Part shown: positions 1 through 64,000 of the stretch, piece by piece
Position numbering within the stretch: the first letter of the stretch is position 1
Layout: each line of letters starts with the position of its first letter
Assembly (NCBI GenBank): GCA_028753945.1
Contig: JAPNXP010000007.1
Location: 4,960,001 to 5,024,000, forward strand
Direction of reading: 5' to 3'
From: Hexactinellida sp. DTS-2022
Taxonomy: Eukaryota > Porifera > Hexactinellida
DNA: 64,000 bases
Notes under the pieces: generated by a model
Databases searched by the model: none
What the model was told of the DNA's origin: nothing
What the model saw: the letters and a program-made list of their open reading frames with translations, nothing else
Made by a program: the position numbers and the translations under genes

Positions 1-330
1 GATGTTAAACTTTCCAAAGAATACATTTATGTTCTCGATTCATCTAATCCTTGTCTCCATCTCTACAACTATAATCACATTCTACAGAAGACTGTTATTT
101 CTCGAGGCAAAGGATTGGAAGTTATTTATCCTTATTACTTCTTCGTTGACAAAACTGATTATATTCTAATTTCAGACCGAGATTCAAACTCTATACATAT
201 TTTCAATACTGAATTCAAATTGATTCACAAGATCTCTGTGTCTCCCCATCCTATGGGTATTACAATGGACAACAGAAGAAGAATTATAGTCGTGTGTCGA
301 GCTAACAAAAACTGTCTACAGATATTTTAG
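1..330 (+). CDS. NHL-repeat protein, C-terminal part (5' end outside window)
   Basis: Frame 1 is open from the first base to a TAG at 328-330, giving about 109 residues. The translation has the beta-propeller blade pattern of NHL repeats: a blade with YIYVLDSSNPCLHLYNY, one with YILISDRDSNSIHIFNTE and a closing blade ending NKNCLQIF. The same layout, with the stop directly after a QIF/QVF closing strand, is seen in the complete gene at 59395-60612, so this is a paralogue. NHL propellers of the TRIM-NHL/tripartite type bind protein or RNA; the role here is unknown. There is no usable ATG upstream in the window, so the N-terminal coiled coil expected for the family is missing only because of the window edge. 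Confidence 0.8.
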   Translation, partial: DVKLSKEYIYVLDSSNPCLHLYNYNHILQKTVISRGKGLEVIYPYYFFVDKTDYILISDRDSNSIHIFNTEFKLIHKISVSPHPMGITMDNRRRIIVVCRANKNCLQIF

Positions 331-682
331 TAAACTATATAAACTTCTTCTTTCTTGTATTGTTTGCTAACTATTCTACTCGCCTAATTTGTTTCCCCAT
401 TCTTCTATTATTGAATTATTTCTAATATTTCTTACTGCTTTGTTTGCTAGTACACAAATTATAAACCTCAATTATTATCATTTGCAAACTATTTATGTTT
501 AAATGCCTTAATTATCTTAATATCGAGACTAAATGGTCTAGCGACTCTATTGCTCTACTCCCACTAAACTATAAGGGAATTTTAGAATTTTAAGATTCAG
601 TCAATCACAAGTTGTGTAATATAATTACTAAAAATATCTGGATAATCCCTAGGTTAAAAGATATAAGTATATCCCCTTAAAT

Positions 683-869
683 CAGGGTTTCATCCAGGCG
701 TATGCAACGCGCCTGTAGGCGCGTAAATTTGGATGAAAAAATTTCTAGGCGCGCGAAAATCGAGAGATGCTCCCATAGACTTAATACAAAATGATTAATT
801 TAGGCGCGTGTGAGCGATCTCAAACTAAATCTAGGCGCGCGGGAAATTTAGTCTGGATGAAAGCCTGCC
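683..869. mobile_element. MITE-like element with GCAGG-TTTCATCCAG termini
   Basis: The left end reads CAGGGTTTCATCCAGGCG and the right end, reversed, reads GCAGGCTTTCATCCAGAC. Between them are repeated GGCGCG words. A diverged relative with the same internal order (the words TTTAGG-GCGTGTGAG and CTCAAACTAAATCTAGG) is at about 55200-55375 in a LRRK intron. No coding capacity; class unknown. Confidence 0.6.
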
Positions 870-1040
870 TTAAATTATATGTTCACAACATCAATGTTTC
901 TACTATTGGATTTGCTACTGAAAGAAATGTGAAACAAACAAATATAAATTCAAATGATAATATAATTGACCATTTGTGTATCCATTGACCTTTTTAAATA
1001 TCTAGACATTCTGTAACACAATACGATATTCAAATATACG

Positions 1041-1219
1041 GCAGGGGTTTATACAGGATTTTTGGCTTGGGGGGGGGAGAAATCTATTGGTGCATAAACG
1101 AAGCGAGGAAATGTGAAGGGTTTGGGGGTAATAATACAATTTTCTCAAATTCTTGGGGGGGGAAACTGAACCTTGGGGGGGGAAATCCCAGGTTCCCCCC
1201 CCTCTGTATGAAACCCTGC
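1041..1219. mobile_element. Short inverted-repeat element with poly-G arms
   Basis: It begins GCAGGGGTTTATACAG and ends CTGTATGAAACCCTGC, an inverted pair of about 16 bp. Inside are runs of 8-9 G on the left and a C run on the right. It sits inside the GGGTCA-family copy at 983-1623 and is absent from the inverted copy near 9.3 kb, so it is a discrete insertion. The termini resemble those of the element at 683-869. Confidence 0.6.
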
Positions 1220-1320
1220 GTAATACGTATGTATGATGCTAGTCAATCAATTAATTCTGATAGACTTCTAATACCAAAGAAATTGCCTGTTTCTGGTAAA
1301 TTTGGTTTCTCATAGGATCA

Positions 1321-1470
1321 TGGGCGGAAAAGTGGGGGGGGGGGCAGGAGGGGCGCGCCCCCCAAATTTACAACTAGGCCCCATAGTTGTAATATGTACA
1401 ACCGATAATTGACAGGTCTCGCCCCCCCAGAATTTTAGGAATTTTTAGATAATTTTCCGCTTATGCATAG
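1321..1470. mobile_element. Short inverted-repeat element with GGGCGGAAAA termini
   Basis: GGGCGGAAAAGTGGGGG at the left is mirrored by a C run at about 1420-1427 and TTTTCCGC near 1455-1462. The inverted sister copy of the host repeat lacks this block, which supports an insertion. Exact ends are uncertain. Confidence 0.45.
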
Positions 1471-2149
1471 GATGATTATATAATTTATGTTCTTTGCATT
1501 AATCTAGTATTTCTATGCGCATAATCATGACGATAATCATAAGTGATTCGTACTATAACTAGACAAACATCGAAATTCCAAATGGGTCATGGGTCACAGA
1601 GCCGTGACCCATCGACCCATGGTCTTTTGGTATATTCTGCAGTAGACACACACGCGTTTGGAAATACCACTTATTATCTTTGCGTTCTCCTTTCATGTTG
1701 TCAGCATAATCACCATACTATATCAGCTTGGCATATCATTGTAGAAAACATTGTATGAGTCTCTAGTTGGATGGATGGTAGCTATAAACTGGTAACTTTC
1801 CATCCAACTTGCATTAATATAGTCAGAATCAATTGATGGAGAATTCAATACAACTCTATTCTCTTCAAACGTGATAATATTATTTCCCCTTAAACTTCAT
1901 TTTAATGGTTTTTGTTCTAAATTTTCATTTAACAGATCAAAATATTTCTTAAACAAAGAATCCTGGCCTACTCCTGACTGCAGGGAATTCTTTTGATGGA
2001 ATAGCGTTTTGCAGAAATTCCAATTTATTTTGTATAGGATACATTGGTGTGTTATTCTTCGTAATGCACGTTCTCACCTACTACAGCAACTTCCAAAGGT
2101 TATAATAGGTAAACAAGTATGCTGAACACGAATTTCGCATTTATAATTT

Positions 2150-2420
2150 ATAATATGAATATTTGTTGTTGTTATTTACAAAAGTAGGTAAAATTAATGA
2201 AAATTCAAAATCAACCTAGAGACTAGCTTCCAACGGCTATTATTGGTAAACAAGTATGCTGAACACGAATTTCGCATTTACAAATTCATAATACGAGCCC
2301 TTCGGTCTCGGTCGCTTCGCGACGGACCACTCTCTCACAAAAGTCGCGAAGCGACTTTTGTTTGTTCGTATTAGGCACTACGCGATACAATTAACGGCCG
2401 CTTCGCTGACTTTCCCTCCC
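2150..2420 (+). repeat. Dispersed repeat ending in GAGCCCTTCGGTCTCGG (copy 1 of 3)
   Basis: The order of words (ATTTGTTGTTGTTATTTAC, AAATTCAAAATC, TATTATTGGTAAACAAGTAT, then a GC-rich end with CGAGCCCTTCGGTCTCGG) recurs at 11598-11910 and 47255-47500. Copy 1 contains an internal GC-rich palindrome (AAAAGTCGCGAAGCGACTTTT near 2338-2358). A partly duplicated segment with AACAAGTATGCTGAACACG lies just before, at 2112-2135. No ORF; class unknown. Confidence 0.6.
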
Positions 2421-2750
2421 GAAAAAACTATAATATTACTAATGAGTTCACCTGTGGCTAGTGAATTATACACTATTACTTAATAATGAGTGCCTAAAAT
2501 TCATTTTGGGTTGTGATTACTGTAATTTGTTTGGGGAATTATGTTGAGTAAGTTATTCTCATTGCTCAAAATAGTTATTAATTATTAGTTAATTAATAGC
2601 TCAATAATTCTTAAGGATAGCTCGTTCAGCTATATTAATAGGTTCAGCTTGTTAGCTCAAATAAATTGAGACCTGTGGTTGGTAAATTATACGCAATTAA
2701 TTATTTCAGTAAATTGTATTGCAAAGTAATTTACTAACATTGGGTGTAAT

Positions 2751-2831
2751 CTCTCCATAATAATGGTTTAAAGATGAGAATAAGACCGCTTCGCGGTCTT
2801 ATTCTCACCATTAAACAATTATTATGGAGAG
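2751..2831. repeat. 81-bp near-perfect hairpin
   Basis: CTCTCCATAATAATGG at the left pairs with its reverse complement ending ATTATTATGGAGAG at the right, and the centre is AAGACCGCTTCGCGGTCTT. Only a few mismatches separate the arms. Could be a foldback element or a transcribed hairpin; nothing nearby decides this. Confidence 0.7.
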
Positions 2832-3373
2832 GTAAATCCAGGGTTGCAAAATATTTTATTTATAAACAGTAATAAAGTTCTGCATCTCAATAAACAATTC
2901 TTTTTGCAGGAGCTGGGTTAGTGAATTATTTAATTTAATTGACATAATAAATCTCATCGTTAGACAGAAAATGTCTCTTTATCTCGACATAAAGGGACAT
3001 ATTTTAAAACTCGACTTTTTTTATAACACAATTTAGTTAAAAATAGCTCGATTCCCTATAAGGAAATTCACCATAAAGTGTGTTTTATGGTGAGTTTGCA
3101 TAAATATGTCCCTATATATGGACATGTTTTGTATATAGACATGTTAGCAATGCTCAGAGGAAAAATATCAGTGCAGCTCAATACGATAAGCGTTGATTGT
3201 GTTATATAACACGAGTAAAATAAACAGTTTCATTGTAACTAATTTGAAAAGGAAAACCAAAAATGTGAACAATCCAAAATCAATCCAACGAACTCTTCAA
3301 AATAAGAAATATAAACTGTACAAAAAAACTAACCACTAAAATATCGAGTTCATGGGCATAAATAACAAAGTAG

Positions 3374-5356
3374 TTACAGATTAGATTTGAGGAGCTGCTT
3401 AGTGTATTTCCTATAGACCGGATGGACTCCGAATCGATGCTTATTCCTGGGATTAAGTTGGGCCCATTCCCACATAGCTCCGTACACATCTCCGTCCCTC
3501 CTACCCAGAACAGAGCGCAGCACCATATCAGGAATATCGAACGCATCCACCAGCGCCACGGCCTCGGGTCTCACTTCCTGCAACAGACAGAGAAGCACGC
3601 GTCTCAACTCAACCAGGTCTGTGCTGTGCAGCACACCGCACTGCATGAAGGCACCCGACTTATCCAGCACATAGTGCAGGGAGAATATGTCCGACAGACA
3701 TTTCAGGATCCTCTGGTTCTCACGGCTCATGCTCTTAACACCTGCATTATCCAGACTCTCAATGAAAGACTTAACAATCACGTAGTATGTGTGCGCCTCT
3801 GCGCACTCCACTAGCTCAATGGCCGCTGCGTTTCTAGCATCGAACTGGTCGCGCCCTCGCATCTCGCCCTCCCTCACCTTAGCCACGGCCCTGTCCACGC
3901 CAGCTCGCGCCATGGCTCGATACAGACACAGCTGGTGTCGTGAGGACTCGAACTGGAGAGGGGAGGGGCGCGAGAGAGAGCTCGTGTCCGACAGATACGA
4001 TACGTTATCCGGGAGAGATGTGTTGGGATCCTCTGAGACTCTCTGTCTCATCTTGACCAGGTAGCGCGCAGTCTGTAGCAGCAGAATAGTATTGTCTCCC
4101 TCGGCGGTCAGGGAGGGACTGGCTGTGTAGTAAATGTAAGGGAATCCGCTGGATAGAGAGTAGCCATGGCCCCCGCAGGACACGCGGCAGCTCTCTATTC
4201 CCTTAACTGCTAAGTTAGTAGCGACGGACTTCACACCTGAAGAGGTGGCATGCAGTTCTGGTAACGAATCCATGTTCTCCCGAGTCAGCTGTGACTGAGT
4301 GTTCGCATACAGCTCCATCATGTACTGAGAGATGAAGTATAGCGCGTACGCTGAGGAGAGCAGTGGAATTAGTGTGTACTGTTGGTTGACATAGTCAAGC
4401 AGCTGAGTTTCTAACTCCCCTGGCTTGTTCTGTGTCTGTCTACGGACAATACTGTAGCGGATAGCAATAGTCACAGCTCTTGACATCCATTCAAATGATT
4501 CGCGAGCCAAAGCAGTACGCACTATTACCATAGTCCCATAAGAAAGCTTATCAAATTTGGCTCGAACATAAGTACCATCTGGTAACACCTGTGAGTAGCG
4601 CATTAGCATATTATCTCTCGGAATCCTCACATTGTCAAGCCTGAGATATCCGTTGTCTGATTCATCAAAGCCAAACTTAGGTCCTATATCCCCTATGGCG
4701 ATACCCTCCATTGGCTGATGGTTCTTCAAACTTCTCAGTTGCACAATGAAGTTATGTATTCCTCTGTCCTCTCCCTTCGTTATCAACCTGGCAGGAACAA
4801 TGCCGTGTGTGGCAACCACGCCCATGCTCCCAGCCCACCATTTGGTAGAAGTCAGGGTAGGAGAATGGACTACAAATTCCTGTTTCTTAGGATCATAGGT
4901 TGCTGTAGTTTCCAAACCACGCACATAAGTGCCATGTCCCATTTCCGTCTGTGCATAGCAACCAATTATGTCATAGTTATTCGCCAGTGGTAACCATTTG
5001 TCCTTCTGTTCCTGAGTACCTTGACCCGTGATTGTTGGTATAAACATCATATAATGCACTCCGTAGGGATTTATATCATTTACTGTTCTATGGAAAATTC
5101 GCGATTCAATAAAACCGGTTATTTTCAGTTCGGACATCTTTTTAGTCAAAGTGTATGAAAACTTTCTCGCAGCTTCCTCAAACCTCTCTTCTCGGGTCTC
5201 GTAATGGTAGTTAGCTACATCGAAGTTAGGATCTGTTGCTATTGCATTCTCTATTTCCCTCTTCCTTTTCACTATCTCACTTCCCCCGTATATAAGACTC
5301 GTTATTTGTTCAGTGTCTAGTTTGGAAGCTTTGCGTTCTGCAGCTAGCAATTCCAT
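3374..5356 (-). CDS. ACOX1: Peroxisomal acyl-CoA oxidase
   Basis: This intronless 660-residue protein matches acyl-CoA oxidase 1 in length and across its whole sequence. The enzyme catalyses the first, FAD-dependent and H2O2-producing step of peroxisomal beta-oxidation. Visible landmarks are the N-terminal helix with KRKREIEN, the YAQTEMGHGT segment near residue 137 and LETTATYD, the middle beta-domain GDIGPKFG, and the C-terminal region CGGHGYS followed by TAEGDNTI. The glutamate in TAEGDNTI corresponds to the catalytic base of the rat enzyme. The protein ends SNL, a variant of the SKL-type peroxisomal targeting signal. The ATG fits the family's usual N-terminus. It is preceded by TTTTCAG, so an untranslated upstream exon is possible. 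ACOX1 versus ACOX3 is not resolved; ACOX1 fits better. An inverted partial copy of its 5' end lies just upstream. Confidence 0.93.
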   Translation of the reverse strand: MELLAAERKASKLDTEQITSLIYGGSEIVKRKREIENAIATDPNFDVANYHYETREERFEEAARKFSYTLTKKMSELKITGFIESRIFHRTVNDINPYGVHYMMFIPTITGQGTQEQKDKWLPLANNYDIIGCYAQTEMGHGTYVRGLETTATYDPKKQEFVVHSPTLTSTKWWAGSMGVVATHGIVPARLITKGEDRGIHNFIVQLRSLKNHQPMEGIAIGDIGPKFGFDESDNGYLRLDNVRIPRDNMLMRYSQVLPDGTYVRAKFDKLSYGTMVIVRTALARESFEWMSRAVTIAIRYSIVRRQTQNKPGELETQLLDYVNQQYTLIPLLSSAYALYFISQYMMELYANTQSQLTRENMDSLPELHATSSGVKSVATNLAVKGIESCRVSCGGHGYSLSSGFPYIYYTASPSLTAEGDNTILLLQTARYLVKMRQRVSEDPNTSLPDNVSYLSDTSSLSRPSPLQFESSRHQLCLYRAMARAGVDRAVAKVREGEMRGRDQFDARNAAAIELVECAEAHTYYVIVKSFIESLDNAGVKSMSRENQRILKCLSDIFSLHYVLDKSGAFMQCGVLHSTDLVELRRVLLCLLQEVRPEAVALVDAFDIPDMVLRSVLGRRDGDVYGAMWEWAQLNPRNKHRFGVHPVYRKYTKQLLKSNL

Positions 5357-5664
5357 CTGAAAATTGACAGAAATAGATTGCTACTCATATGTGGTGAAAC
5401 AAATAAATACTAGAGACATAGAATAGGAAACAAAATTTAAACTGAAAAGCAAACAAATGGCAACAAAAGGAAACTGAAATACTTTAAATCCATCGACATT
5501 AATAAATCGTTTCGGAACCAAAAACCAAATATCAACTATTCGGCAAGTAATATTCGGTTCAACCTAATATATCAGTATTCGGTTTCAACCTTGAAACCCA
5601 TTGTAGTAGTTTGTGTTTTGGTGAATATTCATTATTCATTGTATTTCATGAATAATATTTTATA
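5357..5664. promoter_or_regulatory. Upstream region of the acyl-CoA oxidase gene / spacer of the inverted duplication
   Basis: This 308-bp AT-rich stretch separates the oxidase start codon from its inverted partial copy. Its first roughly 25 bases, immediately before the ATG, are part of the duplicated arm (TGTCAATTTTCAG next to the ATG in both copies). Promoter function is only inferred from position. Confidence 0.35.
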
Positions 5665-5880
5665 AGCAATCTATTTCTGTCAATTTTCAGATGGAATTGC
5701 TAGCTGCAAAACGCAAGGGTCCAAACTAGACACTGAACAAATAACGAGTCTTATATACGGGGGAAGTGAGATAGTGAAAAGGAAGAGGGAAATAGAGAAT
5801 GCAATACAACAGATCATAACTTCGATGTAGCTAACTACCATTACGAGACCCGAGAAGAGAGGTTTGAGGAAGCTGCTAGA
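5665..5880 (+). pseudogene. Inverted, frameshifted copy of the acyl-CoA oxidase 5' end
   Basis: From about 5665 the plus strand repeats the oxidase sequence in opposite orientation: about 25 bases before the ATG, the ATG at 5691, and about 190 bases of coding sequence up to GAAGCTGCTAGA at 5880. Differences I see include GCAAAACGC for GCAGAACGC, one base lost near codon 9, one lost near codon 38 (AATACAACAG for AATAGCAACAG) and ATCATAAC for ATCCTAAC. The copy is thus very similar but cannot encode the protein. Identity stops abruptly at 5881, where DIRS-like sequence starts. It is a recent duplication rather than a working gene. Confidence 0.9.
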
Positions 5881-7655
5881 AGCCTGCTGAACATGTGGGT
5901 GAAGCTCGCCTTTGGGGATTTTTAGGATCCCTGGGAACTGAGGCAGAGTATAGGGTGAGCTACTAACTGGTTCAAAAGTGTCGGTCACGATAGTTGACTT
6001 GGCCAGAGAGGTACAATTATTAGTACTCTCACCACTAGATCCTGGGCTATTATATCAATGTTCTGCCGATCACAATAATAAGAAACGTAAGGGCACTGTA
6101 TCTTTGCCCAGTTCAGAGTGAATGCATTCACCGTATCACCGTAATTACAGTGGAATCCTTATTCTGGTAGCTCACATATATTTGTAACTGATGTGTTAAT
6201 CGGCTGGCAAGGATATTTATACTGGGAGTAGTTGGCGAATCACACTCTGAAATATACGGGATAGAGCATCGGCCATGGTATTGTCCTTCCCCTGGAATTG
6301 TTTGGTGTCACTAATATTTGTTTCTGGAAACACCAGTTCAAAAGTTGAAAATGCCCACTGACACAGCTCCCTTTCTTGTTCGCGTAGGCCACTGCTGATT
6401 TGTAGTACATTCTGATAAGTACGTGTGCTTAGAGTGCAAACAGTTGAAGGATAGAATAAAGACGCCCTTAGCTCCAGAAGATTTATGGACGTTTGTTTTC
6501 CTCTGCATTCCATGCACCGAGCCATTTTCCTGGCCGTTGCTCACAACCTAACCTGTCAAGCTGGCATGGGTGGCAATCTCCTGTGAAATTGGCGGGACTG
6601 TTACCGATGCCCCCATCGTACTTAAGGGGGTGTATTACCCACAAAGTCAGATATTGTATATCTTGGGCCTCGAGGCGGATAACTGGATTGCAACTTACTG
6701 GAACCTGGCGAACTTGGGTAGCATCAGTCAGTTGCAAGGCTCCGTGGTATAGCGGATCTCTTGGTTTGTGTAATAGCCTAAATAGAGCCGAGAAACGCCG
6801 GTAGAGCTCGGAATGTTCAAGATCCCTTTACCTTTAGCTTTGGGGCTTGTTTCCTCTTGTTGGCTATGAATCCCAGTCCTGGTCAGTAGCTCATGATCAG
6901 TGAGGCCTGTGTGCACAGTTTTTGTATGTGCTTAGCAAAACCCGCATAATGTATAAATACAAAAGCGATGCGTGAGATTTCCGTATGGGGAGGCTATTAT
7001 CACAATATATGAGAATACATTTGTTCAGCTCCCTTCAGTTAGACGGTCAATAGGATTACATTTGGAGAGGCTTAGCCTCTCCAATCCTGGAAAGTTTTTG
7101 GGAAGGTTTTCGACTTCCACGTAAACTGGAGGCACCGAGACGCCTCTTATCTCACTGCTACGCAGTGCCGTAGCCACCAATTAAAAGTGGTCAGGTTAGA
7201 CCGGGCTGGATACAGTACCAACAGGGCCAAGGGTTCAGGTTAACCTGTCCAACCAACTAAAAGTGGTCAGGTTGAAACCTGACCAACCTGACCAGTGGCT
7301 ACGGCCCTGCTACGGCTAGGTATGCATCCTTGAGGTCTATACCCCTAGGCCCCTATCAAGAAATCGATTCTTTGTAGACAGCCCAGACCTTCCATTTTTG
7401 AATGTGGTGTAGAAACGAAACTGCTCAGGGTGCCTAGGTTCAGAATTAGTATGTACTACCCCGATGTTGATTCGGGATTGACAAGATAAATTTCCACTAG
7501 GGTCTCCATTACTGCTCCCTCGTGTATCAAAGAGGTAATCTCCCGATGTGCTATTTCATTCACCTCTGGTTTTATTTGAGGATTGGGGACCATATATGTC
7601 TGTGGAAGGTGTAGCTGAAATTGAACTGCGTTTGATAGCAGTTTGCAATCAGGGT
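5881..7655 (-). mobile_element. Decayed DIRS-like retrotransposon: RNase H and reverse transcriptase pieces
   Basis: On the minus strand several frames together resemble a reverse transcriptase followed by RNase H of the DIRS/Ngaro (tyrosine-recombinase) type. Near 7310-7570 are pieces such as HEGAVMETLVEIYLVNPES, ILNLGTLSSFVSTPHSKMEG and a D-x-KDAYLAV-like end. Near 6737-6600 is an LTLWVIHPLKYDGG segment. Near 6525-6250 are SINLLELRASLF and FQGKDNTMADALSRI, an RNase H end motif. Many stops and frameshifts show it is dead. The RT region is interrupted by a small inverted-repeat element at 7149-7305 and, at its N-terminal side, by the foldback element 7656-8533. Gypsy-type origin is the main alternative. 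No recombinase was seen. Confidence 0.6.
7149..7305. mobile_element. Inverted-repeat element with TGCCGTAGCCAC termini
   Basis: The left end is GTGCCGTAGCCACCA and the right end is AGTGGCTACGGCCC, an inverted pair. Inside, AGTGGTCAGGTT occurs twice and is mirrored by AACCTGACCA. It interrupts the reverse transcriptase fragment of the DIRS-like element. No coding capacity. Confidence 0.6.
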
Positions 7656-8533
7656 TTGTATCAACTCATTTTGAGTTGGCAGAATAAACTCATTTTCTTG
7701 AATGAGTTGAATGAGTTGGTAGACAAAAAATGAGTTGTTTTGCCAACTCAAAATGAGTTGATAGTAATTTTATTCAGGGTTGTATCAACTCATTTTGAGT
7801 TGGCAAAACAACTCATTCAAATTTCCTTCACCAACTCATTCAACTCATTCATTTTGCTGTTACCAACTCATTCAACTCATTCAAGAAAATGAGTTGATTC
7901 TGCCAACTCATTTTTATTAAACTAATTGTAACTAACGTATATCTTAAATCTTCAGTTTACTAATACATTTACAGCTGCGTAGGTCGGCTCTCAAAAGTGA
8001 TCCGGCCAAATTTGGATCTCCCTACGCATTAATGTTACGACAAAGTGAAAGTGGTCTAGCCATGGTCGGAAGTAGGTTGTATCAACTCATTTTGAGTTGG
8101 CAAAACAACTCATTTTTTGTCTTGCAACTCATTCATTTTGCTGTCACCAACTCAATCAACTCATTCAAGAAAATGAGTTGATTCTGCCAACTCAAAATGA
8201 GTTGATACAACCCTAGTTGATACAAGTTCATACAACCCTGGTTGATACAACCCTACTTCCGATCATGGCCAGACAACTTTCACTTTGTCGCAACATTAAT
8301 GCGTAGGGAGATCCAAATTTGGCGGATCACTTTTGAGAGCCGACCTACGCAGCTGTAAATGTATTAGTAACTGAAGATTTAAGATATACGTTAGTTACAA
8401 TTAGTTTAATAAAAATGAGTTGGCAGAATCAACTCATTTTCTTGAATGAGTTGAATGAGTTGGTGAAGGAAATTTGAATGAGTTGGTAGACAAAAAATGA
8501 GTTGTTTTGCCAACTCAAAATGAGTTGATACAA
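7656..8533. mobile_element. Foldback element with CAACTCA-repeat arms
   Basis: About 7778-8080 and 8213-8533 are long inverted copies of each other. They include unique sequence (a run containing TTAATGCGTAGGGAGATCC on one strand) as well as many CAACTCATTC and AACTCATTTTGAGTTGG repeats, themselves palindromic. Two shorter palindromic units of about 120-130 bp, at 7656-7777 and 8081-8212, have the same TTGTATCAACTC ends and look like small relatives. No transposase is encoded. It splits the DIRS-like element: RT-like sequence is found on both sides. Confidence 0.8.
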
Positions 8534-8660
8534 CCATGAAAACTTTGCATCCTCCCTAAGGGGAGTGCCCGCCAAAGGGCGGATGAACGTACTTGTTCGG
8601 ACATTGATTTCTGAACAGTACAACTTCCAATTTCTGATCAACCCTACTAGTCAGGGCGGA
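8534..8660 (-). mobile_element. DIRS-like fragment beyond the foldback insertion
   Basis: On the minus strand, short reading frames here (PLAGTPLREDAKF and, in another frame, LGRMQSFHG) resemble the start of a DIRS-type reverse transcriptase domain, which commonly has a GGRL-xx-F-xx-NW segment. The continuation would be at 7640-7570 if the foldback element were not between them. The match is short and frames shift, so this is tentative. Confidence 0.4.
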
Positions 8661-9118
8661 AGTACAGGCACTGGCCTACCAATCCAACAAAATGAGAATT
8701 TTTTCTCAATTTCTGATTATTAATACTAGTTTCCAACAAACCATTGAGGACTCATCTGATTATCCCTCTCCCAATATCCGGGCAAGCAAATATATCAAAC
8801 GCTTTTGACCCGGCTTCCCTTGTTGAGTCTTGAGAGGAAATACTTCTCCAATTTGACACCAAAAATTTCCTAATACTTAACCTCTAAACCACTTAGTCAG
8901 GAGGGAAATTGCAAATTCCCACGCCCAGATATATCAATTATAATGTCCCTAAGGTGGATTCAATAATTTAAACAAAGTTGTCAGGCTTATCAAACAAATG
9001 ACGAAGTCTTAACTGGTTATCAACGCGTTCTACTCGACGCAGTTGGACCGCTGACCAAAAATATGAGGGCGCTCCAGTAAGGAGATGACTTTACCTCAAA
9101 TGACTTAATTAGTACCAT

Positions 9119-9560
9119 CCAGAGTGGACCATGGGTCGATGGGTCATGGATCAGATGGGTCACCTAAATCGATGGGTCATGGGTCACGGCTCTGTGACCC
9201 ATGACCCATGACCCATTTGGAATTTCGATGTTCGTCCTGTTATAGTACGAATCAAATTAACCCAGAAACATTACAGGGTATTTCTTTGGTATTAGAAGTC
9301 TAACAAAATTAAATCATTGGCAAGGATCATACATTATTATAAGTCGGATTGTGTTACCTAATGTTTAGATTTAAAAAATTAGATATTCAAAAAGGTCAAT
9401 GGGAACATGATGGGTCAAAGCGTTACTTGATGGGTCAATGGGTCACTCGATGGGTCATGGGTCACAAATGCGATGGGTCAATGGGTCACGGGTCATAAAT
9501 GCGATGGGTCAGATGGGTCATGGGTCACCAATGTTGACCCATGGTCCACTCTGGTACCAT
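9119..9560 (-). mobile_element. GGGTCA-family repeat, copy 2 (inverted relative to copy 1)
   Basis: The block is the reverse complement of copy 1 at 983-1623 without its two internal insertions. Both ends carry GGGTCAATGGGTCATGGGTCAC-type arrays (about 9129-9215 and 9411-9545). The edges, GAGTGGACCATGGGTC and GACCCATGGTCCACTCTGG, are inverted copies of each other, giving a full foldback layout. AGTACCATCC at 9111-9120 and GGTACCATCC at 9553-9562 could be a target duplication. Confidence 0.65.
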
Positions 9561-10852
9561 CCAAGCATCCCTTGTGCTTATCGGTTCAGCAAATGCTACG
9601 ATTATGGAGAAGAGGCGCACAAAGGCTTTACTCAATTGACCGAGGTCTAGCTTCCGAGCTAATACTTCACGCCTGAACCTGGTTTAACATTTTTGCTTGG
9701 TCCACACTCTAATCGACTTGGAGACTTATCCAAACCCCAATCTAGGCTTCACAAATATACTCCCCAAGCTAAACGCTTTCGCACCCAAAATAGCCTATAG
9801 TGGCAATACACACCTGACCTGGGCAAGCCAAGTAGTTTATTTCGGGGTGCCTACTAGAGAGCTCCAATTGGGGCGAGAATGTCCCCAAAAAGCTTATAAA
9901 CAGTATCGCGCCCCCTACGAAACAATCTAAACAAATCCAAGTATTCGTAAACATGCACCTCTCACCTATCTTTCCCTCCTTATTTCCGGGAAGTTCGAAC
10001 TATACAAGATGACACTTTTTAGTTTGTTAAACAATTGAAATTTTCGGACTCGAACAATGTCGGTCATGTTTCGGGCCACTCGTGTGGTTCAGCCTTCGAG
10101 CCACGCAAGGGTAAATCCGGCCCTGACTACAGTAGATTATTATTCTATTATTTATAAATTATTGCTAGCTATGATTGAACGGTCGACCGACCTCCCGGGT
10201 CGGGTCAAATTTCCAACTGCACCGGTCGGGTCGGGTCATGAAAATCCCGACCGGTTCCATCTCTGATATATTCCTCAAAATTTACATACGTATCAACCAA
10301 CTCTTTTACCACTAACATCCGAAAAAATGAATTCACAGCAATAATATAGCAATAATATTTAGAATCAATTTAATTAATCAAACATGGACAATCTCGAGTA
10401 TTGAGAAGTTAGGAATCAGTCTAATCATTTTCTAAATCGAGCAAGGAAGAGGCTGTTAGTTGATTTTAAGAAGATTCAAGCTTCTCCATCAAGTAGGATT
10501 AAAGTTAGTTCCAAAGAAGAGTCAATTCTTGAATGACACTTTATTTTCTACGGACTTAAAGAGACACCTTTCCACGAAGAAGAGTTTCACGGGAAACTGT
10601 TGTTCCCTTATACCTTTCCTTTCTCCCCCTTCAAACCAGTTTATAACTCCAAAAATTGAAAATTCAAAACAAACGAGGATTTAACACTGAACAATTGCCA
10701 TCCTGAACACTGAAAGCCTGGCTACACTGTATCAGTGCTGGAGGGTGTGTATAATTTGAATTTATTTCATGATGTGTGAGAAGACTGAAACTGTAGGAAC
10801 ACAACCATGGGATGAAGATGAAATTCGAAAATATGCCAAAGCAACCGTTAAC

Positions 10853-11040
10853 GAGTACACTAGATGTTTAGTGCGGATTAACAAGGTTTGTACAAGTTTA
10901 GTTCGGATTATCGAGATTATCATTTATAGATGCCCATAGAAAATGCATTACTTCACTAATCCGAACGAATTCACTCATCGGAAGAGAGTTTTTTTTTAAA
11001 TCGGAACACCTCTGTTCGGATTAGCGAGGGTGTAGTGTAC
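10853..11040. mobile_element. Inverted-repeat element with AGTACACTA termini
   Basis: The left end AGTACACTAGATG and the right end GTGTAGTGTACT are inverted copies. Subterminal TGCGGATTAACAAGG and TTCGGATTAGCGAGG words are similar. No ORF; a MITE is likely. Confidence 0.55.
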
Positions 11041-11286
11041 TGACTCACAAAGTGCGTTTTGTGCATCATTAACCCCAATTAGTTGGCTAAATAGCCAGCT
11101 TAATTAATATAAGGATAAGTGTTCACATTAATTCTTAGTTCAATTCGACTACGTATGTATATTTCTCTATTCTGTTTTATTTTATTCGAATTTTTGATTT
11201 GCTGAAGGTTGATTCAACTTGATTGACTATGCCTCCTAAACGGAAGTAACATATATAATATTATTATCCCAGAATAAATTGGTAAT

Positions 11287-11600
11287 CTATATAATAAAAG
11301 CGGAATTGTTGTGTGTGCGCAGGTCTTTGTCCCTTTATCCGCAGGATTTTTAAAGAATTGGATTTTGCCTCGGCAAAATCGAGGCGGTCCTATGGATCAT
11401 TTGCCGAATATACCCCATATAAACTGTATTAAAGGATGTCGGCTTGCCGATTAGCGACTTTTAAAAACTTAGACTTTCTTGATGGAGAATAGGATATTGG
11501 GACAAAAGAACTGGATAAAGGGACATATTCCTGTGTGTGTGTCCATGTCGATGTCCCTAGATCGTAAAAACTGTCCTTATATCATATGATACGAGGACAA
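11287..11600 (+). mobile_element. Possible Helitron end
   Basis: The sequence TCTATATAATAAAAGCGG at 11287 resembles 5' ends of some animal and plant Helitrons, which begin TC and often continue with an AT-rich TATA-AAAG stretch. A Helitron Rep fragment lies about 0.8 kb further on but on the opposite strand. They need not belong to one element. This call rests on a short motif only. Confidence 0.25.
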
Positions 11601-11910
11601 TATTTATTGTTGTTGTTTACAAAATAGGAGTAAATAAATTAATCAAAATTCAAAATCGACCTTAGAAGTTAAGTTTTCAACGAGTATTATAGGTAAACAA
11701 GTATTGCTGAACACTAATTTCGAATTTATAAATTTAGAATATGAAAAATCAAGTTAAAACAATGGAAATCTTATAAATGGATTATATAACGTCCCTTTCT
11801 ACCATTTTCCATTGCAGAAAGGGTGAGGAGTAAGGCCACACAGCGGCCGTAAACTTAGGTGCGTAGCACCGATCCGTCGCAAAGCGACCGAGACCGAAGG
11901 GCTCGTCAGA
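11598..11910 (+). repeat. Dispersed repeat ending in CCGAAGGGCTCG (copy 2 of 3)
   Basis: Same word order as copies at 2150-2420 and 47255-47500. This copy contains the full internal block with TTTCTACCATTTTCCATTGCAG and the GC-rich end with AGCGGCCGTAAAC and GACCGAGACCGAAGGGCTCG. No coding capacity. Confidence 0.65.
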
Positions 11911-12080
11911 AAAATAGATTAAACACTAGGGTATTTATAGCACGTTCTTACACAAAACTTTTATAATGAGCAGATAGCAAAGTTATCTTAGCTTATGTTA
12001 ATTGGGATTTTATTCTAAACTTAATTAATATAATTATAAATAGTTTTCAACTAATTATAATTTCTAATCAAATTAACTAA

Positions 12081-12460
12081 TCAAATAAGTAGCGAATTGT
12101 CGTGTAACCAATTGTCGTGAAACGAAGTGTCGGTGTAATAACGAATTGTCGGAGTTTCGATGAATAAGTCAGCCCTTCCCATGCGTCGGGCGTAGGCCAT
12201 GGCGCACTGTTTCTCGTGCATGTACCTCGGCCCACATGTGTATGTAGCTGGAAGCAGCACCCTTTGGCCGACTTGCCGAGGATCTCCATCTGCTGCCAGA
12301 AGACTGTCTTCTAGGCTCGTGTAGCTGTTCGCCCTAACTTGGCCCCTAAGGGTTTGCTGCTCGCGCCGCAGGAACTGCAGGCGCTCGGTCTCGATCTTGC
12401 AGTGGGCATCGACCAAGTACTGCTGGAAGAGTCGCGGTGAAACACCTGCAAAATAAAAGT
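12081..12460 (-). mobile_element. Helitron Rep/helicase-like fragment
   Basis: The minus-strand frame carries LFQQYLVDAHCKIETERLQF, then DGDPRQVGQRVLLPATYTCG, GPRYMHEKQCAMAYARRMGR and ADLFI. This block is the well-known Helitron Rep region in which YFQQYLVDA is followed by a GRRILPSSFTGSPR-like segment and a PDLFIT motif. Similarity stops after ADLFI near 12150, so the Rep catalytic tyrosines and the helicase are absent here. The upstream part (12461-12630) may be separated by an intron or is unrelated. Dead fragment. Confidence 0.8.
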
Positions 12461-12611
12461 GATCATGATTACGATCGTCATCGTAAATATAACGATTATT
12501 ACCTGGCTTTGAATTCTGAAGCTTGGGTTCCAGCACTGTACGGAGGCATCCTGGTGACGAAGCTGGTCATGGCGCGGCTAAGCAGCCGTTGTACTCTACG
12601 ATATTTGCCAG

Positions 12612-12923
12612 GAACTGCTTGCTCATGTAGAGCTGCAAATGGGTCAGTGGGTCATGGGTCACTCCTTCAATAGGTCACATGGGTCATGGGTCACTCCTTC
12701 AATGGGTCACATGGGTCATGTCATGGGTCACATGGGTCATGTCATGGGTCATGTCATGGGTCACATGGGTCATGTCATGGGTCACATGGGTCATGTCATG
12801 GGTCACATGGGTCATGTCATGGGTCACATGGGTCATGTCATGGGTCACATGGGTCATGTCATGGGTCACATGGGTCATGTCATGGGTCACATGGGTCACT
12901 GCTCGTGACCCATTTGCAGCTCT
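12612..12923. mobile_element. GGGTCAT minisatellite with inverted ends
   Basis: A 21-bp unit (ATGGGTCACATGGGTCATGTC) repeats about eight times between 12703 and 12895. The ends GAGCTGCAAATGGGTCA and TGACCCATTTGCAGCTC are inverted copies. Because 21 is a multiple of three and stops are absent, long repetitive ORFs appear in several frames, but they are by-products. The same hexamer-like GGGTCA words make up the elements at 1580-1620 and 9119-9560. Confidence 0.75.
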
Positions 12924-14179
12924 GTGCTCATGTGACTCTCTCCAGTTTCCAGAGAGCAGCTCTTGGAGCAGTGGTGGTGGTGCAGGAAATGGTTCCAAGA
13001 TTACTTTATCTCCAGAACAGCAGATGCCTAGAGTCTTACCCTCAAATATTTTGCCTTGCAAAAGGTGCAAACCTTTATCATTGAATTGATTCACAGGGAT
13101 GGATGGTTATAGTTACCAGTACTTACCTGATAGTTGAAGGCAATGCGAGTAAGGTCATCTCACCTCTTAGATCTAGAGGCTGCAGTAGTTGTCCTTTGCG
13201 ACTGATGGCGGAATTGTCTTTGCTCTTCCGATTCGTTGCTAAGAAATCCTGCAGTGTCCTTTTTCTTTCGAGGCGCAGTTATCTCTGCTCTGCACCTCGG
13301 ATTCTTTGTCTCGCTTAATAATTAAAAATTGATACATTTGGGAGTACTTCACACAAGTTTATAGTTAATATTTTGCACGATTATGTTCATAAGATAATAA
13401 TAAAATTTATTCGGACGGGGTAAAAATTGGGACGGACGGGAATTGATGATAAACAAGTTATTTATTTAATATGGCCTAACCCACAGCTACTACCGATCAG
13501 CTGACGCAGTCATAATAGTGTATGACATCACCAGCCACGAGTCCTTCCAGTCCATCAACATGTGGCTCCAGGAGATACAGAGGTACTGCGGATCCTCTGT
13601 GTTCAAGGTGCTCATTGGCAACAAGTCTGAAGTATTACATTTTACTATGTTCAATAGGCCTTGATTTTCTATGCAGAAATAGTATTAGTACAGTGTATAT
13701 GCATTTCTATTCAATACAATCCTATATAGTAGCTTCTTCCAGTGCTTTTTCTCCACAGCTTTCCTATAGCAGATAAATTTATATTACCTTTTGGCCATAC
13801 GCACAATTCACCAGTGAGTTACTTTCTTATATTCCTTTGACTATCTGTATTAGCCAGTATATCATTTTGTACAATAATGACTTTATTTTCATTCAAGTAA
13901 GATTGTTTGGATATTATTAGTGTAGGCTGATGCAATTTATTCAGTTTGCATTCAACTTGCCTAGCCCCATCCCTTTGGCACACAAAGTGCCTAAAATACC
14001 CTGACAACATACCAATTGCTATTTTTGATATTTTTTCTATATTTTCTAATATCTTGAGTTGAAATGTTACAAACATTCCAAACTCCATTCCCGCGAATGG
14101 TAAGTATATTTTCCGCATAAATAATACTTCATACTGCATTCCATTTGTTCCAAGAGGTAACCTGCAGAATCCTATAGGA
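12924..14179. other. Spacer upstream of HMGB gene
   Basis: Except for the duplicated Rab exon piece at 13477-13630, nothing is recognisable. CCTATAGG just before the HMGB start codon (about 14171-14178) could be a splice acceptor for an untranslated exon somewhere in this stretch. Confidence 0.4.
13477..13630 (+). pseudogene. Exact 154-bp copy of Rab exon 2 sequence
   Basis: Bases 13477-13630 are identical, by eye, to 17909-18062, most of the second coding exon of the Rab gene 4.4 kb downstream. The copy begins inside the exon at TAACCCACAGC, and stops seven bases before the exon end, so it includes neither splice site. It could not be spliced as in the parent gene. The flanks are unrelated. 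No sign of a poly(A) tail. Confidence 0.9.
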
Positions 14180-14878
14180 ATGCCAAAGGATCCGAAGAAG
14201 CCCAAGGGCCGCATGTCCTCCTACGCATTTTTCGTCCAAGAACGCAGGCTGTACTACCGCAACAAGGGACTCAGTGTCAATTTCACTGAATTCTCGCGGG
14301 AATGCGCCTCGCTATGGAAAGAACTGAGCGATGTACAAAAAGCAAAGTATGTCAAGAGCGCGGAAATGGACAAGTCTCGGTATGATGAAGAAATGTCTAC
14401 TTATACCCCACCGACTGACACGGGGGGGAAAAGACGGAAGAAAAAGAAGAAAGATCCTAGACTACCGAAGAGAAACATGTGAGTTTATGAATATATATAT
14501 ATATTGGTTGATCTCCAGTTAGAGTTATTGTACCCTGAAATTTACATAGATACGATTTCACTGTACCTAGAAACCTGATATAGCAGATAAGACTGATAAG
14601 TAATCCAGTGTATTTATACTAGGTCTGCATTCTTCTTCTTCTGCGCTGACAAACGTCCGAAGCTGCGAACCCAGACACCAGGTGCTACTGTTGGGCAGAT
14701 GGCTAAGCAACTGGGCGAGGCGTGGAAACTGATGACGTCAGATCAGAAAGCGCCCTTTGATCTGTCCGCTAAAGCTGACAAGACTCGGTATGAACACGAT
14801 ATGGAGCTCTACAAGAAGGGACAGTTCGTTCCTGTGAACCAAGAGGATGTCGATGAGTCTGATGATGATGACAACTAG
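14180..14878 (+). CDS. HMGB: HMGB-type high-mobility-group protein, two HMG boxes
   Basis: Two coding exons, 14180-14478 and 14623-14878, join in phase 2 across a 144-bp GT-AG intron to give 184 residues. Box A (about residues 6-76) has RMSSYAFFVQERR and ASLWKELSDVQKAKY. A basic linker, GGKRRKKKKKDPRLPKR, follows. Box B (about 97-165) has MSAFFFFCADKR and LGEAWKLMTSDQKAPF. The tail is short and acidic (DVDESDDDDN). This is the layout of HMGB1/2/3: non-sequence-specific DNA bending and chromatin architecture in the nucleus. The acidic tail is much shorter than in vertebrate HMGB1. The intron falls exactly at the start of box B. AATAAATAAAC near 15046 may serve as polyadenylation signal. Confidence 0.93.
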
Positions 14879-15356
14879 TTGAAAATAGGGAATATTACTA
14901 ATTACTCTGTTTACTCGGGAGTTGTAATCCTGTTGTTGTGTTCTGTTTCTTAGTTCTTGTTGTTTAGTCTGATTGTTCTACACATTTTACAATACATGTA
15001 TTTGCTAATACATTCATTCTAACTTACATACTTGTTTATTCCCCACAATAAATAAACAACTGTTTATTATTCAGAGCACACCACTTTCCTATTTCTCCTA
15101 CTATGTTACCATTTTAACAGATAAGTATGTAAAAACCTCACTTTTCAACCTTGTGATCATATCACAGGTTTGTATGAATGCATCTATTATTGACAATCTT
15201 ACTATATTATTTTATTACATTATTGATTTGAATAAAACAATTGTTCTTCATTATATAATTTATTTGATTACTAATTTTTATAACGTATTAGCGGGATATC
15301 GTTTCGTGGCGAAAATGTAGAATCAATTTAGGTGTGAAGTGACATCTAAATTAATG

Positions 15357-15480
15357 ATATATTGGCTAGTTAACACCTTTTCTACTGTAATTTATAGGCT
15401 ATCTTTAGCATCAAAAATTCAACTTTGTGAAGCCTGTTTTATATATGAATTGAAAAGGTGTTGGCCGATATATAAATTAT
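15357..15480. mobile_element. Inverted-repeat element of the GGCCAACACCTTTTC family
   Basis: ATATTGGCTAGTTAACACCTTTTC at the left pairs with GAAAAGGTGTTGGCCGATATAT at the right. Related, often degraded copies are seen at about 19397-19500, 24040-24215, 45440-45645, 46640-46742 and 52485-52615. All contain a CTTTGCAAAG-like palindromic centre. No ORF. Confidence 0.6.
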
Positions 15481-16118
15481 ATTAAAGGGGCCTACTTATA
15501 TTATATATTGGCCAAAAACTTTCATTATAAAAACCCAGCTTCGAAAAGTTCAATTTTTGATGCAATAATTAACTTTGCTATAAATGATATTCAATTTTAG
15601 ATGAATTCCTTATATGTCGGCGAGATTTTGCTTATATATCAGCCAAATCATTATTTGTCGGCGAAATTTGCTTATATGTCGGCTAGCCGACATTGTAGGC
15701 GGCCGCCATATAAGTAAGCCGATTTATTTATATGAGACGATCACTTATAATATATGCTTGGCTAGTTATATAAACGTATTAATAAATGCGTAGCTAGTTT
15801 GATGAATGTTTTCTGATTTCAATTTATGATCTAATCTTTGCCTCGATTTATCTTTTACATTATTCAATCTATAAAATAGGTTCATTGGCTAGTAGTACAC
15901 TCTGTAATATTTAGTACTATTAGTAAATTAATATTATTGTATCTGGAATCCTGAGAAACCTTGTTGTTATTTATCTTGTTTCTTGGAAGTCTTGTTAGCT
16001 TATTAGGTTTTCATTTCATTAGTTAGAGTGAGTAGTGAGCCCACGAATTACAAAGTGATTTTAAAATAGTTTGGTTGATTTTTGCTTTTAATTTTAAAAA
16101 AGAATTATATTGTCCATT

Positions 16119-16354
16119 ACAGTAGAGCCTCATTAATACGAACAGTCAGGGGACCGTCAAAATACGTTCGCTTTATCCGGAATTCGTATTAACCAATATC
16201 ATTATTTTGTATTGAAAAGGTTTTGAAGGGGACTGAAATAGTGTTCGTATTAATTAACAATGTTCGATCTAACGAGATTCTACTGTATTTAAGGGGACTG
16301 AAATAGTGTTCGTATTAATTAACAATGTTCGATCTAACGAGATTCTACTGTATT
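16119..16354. mobile_element. Pogo/Tigger-like MITE with duplicated 3' half
   Basis: It starts ACAGTAGAGCCTCATTAATACG and ends CTAACGAGATTCTACTGTA at 16287. The last 60-odd bases are then repeated directly (16288-16354). Internal words GGGGACTGAAATAGTG and TGTATTGAAAAGG are shared with the other copies in the window. Confidence 0.75.
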
Positions 16355-16667
16355 TAATATTTATCTAATAGATTATACAACATACCACAGTGATTTGCCA
16401 TATAAATTTATTGCTTTACTCACATCAAAATCCATAGGAAAAGTACACTCAACTCCTTTGTATTTGTTATAGATTTGTAGTGAGTTAGGAATACAATTCG
16501 ACTCGCATATTTGAATGTTCACGTTGTCTTTGTCTAAAATTACATTACCATATAGTATTACATAATGATAATGAACGCAATGAACACTATATAAAGTGTC
16601 TATATTTTATATTTTCGATTAGATTATATTCCAAATTCTTTTTATTCTACACACATCAGATAGTACC

Positions 16668-19149
16668 ATGGATACCGACTACGATTATCTCTTCAAAGTT
16701 GTGGTTATTGGGGACGCAGGCGTAGGCAAGACCTGCGTGGTCAAGCGGTACTGCGACGGGGGGTTCTCTGACACTGGAATACCAACTATTGGCGTGGACT
16801 TTTCAATAAAAACACTAAAAGTGGGAACAAAAACATTGAAGGTAAACACAGTAAATGTTTGTTATATTCTTACCCAGGTTATAATTTGATATCCTAGAGA
16901 TGGTTCCCAACCTGGGGTCCACGGATGGCCGTAGGGGGTCCACAAGATGTATTATGGTCGATGGGAGGGGGTCCACAGAATGTATAATATTTGTATAGGG
17001 GGTCCATGGTTGAAAAAGGTTGGGAATCGCTGTCCTAAAGAGATGTTTTATTATGATATTAAAATGTTCCAAATTCGCGCTCCTTGACACAAGTATAGTC
17101 AAATGCGTATGAACGCGCTTGGGTGAAAACCTGATGATTGATCTAATTTGCTTGGTTTCCAGCTATTTATAGATTGAGTAATTAGATAGTCTGTTCTCAA
17201 TGATATCACTCTTTTAATTAAGACCGACATAGGTAACTTAGCGAAATGAAGATACATTATTGCAGGTTCAATTCCAAAACAGATTTTTTCTAGGAAGTCT
17301 CATGTTTTCTGAGAAATTGACATTTGATTAATCATTTTTACATTTGTACTTACACGTGTTCAGCACATGATTTTTTGATCGCTCATTAATTTATTTAAAC
17401 ACCACCGACATCAATTTATATGTACGCAGTTTTACAAACGGTAAGCCATTCATTTGATGTTACTTAAGCTCGCTATTGGTCCCGTTTAATGATGCACTAA
17501 ACTCACTTTGCGAGTAACACAGGTTACACCATTGCTAGTGTTATTACTCATCATAATAACGTACAATTTGTGACTTTAGTGCTGGCAGTGTGATTCCATT
17601 TAGGTGTCGGGTTGGCACTTAATTTGGTGCCAGGTCTCTGACAAGATTTTTCGGCCATAGAAATTCCTGGATAAATCCCTGTTTGGGTACGATATATATT
17701 TTACTTCCTTCAAATAATGCCTCATCATTGAATTATACCGATTATGTATTATGGCTGACAGCATTAGGGTGCCATAAAAATGTAACTTCTAAAAAAAAGT
17801 GCCGGCCAACAAAATCCTAGATAATCATCCCATACCTGACAGTGTGGTTACAATTTGTGACTTAGTTTCAGATCTGGGACACGGCCGGACAAGAACGGTT
17901 CAGAACCATAACCCACAGCTACTACCGATCAGCTGACGCAGTCATAATAGTGTATGACATCACCAGCCACGAGTCCTTCCAGTCCATCAACATGTGGCTC
18001 CAGGAGATACAGAGGTACTGCGGATCCTCTGTGTTCAAGGTGCTCATTGGCAACAAGTCTGACAAATTGGTATGTGCTGCTTAAGTAACTCAATTCATTA
18101 ATACTACAGTATAATCTCGTTAGATGAACACGGTTAATATGTACAGTAGAAACCTGTTTATTCTAACCATTTCTTTTCAGGTAAGAATAGTTAGAAAAAA
18201 AACAATAGAAAGTACTTTCAAGTTGGAATTATTTGCACCTCAAATAGTTAGAATAAACCGATAAATTAAATAACCCAAGTTAGAAAAAATGATTGAAATT
18301 TTAAGTATAATAACGAATTAAATAATTAATGCAGTAAAAATTCGTTAGGAAATACCGATAGTTAAAATGCCCCGGTTTCAACTATACAATATTTCAGTCT
18401 CCTCCAAAGCCTCTTAATACAAATCACACCGGTTTATACGAATTTCCTGCTAAGGAATACTAATTTGACGGTCCCTTGGTGTACATATTAACGAGGTTCT
18501 ACTGTAAATCCTATATATAATATATTAGAAGTAGAAGCGAGGAGGTAAGTCCTAGTGCAAGATGTGAAAACACCAGTAGCTCGGAACGAACAGCTGTAAA
18601 TAATAATTCATACAATCGAGATAATTGTCTAATGCGACATAATATATGGGATTGCTTTCAAGCACTAATATTTTACTCAAAGTTTTTAATTCCGGTTATT
18701 ATGTACTTTTAGAGTCCGCATATTAGCAATTCGTCTAATAACAATATTTGCCTATTAGCAAGTTACTTTTCATTCCCAAGACCGCATTTAATGTTAATAA
18801 ATTATGTTATATTCGCCTATTAGCAAAATGTGACTTGCTATTTCGCGAACTCCAATGTTTAAGGAATCTTTAATAACTTAATTATACACACTTTTCAGAT
18901 AAGTTTACTAATTAGGAATCTCGACAAGTAAACAAAGAAGACGGTACAGCTGTGGCCGAGAAAGACAACATGCCATTCTTCGAGACGAGTGCCAAGGAGA
19001 ACTCCGGTATCGATCAGCTGTTCCAGAACCTTGGAGAACAGCTGTTAGCTCAGCAGGTGGGAAAGCTCAAGCCTGGACTGGACAGAGGAAATGTGATAAA
19101 GGGAGAAACGGTTTCTGTCGCCGGAGAGAAGAACTGGGGGTGTTGCTAG
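16668..19149 (+). CDS. Rab family small GTPase (Rab43/Rab19-like)
   Basis: Three coding exons, 16668-16841, 17872-18069 and 18916-19149, join in phase 0 to give 201 residues. All GTPase motifs are visible: P-loop GDAGVGKTC (about 15-23), switch I with the effector threonine in IPTIGVDF, switch [15 protein letters not shown] (base recognition) and ETSAK. The C-terminus is GCC, a double-cysteine geranylgeranylation site, so the protein cycles on membranes. The [13 protein letters not shown] start and [12 protein letters not shown] favour the Rab43/Rab19/Rab30 group; the exact orthologue is unclear. For exon 3 I chose the acceptor ATTAG at 18915, because the earlier CAG at 18899 would read into a stop. 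Intron 1 carries a hAT-like MITE and intron 2 a nested pogo-like MITE. Most of exon 2 is duplicated at 13477-13630. Confidence 0.92.
16889..17037. mobile_element. hAT-like MITE in Rab intron 1
   Basis: The left end reads TGGTTCCCAACCTGGGG and the right end, reversed, CAGCGATTCCCAACC, typical of hAT elements. It is flanked by TCCTAGAG and TCCTAAAG, an imperfect 8-bp direct repeat of the size made by hAT transposases. No coding capacity. Confidence 0.75.
18106..18506. mobile_element. Pogo-like MITE with another element nested inside (Rab intron 2)
   Basis: The outer ends ACAGTATAATCTCGTTAGATG and ACGAGGTTCTACTGTA belong to the common MITE family. Between about 18143 and 18395 a second palindromic block (ACAGTAGAAACCTGTTTATTC, TTAGAATAAACCG, AACTATACAA) interrupts it. 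The outer copy's internal words resume at TTTCAGTCTCCTCCAAAGCC. Confidence 0.65.
18712..18860. mobile_element. Inverted-repeat element of the CTAATAGCAA family
   Basis: It carries CATATTAGCAATTCGTCTAATA and, further on, ATTCGCCTATTAGCAAAATG with TGACTTGCTATT. Related copies are at about 55770-55925 (after ACTGTAGTAGTG) and 62635-62790. No ORF. Confidence 0.5.
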
Positions 19150-19727
19150 TCGGTAGAGATCGTAGATAGCAAATTTATACTCTATTCTATTGTATTATCT
19201 GTCTCTATCGACCTGGCTAAACTGAGTGTAAATATTATTATTATTATTGTTATCCTTGGTTCACTGACATTATAATGTTAACACTAGGCTAGTGCCTCGT
19301 TTGTACGTTGCTAGTTATAATGATAATATGATATAATAGTAATAGTATCTAATTGCTTGCAGTTCATCTACTAATGAGTTTATTTGGTGGAGGGATTACT
19401 TATATCGGCTGACACCTTTTCTAAATGCAATTTTCACACTCATTTTTACATTTTTAAAAGACCTTTGCAAAGGTGAATTCTTACTGTGCCGACTACTAAG
19501 TAGTGGGCATGGGCCAGTAAGGATCTATGAAATAAATGATTATCCTGTTTATAATTCCGAGTCAAATATGTTAAAAAGCTCTAATATATCTAGGGTTCTA
19601 AGGTCATTTTTACATAAAATGACCTTTGCAAAGGCGAATTTTTAATGTAAAATGACCTTTTTATAAATCCGAGTGTAATAAAAAAATGCTATAAGCCCCT
19701 ATATTGCTAATAGACAGCATATGTGTA
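19150..19727. other. Spacer between Rab and COA1-like genes
   Basis: It holds Rab 3'-flanking DNA with a TTATTATTATTATTG run near 19235 and a degraded GGCCAACACC-family repeat at about 19397-19500, with a related piece at 19590-19680 (GACCTTTGCAAAGG words). No gene seen. Confidence 0.45.
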
Positions 19728-20120
19728 ATGTGGACCGTGGGAGTGAGTGGCGCAGTGGGGCTCCTAATGTGCGGGTCTATCTACTTCATGCACAGGAGAA
19801 TACAGAGAAACATAACCAAGGGGGTGCCCTACCAAATGGCGCTTTGTGAACTAGATCTGTGTACTAACGTTTGTAAACTGCTGGGAAAACCTATCTCGGT
19901 ACAGCCTTTAGATCTCAGCGATAAGGGGAATAGAATCGATCGAAAATCCGCAGAAATGAAGATTCCTTTGGTCGGGACTAAGAGGGCTGGGACATTACAT
20001 GCTGTTGTTAAAAAGCGCGAAGTTGGATGGGAAGTGTTAAAACTGTCACTTGAATTAGAAATTCCAATGAAAGAGGGATGGTCGAGAATTATAATTAAAG
20101 ATTTAGACGATTCAGATTAA
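19728..20120 (+). CDS. COA1: COA1-like mitochondrial assembly factor
   Basis: The 130-residue product has a transmembrane helix close to the N-terminus (about residues 4-24), a basic stretch (MHRRIQRN), then a small soluble domain with LGKPI near residue 53, KIPLVGTKRAGTLHAVVKK, and GWEVLKLSLELEIP. COA1 proteins (cytochrome c oxidase assembly factor 1, a TIM21-like fold) have this same order, with an LGxPI motif, KIPVxGxKxxG, and a closing hydrophobic strand. They sit in the mitochondrial inner membrane and help early complex IV and I assembly. I chose ATG at 19728; the frame is open for 24 bases further upstream but with no ATG. The gene ends 112 bp before CCDC146 on the same strand. Family assignment is by pattern only. 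Confidence 0.75.
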   Translation: MWTVGVSGAVGLLMCGSIYFMHRRIQRNITKGVPYQMALCELDLCTNVCKLLGKPISVQPLDLSDKGNRIDRKSAEMKIPLVGTKRAGTLHAVVKKREVGWEVLKLSLELEIPMKEGWSRIIIKDLDDSD

Positions 20121-20232
20121 TTATAATTTTTGAATTTATTAAAAATTAAATTTTCATAGTACAGCTATTGATCGAAATCTATTAATTTTTAATCCTATTT
20201 GTTTGTTTTATAAGTTATTTGCTGTGGTTATA

Positions 20233-23200
20233 ATGAGTAGTATGTCGGCTATTTCCCCTGGAACAGCTGTACCTCCAGAAGAGGATGCTACCATGGATAC
20301 GGAAACAGATAATAGGAATGCAGATGAAGCAGAGCAACCTGATGACTTACACACTTTATCAGGTATTAAATATTCTATAGAATATTTAATATTTTGGATG
20401 ATATTTACAGCAATTACATATTTCATATAGAGGTTGCGAAATTTTCAATAAGCCGCGATATTGGTATAACTACTGATAAAATTATAGATGAGCGAATCGA
20501 ACCTGAAATTACATCTATATAACTTTATATTAATATTTTCTATTACAGTACCCAAGTTCCAATATGTTCCATAGCTAGCTCTCTATTAACTATTTCCGCT
20601 ATAAGCTTATATGTGTGTTAGACTCTGACTCGGGCGTGTCGCTGCTGGAGGTGTCAGAAGCCGCGTCTCTGCTGCGGGAGCTGGTGGCTGCCGAGGCTCT
20701 GCAGCCAGACTCAGCGCAGTCTCTCAAGTACAAGTATATGGGTAAGGAGAGCATTCCTATGGGTGTATTCGTATTAACCGGTCCGGCCATTGAAAATTTA
20801 ATGGATTGTCAGTAAAAATGTAGTGTGCGAATTCAAAGTAATCACTATATAATATATTAACGACAAACAATTAAGTAATCTCAAAAACGATTTGGCCATG
20901 CCCCATTTGCCAAAATTTTTACTATTACAAAACAAGTCGCCACGGCCCTGGAATTGTCAAACATAAAACTCCACTTTAATACGAACTCTATTTGAGCCCC
21001 CTTCAAAAACATTTAGAGGTCCTGGTGTTCGTTATAACGAGGTTCTGCTCTAGAGTGAACTCTCGTTACAACTAAGTGGTTGGGACCTGTAAATAATTTC
21101 GTTATATCCGGATATTAGTTAAAAAAGCGAATAATAATTAATGCATTTAGTGCTCTAGGGGGAAATACCAATTTCGTTATAAGCGAATATTTCTTTATAT
21201 CCGACTCGTTATAACGAGGTTCTACTGTACATAGAGATCTATAGCAAGCTGTCAGAGAGCAGGGACTACGCACACAGCCTGTGCTCCGAGGAGAGAGCTC
21301 TGCTCGGGAGACTGGCCGGACAGAGGGAGCTGACAGACGCGTTTGAATCCGCCCCGCCTCTGCAGGAGGGGGCGGAGGAGACGCAGGTGCGGAGACTGAG
21401 AACCAAACTGCTAAGGATTAGCAACGACCTGGAGCTGAGCAGGGAGAGAATCGTAAAACTGGAGTTCGAGGAGAAGAACTGCAGAGAGGAGATAGAGGAG
21501 CTGGATCAAGAGCAGGACAGGTAGGAGCACTATTGTATGTATACTGTGTAATGCTATTACGTAGTAGCACTAGTATACTTGTTAACTCTATGGGGTTTGA
21601 GTATTTATCACTTATAATTATTTGATAAAGAGATAACTTTTACAGAGCTCCTTTCTAAAACTAATTCAGTTTTTTATAGTTTTGAAATTTGGCCTTTTAA
21701 AGTAAGCCTGACTCTTATACTGTAAAACCTCGTTAGTACGAATACCAGGGGACAGTCAAAACGTGTTTTCCTTATCCGGAATTTGTATTGAAAAGGCTTT
21801 GAAAGAACTGAAATAGTGTTCGTATTACCCGTGTTCCTACTAACGAGATTCTACTGTACTATATTAACTGGAGTGCTGTAGGATCTCAAAGCTGGACAGC
21901 TACGAGGAGCAGGGCCGTCAGCTGGAGGCCGCCATAGAGGAGCTGTGTGTGGACATTAAGCAGCGACAGAGAGAGGGCTCCGAAGTACAGAGCGAGATAG
22001 AGCTGGCAATGGGGTACCTCAGGGAGAGACAGCGCGAGTACGAAGAGCTTCTCTTGAGAGAGGACGAAGCTAAGAAACAGCTGATCAGGGCTAAGACTGC
22101 GCCGACTAACATTCTAGTCGCTATTGATTCTATAAACAGACAGAAAGATGAGTTGTTGGTTTCTATCGAGGATAAACAATCGCAGATGGAAGAGCTGTTG
22201 TTAGAATTCGCGCGGGTGAAGGAAGACGTGAGTAAAAGGGAGGATTTGAAGGATTCGCTTCGAGGCGAGTTTGACAGGCTAGAAATAAGGGGCAGAGAGA
22301 GACACGACGAATTCACTGATATTGAGAGGGGAGTGAACCAGGGATTGCTAGAACAAGGGAGTTATGAGTCAGATTTCATTCTCGTTGATAAGCAAATAAA
22401 GGAGCTGAGTGAGGATATTAAGAAAGAAATGGAACAGCTGGACAAGTGAGTATAAATTTAAGTGATACTCTTTTCCATGCGGTACTTAGTTAATTGAGAA
22501 ATTGGGACTGTGGTGTACAGTAGAACCTCGCTGAAATTAATTTCCGGTTAATACGTACACTATTTCAGTCCCCTTCAAAGTCTTTCAATACAAATGACAC
22601 TGGTTCACTACGAATTTCTGATAAGCGTACACATAAGCACATTTTGACTCCCTTAGTGCTTGTATTAACGGGGTTCTACTGTATATGTTTATTTTATCAT
22701 TTGAATTAAGAGATTAATTCTTCTTTTCAAAAGTACCTTGTTTCTTTCAAAGGCGTTATCTTCCAACAAATTAATTTTTGAATTACAGTAGAACCTCGTT
22801 AGTAGGAACACCAAGGGACCGTCAAAACGTGTACGCCTTATCCGGAGTGCATATTAACCAATATCATTTGTATTTGTAAGGCTTTGAAGGGACTCAAATA
22901 GAGTTCGTATTGACCGGAATCACGTACATATTAATCGTGTTCCTACCAACGAGGTTGTACGTACAGTGGAACCTCGTTAATGCGAACACCAACGGACGGT
23001 AAAATTAGTTCGCTTTATCCGCATTTCGTATTAACCGGAGTAATACCCATTGAATGACCATTGTAGGGACCTGATTTTGTGCATGTTTGTTCGTATTAAC
23101 ATGAATTTCGTACTAACTGTGTTCCTACTAACGAGGTTGTACGTATATCCATGGTTGCCTAACATACGGTTTGCCTAAGACGGCAGAGGTCTCACGACGC

Positions 23201-26200
23201 GCACCAGAAGCACATACGCCGCGCGGAGCTGAGCATCGGGCGTCTGGAGCAGGAGCTGGAGACGCTGCGGGGCGGGAAGAGCAGCCAGCAGCAGGAACTG
23301 GAGAGCAGGGCCGCCCCCATCCCGGAGATAGAGAGACGCACGGGGGAGATGCAGCGGTCTCTCAGGGAGAACCAGGCTCTCCTGGAGGCACAGGTCTTCT
23401 CACAGGTAGGAACCTGTTATTGTTGTTAATATTATTATAACAGGGCACTCTACTTTATAAAGCCATGTTGTGGAAGGTCCCTGTCACCCTGAAAGCTTAA
23501 CTTGTCTTGTTACCTTGTGACAAAAACCGCATTTTAATTATACCTCTCCTCCAGGTGTTCCCTTGCCGAGAGAAATACCGACAATTTGTTAGACTACATT
23601 TTTTTACACAACGATTTATTACATGAGATTAATTTTATTCGTGTATCGAAATATACCTAGATATTCGATGGTTTACACCATTAATTGATACCACCGTTGG
23701 CTGTATTAATTCAATACGCTTGATTAGAGTGTAGTGTACTACGGTGTATTATTAATATGCTGCTATAGACAACAGTGGATCAAGACATCACGGAGCTTAA
23801 GACGAGAGAGAACAGAGTGCTGACTCAGATCTCAGATCTGGACAAGGAGATGAAGGAGAGCGGCCTGCTGGAGAAAACGCGGCTGAAGGAGAGAGAGGCA
23901 GACATGGAGAAAATGTACAAACTGAGAATAACCTTAGAGCAGATCATGGATCAGATTAAGACCAAGTCTGGTGTCATTTCTGAGGAGGGCAAGTGCCTCA
24001 AGGATTTTGAGAATAAGGTAGAATACTATCAATCATATAAGGGCTTACTTATACATACGGATATCAGCAAACATATTTCTATATAAAAACCGGCCGGCTT
24101 CGCAAAAGTGAATTTTTTATGTACAAATTACCATGCTTGTGCTTGAATATTTCATAAGAAAATTACATTGGAAAATTACATTAGAAAGTGTTGGCCATTA
24201 TATAAGTAGGTACAGTAATAACTTGTAATAACAGCCTCCAAAAATGGCCGTAATAGACGGGTTCTAATGTAATTCTTTAATATAATTGGACTCAGTTTAA
24301 CAGCTTGCCTCTAGTAACCTACACAATATACCTTGCCAGTTCTGTCCTATTTATAGGTGGTGCACTACACAGAACTGCACCAGACTGTGAAGGGAGAGGT
24401 TAGCGGGATAATCCAGTTAATCCAGGATTACAAACAGAAGTCAGCTGAGCTGAAAGAGAAATACAAAATATTAGAAACAGAATTGATAGACAGTAAAGAC
24501 GCCTGTGACGAGAACAACAAACTATTACAGAGATCGCGTCTCAAGTACACCAGTGTAATTGGGTACAGAGACACTGTACTGATAGAGCTAAGCAAGGCTA
24601 GAACGCAGCTCGTAGAAACCAGGTTAGGGAGTGAGAAAATATATTAATTTGATTTTTCCGGGAAATTTATATCATTGATTTTAACTTAAATGTATAATGC
24701 TATTCAATTGCGAATTACGCAGTGAATATACTTTACAATATTACGTCGAAATAACTACGATTGAAATAGGTTTCACCCTTTTCAATTAGTAAAAATCCAC
24801 TTTAAATCAATTGATTTTAATTTTCTAAAAAGTATCATTGTTTTCATTCCTGGACCAGGTCTGAGATTGAGGAGCAGAGAGGGGAGATTAAGAAGATGTC
24901 CGGTATGATTAATGCCGCAGAGGAGGAGATGGTTAAACTCAGGAAAAAGTTTGTCATTTTTATTTATTTATTTCCAGCGATCAACTGGGTTACCATTCAC
25001 ATGCTTGCCAATCTTCCATGGATTTGACTTGTAATATAGGGATCCATTGATTTGAACTTTTGCAGTGATACTTTCCAAAACCAGTTGCTCGAGATTTTTC
25101 ATGCCAAATCCAAGGATTTAGATCATTAATTTGTTTTAATAAAATACATTACGAGACTGATAATGTTTAAAAAATTACTCGAAAAGTGTAATACAAACTA
25201 TTGTACAGCCACAGCCATTTTCAGGTACATATTTAGCAATGGAAATTTAGGGAAACCCCATAAATCCGTTGGAATATCCCAAAATGTAGGTATGTGTTAG
25301 TTTAGTCTAGAGTCTAGACTACTATTCAGGGAAACTTTTCCAAAGGCTTGGTAAGTATGCCTTCTACCAAAGGAAGATCTGTACAAATTAGATAGTAGAA
25401 TAACGGTAACACGGACGGGATGATCATGATTCTAACACTGCTATGTTTCCTAATATTATTATACCCGTATTCACTTGTCAGGTACGAGTTGATGCTGCAG
25501 GAGAGAAACGACAGAGGCATCCAGCTGATCGAGAGAAACGAAGAGACTGCTATTTTCTATGAGAAACTGAACGTGCAGGATGCTGTGTTGAGAAGAGGTT
25601 AGAGTTTGTTATCATTGTTTAATCCATTTGTGTAGTATTAACTATTGGGAGGATATTGACAATATGATAATACAAACTGGGGCGGCTCAACCGCTCTATA
25701 GGCCATATAACTAACTGTAAATACTAGGACTGGCATGGCCACTCCAGCCAATGCTAAGCATTCAGTGTTGAGATTCTGCTTTGAATTGAAAGCGTATTCT
25801 AACATTTAAAACAAGAAAAATGTAATACGAAGATTAATAATTTTCTAAAATATTTTTTAATTTTTTCGAGTTGCATTTGTACTGATTAAGAACTGAATTT
25901 ACTCAATAAGTTCCCTTGGATGAAAAATCGCTTGCAATATAAAATCCCAGTGCACTGTATGTACTACTGAGTACTACTGTAGTAGGTAACATTGAGCACT
26001 ACTGTAGTTGAGTATTACTATAGGTAACATTGAGCATATTATAGGTAACATTGAGCTTGAGAGCAGAGAAGAGGAGCTACAGTTCATACGCGTGGAGATC
26101 CGAGATCTGCAGAGACAGATAGAGACGTTACGCAAGTCCCTGCCGCGAGCCAAACAGCTGGACCAGGAGCTGTCGGGTCTACAGCTAGAGCTCTCGGAGA

Positions 26201-27968
26201 CACACGAACAGCTGAGGGGACTCGAGAGGAAGGCGGAGAAGCCGAGTGAGAACCCTACCCGTCTGGTGGAGGTGGGCTCCTTCCCGGTGGACTCCTCCCA
26301 ACAGCTGCAGGGCAAGTCTCTCCGACTGGAGGAACAGCTGATCGCTAAGGAGACCCTGGTGCGGGAGCGGGGGCTGCTGCTGGAGCACGTGGAGAGACTC
26401 ACGGACAAGGCGGCCGTGAGTAGAGACCTGTTTATGTGCAGTCGAACTGTATAACAGCTTATAGTGGTCACATACATATCAGTCCCGTCTGATTCACAAT
26501 AATATTGAACTTGTGTAGCTGTCACTAATAGCTACACTTTTTTGTCCCTTCATGGCTCTAAAACTGTCTTTAATTGTCACTTTCCTGTTTAAAACTTCGT
26601 GTTAATTATCATTCCGAACGATGATCCAGTGCTAAAGATGTAAGTAATTTCTCATCCAATACATTATTAGGTTATTACTACATTATATCTCCACATCACG
26701 ACCCTAATTATTCTAGCTTATACCTGTATATAACGGCCACATGAGTATATTGGCTATTTTTGTCCAGTTGGTTGGCATTAATAGACAGTATCCACAGTAG
26801 TTACTCCCAAATCTCGAATAACACTTGTAATCCGTATTTGTGACTTCAGTGTTTTTGTTTACTTTTGGTAACATCGAAGTACAATATAATCTAGTACAGG
26901 GTTTTTTAAGGTTGAGACCTTGGTGTAATTCAGCAGCGGCCGTGGTGTAGTAATAAATTAGCCCTCAAAGCCAAATATTAAATCCAAACTTCGCGGCTTT
27001 ACTTAACATTGCTTAACGCTGTCCTGCCTAACTAGACGCGAGTGGAGCAGACCAGCAGCTACTCGCGGGACCAGTCCTCCCGCACGAGCGAGGTGCAGAC
27101 GCAGCTGAAGGAGTGCACCAAGAAGCTGATGGCGCTCCTCTCGGAGCTCTCCATGCAGCGAGCCTCCAGCCTGCAGCTGCAGAGAGAGGTGGGCGAGCGG
27201 GAGGGAGAGGTGATAGAGAGCTACCAGAGACTCGAGCAGGGGCTGCCCCCCTCTCAGCAGGCAGAGCTCTCCTGGGAGAGAATGGTAGCATTAGTTATAA
27301 TATCTCGTGTTATACGTAGTGTAATGCTATATACAGTAGAACCTCGTTAATACAAACGCCAATGGACGGTAAAAATTTGTTCGCTTTATCTGGAGATCGT
27401 ATTTACCGGACCCAATGAATAGTCATTGTAGGGAGCGGATTTTGTGGAAGTGTTCGTATTAACCGTGTTCGTACTAACGAGGTTCTACTGTAATTACATT
27501 GTAATGGCCAGTAAGCAAATGAATTTACCATTGCAAATTTGAGTGTAATCGTAAAAATTATAGTGTTAAATTTACACTCTAAATACCTTAAAACCAACCA
27601 CTATAGGATTCTAAAGACTAAATTTTAAATTTCTTAAGGTCATTGAAAGTTGAAAATTTCACAAATTTTTTTGAATTTAAATAAGTAATATTGTACAGTT
27701 TGACTACATACTACTCTATTAGATACGCGCTGAGAAGACCCGAGAGAAGCAGGACGAAGTGCTAGCCTCGGAGGCCTCCAGCAAGATAGACCTCGGGGGC
27801 GGGGTGATAACCACCGCTCCCCGGCGTCCGAACGCGTACATACCGGAGGGAGACGGCGAGCTGCCCATTCCAAAGCCCTACGGGTCCCACGCACCCTTCA
27901 AGCCTTCTGATCAAGGCAGTAACATCAGGCACATCCGTAAGCCGGTGTTAAAACCTATTCAGCTATAG
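20233..27968 (+). CDS. CCDC146: Coiled-coil domain-containing protein 146 homologue
   Basis: Twelve exons join in consistent phases: 20233-20362, 20622-20741, 21235-21520, 21882-22445, 23189-23405, 23769-24017, 24357-24622, 24859-24948, 25482-25597, 26045-26415, 27036-27284, 27723-27968. The product is 967 residues, close to the 955 of human CCDC146. Nearly all of it is coiled coil rich in E, K, R, Q and L. Diagnostic parts are IEEE-like [14 protein letters not shown], then [20 protein letters not shown], and the C-terminus with [20 protein letters not shown] and [19 protein letters not shown], which is highly conserved in this family. CCDC146 (MBO2 in Chlamydomonas) is a centriole and axoneme protein needed for flagellar function. 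The splice acceptors of exons 3 and 4 lie 5 and about 24 bp after the ends of MITEs. Several introns carry further MITEs. Confidence 0.93.
20960..21229. mobile_element. Two abutting MITEs in CCDC146 intron 2
   Basis: A degraded pogo-like copy (about 20960-21053, AGCCCCCTTCAAAAACATT, GGTGTTCGTTATAACGAGG) is followed by one of the GTTATAACGAAG family (21054-21229), which has TGAACTCTCGTTACAAC at the left, GCTCTAGGGGGAAATACC inside and GAGGTTCTACTGTA at the right. The right end is five bases from the exon 3 acceptor. Confidence 0.65.
21718..21858. mobile_element. Pogo-like MITE in CCDC146 intron 3
   Basis: Starts TACTGTAAAACCTCGTTAGTACG and ends TACTAACGAGATTCTACTGTA; inverted ends of about 20 bp. 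It lies 24 bp upstream of exon 4 and so forms the sequence before its splice acceptor. Confidence 0.75.
22517..22683. mobile_element. Pogo-like MITE in CCDC146 intron 4 (first of three)
   Basis: ACAGTAGAACCTCGCTGA at the left and AACGGGGTTCTACTGTA at the right, with the usual CAGTCCCCTTCAAAG inside. Confidence 0.75.
22785..23145. mobile_element. Two back-to-back pogo-like MITEs in CCDC146 intron 4
   Basis: The first copy runs from ACAGTAGAACCTCGTTAG at 22785 to GAGGTTGTACGTA at 22963. The second starts immediately with ACAGTGGAACCTCGTTAATG and ends at 23145 with the same unusual GAGGTTGTACGTA. The shared variant end suggests a tandem duplication or one element inserted into the TA end of the other. 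Exon 5 begins 44 bp downstream. Confidence 0.75.
24040..24215. mobile_element. GGCCAACACC-family repeat in CCDC146 intron 6
   Basis: GGGCTTACTTATACAT at the left pairs with ATTATATAAGTAGG at the right, and GAAAGTGTTGGCC is near the right end. Degraded relative of 15357-15480. Confidence 0.5.
27333..27492. mobile_element. Pogo-like MITE in CCDC146 intron 11
   Basis: ACAGTAGAACCTCGTTAATAC at the left, TACTAACGAGGTTCTACTGTA at the right. Confidence 0.8.
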
Positions 27969-28452
27969 CAGTACATCATCCGTAGTATATACCTGCTTAT
28001 TATAATAAATATCGTATGCATTTATCTACGTATAATCGTTACACAATGATGGAAATAGTCATTACATTCCTATGAACTTATTGTATGGTTGATGAATCAT
28101 GCTACATATCACGTATTGCAACTGTATTAATTACATTGTATAAGTATGGTTGTCCGGTACCATACTTTTACATTGTAATTAACATAGTTTTTGTAAGTAG
28201 GATTCCCACTATCTCTTGTACTATACTGTCTGCTACCAATTAAATTAAAGGAATTTAAAATATGTCTCTACAATTGAACTCCTATTTCATCTCTGTTCTT
28301 ATCAATTAACTTTACACTCTGTTAAGGGATAGTTTACATGATTACGGTATGAAAATAGTTTAATGTGTCAGTCTAATTGTATTTCTATAGTTACTCAAAT
28401 GGCGATATGCTATTTCTCTATTACGGCTTGTATTCTAGAATAGAATTAACGC
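27969..28452. other. Spacer between CCDC146 and ankyrin gene
   Basis: AT-rich, no repeat recognised and no ORF of note. TATAATAAATATCG near 28000 offers AATAAA for the CCDC146 3' end. The region should contain the promoter of the ankyrin gene; no motif identified. Confidence 0.4.
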
Positions 28453-29718
28453 ATGAACGAAGAAGATGATCTGTTTCTAGCCTCCACCATAGGAGACCTA
28501 ATCTGGTTAAAATCCTGCATAGAGCAGGAGGGAATGAATCCACTCGTGTCTCGTAACAAACACGGATTCTCCTGTCTTCATCTGTCTGCTCTGAATGCCC
28601 GACCGAAATGCGTCGAGTACCTCTTGGGGAGAGGTCTGTCCTCTGGCGAGATTATAGAGCAGACCGGCTCTAACACATTCCATCTGGCTGTGCAGAGAAA
28701 GAACGGTTCGCGCGGCGTTCAGACTTTGAAGATTCTCCTCTCCTCTCTCTACCACACGCCCCCTAATGCATACTTAGATCAGCAGAATAAATTAGGGAAA
28801 ACTCCACTGCATCTCGCCATGAGTTTAGGCTACATAGCTTATATTAAAATACTGTTGAAGGCTAATGCGCGAACTGACATACGAGATGGAGTTGGGAACC
28901 TCCCGATTGACTTGTGTAAGATAGAAGGCCATTACGAAGCCATGCGACTGCTACAAGCCCACCAATGGGCACTCGATAAGAACAGCAAACAGCACTACAT
29001 GCTCGTGTCTAAGAACAGAGAGCTCCTGGATAACCAGCAGAAGTCGACCGCCTCTCTTGAGAACCGACAGAAGCTCTCTAGCGAGGCCTACGCGGCCTGG
29101 GCCCAGAAGAAGAGCCTCCCTCTCCTAACCGAGAACAGACTATATACAGACTCGGGTCCTAAGAACACGCCTCCTTCTCTCGCAAAGGCTAAGACACTAA
29201 AGGCTAACAAGGATATATGTCTCACTCTCGAGCAGAAGAAACACAATCTGACTATATACAGGCACACGCAGCCGGCCCCGGCCCCGCTTATAATACGCGC
29301 CACCTCTGCTCTCAGGAAGTACAAGGTTTGGTTACCGGAAGTAGCTATGAAGTCTGCTCCCACCACTCGGCACCAGCGAAGAGGTTCCTTCGAACTGACC
29401 CACTTCTCCCCTCTCAGACCCGCAACTCAAGGCCACTTATCTGTTCGAGTGCCACCTACTAAGGCGCCGCAAAGCACATGTAGTAGCAGTGTGGATATTA
29501 AATCCATACAGGATAGGGTTAAGCCAACTGATCAGTTACTGTATAAGGCGGTGAAGAGAAGTTTGGCATTGAAAGAACGCAATGAAAAACAGAAAGAATT
29601 AATGTTATCCAAATTACCAGTAAAAGTACCCATCCGAATTCAGAATTTTATTTTTCCAGAGAGTCAACCCGATCTCAGTTATGAAGACTACTTAAACTTG
29701 GATTCTCCACAAGTGTGA
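28453..29718 (+). CDS. Ankyrin-repeat protein (ANKRD53-like?)
   Basis: An intronless 421-residue protein. Residues 1-175 hold about five ankyrin repeats; the clearest are NKHGFSCLHLSALNARPKCV, NTFHLAVQRK, NKLGKTPLHLAMSLGYIAYI and GNLPIDLCKIEGHYEAMRLL. The rest is basic and apparently disordered, with a short YAAWAQKKSLP segment and many S, T, P and K residues. Layout and repeat wording remind me of ANKRD53, a spindle and flagellum-associated ankyrin protein, but this is weak. Ankyrin repeats bind proteins. It follows CCDC146 on the same strand after 484 bp. Start codon: first ATG of the open frame, directly before the first repeat. Confidence 0.8.
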   Translation: MNEEDDLFLASTIGDLIWLKSCIEQEGMNPLVSRNKHGFSCLHLSALNARPKCVEYLLGRGLSSGEIIEQTGSNTFHLAVQRKNGSRGVQTLKILLSSLYHTPPNAYLDQQNKLGKTPLHLAMSLGYIAYIKILLKANARTDIRDGVGNLPIDLCKIEGHYEAMRLLQAHQWALDKNSKQHYMLVSKNRELLDNQQKSTASLENRQKLSSEAYAAWAQKKSLPLLTENRLYTDSGPKNTPPSLAKAKTLKANKDICLTLEQKKHNLTIYRHTQPAPAPLIIRATSALRKYKVWLPEVAMKSAPTTRHQRRGSFELTHFSPLRPATQGHLSVRVPPTKAPQSTCSSSVDIKSIQDRVKPTDQLLYKAVKRSLALKERNEKQKELMLSKLPVKVPIRIQNFIFPESQPDLSYEDYLNLDSPQV

Positions 29719-30467
29719 ATATATTTATATAAATATTTATTTATTTATTATATTATACAGGTAAACCTCCCAAAGCGGCACCTCCGAGTAGCGGCAACCT
29801 CCGAGAAGCGGCACAAAATCATTCTCCCGATGGGTGCCGCTTTGGGAGTTTTACCTTACGAGCAACCTCCCAAAGCGGCAACCTCCGAGAAGCGGCACAA
29901 AATCATTCTCCCGATGGGTGCCGCTTTGGGAGGTTTACCTGTATTCAAAAATATAAACTTAAGAAAATATTTAAGAATTATTTATATGCATGGTACAGTA
30001 TTTTTTGAAGAGAATTAGTTTAAAATTAAATTTTGTGATATTAAGAGGACCTGAGTCACTCAATGGAGCTATTTATACTGAAGTGACAAAATATATCAAA
30101 TATGTATGTAATATGACTATAATAAGCGACAAATTTACACGACAATTTACGACAAATTTCACAAATTAACACAATAGAACTTTAACTATCACTGTTAAAT
30201 TTAGTAAATAAGGTGAGTATCAGAGTATGAATTTATTTTCCTAGAATTTCTATTGACGGCCCTGAGTACTAATATAATAATACAAATGGCATTTTTATTG
30301 ACCTCAAGCCCCCGGGGCTTATTTGGGAAAATGTGGTAGTTTGTTTACCCTTGAGCTATTGAGCTTCCTAACAAACAGCTTAATTGGAGAATCTAGTTAC
30401 ACATCATTAATTAGTTCTGCACTAATTACTACTGTTATTATGCATGGAATGTTTCGCTGTATAGCAA
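29719..30467. other. Spacer with one inverted-repeat element
   Basis: Contains the element at 29758-29942; the remainder is AT-rich with no recognised feature. ACGACAATTTACGACAAATT is a short local repeat near 30140. Confidence 0.4.
29758..29942. mobile_element. MITE with ACAGGTAAACCTCCCAAAGC termini and internal direct repeat
   Basis: Left end ACAGGTAAACCTCCCAAAGC and right end GCTTTGGGAGGTTTACCTGT are perfect inverted copies. Inside, the block CCTCCGAGAAGCGGCACAAA to GGGTGCCGCTTTGGGAG occurs twice in direct order (about 29795-29850 and 29872-29935), as if one short copy had duplicated. No ORF. Confidence 0.85.
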
Positions 30468-31091
30468 ATGTATACATTTGCATCATTGGTGTATCTCCTG
30501 GGCTATTCAGTCGTGATTCTCAGCACAGTGCAGAGATTCCCACAGCTCTTACAGGTGTTGAAAGCTGGTAGAGCAGATAGCTTGAGTATAGCCAGTGTTC
30601 AGTTGGACACACTCGCGTATACAATTGCAGCATCATACGGTTATCTACACAATCTATCTTTATTCGTATACGGGGAAATGATTATTCTTTCAGTGCAGAC
30701 TGTTACGTTATTCTTACTTGTATCTCACTACAATAACTTATTGAATGATATAAGAACAATATTTGTGATAGGAATATATTCCCTATGGGTTATCTGTATT
30801 ATTAGCAGATGGATTCCGGAATTTGTACTTACAATACAGTTGTTGTTCTCTATTCCCATAAGTGCCTCCAGCAAGCTATCTCAGATTTGGAGACTGTATC
30901 AGAATAAGAGAGCTGGACAAGTTAACCCGTATTCGTATGCCATCTCAGCTTACGGGTGTTTTGTACGGATTATAACTACCATAATGGAAGTGGGAAATTA
31001 TACAATATTATTTAATTATGCTCTAGCTGCTGTGCTTAACTTGGTTGTTGTTATGTTCATTATAAGATATAGAGAGAAACGATTTGATTAA
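30468..31091 (+). CDS. SLC66A3: PQ-loop transporter, SLC66A3 type
   Basis: The 207-residue product is hydrophobic throughout with about seven membrane helices. It has the two PQ-loop repeats of the family: VQRFPQLLQVLKAGRADSLS (about 21-40) with RFPQ in the usual KxPQ position, and IPISASSKLSQIWRLYQNKR with the second Q. The C-terminal half, with SAYGCFVRIITTIMEVGNYT, matches SLC66A3 (PQLC3) closely. The protein length (human 202) and distance from the start to the first PQ motif agree with this ATG; an in-frame TAG is six bases upstream. SLC66 proteins are lysosomal or ER membrane carriers; the SLC66A3 substrate is not established. Intronless. Confidence 0.9.
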   Translation: MYTFASLVYLLGYSVVILSTVQRFPQLLQVLKAGRADSLSIASVQLDTLAYTIAASYGYLHNLSLFVYGEMIILSVQTVTLFLLVSHYNNLLNDIRTIFVIGIYSLWVICIISRWIPEFVLTIQLLFSIPISASSKLSQIWRLYQNKRAGQVNPYSYAISAYGCFVRIITTIMEVGNYTILFNYALAAVLNLVVVMFIIRYREKRFD

Positions 31092-32238
31092 AGGACTTAT
31101 TAACAGATTTCATTTCATTTATTTATTAATGTAAACACTTGTTTTATTGACTTTATGATTAAATTTATTTTCAGAAGGTTATCTCCTCATACTAGTAAGT
31201 TTTCTTTTAATTTACCTACTAAGGCTTTATATTACAATACTACAATTACAGTGATCCGTTCGTTAAAAATTATTCTCTTCTAGCTACCTAACTACATATA
31301 AATTCCATTATGCATTATATGATGTATTTAAATATAATCGAATTTGAAATTAATTTATACAATCGAGATAACTGTCTAACGGGACAAATTGTCAGGAATT
31401 TCTGTACACTAGATTATGTTTATATGAGTGCTTCTAATTTTCTCCTATCTAGATTTATGCACTCTATACGTATAGCGCGCTCGTGCTCCTGGCTAAAACC
31501 ATTACTGAAGTATCTTTGATAATCGGACACAAATTCTCACTTTTAAAGCAATAACCAATGTGACTGTTCCACTGAATTATTATAAGGCTAGAGTTCATAG
31601 TATGGTCTTGATCTTATGAGTAAGAAGAATTAAACTAAATTCTGAAACAGTCTTTAGGAATGTAATTTAAGTCTTTAATTAATTGCATACCTATAAAGTG
31701 ATTCTCAAGTCCGTCAATATTGGTTTTTACCCTGTAAAGTGTTAGAATTTAATTACTATGGCACTTATTGTACTCAATAAAGCCTTAATTAACAAATAGT
31801 ACATACTTTTCTCATTACTGAATAATTCAGGAATTTAAGAAAGAGGTTTCCATAACTTATGACTAGTCAGCTTATAGTTATAAAATTCTAAGAATTTTTA
31901 AAGCCACTTTACAAATACCATGCTGAATGATATTACCATTATTTAATATTTGCGTTTCAAAAATAGATTTTGTATTTTTTTGTTTGCGTATACAGATTTT
32001 TTTCTAATTTTTACCTTGACTATAATTCATTGTGCTACATTGGTTACGAATCGCACACTAATGTATTATCTCATCCATTACGAACAATTAAAAGAATTTC
32101 ATACATATTGTATACTGATGAAATTAACATTCCTACTTCCACACGATAGAACCCAAAATTATTCACCATATAAATACAGCAGCTTATATCTACATACCAT
32201 TATTAACATTGTATTTTACTTCCCCCCATGATGTTGTA
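31092..32238. other. Spacer between two convergent membrane-protein genes
   Basis: About 1.15 kb, AT-rich. SLC66A3 and the SLC15-type gene point toward each other across it. The word ATACAATCGAGATAACTGTCTAA near 31358 also occurs at about 18612, so a diverged repeat may be present. Nothing else seen. Confidence 0.4.
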
Positions 32239-34047
32239 TTAATCCTTGGTGAAAAGATGGTACGCATACTGGTAAGCGGATCTGTTGCTGAGATCCTCGT
32301 CCACGCGAAAGTTCGTCAGTCTCTTGCGGTAGTTAACAGCTACCAACACGTACAGAGTGAGGAATACTAGTGTCAAGAGCGTACCAACTAGGTATAGAAA
32401 TACTGTACTAGATTTTCCCGGACAATTCGTGTAATACCAACAATTTCCGGCCAAGTTTTGATCAAGCACAGTTTCACACTTGTCATAGTCTTTCAGGTTA
32501 CATCTGCAACTGCTATTAACTTGGGCGAGTAGGATTAACACAACTGATATTATAGTACCGAATCCTCGTGATCCCTGTAAGCTCCCAAATATTAGTCCAC
32601 GCATGCTAGAGGGCGACTGGGCAAAGGTAAACTCGCGAATAGTAGCATATGCGAAACTGTCACCCAGACCGAGTAGGATGTATAGGGGTATTATTGCGAA
32701 AATTGTCAAGTGAGATCCGTAGTAAGTCGATAGGATAGTATTCCGCTCACAGCTTGCTAATTCAGAGCGAGCAAGTTCTATGAAAATCGCCAGAAATAAG
32801 GTTAATAGCCCACACCCCAATCCAATCCCTATTCCCGTTAGCATGTTGGGGTACCATCTACTGAACCGTCTGTATATAACTGCGTTTAGTAACACTATTA
32901 GTGGTAGAGATACTATGTTGCCGAATTGGAAAATAAAAGTTATAAGGATAATACGGTCCGACCTGCTTTCAGTAGACCCCGGCCAGTTCATGTGCAGGCC
33001 CATTTTAATGAAGATAGAATAGGTAGTCGCTCTTATTGCGAAGAACCACATGAACGAGAGGAATATCGCTATGAGTCGGTAGAACGTTTTAACTTCTTGT
33101 ATCCATTCTACTGTGTATCTTCCTCCTTGCGAAGCTTTTCCGTTATCAAGCACTGATGTGGGGAATCTTAATGATTTCCGGGTGAAGAGAGTTTTCTCTT
33201 TATTCGCTTGCTTTATCGCAAACCAAGTGGTCCGACTTATTTGCGCTATCGGGTTTTGCCTGACCGTGTTCTCATCAAAGTCCTTTCTATACAAACGTAA
33301 TATTATGATTATTATAGCTATCGAGGTGGGTGGGACCATCACATACACTGCAATGCTACCTGTGAAAATTATATACTCAAACGGGACCACAGTTAATCCA
33401 GCTATCATTGCTCCTAGCACACCTATGAAATGGTAGATGTGGAAATAGTTATGTTTCTGTGACTCATTAGCATCTTCCAACAGCTCAGCTCCATACAGAC
33501 AAAGATTAGCGTGGTACCCCGAGTAAAACACGTTGATCAACAATAAACAAATGAGGATTAAGAATAGGTAGGCATAGCTCAGTTCGAGTTGGCCTGTATC
33601 ACACGAGATACTTCGTACATAGTCACTTTTTAAGCTGATAAGGTCCTCTGAAATGCATTTGCTATACACGGACAACACTACCAATATTGAGAAGCAAATA
33701 GTACTTAGGAACATTCCCCATGTGCTTACAATCAGCACTTTATAACGTCCGAAATAGGTGTCAGTTAGAAACCCAGTTATTGGTGCGATTAGGTAGCCTA
33801 TACCTAGAAAACAACCGAAAATAATAGAAGATAGAATCGAACTGAAATCTTCTAAATCAACAATATTGAAGTATGCTCGTGATATTATTGTTATGTTAGT
33901 GAAGATTGAATAGTAAGCTAGCTTAATCAGGAAATTAACTGCATGCAGGACAATCACAGCTCGATGGTATTTAAGCGCGAAATTGAACTTGTCTTTAACC
34001 GTGGCCGTGGGCGACTTATTTCCAGCTTGAACGTTTATTAATTCCAT
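32239..34047 (-). CDS. Proton-coupled oligopeptide transporter, SLC15 (POT/PTR) family
   Basis: An intronless 602-residue membrane protein with about 12 hydrophobic helices. The POT signature in helices 2-3 is visible: GYLIAPITGFLTDTYFGRYK (about residues 79-98), followed by a second signature-like block near helix 5 (FYSGYHANLCLYGAELLED). A long extracellular loop near residues 515-545 contains several cysteines. Family members co-transport di/tripeptides or histidine with protons across plasma or lysosomal membranes. SLC15A3/A4-like rather than SLC15A1/A2, because there is no very large extracellular domain. Not all EXXER-type helix 1 residues are obvious, so the substrate is uncertain. It is head-to-head with the multi-PDZ gene, 268 bp between start codons. 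Confidence 0.85.
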   Translation of the reverse strand: MELINVQAGNKSPTATVKDKFNFALKYHRAVIVLHAVNFLIKLAYYSIFTNITIISRAYFNIVDLEDFSSILSSIIFGCFLGIGYLIAPITGFLTDTYFGRYKVLIVSTWGMFLSTICFSILVVLSVYSKCISEDLISLKSDYVRSISCDTGQLELSYAYLFLILICLLLINVFYSGYHANLCLYGAELLEDANESQKHNYFHIYHFIGVLGAMIAGLTVVPFEYIIFTGSIAVYVMVPPTSIAIIIIILRLYRKDFDENTVRQNPIAQISRTTWFAIKQANKEKTLFTRKSLRFPTSVLDNGKASQGGRYTVEWIQEVKTFYRLIAIFLSFMWFFAIRATTYSIFIKMGLHMNWPGSTESRSDRIILITFIFQFGNIVSLPLIVLLNAVIYRRFSRWYPNMLTGIGIGLGCGLLTLFLAIFIELARSELASCERNTILSTYYGSHLTIFAIIPLYILLGLGDSFAYATIREFTFAQSPSSMRGLIFGSLQGSRGFGTIISVVLILLAQVNSSCRCNLKDYDKCETVLDQNLAGNCWYYTNCPGKSSTVFLYLVGTLLTLVFLTLYVLVAVNYRKRLTNFRVDEDLSNRSAYQYAYHLFTKD

Positions 34048-34315
34048 TACAGGTTACAATAGAATTAGCTAATACAATTATAATACTATTGCTATGCCCC
34101 CTTGAGCTTATCCCAGTCATTTAGGTGGCTAGTAATACGATCCTATGGAGTTCATTACTGTACTATATCCATTGCATTCCTAAGCCGTAGTATTAACTGC
34201 TTACAGCTGCACTATAAGGTATTTTATTCCATTCTTTCTCTCAATAGCAAAATTCACTTGGCCTATAGACTGAATGAATTCTATTAGATAAAATTTTCTC
34301 TCAACTCGCTAAGTT
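34048..34315. promoter_or_regulatory. Shared intergenic region of divergent genes
   Basis: 268 bp separate the start codons of the minus-strand SLC15-type gene and the plus-strand multi-PDZ gene. Such a short head-to-head gap must contain both promoters or a bidirectional one. I see no clear TATA box or known motif. Position is the only evidence. Confidence 0.5.
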
Positions 34316-37300
34316 ATGGCACATAAAGATAAATCAACTCAACCCATTGGAACAAATAGGGTTTGTTTAGGCAATAAAAATGACCACGTAAAGAGTGTCC
34401 TCACAAAGATTCATCAACTATTCATAGATCACAACTCGAGCAGCAATAATAAGATTCCTAAACAGAAACAATCTAACTCTTCCACTCAAGAGCTCAGATT
34501 GCAACGGACACACGAAACAAACGGGCCTGTCACACCACAAGTTCCATCATCACGAGAATTCGATAAAGCTATTGCCGTTCTCAAGTCAGATGCTTTCACG
34601 TGTATTTACAATGCGAATAAAAATATCAGAGAGTCTCGTCTCATCAATAATGACGCAGATAATAAGTTTGACTTTCAATACGATGGAGAGGTGGTCATAC
34701 TGCTAGATGAACCTCCCATGTACCAATTTCTGAAAAGGGAATCACACCCTCCTTCGCCCTGTCTAAGCCACAAATCAAACTTGATTGAGTCACAAAAGTC
34801 AAACCGAAGCAGCTTGAATAGTGAAACCAGTGACAGTCAGCCACGCTACCAGGTACATTGTAAAGTGTTGTGTTATTCCTAAATTCCTATTGGCTTTATT
34901 AGTTACATACTTTCATGTGAATTAAGAAATCGCGCTATAATGCAACATCTTAATTAACTGAGTGTGAAAATAAATACCGAAATGTGCTTGTAATCTTGCA
35001 TCTATTCGAAAGTATACCATCTATGTCCTGGAATGCAAATTAACTTTTAGAGTAATTTGTAGCTACATTCCAACTAACCAGAGGAATTCTGCTAGATACA
35101 CCAAATTACGGTATTTCGCATTTTTGTGACCAACGAGTCTTATTTATAGTGCTCCGAATTGAAATTTGGAGATTTCGGAATGTGTAATTTCTTAGTTCAG
35201 CCAATTGAATGTAATTCCATGTTTGTAATAATATTTATTTTGAGTTACTTATCTCCCTTTCTATAATTTCCGAAGTGATTCTCTATTTATACCATTTAGG
35301 CAAGTGGAATGCAGTCGAAGCGGATTTCAATCACTTTCGGGCAGAACCTAGAACCGGTCGGTCTCAGCATAAAGCGACTCGAGCTGTCAGAAGGCGCGAT
35401 TTCCGGTATTTACATAAAAGGAATTCAGCCTAACTCCCCTGCCGCCAGAGACGGGAGACTGAAGGTATTCGACGAACTTATAGAGGTGAATGACAGGCCG
35501 GTCAGACAGTACCCAGAGGAGCAATTGAAGGCTCTTTTCGCGCAGCGGGGACACACCCTCAAACTAACCGTGTACAGGAACAGTTCAGCTGCCATTCTCC
35601 ACGGCATTGGCTACCCGATACCCAACGACAACTCGGGCGAGGACCCCCCCAGCACATTCCATTCGCCCTCTAACTCTGACAGCGTCGAGTATGTAGAGCT
35701 GCACAGCGACATGCGAGACTTTGGGTTCTTCGTTGCGCCGGGCTGCGGCGAGTACCCAGTTATTAACCACATTTCCCCCGGCAGCGCGAGTCAGCTGGAC
35801 ACACGACTGCGTATTGGCGACGAGCTGATGCTTGTCAACGAGCACCACGTCAGGAATGTGGCTTCTCAGCGGGTGATGGAGCTGCTACAGAACTACTCGG
35901 ACCTGGTGCTGAAAGTGAGACACGTGTCCGACCCGGTCGATAAGACCCCGACCGAGTTCTCTCCCCAGGCCCTCTCGGACCCCTCGGACTCGGAGACAGT
36001 CTCTGTTATACTGAAGAGAGACTCGAGAGGGTCGCTTGGCATCATGATACAGGGCGTGACGTCAGAGGGGGCTGAGGACGTGTCGCCCGACGAGGGGATA
36101 TACATCGCCAAGGTTGTGCCGGAGGGACCAGCTGCTCTCAGCGGGCTGGTCCGGGAGGGCGATAAGATCGTAAGGGTTAACGGCGCTAGTCTGAAGGGAC
36201 TCCGGCCGGCGCGGGCCCTGGCCCTGGTTAAGAAGGGCGGGAACCCAGTGTGCCTGGTGTTGGAGCGCGGGAGGAGACAGGACCTGGGTCTGCCGTACGA
36301 GCCGGAGAGTAGCGCGCACGGACAGGAGGGCAGCTTTAACGTGCCGAGTGTCAGCGACACCTCTGAGCACTTCGCACAAGACGAGTCGGTTAAGTCCAGC
36401 AGCATACACTCCGGGGTTAGCTCCATACACGGGTTCTACCCCTCCCGTCTCTCGGAGGCGTGTCTGGAGTTCTCACACGACCCGCAGGGGGCCCTCTATC
36501 TGGGCGTGGTCCCTAAGGAGGAGAAGATCAGACTGGTGGACCTCTGGCAGCCGCGCGTCGGCTCCGAGAAGATCGTTAAGATCGCCCAGCTGAGCAAGTA
36601 CAGTCCGGGCGGGGAGATCGGACTGGAGATTCAGCCGGAACCGGTGTACAACCAGAGCAGCGAGCTGTCCGGCATGCGCACGATTATATCCGGCATCAGC
36701 CCGGGCCCGGCCGAGGCGGACGGCATTCTGCTGGAGGGGGACGAGCTGCTGGAGATCAACGGGGTGCGCGTCACAGACGTGCACTACGATGACGTAGTCG
36801 CGCTGCTTAAGGCGACGCCGCTGCAGGTGCGACTGGTGGTGGCGCGGCCGCACACGCGCGGGAATATCCCCTCGCACTACCTGATGAACGGATCCAGTGT
36901 GTCCTCTTCTGACGGAGAGTCTCCCGCTGGGACGCTAGACCTGACCAGGAAGAAAGTGTTCAGGACGAGCAAGTCACGCAACCAGGAGCATACCATGGGT
37001 AGCATGACGTATCCACGCAGCGCGCCTATAGGGGGACTGATGCAAACTGACCTGGACGAGGCGGGCGAGGAGGAGAACATCCAGGTTCTGAGACAAATGC
37101 AGGAACAGAAGCTGAGGGAGCAGCAGAAACTGCTCGAACAGATGCAGTGCGAGAAGGAACAGCTAGAGAGAGAAATATTCTCAAAGAAACAATTGAATAA
37201 CGAAGACAAATCTCAGCTGAGAGCCAACCTACAGCAAGTTCAACTCAAATACGAGAAAGATTCAACTCTCCCGCGTCCCTCCCGCTACTCTAAGCTACCT

Positions 37301-40300
37301 TCATACAAGTACTCTGATCCCGACTCTTTCGACCAGTCCCCACACACCTGTATAACCTCTGGCATCGCCACCACGCCGCGGGCCCCTAAGAACCCCCTCT
37401 CCACTCGCGGGAGTTTCAAGGAGGCCTCCTCTTCTCTCTCCAGCAGTCCCCAGCCCCCACTCAAGGCAAACAGACCCAACAAAGCAAAGGTCCCAGAATT
37501 AGACCTCACGCCTAATGAGGAGGACCTCCTACACCTGGTGTGTGTCCCCTTCCAGCGAGAGCCCAGCAAGGGCCAAATGCCGCGCGCGCTGATCCCATTC
37601 CCCGTCTCGACTCACAGCGCTACGACCAGTGACGACGAGTCTATTCACTCTCCCCACAAGCTCTCCTTTCCCGAGCAGAGCCTGCTGGCCCCCATCCTGC
37701 AGGAGGCCGAGACTCCGCTCTCCAGGCGCGAAACGGAGCCGCGGGAGACAGCCGCCATACGGGAGGAGATAACCGTCACTAAGGAGGAGACGCTGGGCAT
37801 CGGAATAGACAGGGAGAGAGACCTGGTGAATAAGGGGAAATTCAAAATAGTTATAATAGCTATCCTGGCTGGGTCCCCAGCGGCTAAAGATGGCCTCTTG
37901 AAGATCGGAGACGAGCTGCTCTCGATTAACACGCACAACGTGGTTGGGAAATCGAAGGAAGAGGTCGCTCTACAGATAACGAACCTCCAAAAGGGCCCAG
38001 TGGTTCTAACTGTCATGCACAAACAACACGACACTCTCACCAAGAATGAGAAGTCTCCGCCACCCAAACAGGTGTCAAAAGCCGCGAATCAAGACTTCTC
38101 TTCCCCCAAGCGGACGTACACACCTATTGCCTCGGAGAAGAGCTACTTGTACAAGAAACCAATGGAAAAAGCGTTCTCACTCAGCACGATTTCTGACGGA
38201 AGTAAATTTGACTTTCTCGGCTCTCGCATTACGCACTCCAGCTCCAACAGCAACAACTCACTGAATGAGAACATCGATCCGTATCCCTTCAGAATGCCAC
38301 TATTTCCGCAGGATGGCAGCGTGCCACACAAAGCGTGGGACGACTTCAACATGGAGCAAGAGTCCCTGGAGACAGAAGAGGGCCATAGGCATCGCAGATC
38401 TAAATCCCTAGACTTAGAACAGAAAGAAGATGCGAATTCCAACTCTCTGGATGATATCCCAACTAGCCTACTCGACCAGGACATCTCCGTGTTCCCACAT
38501 TCGACAGAGGAGCAGAATGGTATCTCTAAGAAGTCTATCCCCATTCAAAGGGGCCAGGAATCTCCTCACGAGTCTACTGGACATTCCAAGTACCCACACT
38601 CGTCTCCACCGTCTCAGCCGCCGCAGAGACAGCCCGTGCCGCGGGGCGTGGTCAGAGAGGTGCATCTCTCTCGCAAAAGCAACGCCAATCTGGGGATTAG
38701 TATCGTGGAGAAGTTCATCCCTGGCGTGAGGGTGCAGCATAAAGGGATATTCATAAAGTCGATAGCGGACCCCATTCTGCTGTCCGGACAGCTGGAACAA
38801 GACGACCAAATCCTGGAGGTGAACGGAATAGATATGAACGGGTTTATACATGATCAGGCCGTTAACCTCATTAAGAAGGCAAGCGAACCGGTTATACTGA
38901 AAGTCTTACACTCACCTGAATTCGTAAAGAGAATTTCTTTGGAAAGAATCGCACAAGAACACATGGAATTAGGCGGGGAAATAATACACTCGTATTTCGT
39001 TACCGGCAAAAAAGGATCCGGTATCGTGGTAGAGTTAGCTAAGCCTATTAACGAGAGGACCGGCAGATCCTATTTCAAGATATCCGAAGTCGTAAAGCGA
39101 TCCAATGCGGAGGAAAGCAAGAATATTATGAGAGATGACGTCATCATTAACGTTAACGGAGTTGACGCGGTTGGTATAGTGCACCAACAGCTGGTTAAGC
39201 TGCTTAACACGCCTCACTGCGAGGTCTCGATAATCCTGTCTCGGGTGGCGAGAGCTAACTCCAGTGCCAACAACTCCCCACACGAGACAAACAATGGGAA
39301 CTACAAATCTAGGTCGAGACGGTATCTGAAGAGCTGTCTCATAGACAAGCTGCATGAGGTCGAGATTTACGTAGAATCGCAGGTAGCAGCTAACCACAAA
39401 CAGATCGTACTTATATCTAGTGTCCAATCGAAGCATCCTTCATTTCTAGAAGAGATACACCCTGGGGACGAGTTGGTAGCGATCAACAAGAAGAACCTCT
39501 CCGGCTGTAAGGTTGAGAGCGTGCAGAGGTGGCTGTACGAGCTACGCGGCACGCCCCAATACGAAATATCTTTCTACTCGAGCGCGCCGCACAGCACCAG
39601 CACCAGCACCGGGTCGGCGCACTCGTACGAACAGGAGTCCGCGCGCCCCGCCTACGCGAAGCAGCTGTCCGCCCAGTTCACGTACGTGTTCCTGAAGGAG
39701 GGCCGCGAGGACGTGGGGCTCGTGCTCGTGGACGGAGAGGTGGACGGGGTATACATCGAGGAGGTGGACCCCAACGGGCTGGCGGCCGCGGACCCCCGCA
39801 TACGCCCGGGCTGCAGGGTAGTCGCTATCAACGAGAGGAACCTAATGAATGACGAGGCCACCTTTGTGGAGATGGTGCTTAACGGAGTGGTGGGACAGGT
39901 GTCGCTAACGCTGGAGAGCTCGTTCATACAGAAAGTGTCGCGTAAGCAGATGGAGGCACACGGGTACTTCCGGTACTCCTCAGAGAGCAGCCAGGACCTG
40001 TCCCACTCGCCGCAGCCCCCCAGGAGCATGGCCCCGCCCCCGCAGATACACACAGAGTACTCGCATAAGCGGGGCACCCGCACCGTTAAGCTGGTGAGGG
40101 AAGGGGACAAGGGGTTCGGCCTGACCCTCAGGGGCGGCGCTAACACGAGTCACGGAGACCTCCCGCTTTTCGTGGGGAAAGTGTACCCGCACCAGGCCGC
40201 CTTCCGGTCGGGACAGGTGCAGGAGCGTGACGTCATCCTGGCCATCAACGAGATTCCCACACTGGGCATGACCTGTGCGGAAGCGGTGGCCGTGCTAAAG

Positions 40301-40981
40301 TCGCATAAAGTCGTCACGCTGACTCTCTCGGACGAAAAGGATCCGATTGTGGATATCGTGCTGCCGCACCAGAGGAACAGCGGGCTCCTCAACGAGCTGA
40401 CGTCATCGAGAGAGTCGCTCAGGTCGCGAGAAGGATTCGTGCCTCAACCGCAGAACAACTCTAATCCCGAGCGGAAATACGCGTACCATCCGTACCACCC
40501 CGTATCCACGCCCCCGATGCACTACACCACCAATGTCCTGATCCCGGCCTACCCGCCCAACCTGTACCCAGAGTGGGGCGCGCAGTACGTGCCCGCTCAC
40601 GTCATGCCTCCGCACGAAAAGATAATCACAGCCCCCGAGCCGCCCCCCTACGAGATGGTGTCACAGAACTACATCATTAAGCAGGATCCCAATCTGATAT
40701 GGGTGCACCTAAAGAGCACACAGAGAGGGTTCGGATTCAGTATTAGCGGCGGCGTGGACAACATGTCCGGGCCACAGCCGATACTAATCAAGTCTATGAC
40801 AGAAGACGGCGCTGCGAAACTTGACGGGAATTTCGCGGTCGGCGACGAGATTTGTGCTGTGAATGGTTATTCGTTGATAAACGTTACGCACCAGCAAGCA
40901 GTGAGCATTTTGAAACAGTGCCAAGAAAAATTGAAGCCAGACCAGGAAGTACAGTTATTGATAAGAAAGCGACAAATATAA
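34316..40981 (+). CDS. Multi-PDZ scaffold protein (MPDZ/PATJ-like, 11 PDZ domains)
   Basis: Exon 1 (34316-34852) and exon 2 (35300-40981) join in phase 0 to 2072 residues. Exon 1 contains a segment resembling an L27 domain (VKSVLTKIHQLFIDH, then after about 45 inserted residues FDKAIAVLKSDAFTCIYNAN). Exon 2, 5.68 kb without an intron, encodes 11 PDZ domains at about full-protein residues 187-272, 308-387, 412-502, 599-695, 1002-1086, 1296-1383, 1405-1493, 1533-1606, 1638-1718, 1773-1857 and 1978-2070. Typical carboxylate loops include GLSI, GIMI, GISI, GLTL and GFGFSI; PDZ8 is degenerate. A coiled coil lies at about 770-833 and a PPPY (WW-binding) motif precedes the last PDZ. MPDZ/PATJ proteins organise apical junction and polarity complexes. 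The last PDZ with GFGFSISGG resembles MAGI proteins, so the mix is unusual and exact orthology is open. Confidence 0.88.
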
Positions 40982-41182
40982 TAATCTGTTTAATGTATTG
41001 CCTGTATGTTTTTTAAATCGTGTATCTTTCTATTTCAATACCACCCCTATATATTCAATAGCTTTTGTTGTCCCACACACAACTTGGTTAGGTGATTGTT
41101 TCTATTCATAGTTTAACGAGAATTTATATATCATTTTAATACGCAATAATAATCTCAGGATTTATATTTTCATAGTTTCTAT

Positions 41183-41337
41183 ACAGTCAGGTCTGCTTAT
41201 TGTGAGCAAGCCCTATGGTTCCAAATTAACAACTTACATAGGGTTTGTATTAAGTTGAGTTCGCTTATTATAAAGTCTCTCTATTATGAACACAATTTTT
41301 GTCCCTTGAATGTTCTTAATAAAAGAACCTGACTGTA
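41183..41337. mobile_element. Inverted-repeat element with ACAGTCAGG termini
   Basis: ACAGTCAGGTCTGCTTATTG at the left and AAAGAACCTGACTGTA at the right. Words such as GACTTTATAATAAGC (on either strand) and GTCCCTTGAATGTTC recur at about 47100-47250 and 58208-58394. Similar in style to pogo/Tigger MITEs. Confidence 0.7.
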
Positions 41338-41810
41338 ATGTAAGCACAGCCAAAGACAGTTAGTGAATTCAGCCTAGAATTTAGCCACCTTATATGCAAC
41401 TCGTGACTTAATTGACTTCTTCCAATACAATTCTTATTTGATCTGTTAAATTACGAATTTCAATAATAGTTAAGTTGTTGCCCATATTATATCGTTAATA
41501 ATTATAATTGAGTTCTTATACCTGTCGTTAGAACATACGCCAGGGGACCTTCAATATATGTATTCTTATACACACATCTTAACCTAAGTCATAGCCTATG
41601 CCTAAGTATAATATTTAGAACTAAACCTATTCTCATTAGTTACGTCATATTAATGTTCTACGTACCTACGAGAGTATACCGGTATTAACCGCCATGAGCC
41701 CGCGGCCCGTTCGGGCTTCTGACCGTAGGGTCGGGCCGGCCTATAACTATCAGAACTGGAAGCATTAATTCAAATTTTCCGAGCTTTTTCGCCTTTGATT
41801 TATATAGTAT

Positions 41811-41952
41811 ACAGTAAACTCATGTTATAACGAAGTCGGATATAACGAAATGGATATTTTCCCCCAGAATATTAAATGCATTAATTTTTATCCGCATATA
41901 ACGAAGGAATTTACAGGTCCCAAGCACTTCGTTATAACGAGAGTTCACTGTA
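41811..41952. mobile_element. MITE of the GTTATAACGAAG family
   Basis: ACAGTAAACTCATGTTATAACG at the left, CGTTATAACGAGAGTTCACTGTA at the right; inside TTTCCCCCAGA and GGAATTTACAGGTCCC. Other copies: 21054-21229, 45478-45565 (truncated), 49084-49222 and 54790-54936. Confidence 0.75.
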
Positions 41953-42431
41953 GTTCAAATCTAACTACGTATCTCTCATGAACTGCCTTTTGTGCTAATT
42001 CAGCTACTTTACCTGGCGCCAACCGATCGGCATCTGGTCAAGATAACTGGTAATCTGTTTGCTAATTTATAGTTTACACGATAATTAATTTATACAACTA
42101 TTTCACAATATTGTAACTGTATTTCTCATGTCTTAATTAATTTATTAGTTTATTGCAGACAAGTTTTTATTAGTCCGGGCTCGGGCCGAAAAGGCATGTT
42201 GCAACTTATAATGCCTAGAATAGTTTTTTTGCGTCTAGGTGAAAATTCAGCACTTTATTATCTAATTAGTATTACCCCTGTGATACCCAATATTCACCTT
42301 ATACGCTGCTTTATTAACTTTTAACACTGAATTTACAATTTATATTACTACTATACTAACTACGTATATTGTAATATCACATAAATAATAAATGTACACC
42401 AGTCAGTACTCTCTCTCTCCTCTCTCTTTTC

Positions 42432-42614
42432 TTAAGACTTTGAGCCGTAGACTTTCCGTCCCACGAATCCCAGGATAATACAGGTAGTTATGAACCCGAT
42501 AATGAGTATTATCACCAACGCTAATCCGTCCAGAGCTCCGAACGCGTAAGCTTCTATCGGCGTAAACAAACTGCTCAGGAGAAGCGAGAAAAAGCAAACT
42601 AGTTCTGTTGTCAT
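42432..42614 (-). CDS. SMIM30: SMIM30-like small membrane protein
   Basis: A 60-residue product: an N-terminal hydrophobic signal-like stretch (LVCFFSLLLSSLF, ending near IEAYA), a short spacer with GALDGLAL, then one membrane helix (VIILIIGFITTCIILGF) and a basic tail ending RKVYGSKS. Human SMIM30 has 59 residues in the same order: signal peptide, VEAVEAGDAIAL-like spacer, membrane segment, RKRNG-type tail. Such micropeptides act in the ER/Golgi membrane. Short length makes chance similarity possible, but length, order and spacing all agree. An ATG in good context is present. It lies in a single exon on the same strand as LRRK, 429 bp upstream? No: it is downstream of the LRRK stop. Confidence 0.7.
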   Translation of the reverse strand: MTTELVCFFSLLLSSLFTPIEAYAFGALDGLALVIILIIGFITTCIILGFVGRKVYGSKS

Positions 42615-43043
42615 TTCTGTTATTTGTTTGTTCTGTGATCACAAATATATATACACACAATACTGACTCTATTCAAGTGAATATGATATTATTATAATAG
42701 CCTCTGATTGAGAATATTAATAAGGCAGCCTGCTATAGGACTAATGTATTTGGAGGAAACCATGCGTGCAATTTGAGAAGTCTCTCCGAGCATCTATTGT
42801 GCTTACACAATGCTGCTTCTTAAATTGTATGGCGAATTAATACAGTCTCTATTCTATTATTAATTTTTAGTTAATTAATACCAGAACAATTGTGCTTTTA
42901 ATATATAGATTACCGGCGGCTATTTGTGGAATTCTATAATTATATTTGGATGTTTAATTTAACTTGGAGGGAATCTTGGTAATAACCCGCTTAATTTGAG
43001 TGTTGGACAAATATGAGATTACATGCATAAGCAGAGAGTCTAT
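42615..43043. other. Spacer between SMIM30-like and LRRK genes
   Basis: 429 bp, AT-rich, between the LRRK stop codon and the SMIM30-like start (both minus strand). It should hold the LRRK 3' UTR and the SMIM30-like promoter. No repeat or motif recognised. Confidence 0.4.
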
Positions 43044-46000
43044 TCACAAATTAAAATTATTGTCCAAATCTTGAGAATCAGTTTCTCTCTCGTCTCCGTT
43101 AGGAATATCTTGTCCAGCTGTGTTCTCTTGTTCGTGCAAGTTTTCTGAGGTATTTTGGTGCCCCATAATCGGTAGCGTATTTGCTTTTAAACTCTTCAAA
43201 TGATTATCGGTCTGTTCTGAATGATCTGATTTCTGTTCGGTTTGGAAAGGCGGATCCTCGGAGAGTAGAGGACTCCTTATGTCGGATACCTTACTGACAG
43301 CCCCGCTGATTGACGAGTAGGTAGAGCTGAGGAGCTTGGTGCGAGTCTGAAGAGCACTCGACTGGTACCGCCACACCATTAGCCGGGAAGCAGTCTCGTT
43401 CTGTTCCACGGAGCAGACCACCTCCACATCTCCTGACAAGTGTACTGTGGGGAGGGGCTCTATCGAGCGTATCTTTCCCTTGCTGCAGTGTTGGTACGCG
43501 ATGAGAGGACTCTCCTCGACTACAAGGTCACTCACTTGCGGAAGATCCTATGTATAATGTAGTGAGTAGCATGCAGTGATGTATACAGGATTATATCACA
43601 TAATTTTAGTTTATTAATTTTGATGGGATTTGTCACCAAATTTTCCTGATTGTAAGGTATAATCTCCTTCATAGTAGAGCCTCGTGAATACGAACAACAG
43701 CTAATACGAACACTATTTCAAATTCCTCAAAGATTTTCATTATAAATGATATTGGCTAATACGAATTCCGGGAAGGCGAACGTATTTTGACGGTACGAAG
43801 TTCTACTGTACTTCATACTACATGGATTAATAACGTAATTAAGTAAGTACCTCAGATTGTGGAGAGTTGTTAATTGGGGCGCTCACAGCAGTTCCCAGTA
43901 TGGACTGTCGGCTGAACTTCATTCTCTCCGGCGTGTGGCTAGTCTGCTCCACCGCTGGTATCAGGGAGCGTATCTTTAGCACGTCCATAAGGAGCAGGGC
44001 ACCCGACTTGGTACCCACCCACAGCAGGTTCCCCTGGGGGGCTATGGCAGTCAGCTCGCTCACCTCCTTCCTGTTTATGTCTGGGAGAATTCTACGAATA
44101 TGAGGCATGTAATAAGCGTCCCAAAGCTGGAGTTTCAAATGTTTTCAGTTATTGTATGGATTTTACTTTAGTTATTCAGGTTGAACTAACTACTATTTAC
44201 AATAGTCAACCACTGTTAATTCTAACTCGCAAAGGAAAATAAAATTGGTCGAATTAGCGAATTTTCGATTTAACGAGTATTCAAATTAACGGGTGTTGAT
44301 TGCATGTCAAAAATTCAGTACTATTTGTTGGAATCAGCGTTTCAGGAAAAAAAATGGTGAAACATGATTTTTGTGTTTAGGCAACATTTCTGTATGCAAA
44401 GTTAGTAACTAATAAGTGTTGTGTGTAACGTAACTGTAAATCGAATGTGAGTAACAAGCGGCCTGTCTCCCAGCTCCAAATCCAAATGTAAGAGCATCTC
44501 CTCGCTATTGTCCAGATCCATGGTCCACTAATGACCATATCTATTACTGTTTCTTTTGCTACGAATTTATTCCTGCTTCTTGTTGGGAAATAAGGTGCTT
44601 GTATCTCTCTCTCGCAGTGGTGCACTATGCCTTTGAATTTCGCCTGTTCCTTGAGTGTGAGAGGGTTTATGACTAACATTTTGTGTCCGCAGGCTGCCCA
44701 TATCAAGCCACACGGAGTCAGTACGATGCCTCTACACGGGTTGTTCTCTTGCAGCATTACTGCTCTCTCTCCTATTTAATTAACGGCATTCATAACGACC
44801 TATCAATCTATTGTATGTGCAGTAGAACTCGTATAACGTAGTAAACGTACCTAGGTTAGTACGTACTGCTATTTTTAACTAAGTTTATAAAGCAGTATAT
44901 ATTTCTATGTAGTACTCGGTTAGTACGTATATTCGGATAATACGTACTTATTTCCCATTCCTGAGGGTGTGCGTTATAACCGAGTTCTACTGTACCTATA
45001 ATGTAGACTCGTTAATACGAACAATGATAAGGCGGTATATCGATTAAGGAATCAATATTTAATTCCCTTACCCTTAGATAAACGTATGCAAGTGAATCCG
45101 GTTAATACGAATTTCTGTATAATACGGACAGATTTCGACTGTCCCCTGGTGTTCGTATTAACAAGTCTCTACTGTAATTTCGATGTTATTATTGACAATT
45201 GAATATCATTTTGTATTTATACCTGCTAATGGATTCTTAACAACAAGTCCGTTCCTCATCCCCATGAATACCATTATATTCCCGTTAGCTAGCCCCACTA
45301 GCACTCTGTACTTGAGAACTTCTAATCCCTCTTGGTTGGGATTTAGCGCTTGGACATTCTCCCATTTATCGTCAATTGGCATCAGTGAGAGAACAGCATC
45401 CTATTACAATTATACGAATTGTTTTATAGGAATTTATTACATACGTATATTAGCTAACACCTTTCTAAAGTAAATTAATGTATTTAGTGTTCTGGGGGAA
45501 AATATCAATTTTGTTATAAGCGGGTATTTCTTTATATCCGACTTCGTTATAAAGGGAGTTCTGTACTTGTATTTTGCAAATAAAAAACTAATAAGTACTA
45601 TTAGAAGTTGTTGGCCGGTATATAAGTAAGCCCTTGGGCCTTGTTTATAATACAGTAGACAAATAGAACGTATTTACCTGCAACTGGCCGGAATAGTAGT
45701 TATTCATATCAGGCAGATCGTATACGTATAGCGCGCCTTTATTCGTGTCTTCTATTCCTATCCACAGCTGATTGGTAGACTGCACTATCCGCATAACAGT
45801 CACGTTACCGATTGCCTGCAGCTGATCCGAGTTGTTTCTCCTCTTGTCTGGCTTCGTCAGCGCTCGTATTATACATCTGTGTTGTAAATATTTGTTGTGA
45901 AAATTTGTTTTTGAATAAAATTTTGTTTTAATTAAGTAATTCTTGTATTGTTATAGAATTTGTACAAATCAAAATCAAAATGCTTTTGTTCCATCCTAGC

Positions 46001-49000
46001 TATCAAATGTTGTATAACGATGGTACAGTAGACTTTGTTAATACGTACACAAATGAGGCGAAATACAAGATTTTATTCCCCTAGCTTATACAAATGCATG
46101 TAAGTGACTCACGTTATAGTAATACGAATTTCCGGATAATACGACAAATTTCGACAAATTAACAGTGTCTACTGTACTTATAATGCTACTATTGCCCCCT
46201 CGACTCACTTCCCATTCCTTGGGTTGATGTGTCCCACCAGGAGCCCCCTGGTCCCGGAGGCCCAATACAGCTCCTGTTTGTCTGTACACACAATGCACTG
46301 CACGTTTATATCTGAGCTCAGGGGCGACCAGCCGATCTCTCCGGCGCAGAGAGTTAGCTTCGAAGCTATCATCGGCAGATCCAGTATTATTCTGTTCTTT
46401 AGGTTCAGGCAATTCTCTGCAGAATAATATAGATAAGCTATGGTATAAATTATACGCCAAATGTTAAGACCAGTGTAAAACGTAACTCGTTAATGAGTGC
46501 GTACAAATTTAAGTTCAAAGTTCGTATTAAATACAATTATTGCGTCTATGTGTTTATATTAATAACTCTTGATAACAACAGAAATTTTTAAGGTCCTTTG
46601 GTGTACGTACTCAAAAATATAGAATTACTTAAATTTATACATCTTTTTATTTTCTTGCACTGACAAGGTATTTTACATAAGTAATTCACCTTAGCGAAGT
46701 GGGTTTTTATACTATAAAGGTGTTGACCGCTATATTATAAACCAATCACTATTCCTTACCCAATAGTGGCTGCATACACAGCCGATGACAGGCCGATACT
46801 TCTGCTTGTTTCAGTTCGAATATATTAACCGCAGACCCGTAGCCTAGCTGCACTGATCTCCCGTCAGATAGATTGATAGCGCTAGTCTTCCTCCTGGTGT
46901 GCATATCATACTTGCCCTGCTCATTGACTGTGTATAGGAGGTGAGCCTCTATGTTGAGAAACAGCCGTGAGTGCAGCGCTAGGCGCATAACCTCCTGAAG
47001 CGAGTACACGCCCTCGAACGGCCTGCAGCCTGTTGAGATCTCGTACAGGAGAAATCCAAATTGCAGGAGAGGGAGCTATGGGAATATTATAATTATAATA
47101 CAGTCAGGTTCTTTATAATTAACATTCAAAGGACCAAAAATTGTGTTCATAATAGAGAGACTTCATAATAAGCGAACTGAACTTAATACGATACAAACCC
47201 TAGATGTAAGTTGTTAATTAACTGAATATGGTACCAACTTTATAAATTTCTAATATGAAATATTTATTATTGTTCTTTACAATAATAGGTAAACAAATTA
47301 AATAAAGATTCAAAATGAATCTAGAAGTTAGCTTTCAACGGGTATTATAGGCAAACAATTCAGAACTATGCAAAATAGTACGAAGGGATGTATATAACAT
47401 CGCTTTCTACCATTTCCCAATGGTAGAAAGAGTGAAGAGTAGGGCCGCATAGCGGCCGTTAACTTGAGATGTGTAGCACCGATCCGTGACCGAAGGGCTC
47501 GTAAGGAATTAAGTTTAAGTTATTTGACTCACTGAAGGCTCATTTGCTAGCAGGAGATCTTGCTCTTCTCTAGTATTCACCAGTGTCTAATAAATAACAT
47601 CAAACTACAGTAGAACCTCGTTAGTACGAACACGGTTAATATGAAATCAAGTTAATACGAAGACGAGCACTATTTCAGCCCCCTTCAAAGCATTTTCAAT
47701 ACAAATAACCCCGGTTAATACGAAATCCAGATAAGGCGAACACATTTTGAATTTGATGTCCCTAATGTACGTACTAACGAGGTTCTACTGTATATTTAAT
47801 ATCATTGGGTGTTAAACCTATCCTGTTTACCTTAGATTTAGAAAAGTGTGAGATCCCGGCATCAGATAGCCTTATCACCATAGGCTCTGTGTAGTGCACC
47901 ATTACTGTATCAGAGGTGAGCTGGGTGTGGCATATGTTCCTCAGCTCCAGGAAATATAGACCTCCCACCACCTACAGGAAATATGTATATACAATTGGGA
48001 TCTGAAAATGCAGACTCTCTTATTAGCAAGTTCATTTATTATGTATTGTTATGTAAATTGTTATTGAAATTTATTGCATCTCTTGTTAGTAAAACTCAGT
48101 TAATTATAAATTTTCGTTTTACAACAGTGCGTGCAAATTCAGTGCCCTTGCTACTTAATGACAAGTGTTAATACGAACACTATAGTATTTCAGTCCCCTT
48201 CAAAAGCATTTTTAATACAAATGACACCGGTTAAATTACAAATTCCGGGCAAGGCGAGATAATTTTTACGGTCCCCTATTGTTCTAATATCCGGTATCTA
48301 CTATTTATATGAATGTATAACGACCTGTATGGCCACAGCATGGGAGGCTATCGTGTCCAGTCCCTTGTTGTTAGTGGTCAGGAGAGTTCTTAGAGACCCA
48401 TACGAGGATCTGCTCAGCAGGGCTGTAGGCGGATGGAAGCTTACTCCAATGAACTTCACCATCTGGTAAGTAACAGTTAATGATAATACGTAGTACAGTC
48501 AGCTTATGTTGTTATAATAAATACAATATAAACTTACACTTTCGTCGTTTATCTTTAGAATATTATACGCTTCTTGCATCAGTTGTTTGTAAGGAGCTTC
48601 TAATAATATCTGAAATACAACAAATGTTAATAACGCTGTGTAGCCAAGTGTCCGTATCCCTGCTAACTTGCCTAATGGTAATTTTGAGAAACAAAATTGA
48701 CCTTTTAAGTGCCTGAACTTACATACTAAAAACTGTGCTTTAATTATTTTACAGTAGAACCTCGTTAGTATGAACACAGTTATACGAAATTCCGGTTATT
48801 TTAATACTAAGCACTACTTCAGTCCCATTCAAAGCCTTTTCAATACAAATGATATTTGTTGAAAAATACGAATTCTGGATAAAGCGGTTCTACTGATTGA
48901 GTCTCACCTGTTGCTGCAGTCCTCCTGGAGACCTCTCTATCTCCCGTCTCCTCTCTTCAGAGCAGTAGCATCTGTGGAAGTAACAGCTGTTCGTATCTCC

Positions 49001-52000
49001 CGAGATAAACACCTCCTCCTCGAGGTCTACTGCCCCCTCGTAGAATATATAGTTGCTGCCTAAGTTGTATACGTGTATTATATACAGTGAACTCCCGCTA
49101 TAACGATGTTGGATATAACGAAATATAAATTTTCCCCCAGAGCTCTAAATGTATTCATTATCATCCGCTTATAACGAAGGAATTTACAGGTCCCAAGCAC
49201 TTCGTTATAACGAGAGTAAAGTGTGTTGGAAAATAGGTTTATTGTGACTGACACAGTGACACCTAACATCATATTTACTGTCTTATTAATGTCATTCGCT
49301 GTTATTCCTTGAAGTTTCAGAATCCAACTACTGTATTAGTAAACGTGTACTAAATTTGCAATTGTATTAGTTTTATCAAGTGTTGTCCATATCCCCTGTA
49401 TATCAGTTATCACAACACACCACTTACTCTCGGTTAGGTTTAGCTTGGCGGGCATGTCTTTAATGAGCATGTCCGGTATCGCGTCTCTGAGGTCTGCCTG
49501 CGAGTTGGCCGCGGCCGGCGTGAGGCTGTGGGAGAGAATGTCCGAGAGGAGCTTCAGACGGAAGGAGGAGGGGTGAGCCCCCTGGGGGTCCGGAATGAGA
49601 CTGGATAGGTTGTCCACCAATGCGTACACCTCCACCCAGGGCACGCACTTCTCAGAGGTGTAGCAGAGCCCAGGGAAGTGCACTTGGATTGTCTATTTGA
49701 TTATACACACCGTAATCACTCGAATAGTAGTAGCCTAAGCTATTATTTGAGTTGATTAAACTAGTATTTTCTATGTGAGGAAATACGATACATACCAAAA
49801 GTTATCCCACTCATGTGCTGTTGTATGATAACTTATTCCCGGATTTCCTAGTTACCTAGGTAGGTGAGGTATGTTTGACATTTATTTGCTATCATTATTT
49901 TTAAACCCCTTAGGGGACAATTTTTCGAGGGGCTATTATCCGAGTAAATACTGTATTCTGTTTAATTTCGCAACTTAATTGAGGTGTAAAGTTTGGACAT
50001 ATTGCTACATGACTATGTATCGTGGCATATGGTATGCTAGATTCCAGAAACCTATGCTATACTAACTTTACAACTTTACAAACCTGCATTATGACGTCAT
50101 GCGTAACTCTTAACAACCTCGCCTCCACGTTGTCGTTGTCTGCGTAGAGAGACAGCTGTATGCCCTGAGAGTCTGTGAGAATACCAGACTCCAACGATGT
50201 GTCATCACAGCCGCAAACCTGTAATGGCGTAGTGTATAGTTACAGTACTTCTGTATGTTTAATTAATTAATTAAGCAGATGACTGGGGTTCAAGGTCATT
50301 TTCAATTGGAATTCAACACACACTTTAACGGGTCTGACTGAATGGTGGAAAATGGTGGAAAATGGTGGAAAACATCCGAGAGTGGTGGAAAATGGTGGAA
50401 AATGGTGGAAAACTACTTGACTGAATGGTGGAAAATGGTGGAAAATGGTGGAAAATGGTGGAATTTCTGAATTTTCGTCGAAATGACTGAATGGTGGAAA
50501 GTGGTGGAATTTCTAAAAATCGACTGAAAGGTGGAAAATGGTGGAAAACGACTGAATGGTGGAAAATGGTGGAAAACGACTGAATGGTGGATAATGGTGG
50601 AAAATGACTGAATGGTGGAAAATGGTGGAAAACGACTGAATGGTGGAAAATGGTGGAAAATGACTGAATGGTGGAAAATGGTGGAATTTCTAAAAATCGA
50701 CTGAAAGGTGGAAAATGGTGGAAAATGGTGGAAAACGACTGAATGGTGGAAAATGGTGGAAAACGACTGAATGGTGGATAATGGTGGAAAATGACTGAAT
50801 GGTGGAAAATGGTGGAAAATGACTGAATGGTGGAAAATGGTGGAATTTCTAAAAATCGACTGAAAGGTGGAAAATGGTGGAAAACGACTGAATGGTGGAA
50901 AATGGTGGAAAACGACTGAATGGTGGATAATGGTGGAAAATGACTGAATGGTGGGAAATGGTGGAAAACGACTGAATGGTGGATAATGGTGGAAAATGAC
51001 TGAATGGTGGAAAATGACTGAATGGTGGAAAATGGTGGAAAACGACTGAATGGTGGATAATGGTGGAAAATGACTGAATGGTGGAAAATGGTGGAAAATG
51101 ACTGAATGGTGGAAAATGGTGGAAAATGACTGAATGGTGGAAAATGGTGGAAAATGACTGAATGGTGGAAAATGGTGGAAAACGACTGAATGGTGGAAAA
51201 TGGTGGAAAACGACTGAATGGTGGAAAATGGTGGAAAACGGTGGAAAACGCCTGAATGGTGGAAAATGGTGGAAAAACGGGGGCTGACTGAATAGTGGAA
51301 TCGAGTGGAATTTGATTAAATTGTTAAACACTACGTATATGCTATAAGCTACGTGTGTATCATATTACGTTAATTTTCGCCCATGTAAAATTGTTTGCAA
51401 TGATTGAACTAGTGTTGTGCATGAAGTGGGACAATATGATACTATATTAGTATTCTTACTAATCATCTCTATTGAACTGCCCAATGAATACCAACTGGAT
51501 TTGATAAGGAATTGTTGATAAATAATGTAATAAGATGTGTCTAAATAACATGGTAACAAAGCCTAACTAATAAATCCTATTGTGTCACTTCAATCATTGC
51601 AAACAATTTTACATGGGCGAAAATTAACGTAATATGATACACACGTAGCTTATAGCATATACGTAGTGTTTAACAATTTAATCAAATTCCACTCGATTCC
51701 ACTATTCAGTCAAAGATTCCACTAGATTCCACTATTCAGTCAGCCCCCGTTTTTCCACCATTTTCCACCATTCAGGCGTTTTCCACCGTTTTCCACCATT
51801 TTCCACCATTTTCCACCATTCAGTCATTTTCCACCATTTTCCACCATTCAGTCATTTTCCACCATTTTCCACCATTCAGTCATTTTCCACCATTTTCCAC
51901 CATTCAGTCATTTTCCACCATTATCCACCATTCAGTCGTTTTCCACCATTTTCCACCATTCAGTCGTTTTCCACCATTATCCACCATTCAGTCGTTTTCC

Positions 52001-55000
52001 ACCATTTTCCACCATTCAGTCATTTTCCACCATTTTCCACCATTTTCCACCATTCAGTCATTTTCCACCATTTTCCACCATTCAGTCATTTTCCACCATT
52101 TTCCACCATTCAGTCATTTTCCACCATTATCCACCATTCAGTCGTTTTCCACCATTTTCCACCATTCAGTCGTTTTCCACCATTTTCCACCATTTTCCAC
52201 CTTTCAGTCGATTTTTAGAAATTCCACCACTTTCCACCATTCAGTCATTTCGACGAAAATTCAGAAATTCCACCATTTTCCACCATTTTCCACCATTCAG
52301 TCAAGTAGTTTTCCACCATTTTCCACCATTTTCCACCACTCTCGGATGTTTTCCACCATTTTCCACCATTTTCCACCATTCAGTCAGACCCCACTTTGAA
52401 CATACCTGAGTAACCGCGGTTTTTTAATTAATTAAAATCTATTTTTCTTAAAAGAATATTATTTTTTTAGTTTTTAATTAAAGGCATTACTTATATATTT
52501 GTAGACACTTTTCTAAAGTATTTTCTTGTACTGGCAAGGTAATTTTTACATCAAAAAATCAACTTTGCAAGCCAAGGTTTTTATATTGAAAAGCTGTTGG
52601 CTGATATAAGTAATTCCCTAATTAGAACCCCCCTGTTGTTATACCTTTAGATTCCATCCCTGGTCCGAGGTGATCACTAGGCCAGTTGCCCAGTAGTACA
52701 CCTCTGAGGTGAGGTACTCCTTCAGTTCGTATCTAATTCCGTCCGACTTCAACAGAGTGCCATGCGGGAGACACTTTATCACATTGCTCTTGGAAGTATC
52801 CTCCATATTCGTTCTGTTAATGTTAACATTATATATTACAGTAGAACCTCGTTAGTAGGAACACCATGGGAAAGTCGAAATTTGTTTGTATTAACCGGAG
52901 TCACTTGCATGTACAGTAGAACCTCATTAGTACGAACACCAAGGGACCGCCAAACTGTGTTCGCATTATCCGGGATTCGTATTAATTTACCGGTATCTTT
53001 GTATTTAAAAAGGCTTTGAAGGGTACTGAAATTGTGTTCGTATTTACCGGCTAGGGTAATTAAACCTTCACTCCTTAACCAATATTTCGCCTTATGAGTT
53101 CGTATTAACGAGTCTACTGTACTCAGTTTGATTAGATTAAATTAATGTCTTCTCTCCCGTTCTCAGAACTCGGTGTAATGGGTAGAAGGTTGATACAGTT
53201 AAAACGCATGTCTTTCCTTTACTCGAAAACCTTCAATGCTAGTGATGGAGTTAGAAAATATTTGGATCAGAATTTGATAGAGTTTGCCTCTACGTTCCCT
53301 TCAGTTTCTATCTACCTAAGGCAAGATGAGGGAGACCCTCGTATTGAAGCAGAGTATCTCAGTGGTACAAGGAAGACTGTTCTTTTAAAGAAATTCACAC
53401 GGGAAGAAGTCAGGAGTGAAGTTTGGAAACTGCGCTGCCAATCTGGGATTAATGTTGGACAGATTGTTCGCTATTGGCACACAACACGCCCCTCTATTCA
53501 AGGGAACTGGCATCCATATTTGTTCCCATTTCCAGACAATTCTCAGTATTTAATTCCCAAGCAAGATAAGAAAAATGAGAAATAGTTGATATTTAAATTG
53601 CTTATTAATTTAGTTATTCGAATTATTAAAATACAACTTGCCTTAATTCTCTGGGTAGGGAACTTTGTGTAGATTTGTGTCCATAGTACTCTGGTTGGAA
53701 ATTAAGAGTCTCAAATTGTTCCAGCTTATTTAGTTCAATACCGCCAGGCAGTGAGATTGGCAGCAAGTTTGCTAGTAACTACAAACATATTTAATTATAA
53801 TTTTAATAGTAGAGAAATGTAACATTCATGTTTTTACCCTTAGACGGTTTTAATTAATTAATTTCTACTATAAATATAAGTTTTATAATACTAAGTATAA
53901 TACGTTAATTAAACTGCTTCACGTAATACAAAAATATGTTCTTATTTACATCAGACACGGTATACTATATATTTAAATAAAAAATATGTACAATAGTCGA
54001 ATTATTGTGAAAGCCAACATATTTGACAGTTTTAATTAAAAAATTCCCGTCACGCAATATAACATTTCACCATCAAAATACTGTATAGCTTAATTTATCC
54101 AGTACCCCTATGTTGAATTCGTACGTATAATACTTTATACGAGGGAGAATTCATTAAGTGTCGACTTCGCTTAATTGGGACATTTCGGGCCCTAACATTT
54201 TGTCCCAATTAACCGAAAATTCTGTTTTATATACATTACATGCGCCATATAGTATTTCTTTATCATTTGAATCGTAAATACGCTTGCAAATAACTATCAT
54301 TCACCATTTCCGCACTGAAAACTAATAAGAACAGTTGTACAATTGATCTGGGATATATTTACTGAATACTGTGCTATAAATAGAGTCCCTACCCTCATGA
54401 GTAGAACATTCCAGAACCCTAGGGGAATGAACTTCATCTTGTATATCCTCCTGCACCTGTTCCCTGCTAGGAACGTGTGTGCGCCCGCTCTGCCCTCCTC
54501 CGCGCTCTTAACACAGTCGGGCAGCTCCGTCCCCAGACCAGCTGGGACTATGACGTAGCTGTCCGAGAGACGAGTGCATATGTTGTTAGCTGTCAGGAAT
54601 TTCTATACACATAATGACAGTGAAGAATGTACCGTTATAGCGAAGTCGGATACAGTGGATGCGGTTATAAGAACATCGTCGGGAACTGCATTTAATGTTC
54701 TTATATCCGGTATGCATTATATAGGCCAACCGTTTTCCAGTTGAATGTTCTTATAAGTTATAACTGGTGTTAATATAACCGGCATCTACTGTATAACGTA
54801 ATAACAGCTTATAACGAAATGGAGATTTCCCCCAGACACTAAATGCATTAGTTATTATCCGCTTATAACAATTATCCAGATATAACGAAGGAATTTACAG
54901 GTCCCAAGCGCTTTGTTATTACGACAGTTAACTGTATTCAATTGCTTTGATATTTCGTTGGGTTTATAAGGCACTAAAACTTACAAGAAATTCTTCTAGC

Positions 55001-58000
55001 ACGTATGGGACTTCTCCATCTTGTTCAAATGAATCCTCTTTGTCCTCCGAAAGTGTTCTGGTACTTGTCCGATTGTTAGCGAGTTCTATATAATTGTATA
55101 AGTTTATAAAATGTCTGCTAAAAGACAGAATCACTTGCTAGAGCTATCTCTTTCTTTGTATTACTAATAAAGTTATACAGTATATATATTTATGAACTAA
55201 AGTTTCATCCAAGTGTGTGCCTGAAAACGCATAAATTTTAAAGAAAACTTTTCTAAAAGCGAAAAAATCTATGGAAATTATTCCAATAGATTAAGTACAA
55301 AATTAGTAATTTAGGTGCGTGTGAGAGCTCAAACTAAATCTAGGCTCGCATAAAATGCCTGAATTAAGCCCTATATGAACGTACGTATGTTTGTCGGTGC
55401 GAATATCATAGCCAGGTTATCTAGCGGTAGAATGCCGGCCGGGGAGTTGTGGAAGCAGCTGCCTATGCCCATCTGGGAGTGCAGGAGGATGTCCGATAGC
55501 ACATCTCCCAACAGCTGCAGGTTGAAGGAGACGTAGCACTGACTCTCTCCTGTCACGTGCTTGAATAGGATTCCTTCCTAGGAGCAGTGTTATCGGGGAA
55601 TATTAGAAGGGATTATACAGTGGATGCTGGTTATAAGCACATCGTCGGGAACTGCACTTGATGTGCTTATAACCGACATAAATTATACAGGGTATATGGC
55701 AACCGTTTTCCAACATAGTGTGCTTATATTCGATATGTTCTTATAACCGGTGTGCTTATATCTACTGTAGTAGTGTTTGCCTAATAGCAATTGCTCTAAT
55801 AGCTATATTATTCAATTATTGCTGTAATAGCAAGTTATTTTCAGTCCCCAAGCGGGCATTTGATGTTAATTCTGTTCCTCTAATATCAAGCAAATTCGTG
55901 CAAAATGCGACTTGCTATTACGACAATATATCTACATGGCCTAAATACTATAAATACTTTATTAACTTTATTTTGATTAATCGTTTATTTCAAATTGCCT
56001 TAGTTTGCAAATTTTATTCTTATAAATGCAGTCAGATTATTGTGCAAAAATAATACAAGAATATGTATTCATTTAATTCCTTATATTTTAAAGTTTTAAC
56101 TTAAGTACTTCACTATACAAAATTTGTCCCCTGGCTTGTATTGCCAATAAGCAACGTAACGCTTCCAAATGCGGGAGGGGGGATAATACAGTCAGGTCAA
56201 TACTGTCACATAGGAAAGTTTTTCCTGGAATTTCGCGCTATATAACGTTTTAACGGCCCTCTAACTGATCAATAATGCCCAAATACATTAGTTATACGTA
56301 ATATTAAAGGCTAAGCATAACTAGATGAGTATGGAGCACAATCTCCTCTGCAGCCCCGACGAGATCGAGACGCACGCGCCTATGGAGCGGACCGCCTGTG
56401 GCTTCAGTAACCGCAACGCTGTGTTCCGAGTGGAGACGCGGCGCTATTCGCAGCAGTACGCACAGATCTACAACGCGCGGATGAAGGGAATACGGGAGAG
56501 ACTGGAGCAAACGGCCGAGAGGAAGTGGGGCCTGAAGCCACTCATCGAGATGGGAAACATAATAGTGGGAGAGAGGTAATGGTGCTATTGTGTTCTCATG
56601 TATCTATTGTAGGACAGGGGGAATATTAACTGCTTGATAACGTGTAATAAGATATGGTATGTTAGGTGGATAATTAGATAAGAAGGACTGTTGTACGAGA
56701 TTTCTACTTCCATGAGATTCTTACTACAGTGGAACCCCGCTTAATTAACTGTCATCCCGGAATCGGCCACTTTTAAAAGTCCCTTTTGACTTCATCTAGT
56801 AAATGTTAACATTAATTTATTTGACAATTACGGGCATTTTTATCGGTCCAGAGGATGACCGTAATTCCGGGGTTTTACTGTACTTTGAAATTATACCTGA
56901 TTACAATACAGTTTTAATTGAATGTTGTAATGAAATAAATCCCATTTATTTTGTTGGTGTCAGTAAGTTGATTAGTTATATTAACACTTAACTCCATAGG
57001 TGCTGCATTATCGGTAACATCTTTAAAGACATGCGCCTTAAGCCGAGCGTGCTACGAGAGCTCTCAGAAGACCACCACTTGATCCCCCTGCCCCCCCGTC
57101 GCAAGTACACCGAAGAAGAGGACTACCTAATCCTAGAGGACCACTCCCTTCGTATCACGCTCCTTACGGACCAGACTGATGTGGACACGCTCGTAACAGG
57201 CGTGCCAGTTGTCGTGATTGGTTGTCAAGAGAACCGAGGTCGGTTTAGAGTGGAGGAGCTAGCCTACGCGTGCATCCCTGGTCCAGAGCTGACAGTGCCG
57301 CTGGGAGACGACAAGTACGTGCTCCTGGTGTCCGGACTTAATGTGGGCGGGGCTAACACGGATATGCTCAGTCTGGAGCTGTTGGTGGATCAGCTGACCG
57401 GATGCGGGGGCGGGGTTATCGATAGCGAGATTATGTCTAAGGTGTGTCATGTTATCATAGCTGGCAACCTGATCGCCGATAGGTATGTGAGGAGATCGAG
57501 GGACAGGAGTCAGGCCGCGTCCACACTCGAGAGTGTGAGCTCAGCTGACACATATCTCTCCAGGATAGTGTCTTCTATTCAGGTGAGTCAGGGATAGTAA
57601 AGCGATGATTTTGTAAATAGAATCAAAATCAATTGATTTATTGTTGATTTTTACCACAGTGGATGCCGGTTATAAGAACATCGTCGGGAACTGCATATAA
57701 TGTTTTATAACAGGTGTTCTTATATGCGGAATCTACTGTATTTGAAAAGGGCGAAACTTATTTAAAATCGTAATTATTTCGACTTAATATTATAAACTAT
57801 ATTCACTACCCAAATAGCAATTGAATAGCTTTTATAAAAGTTGTGAGTTATGTTAATTCAAATCAATGATTTATATTTCTCAAATATCCCATTAATTATC
57901 AATCCCTGCAGGTGACACTAATGCCAGGCATCAACGAGCCGGGTAACATAACACTGCCCCAGCAGCCTCTCTACGAACCTATGTTCCCAAAGTCCACCAG

Positions 58001-61000
58001 CTACTCTACGCTAAACATGGTCACAAACCCGAACCTCATGGCTATCGATAACAGAACTCTATTGGGTAGTAATAGTAATACATAGGTTATATGTTATAAT
58101 ACTGTTTAATTAATAGTCAGTTATAATGGGCTAGTCAGCCTCGAAGGCATGAAATTTCGCGAGTTTCTAAACTATGACAACTCATATAATGAAGTCAAAC
58201 TCAAACTACAGTCAGGCCTGCTTATTGTGAACATTCAAGGGACCGAAATTGTGTTATTAATAGAGACTTCATACTAAGTGTGCTCAACATAATACAAATC
58301 CTATGTAAGTTGTTAAATTGGGATTTGATAATAAAAAGTTTCCATATTAAGCAGACGAAAATTGTTCACAAAAACTTAAGCAAACCTGACTGTATTCATT
58401 AAATAATTTTTAATTAATTTCTCTCAGGGACTTCCGGTCAGAACATCGATAATATCTACAAGTTCTGTACTACAGAGGACCGAATGGCTATTTTAGAGAG
58501 TACCCTCAAATGGGGACACATGGCTCCAACTGCCCCAGATACACTGAGCTGCTACCCTTACGACCATTCACACCTCGAACCATTCATAATACGCGAAATG
58601 CCGAGTATATATTTCGCAGGTAACCAGCCAGAATTCAGATATAAGTACTTAGAAACGGGGAGAGAGAATACACTCATGGTGTTGGTGCCTGACTTTAGTG
58701 TTGTGAAAACTTGCGTGTTAGTTAATCTGAAGAACTTAGAGTGTAGCAGTATTAGTTTTGCTACAGAGCTGAGCTCTATTGGGAACAATGGTGGCAATCC
58801 GGTCCCTATGGATGTGTAGCGATTAGCTTTCATTTGTAATGCACACTCGCTTTGCTTTCTCTTATAACTAGTGTATTGATTAATAATGTAGCTTGAAGAG
58901 TAATTAGTATTTATAAACACCTAAAAAAATTAAAAATAAATTCGGTTACCAAATATTGAATATACAGTAGAACCTCGTTATTCGAACTTCAGAGGGTCGT
59001 CAAAATGCGTTCGCCTTATATTATTCGGAATTCGTATTATTAAACCAATGTTATTTGTATTGTTGTATTGAAAAGGCTTGTAGGGCACTGAAATAGTGAA
59101 CGTATTAACCTGAAATTGGTATTAACTGTGTTCGTATTAACGAGGTTCTACTGCAAACTATTTAGAAATAACTTTTAGTAAATTTAGAAATAACTTTTAG
59201 TTTTGCTTAATACGTACCTTCAAAATGTTTTTAATACTTGTAATTCATTTTATTACGAATTTCGGTAGACAAACAAATTTCGGCGCTCCCCTGTTGTTCG
59301 TATTAAAGAGAATCGACTGTAGTTTTAAATTTTAAAACAATCAATTAAGAAATAGTACATACTTGCCTAATATTTTTTAATTCTTTATATATGCATGTTA
59401 TTATTGTTAATAGCATTAATGGCTTCAGAAAGTTGTGAACCAAATTTACCATCTCTCTGGTCACAAATGGAGGATCTGGTAAATAACACGTTTGACAATA
59501 TTATATATTTGGTTAACGAAAGGAGAGAGGTTGTATTGTCTCAATTCAAACAACTAAGAGACGAAAAGAACAAATTATCTAATTCTATTGAGCAGCTTAG
59601 ATCCACTATATCACTTGTGCGAGAAAATCTAAGCGAGAATAGCGTTATTGATTTGCAAGAGAAAACAACTGTAGATTTTAACGTTAGACTAACTGAGTTG
59701 AAATCGGAAATGAGCATTAACCATGTGTTTGTGTGCGACCAGAAAGAGCTCAATAGAACACTAACTTCATTGGGAAGTTTCGAAATATCGCCCTTGCCTT
59801 ATGTGAATAAAACCGTTCAAAAATTATCTTTCGGAACTGGGCTAGAAATTAACTTACAGCAACCTATGAGATTGTCAGTTGACGAGTCATTAGATTTAAT
59901 CGCAATCACTGATCCGATAAATAACCGAGTTTGTTTGTTTTCGTTAAATGGTCAATTTATCAACTCGTTTGGGACAGAATATTTCTCACATCCGTTTGCT
60001 GTTAAAATAATTAGCCACAACGAAATTATTACCTCAGATTCTGTAAAGCAATGCTTGTCATTAATTAATTTTGATCGAAATAAGAAAGGAAGATTCAAAG
60101 TTAAATTAACACTGCCCGAGACAAGTTCTATCACTGCTTTGGATTTTGATAGTAAAACTAATCTAATTTATGCAACAGAGTCCCGTACACACTCTCTGTT
60201 AATATTAAACAAAGATTTTAAAATAGTTTCAGAGCTAAAGAACAAGTTTATTTACCCACAGAATATATTTATTAACAATGAAGAGGTATATATTCAAGAT
60301 TTTAATAACCCATCAATACATATATTATCGAAGACATCACTTAATCTTCTCAGATCTATTATTAGCCGTGGAATTAGCCTAAGCACTGAAATCCCATTAA
60401 GTTTCTATGTAGACAATCAAGGTTATATATTAATAGGAGATATTGCAGGCGTGATTCAAGTGTATTCTCCGTCCGGACAACTTTTACACTCATTCTCTAA
60501 GAAAGGAATTGGTTTAGGGGAAATTAGCTCACCGAATGGCATATGTGTACTGGCTAATTATGACGTCATAGTTATATCAAACAACCCAAACTATCCAATC
60601 CAGGTATTCTGATCGAATATTAACATTTGGATATTTTAATATGTATACGTATTCCAGTAATGTATTTTAATATATAATCTTAAGTCTTTTGTTAAATTAT
60701 TTGTACTAAACACTCTCGGATTGTAATTATTTCTTAAAAATATTCCCTTTTTTTAGTAAATTATTACATAAATAATATAGAGTTTAATTTAGTGCGCAAA
60801 AATATTAATATATACGAACCCTAGTATTTCAATTTCAATTTTCAACTTGGCAACAACAAACATTAGACATATTATATTAAGTATATGTATTTACCATTAA
60901 ATCCGTCGAAAGCTATTCTCTAAGTGAATTATAATGCTTAACAACTTGTTTACCTATTTTATCACAAACTTTTTAAATTATATATTTGTAAATGCGATAT

Positions 61001-62416
61001 TTAGGATCAGTTTTGAATTTCATTACTATACTTATTAAAACACCAACAATGAATATTCATATTATAAATTAGAAATATGAATTCGAAATCAGCATATCCA
61101 TTTGCTATTATACTCGTTGAGAGTTATTCTCAACGTTCACTTCGAATTATCATATATTTGCTACCTATTTTTATAAAAACAACAATAATTATAGAAAATA
61201 TTTGTAATCTTATAGTACAGTATACCTAAAAATGATATTATAGCAATTACCTCGTGGAAGAAAGTATACGTACGTACTAACCGAGTTTACCCTGCATAGA
61301 AATGCATACTACTTTATAAACTAGGTTACAATAAATCAGTACGTCTAAACCAGTGTATTAATTAATACAGCCATTTGTAAATACGCTCCTAATCCTGGTC
61401 TGATCAAATTTTAATACGCCTAAATCACAAATTAATGTTACGGTATAGGAGAGGATTCCAAATTTTCGCGTCCTAAATTCAAATTTGCCAAAAATCATGC
61501 TCCAAAAGGAACGTCTCGCGCTCTTGGATAATTCCTTGGTACTAACCCAGGTACGTTATATCCGAGTTATACTGTATTATTATAACAATTACCTCATGGA
61601 AGAATGTGAGCATGTCGCTGACTGCCTCCTTTCCGTAGTCGGGCCCCACCTCCCTCTTGAGGAGCCCCGCCCCCCTCAACGAGTGGAATATGTCGTCACA
61701 GCTCACCAGCGGCTGTGTGAAGAACCGCTCGAAGGGCAGCTGGCCAAAACTCTTCTTTTTTTGCCGATTTCTTGCGTTTTCCTATAATTATAGTAATGTA
61801 TGCAACTCACATTTGTACCTTGTAGAGGATTTGTTATATTGGATCCTAGCCCAAATCCAGTCCATAATCCAAATGGACTTTTATCAGTTAAAAAACCTTA
61901 GTTCATAATTATCAATGCTTTTATTTATGATATAATTCAACTCTGCATATTGTATTTTGAATAAAATTATGGTCTATTGTTTGTATCATACAAAATTGCA
62001 GCAGAACCTCGTTAATACGAACACGGCTAATACGAATTTATGGTTAACACGTGCATTATTTCAGTCCCATTCAAAGCCTTTGCAATATACATGAAACCCC
62101 AGTTAATACGAATTTTTCGGATAAGGAGTACACATTTTGACGGTCCCTTTGTGTACGTATTAACGAAGTTTACTGTATTTTGGATTCCAAAATCCAGAAT
62201 TCATATTCCAAAATCCATAATTAATACGGAACGTCTGCTTGTATAGAAGGATCGATTTGCAATTAATGTATTGGCAATTTAGCATTACCCTAACTTCTCT
62301 GATTCTCCTCTCGAACTCGATATACAGCAGAGGGACGCTCTTGGCGTACGCTGCTTGTTCCACTCGGATGAATATGTCCTGCGTGAGACGGGCGTGTAGC
62401 TTGTTTATGTTCTCAC
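43044..62416 (-). CDS. LRRK-family Roco protein, 3' half: COR, kinase-like and WD40-like regions
   Basis: Twenty-one exons with matching phases: 62416-62289, 61781-61593, 55577-55385, 55085-54985, 54602-54393, 53778-53642, 52813-52645, 50218-50084, 49692-49428, 49059-48908, 48609-48538, 48462-48325, 47971-47831, 47586-47533, 47075-46760, 46416-46209, 45876-45678, 45400-45223, 44771-44410, 44126-43851, 43547-43044. They encode about 1,370 residues; Roc and LRR parts would lie beyond the window. COR: VPLLYIEFERRIRE, VSDMLTFFHE, FIPLGFWNVLLMR. Kinase-like: MVKFIGVSFHPP, YGSLRTLL, RLSDAGIS, LQFGFLLYEISTGCRPFEG. WD40-like: VQCIVCTDKQELYWASG, NQLWIGIEDTNKGALYVYD, GLIWAACGHKMLVINP, NLLWVGTKSGALLLMD. 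The kinase part lacks a Gly-rich loop, VAVK lysine and HRD motif, so it is a probable pseudokinase. Intron 53641-52814 needs a GC donor (AG|GCAAGT). LRRK1 versus LRRK2 is not resolved. Confidence 0.88.
43671..43811. mobile_element. Pogo-like MITE in last LRRK intron
   Basis: TAGTAGAGCCTCGTGAATACG at the left, GAAGTTCTACTGTA at the right. Confidence 0.65.
44819..45176. mobile_element. Two adjacent pogo-like MITEs in a LRRK intron
   Basis: First copy about 44819-44994 (CAGTAGAACTCGTATAACG to ACCGAGTTCTACTGTA), second about 45001-45176 (ATGTAGACTCGTTAATACG to AACAAGTCTCTACTGTA). They are separated by only a few bases. Confidence 0.65.
45440..45660. mobile_element. Nested repeat fragments in a LRRK intron
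   Basis: A GGCCAACACC-family frame (TATTAGCTAACACCTTTCTAAAG at 45450, AGTTGTTGGCCGGTATATAAG at 45606) has a truncated GTTATAACGAAG-family piece (about 45478-45565, TCTGGGGGAAAATATC to GGGAGTTCTGTACT) inside it. Confidence 0.5.
46025..46176. mobile_element. Pogo-like MITE in a LRRK intron
   Basis: ACAGTAGACTTTGTTAATACG at the left, CAGTGTCTACTGTA at the right; 33 bp from the next exon. Confidence 0.65.
46480..46742. repeat. Degraded MITE remnants in a LRRK intron
   Basis: GTAACTCGTTAATGAGTGCGTAC near 46478 and GGTCCTTTGGTGTACGTACT near 46590 resemble a decayed pogo-like copy. After it, 46640-46742 has the TTTTCTTGCACTGACAAGG and AAAGGTGTTGACCGCTATA words of the GGCCAACACC family. Confidence 0.4.
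47100..47500. repeat. CAGTCAGG element followed by GAGCCCTTCGG-type repeat (copy 3)
   Basis: ACAGTCAGGTTCTTTATAA at 47099 starts an element resembling 41183-41337; its right end is lost. From about 47255 to 47500 comes copy 3 of the dispersed repeat seen at 2150-2420 and 11598-11910, ending GACCGAAGGGCTCG. Both lie in one LRRK intron. Confidence 0.55.
47607..47792. mobile_element. Pogo-like MITE in a LRRK intron
   Basis: ACAGTAGAACCTCGTTAGTACG at the left, TAACGAGGTTCTACTGTA at the right; well preserved internal words (CCCCTTCAAAGC, GGTTAATACG). Confidence 0.8.
48170..48306. mobile_element. Degraded pogo-like MITE in a LRRK intron
   Basis: TTAATACGAACACTATAGTATTTCAG with GTCCCCTTCAAAAGC inside, and CGGTCCCCTATTGTTC and TATCTACTAT at the right. 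Left terminus decayed. Confidence 0.5.
48751..48894. mobile_element. Pogo-like MITE in a LRRK intron
   Basis: ACAGTAGAACCTCGTTAGTATG at the left, AAAGCGGTTCTACTG at the right; only about 14 bp from an exon edge (48908). Confidence 0.7.
49084..49222. mobile_element. GTTATAACGAAG-family MITE in a LRRK intron
   Basis: ACAGTGAACTCCCGCTATAACG at the left and CGTTATAACGAGAGTAAAG at the right; TTTTCCCCCAGAGC inside. It lies about 25 bp from the exon edge at 49059. Confidence 0.75.
50330..52391. mobile_element. 2.06-kb palindromic foldback element with TGGAAAATGG-repeat arms
   Basis: The left arm (50330-51290) is a tandem array of GGTGGAAAATGGTGGAAAA interspersed with CGACTGAATGG. The right arm (51715-52391) is its reverse complement, shorter by some 250 bp. 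The termini CGGGTCTGACTGAATGG and CCATTCAGTCAGACCCC match. Inside the arrays a second pair of arms of unique sequence, 51290-51407 and 51590-51715 (for example AAATTAACGTAATATGATAC), flanks a loop of about 180 bp. The repeats give long artificial ORFs. No transposase. It sits in the LRRK intron between exons 50218 and 52645, on neither exon's edge. Confidence 0.9.
52485..52615. mobile_element. GGCCAACACC-family repeat in a LRRK intron
   Basis: ATTACTTATATATTTGTAGAC with ACTTTTCTAAAG at the left, AAAAGCTGTTGGCTGATATAAG at the right; CAACTTTGCAAGCC near the centre. About 30 bp from the exon edge at 52645. Confidence 0.5.
52838..53120. mobile_element. Truncated plus full pogo-like MITE upstream of mL43 gene
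   Basis: A 5' part (52838-52911, ACAGTAGAACCTCGTTAGTAGG) is followed by a full copy (52914-53120, ACAGTAGAACCTCATTAGTACG to AACGAGTCTACTGTA). The mL43 start codon is at 53145, only 24 bp after the MITE end, so the MITE forms the whole upstream region. Confidence 0.75.
53145..53585 (+). CDS. MRPL43: Mitochondrial large-subunit ribosomal protein mL43, nested in LRRK intron
   Basis: A 146-residue intronless product. It has the mL43 pattern: GRRLIQLKRMSFLYSK near the N-terminus, VRKYLDQNLIEFASTFPSVS, RIEAEYLSGTR, and the signature HTTRPSIQGNWHPY near residue 120, which in human mL43 reads HTDNPSIQGQWHPF. The protein is part of the mitochondrial ribosome large subunit. It is on the strand opposite to LRRK, within the 52814-53641 intron. 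Its stop at 53585 is 57 bp from a LRRK exon. The upstream region is made of MITE sequence. A thioredoxin-like fold is known for the family. Start: first ATG of the frame; TTCTCAG at 53159 could alternatively be a splice acceptor for an upstream exon. Confidence 0.9.
   Translation: MSSLPFSELGVMGRRLIQLKRMSFLYSKTFNASDGVRKYLDQNLIEFASTFPSVSIYLRQDEGDPRIEAEYLSGTRKTVLLKKFTREEVRSEVWKLRCQSGINVGQIVRYWHTTRPSIQGNWHPYLFPFPDNSQYLIPKQDKKNEK
54652..54936. mobile_element. Two abutting MITEs in a LRRK intron
   Basis: First, about 54652-54793, ACAGTGGATGCGGTTATAAG to ACCGGCATCTACTGTA, a family also found at 55617-55769 and 57656-57740. Second, about 54790-54936, a GTTATAACGAAG-family copy with AGATTTCCCCCAGAC and CAGTTAACTGTA at its end. 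They share the TGTA junction. Confidence 0.65.
55200..55375. mobile_element. Diverged relative of the element at 683-869, in a LRRK intron
   Basis: AAGTTTCATCCAAGTGTGTG at the left; TTTAGGTGCGTGTGAGAGCTC and AACTAAATCTAGGCTCGC inside match the copy at 683-869 in order. It lies within 10 bp of the exon edge at 55385. Confidence 0.5.
55617..55925. mobile_element. GGTTATAAGCACATCG MITE next to CTAATAGCAA element, LRRK intron
   Basis: 55617-55769: ACAGTGGATGCTGGTTATAAG to GCTTATATCTACTGTA, with ATCGTCGGGAACTGC inside. 55770-55925: GTGTTTGCCTAATAGCAATTG, then CAGTCCCCAAGCGGGC and ATGCGACTTGCTATTACGAC, as at 18712-18860. Together they resemble two MITEs sharing a TA. Confidence 0.6.
56325..58819 (+). 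CDS. POLD2: DNA polymerase delta subunit 2 (B-subunit), nested in LRRK intron
   Basis: Four exons, 56325-56575, 57000-57582, 57912-58065 and 58428-58819, join in matching phases to 459 residues (human 469). Landmarks in order: TRRYSQQYAQIYNARM; GNIFKDMRLKPSVLREL; LILEDHSLRITL of the OB fold; YVLLVSGLNVGG, the start of the calcineurin-like but inactive phosphoesterase domain; GNLIADRYV; LMPGINEPGNITLPQQPLY; STLNMVTNPN; GTSGQNIDNIYKFC; TAPDTLSCYPY; FAGNQPEFRYK. POLD2 is the scaffold that joins the catalytic subunit to the others in the lagging-strand replicase. The gene lies on the plus strand within a 6-kb LRRK intron (55578-61592). Intron 2 carries a GGTTATAAG MITE and intron 3 a CAGTCAGG element. 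Confidence 0.95.
57656..57740. mobile_element. Short GGTTATAAGAACATCG MITE in POLD2 intron 2
   Basis: ACAGTGGATGCCGGTTATAAG at the left, TATGCGGAATCTACTGTA at the right; 85 bp, shorter than the copies at 54652 and 55617. Confidence 0.75.
58208..58394. mobile_element. CAGTCAGG element in POLD2 intron 3
   Basis: ACAGTCAGGCCTGCTTATTG at the left, AAGCAAACCTGACTGTA at the right; resembles 41183-41337. Confidence 0.75.
58964..59322. mobile_element. Pogo-like MITE plus a truncated one, between POLD2 and NHL gene
   Basis: 58964-59155: ACAGTAGAACCTCGTTATTCG to AACGAGGTTCTACTGCA. About 59208-59322: a 3' part with TACCTTCAAAATGTTTTTAA, CCCCTGTTGTTCGTATTAA and ATCGACTGTAG. Ends 73 bp before the NHL start. 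Confidence 0.7.
59395..60612 (+). CDS. Coiled-coil NHL-repeat protein, nested in LRRK intron
   Basis: An intronless frame of 405 residues. After a short hydrophobic start (MLLLLIALMAS) residues 20-105 form a coiled coil (RREVVLSQFKQLRDEKNKLS, IEQLRSTISLVRENL). From about residue 130 there is a six-bladed NHL-type propeller; clear blades are LDLIAITDPINNRVCLFSLN, NLIYATESRTHSLLILNKDF, EVYIQDFNNPSIHILSKTSL and YILIGDIAGVIQVYSPSGQL. There is no RING or B-box, unlike TRIM2/3/71. A second ATG at 59419 would remove the hydrophobic stretch and gives a start typical of cytosolic coiled-coil NHL proteins; I cannot decide. Homologous proteins are at 1-330 and 63131 onward, so the family is locally amplified. 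Function unknown; binding through the propeller is likely. Confidence 0.85.
   Translation: MLLLLIALMASESCEPNLPSLWSQMEDLVNNTFDNIIYLVNERREVVLSQFKQLRDEKNKLSNSIEQLRSTISLVRENLSENSVIDLQEKTTVDFNVRLTELKSEMSINHVFVCDQKELNRTLTSLGSFEISPLPYVNKTVQKLSFGTGLEINLQQPMRLSVDESLDLIAITDPINNRVCLFSLNGQFINSFGTEYFSHPFAVKIISHNEIITSDSVKQCLSLINFDRNKKGRFKVKLTLPETSSITALDFDSKTNLIYATESRTHSLLILNKDFKIVSELKNKFIYPQNIFINNEEVYIQDFNNPSIHILSKTSLNLLRSIISRGISLSTEIPLSFYVDNQGYILIGDIAGVIQVYSPSGQLLHSFSKKGIGLGEISSPNGICVLANYDVIVISNNPNYPIQVF
60613..61592. other. AT-rich rest of the LRRK intron
   Basis: No gene. A partly palindromic part at about 60960-61170 (TCAACGTTCACTTCGAATTATC, AAAAACAACAATAATTATAG) may be a decayed inverted relative of the dispersed repeat at 2150/11598/47255. 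CTAACCGAGTTTACCCTGCATAG near 61278 resembles a worn MITE terminus. Confidence 0.35.
61999..62177. mobile_element. Pogo-like MITE in the first visible LRRK intron
   Basis: GCAGCAGAACCTCGTTAATACG at the left, TAACGAAGTTTACTGTA at the right; CCCATTCAAAGCCTTTGC inside. Confidence 0.75.
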
Positions 62417-63130
62417 CTAAGGTAACACTCTATGTCAGGGATAACTTTTTAGAACTATCGATCGCTGAAATATTTTTTAGGGTCGCCAGATTGTCTATGG
62501 TGAAATTTGTATGTAATTGCTTGGTGATGGATTTTGAACGAATTAGACGACTCGACCTAGGTAGGTGACTCGAAAAACGAGGGTCGCGAAATAAAAAATG
62601 TTTGAATACCTAAGCTCTATGTTTTTTCGAAATACCAAGTCGCATTTAGCACCAAATTTGCATGCTAATAGGGGAACTTGTTTTAAGAGTAACAGAATTA
62701 ACATTATGCTCGCTTAGGGACTGAAAATACCTTGCTAATAAAAGCTATATTGTTGTCAGAGCAATTGGTATTAGCGAACACGACTGTATACAAATTCCTG
62801 TTGTACGAGGAAACAAAATTTGTGTGGAAACGAGTGTGTCTAGCAGAGTTCAATATACAACCACTAATGCAACTAATGCAACTAATGCAACTAACTTAGG
62901 ACACAACTTTATTGATTCTAGTAATACAAACATGTTTGTGGAATAATATTGTGTAAGGCTACAGAGTTCAGAGAATAGTACACAGCACTAACCACTGAGA
63001 AATCTAGTCATCCTATTTCCACTGATTATTTCGGATAAGGAGTTTCTACAAACTCTAATGCACACAGTTATAAATAGAATTCTGTAGCAACTAACTCAAT
63101 AAACTGAATAGTATCAAAATCAAGTTTACA
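62417..63130. other. Region between LRRK exon and NHL gene
   Basis: No LRRK exon recognised. It has a CTAATAGCAA-type repeat at about 62635-62790 (ending GCGAACACGACTGTA) and a 9-bp tandem repeat, CAACTAATG, about four units, at 62860-62894. The last 150 bp should hold the promoter of the NHL gene. Confidence 0.45.
62860..62894. repeat. Tandem repeat of CAACTAATG
   Basis: About four perfect 9-bp units in a row, 240 bp upstream of the NHL gene start. No further structure. Confidence 0.8.
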
Positions 63131-64000
63131 ATGGCGACACAGTTTCCAGAACCCATACCAGTGCCACGCGTAGACCCAATAGCGACACAAATAAATAAAT
63201 CGATAGACAGGTTGATACGCTCTCTCGAGCAGAGAAGAGTCCAGCTGTTGACCGACTTAAGGGACAGACGAGAGGAAATGAGAGCCAATCGGGTGGCGCG
63301 TGAACAAATCGAGATACAAATAACAGAAACACGCGCGTATATGGAAGCCCAACTAATGCACAATAAGCTCCGTTCCATGCAGGAGAGAATAGTGGCAGAG
63401 TTAGAAGCTACGCGAGCTGAAATGCAAGCCAATGCCCCGCCTCCTCAAGACCTGAAGTTCCTGTGCGACACACGGGACCTAGAGGGACATATCTCCCGTC
63501 TCGGAGAGATTGTACATCCCGACATTCCTTTAGCAGTGCCTGACTACGCTGCATTCCTACGACCCAGTGTTGCTGTTGGGAAGAGAGGATCAGCTCCTGG
63601 AGAGTTAAACTGGCCAAGAGGTGTTACAATCGAACAAACATCTGGACACATTTATGTGGCAGATCAATACAACAAGAGAATCCAAATATTCTCTGAAACG
63701 GGAGGATGTCTCAAACAATTCGGAGATGAACACCTGAAGGATCCATGGGGCATATTAACCTACCAAAACAGCATATTTATTACGGACATAGGACACCACG
63801 CTTTATTCCTATTCAAGATGTCAGATCTCACAATGATAAAGCGAGTAGGGAAGAAAGGATCTGGAAAGAATGATTTCAATTGTCCGGGACAACTCGCCAT
63901 CTCTCCCAATCAACGCCTCTACGTGCCAGATGAATTAAACAACAGAATCCAAATCCTGTCTACAGATCTTGCTTTCCAAGACTCGCTACGACATGGAACA
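63131..64000 (+). CDS. Coiled-coil NHL-repeat protein, N-terminal part (3' end outside window)
   Basis: An open frame of 290 codons runs to the window end. Residues 15-100 are a strongly charged coiled coil (LIRSLEQRRVQLLTDLRDRR, SMQERIVAELEATRAEMQAN). A linker follows with PDIPLAVPDYAAFLRPS, then the propeller: ELNWPRGVTIEQ, HIYVADQYNKRIQIFSETGG, LKDPWGILTYQNSIFITDIG and FNCPGQLAISPNQRLYVPDE. No RING or B-box precedes them. This is the same architecture as 59395-60612 but with better preserved NHL consensus (VAD-x-x-N-x-RIQIF). The ATG at 63131 has a good context and no upstream extension. If LRRK continues beyond 64000, this gene also lies in one of its introns, on the opposite strand. Confidence 0.9.
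   Translation, partial: MATQFPEPIPVPRVDPIATQINKSIDRLIRSLEQRRVQLLTDLRDRREEMRANRVAREQIEIQITETRAYMEAQLMHNKLRSMQERIVAELEATRAEMQANAPPPQDLKFLCDTRDLEGHISRLGEIVHPDIPLAVPDYAAFLRPSVAVGKRGSAPGELNWPRGVTIEQTSGHIYVADQYNKRIQIFSETGGCLKQFGDEHLKDPWGILTYQNSIFITDIGHHALFLFKMSDLTMIKRVGKKGSGKNDFNCPGQLAISPNQRLYVPDELNNRIQILSTDLAFQDSLRHGT

Follow-up and report, generated by a model that had tools for sequence, protein, structure and literature searches.

A LRRK-type ROCO gene with a putative pseudokinase domain in a hexactinellid sponge

We have found a LRRK-type ROCO gene of Hexactinellida sp. DTS-2022 whose kinase-like domain has lost 10 of 13 catalytic positions. The gene is read from the minus strand of the DNA stretch analyzed here (the window; 64,000 nucleotides of contig JAPNXP010000007.1) and its flank. 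It probably encodes a functional, GTP-binding LRRK-type protein that is dead as a kinase. Its motifs are those of a LRRK that has the GTPase set but lacks the kinase set: the ROC domain keeps a P-loop (GLLHSGKT), a DxxG motif (WDFSG) and a THxD motif (THLD). An original prediction, made from the letters of the window, had proposed a LRRK-type ROCO protein with a pseudokinase, and this proposal is supported by the domain order and by the catalytic losses.

Gene model and domain composition

The gene was rebuilt from open stretches and splice sites. On the minus strand, 29 exons make up a single open frame (1909 codons, stop at 43044), and 21 of these exons lie within the window. The leucine-rich repeat and ROC exons lie beyond it (L009). 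The first exon found has its acceptor at 67890 in window numbering; the gene thus extends past the window, and its 5' end is missing. The exon ends proposed earlier within the window agree with the rebuilt model, in which the frame joins across all introns; the gene does not start at 62416, and its frame runs on to 67890. Acceptors are all AG by construction, donors are GT except for a GC at exon 14, and those of exons 11 and 27 have weak splice-site scores. The domains follow each other in the order leucine-rich repeats, ROC, COR, kinase-like domain and beta-propeller, with these features in the window:

53642..62416, minus strand: end of ROC, COR-A and start of COR-B, exons 9-14
62416-62289, 61781-61593, 55577-55381, minus strand: exons 9, 10 and 11
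55114-54985, 54602-54393, 53778-53642, minus strand: exons 12, 13 and 14
49428..52813, minus strand: COR-B with a WxxG motif (WATGLVI), exons 15-17 (52813-52645, 50218-50084, 49692-49428)
46760..49059, minus strand: kinase-like domain, exons 18-23, with 3 of 13 catalytic positions kept
49059-48908, 48609-48538, 48462-48325, minus strand: exons 18, 19 and 20, kinase-like domain
47971-47831, 47586-47533, 47075-46760, minus strand: exons 21, 22 and 23, kinase-like domain
48908..49059, minus strand: exon 18, where the glycine loop and VAxK lysine should lie; its sequence is VFISGDTNSCYFHRCYCSEERRREIE, and the alignment is least sure here
47831..47971, minus strand: exon 21, with ICHTQLTSDT in place of HRD and SDAG in place of DFG
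47533..47586, minus strand: exon 22 (54 bases), where the activation loop would lie and APE is deleted
43044..46416, minus strand: LRRK-type beta-propeller (PF23748) and C-terminal tail, exons 24-29

Several introns contain plus-strand genes, whose names are our reading of their domains. Intron 8 holds an NHL-repeat protein (63131 to L009:378). Intron 10 holds another NHL-repeat protein and what we read as DNA polymerase delta subunit 2, two exons of which match DNA_pol_D_N (94.4 bits) and DNA_pol_E_B (48.3 bits); a first exon, at 24.3, falls just short of its cut-off. Intron 14 carries an L51/S25-domain protein, read as MRPL43. Intron 15 is filled with an inverted pair of 28-base tandem arrays.

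In Pfam searches of the joined protein, LRR_8 (29.3 bits, cut-off 27), Roc (36.7, cut-off 27), PF07714 (PK_Tyr_Ser-Thr; 50.4, cut-off 23.1, E 2.5e-13) and PF23748 (Beta-prop_LRRK2; 51.3, cut-off 26.9) all exceeded their cut-offs. PF00069 (Pkinase) stayed below its own (24.1 vs 31.7 bits), as did COR-B (13.2 vs 27 bits), and the joined protein gave no Pfam match to COR-A. A profile made with the COR sequences of eight in-genome proteins matched residues 721-1044, the COR-B part, with 37.8 bits (best of 200 shuffles, 5.4). Where COR-A begins it scored only 0.9 bits, and it left residues 579-720 within COR-A unaligned. The two hallmarks of ROCO proteins are thus found, a ROC GTPase-like domain by Pfam and a COR after it by the in-genome profile. 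PF07714 and PF23748 provide the LRRK-type layout, with a kinase fold after COR and a propeller after the kinase; the active-kinase motifs of that type are lacking, with 3/13 positions kept. By descent and layout the window protein is of LRRK type, and by motif it is no kinase.

Among solved structures, the joined protein is best matched by human LRRK1 (E 2.2e-15) and LRRK2 (7e-14), and its kinase part alone by LRRK1 (5.5e-9), FAK (6.4e-7) and LRRK2 (1.1e-4); judged from these scores, the kinase homology of exons 18-23 is beyond chance. The COR profile, the Pfam propeller match and the LRRK structure matches also bear out the earlier claim that COR and WD40-like parts are kept.

The gene model itself could be in error, either because real exons carry the motifs or because its 3' and 5' parts belong to different genes. 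We regard this as quite unlikely. The plus-strand genes in introns 8, 10 and 14, the length of intron 10 (6015 bases), the weak donors at exons 11 and 27, the unaligned residues within COR-A and two very short kinase exons would all suit such an error. However, LRR, ROC, COR, kinase and propeller occur in LRRK order without repeat in a frame that joins across all introns, and a restoring motif is absent from all minus frames of the kinase region. These three frames were scanned over 49692-46209, and the glycine loop and the HRD-type, DLK..N and DFG/DYG-type motifs had no match in them. The scan gave eight matches in all: a VAxK-like ICIK at 48222, which is intronic; two APE strings at 46347 and 46325, which lie within exon 24, after the kinase and in wrong frames; and five matches to the loose pattern [GSA]T.[GP] (49044, 47427, 46770, 46227 and 46255), none of them beside APE. 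Missed exons carrying the loop, the lysine or HRD, which the original prediction had named as evidence against itself, were accordingly not found in these frames.

Catalytic positions of the kinase-like domain

For the kinase-like part, an alignment with eight in-genome paralogues was used; L033, whose frame ends after APE, was left out. The 13 positions scored were our choice from general knowledge and were picked as conserved in kinases. The window protein keeps the alpha-C Glu and the Asp and Gly of DxG (3/13). In the paralogue alignment, the loop glycines are replaced by T, S and Y, the VAxK Lys by E, the HRD Asp by Q, the DLK Lys and the metal-binding Asn each by T, the alpha-F Asp by P and the alpha-I Arg by Q, and the APE Glu is deleted. 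These replacements agree with the proposed lack of a GxGxxG loop, of the VAVK lysine and of an APE closing the activation loop. Lysine is absent from the whole of exon 18, hence from any alignment of that exon.

The remaining fold elements were located where they had been placed, with MVKFIGVSF and YGSLRTLL in exon 48462-48325, ICHTQLTSD and DAG in 47971-47831, and the C-lobe piece LQFGFLLYEISTGCRPFEG in exon 47075-46760 of the minus strand. Two statements needed amendment. The kinase is degenerate as claimed, with 10/13 positions lost, but the loss is not total, as the alpha-C Glu and the DxG Asp and Gly stay. HRD is indeed replaced (Asp to Q), but active LRRK1 does not have it intact; because human LRRK1 itself reads FCD there, only the lost Asp is telling at this place.

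Erosion reaches beyond the catalytic residues. Of the non-catalytic conserved kinase columns, the window protein keeps 10/41 (22/41 in L028 and 24/41 in L030), which brings the conserved columns kept to 13/54 in all. Between alpha-C and DFG it is 18-28% identical to the six paralogues that keep 12 or 13 catalytic positions, which share 28-38% among themselves. By this alignment it has the most eroded kinase domain of the set, fold included. Because structural columns are eroded too, the kinase fold may be altered, above all at the end of the C-lobe.

Some pseudokinases bind nucleotide or transfer groups via other residues. That the kinase-like domain is an unusual enzyme of this sort would accord with the retained alpha-C Glu, DxG Asp and DxG Gly, and kinases with divergent sequence that are nonetheless active are noted in the accessible part of PMC1420674. 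We consider it very improbable here, given that other residues stand in place of the loop glycines, VAxK Lys, HRD Asp, DLK Lys and metal-binding Asn.

Constraint and paralogues in the genome

The kinase exons 18-23 contain no stop in 290 codons. The chance of 290 stop-free codons is 1.4e-9 by intron rates, 8.8e-9 by the other two frames and 2.9e-7 by base composition, odds that flatter the case because the exons were picked for openness. As a control for openness, every exon-length stretch was taken from 24 introns of the gene, leaving out the nested-gene introns and the tandem array. For the lengths of exons 18 to 23, respectively, 6.8%, 46%, 9.8%, 9.0%, 66% and none (0/7280) of the intron places were open in any frame, the last being the 316 bases of exon 23. 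The long exons are telling by this control, whereas exons 19 and 22 are not supported by openness alone, since 46% and 66% of intron places are open at their lengths.

Codon use was scored after training on eight ROCO frames of the same genome. The kinase exons score 0.36 bits per codon in-frame, compared with 0.16 and 0.19 in the other frames and about -0.03 in introns; COR exons score 0.42, propeller exons 0.34 and LRR-ROC exons 0.19. Taken together, the stop-free kinase exons and their coding-type codon use speak for long constraint.

The kinase part, or the gene as a whole, might have been released from constraint so recently that stops have not yet arrived. The loss of most conserved kinase columns, structural ones included, would fit this, as would a single-copy gene without a close paralogue. 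However, stops are absent from the 290 kinase codons and from all 1909, the codon use of the kinase exons is like that of COR and propeller, and such divergence without any stop requires long constraint ahead of release. Recent release of this kind is therefore unlikely, and decay of the gene is disfavored by the stop-free kinase exons, codon use and the openness control alike. The earlier verdict that this is not gene decay, which had been drawn from exon phases alone, now has a firmer basis, and a maintained protein with an inactive kinase domain is the reading that we prefer.

The genome (112.4 Mb, 18 contigs) contains Smad MH2 domains, a mark of animals, while a search for Wnt gave no match and neither did its controls. 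It also contains at least eight further ROCO-like kinase genes. L021, L022, L024, L025 and L029 keep 13/13 catalytic positions and L023 keeps 12/13, scores that are partly built in by the choice of kinase-conserved positions. L028 keeps 8/13 (HRD Asp to S, Lys to R) and L030 keeps 7/13 (HRD Asp to N, DFG Asp to N), both with APE. Both the ROC and the kinase motif sets are kept by L021, L022, L023 and L024. L025 keeps the P-loop and kinase motifs, with NFAG in place of DxxG and TFLN in place of THxD; L029 keeps the kinase motifs without the ROC P-loop; and L028 and L030 have neither P-loop nor HRD Asp. In the Pfam searches of their loci, L029 and L030 had no Roc match and their COR-A scored 32.1 and 32.0 vs a cut-off of 35.3, which it exceeded in the genome search. 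L028 shows LRR, kinase and propeller matches without Pfam ROC or COR and was placed by alignment only. L033 has COR-A and kinase motifs with no ROC in its frame, and it stands outside the motif sorting together with L034 and L035. A kinase is absent from the frames read for L031 (ANK, ROC, COR) and L032 (ROC, COR, caspase), and L026 and L027 have a propeller but neither ROC nor COR. L021-L025, L029 and L030 consist of one long open frame each and L028 of two, compared with 29 exons in the window gene.

A tree of the ROC-COR regions of 11 in-genome proteins supported 1/8 inner branches. The nearest identity of the window protein in this set was 20%, and it joined L030 in a placement flagged as long branches meeting. 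Because the tree is mostly unsupported, one loss of the kinase and several losses are indistinguishable by it. A genome search with a 765-aa part gave 17 matches, 12 in the window gene and 5 elsewhere (best elsewhere, E 5e-4), and phmmer with the joined protein against frames of at least 60 aa in 15 loci matched only the LRR frame of L028; by the phmmer result, the paralogues are too distant for single-sequence search. An orthologue search of bacterial and archaeal genome contigs gave 5 pattern matches, none related.

Possible mode of action and known systems

In the mechanism that we propose, ROC would still bind GTP, ROC-COR would pass the nucleotide state on to the pseudokinase and propeller, and these two would form a binding platform instead of an enzyme. 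We consider dimerization through COR or neighboring parts most likely, either as a homodimer or with intact LRRK paralogues, and such a dimer would tune the activity or placement of the intact paralogues. We give action in trans via dimerization somewhat less than an even chance. Possible partners exist in the genome, in the four paralogues that keep both motif sets by our alignment. In the portion of PMC10643122 available, LRRK2 is described as dimerizing via COR-B, and LRRK1 as kept inactive by a loop in COR-B as well as, in trans, by the ANK domain of its dimer partner. From the Trp of GFW to the Trp of WxxG we counted 92 residues in the window protein and 57 in LRRK1, and a long COR-B loop is possible in the window protein because of this difference. 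A wider scheme is rather doubtful: LRRK would be split into a working set of members with both functions (L021-L024), GTPase only (window gene), kinase only (L029) and neither (L028 and L030), acting jointly by dimerization, with the GTPase-only member gating the kinases in trans.

For the biology of Parkinson's disease, it matters whether LRRK proteins can have their GTPase and kinase roles separated. A genome whose LRRK-type proteins keep, by motifs, both functions, one of them or neither would offer a natural separation-of-function set, with which one could ask which LRRK roles need the kinase at all.

Human LRRK1 and LRRK2 share the LRR-ROC-COR-kinase-propeller order with the window protein; their kinases carry the motifs, whereas the window protein lacks 10/13 catalytic positions. 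Closer to hand, L028 and L030 likewise have a degenerate kinase without the HRD Asp, but they keep APE and 8 and 7 of the 13 positions, and they have lost the ROC P-loop that the window protein keeps. MFHAS1-type ROCO proteins have LRR-ROC-COR without kinase activity, according to the section of PMC6337361 at hand; they differ in having neither a kinase fold nor a propeller, both of which the window protein has. Animal LRRKs form four clades, with an additional amoeban one (PMC10643122, in part), and Nematostella has four LRRK genes (PMC10659525, in part). The word pseudokinase is used once, of ROR1, in the accessible text of PMC5992104, and a literature search covering titles and the starts of abstracts returned no report of an animal ROCO pseudokinase among the matches listed. 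As a kind, the inert ROCO kinase is already known from Dictyostelium roco10, which the available text of PMC1420674 gives as a ROCO kinase predicted to be inert. The window protein resembles roco10 in being a ROCO family kinase predicted to be catalytically inert; roco10 belongs to an amoeba, not an animal, and the two are likened by description. If our reading is true, the sponge gene would be an animal counterpart to a finding that the kinome survey of Dictyostelium made in an amoeba only.

Genes nested in the LRRK-type gene

Three introns of the LRRK-type gene together contain four plus-strand genes, with names read from their domains:
53136-53585 (+), L51/S25-domain protein
56325-58819 (+), DNA polymerase delta subunit 2
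59371-60612 (+), NHL-repeat protein, first of two
63131 to L009:378 (+), NHL-repeat protein, second of two, ending in the locus that adjoins the window (L009)

Intron repeats

Most of intron 15 of this gene is occupied by tandem arrays of a 28-base, AATGGTGGAAAATGACTGAATGGTGGAA-like unit, which run in two opposite orientations with arms of up to 248 bases and 98% complementarity:
50517-52250, 28-base-unit tandem arrays

Inspection by eye shows many introns of the window to share a short repeat whose ends resemble cagtagaacctcgttaatacgaac and which may be a miniature transposon. Examples, also identified by eye:
47620-47800
48760-48880
53080-53140
59020-59140

PDZ frame and other ROCO-like loci

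A single intronless frame of 1893 codons (35300-40981, +) encodes ten PDZ stretches (PF00595, 386 bits). Elsewhere in the genome, one open frame (L032:4889-9532, -) encodes a ROC-COR protein with a caspase domain at its C-terminal end (143.6 bits to PF00656). The kinase paralogue at L029:970-7086 (+) has 13/13 kinase motifs and its ROC P-loop is gone; judged by sequence, it is the opposite of the window's LRRK-type gene, having retained the kinase motifs but lost the P-loop.
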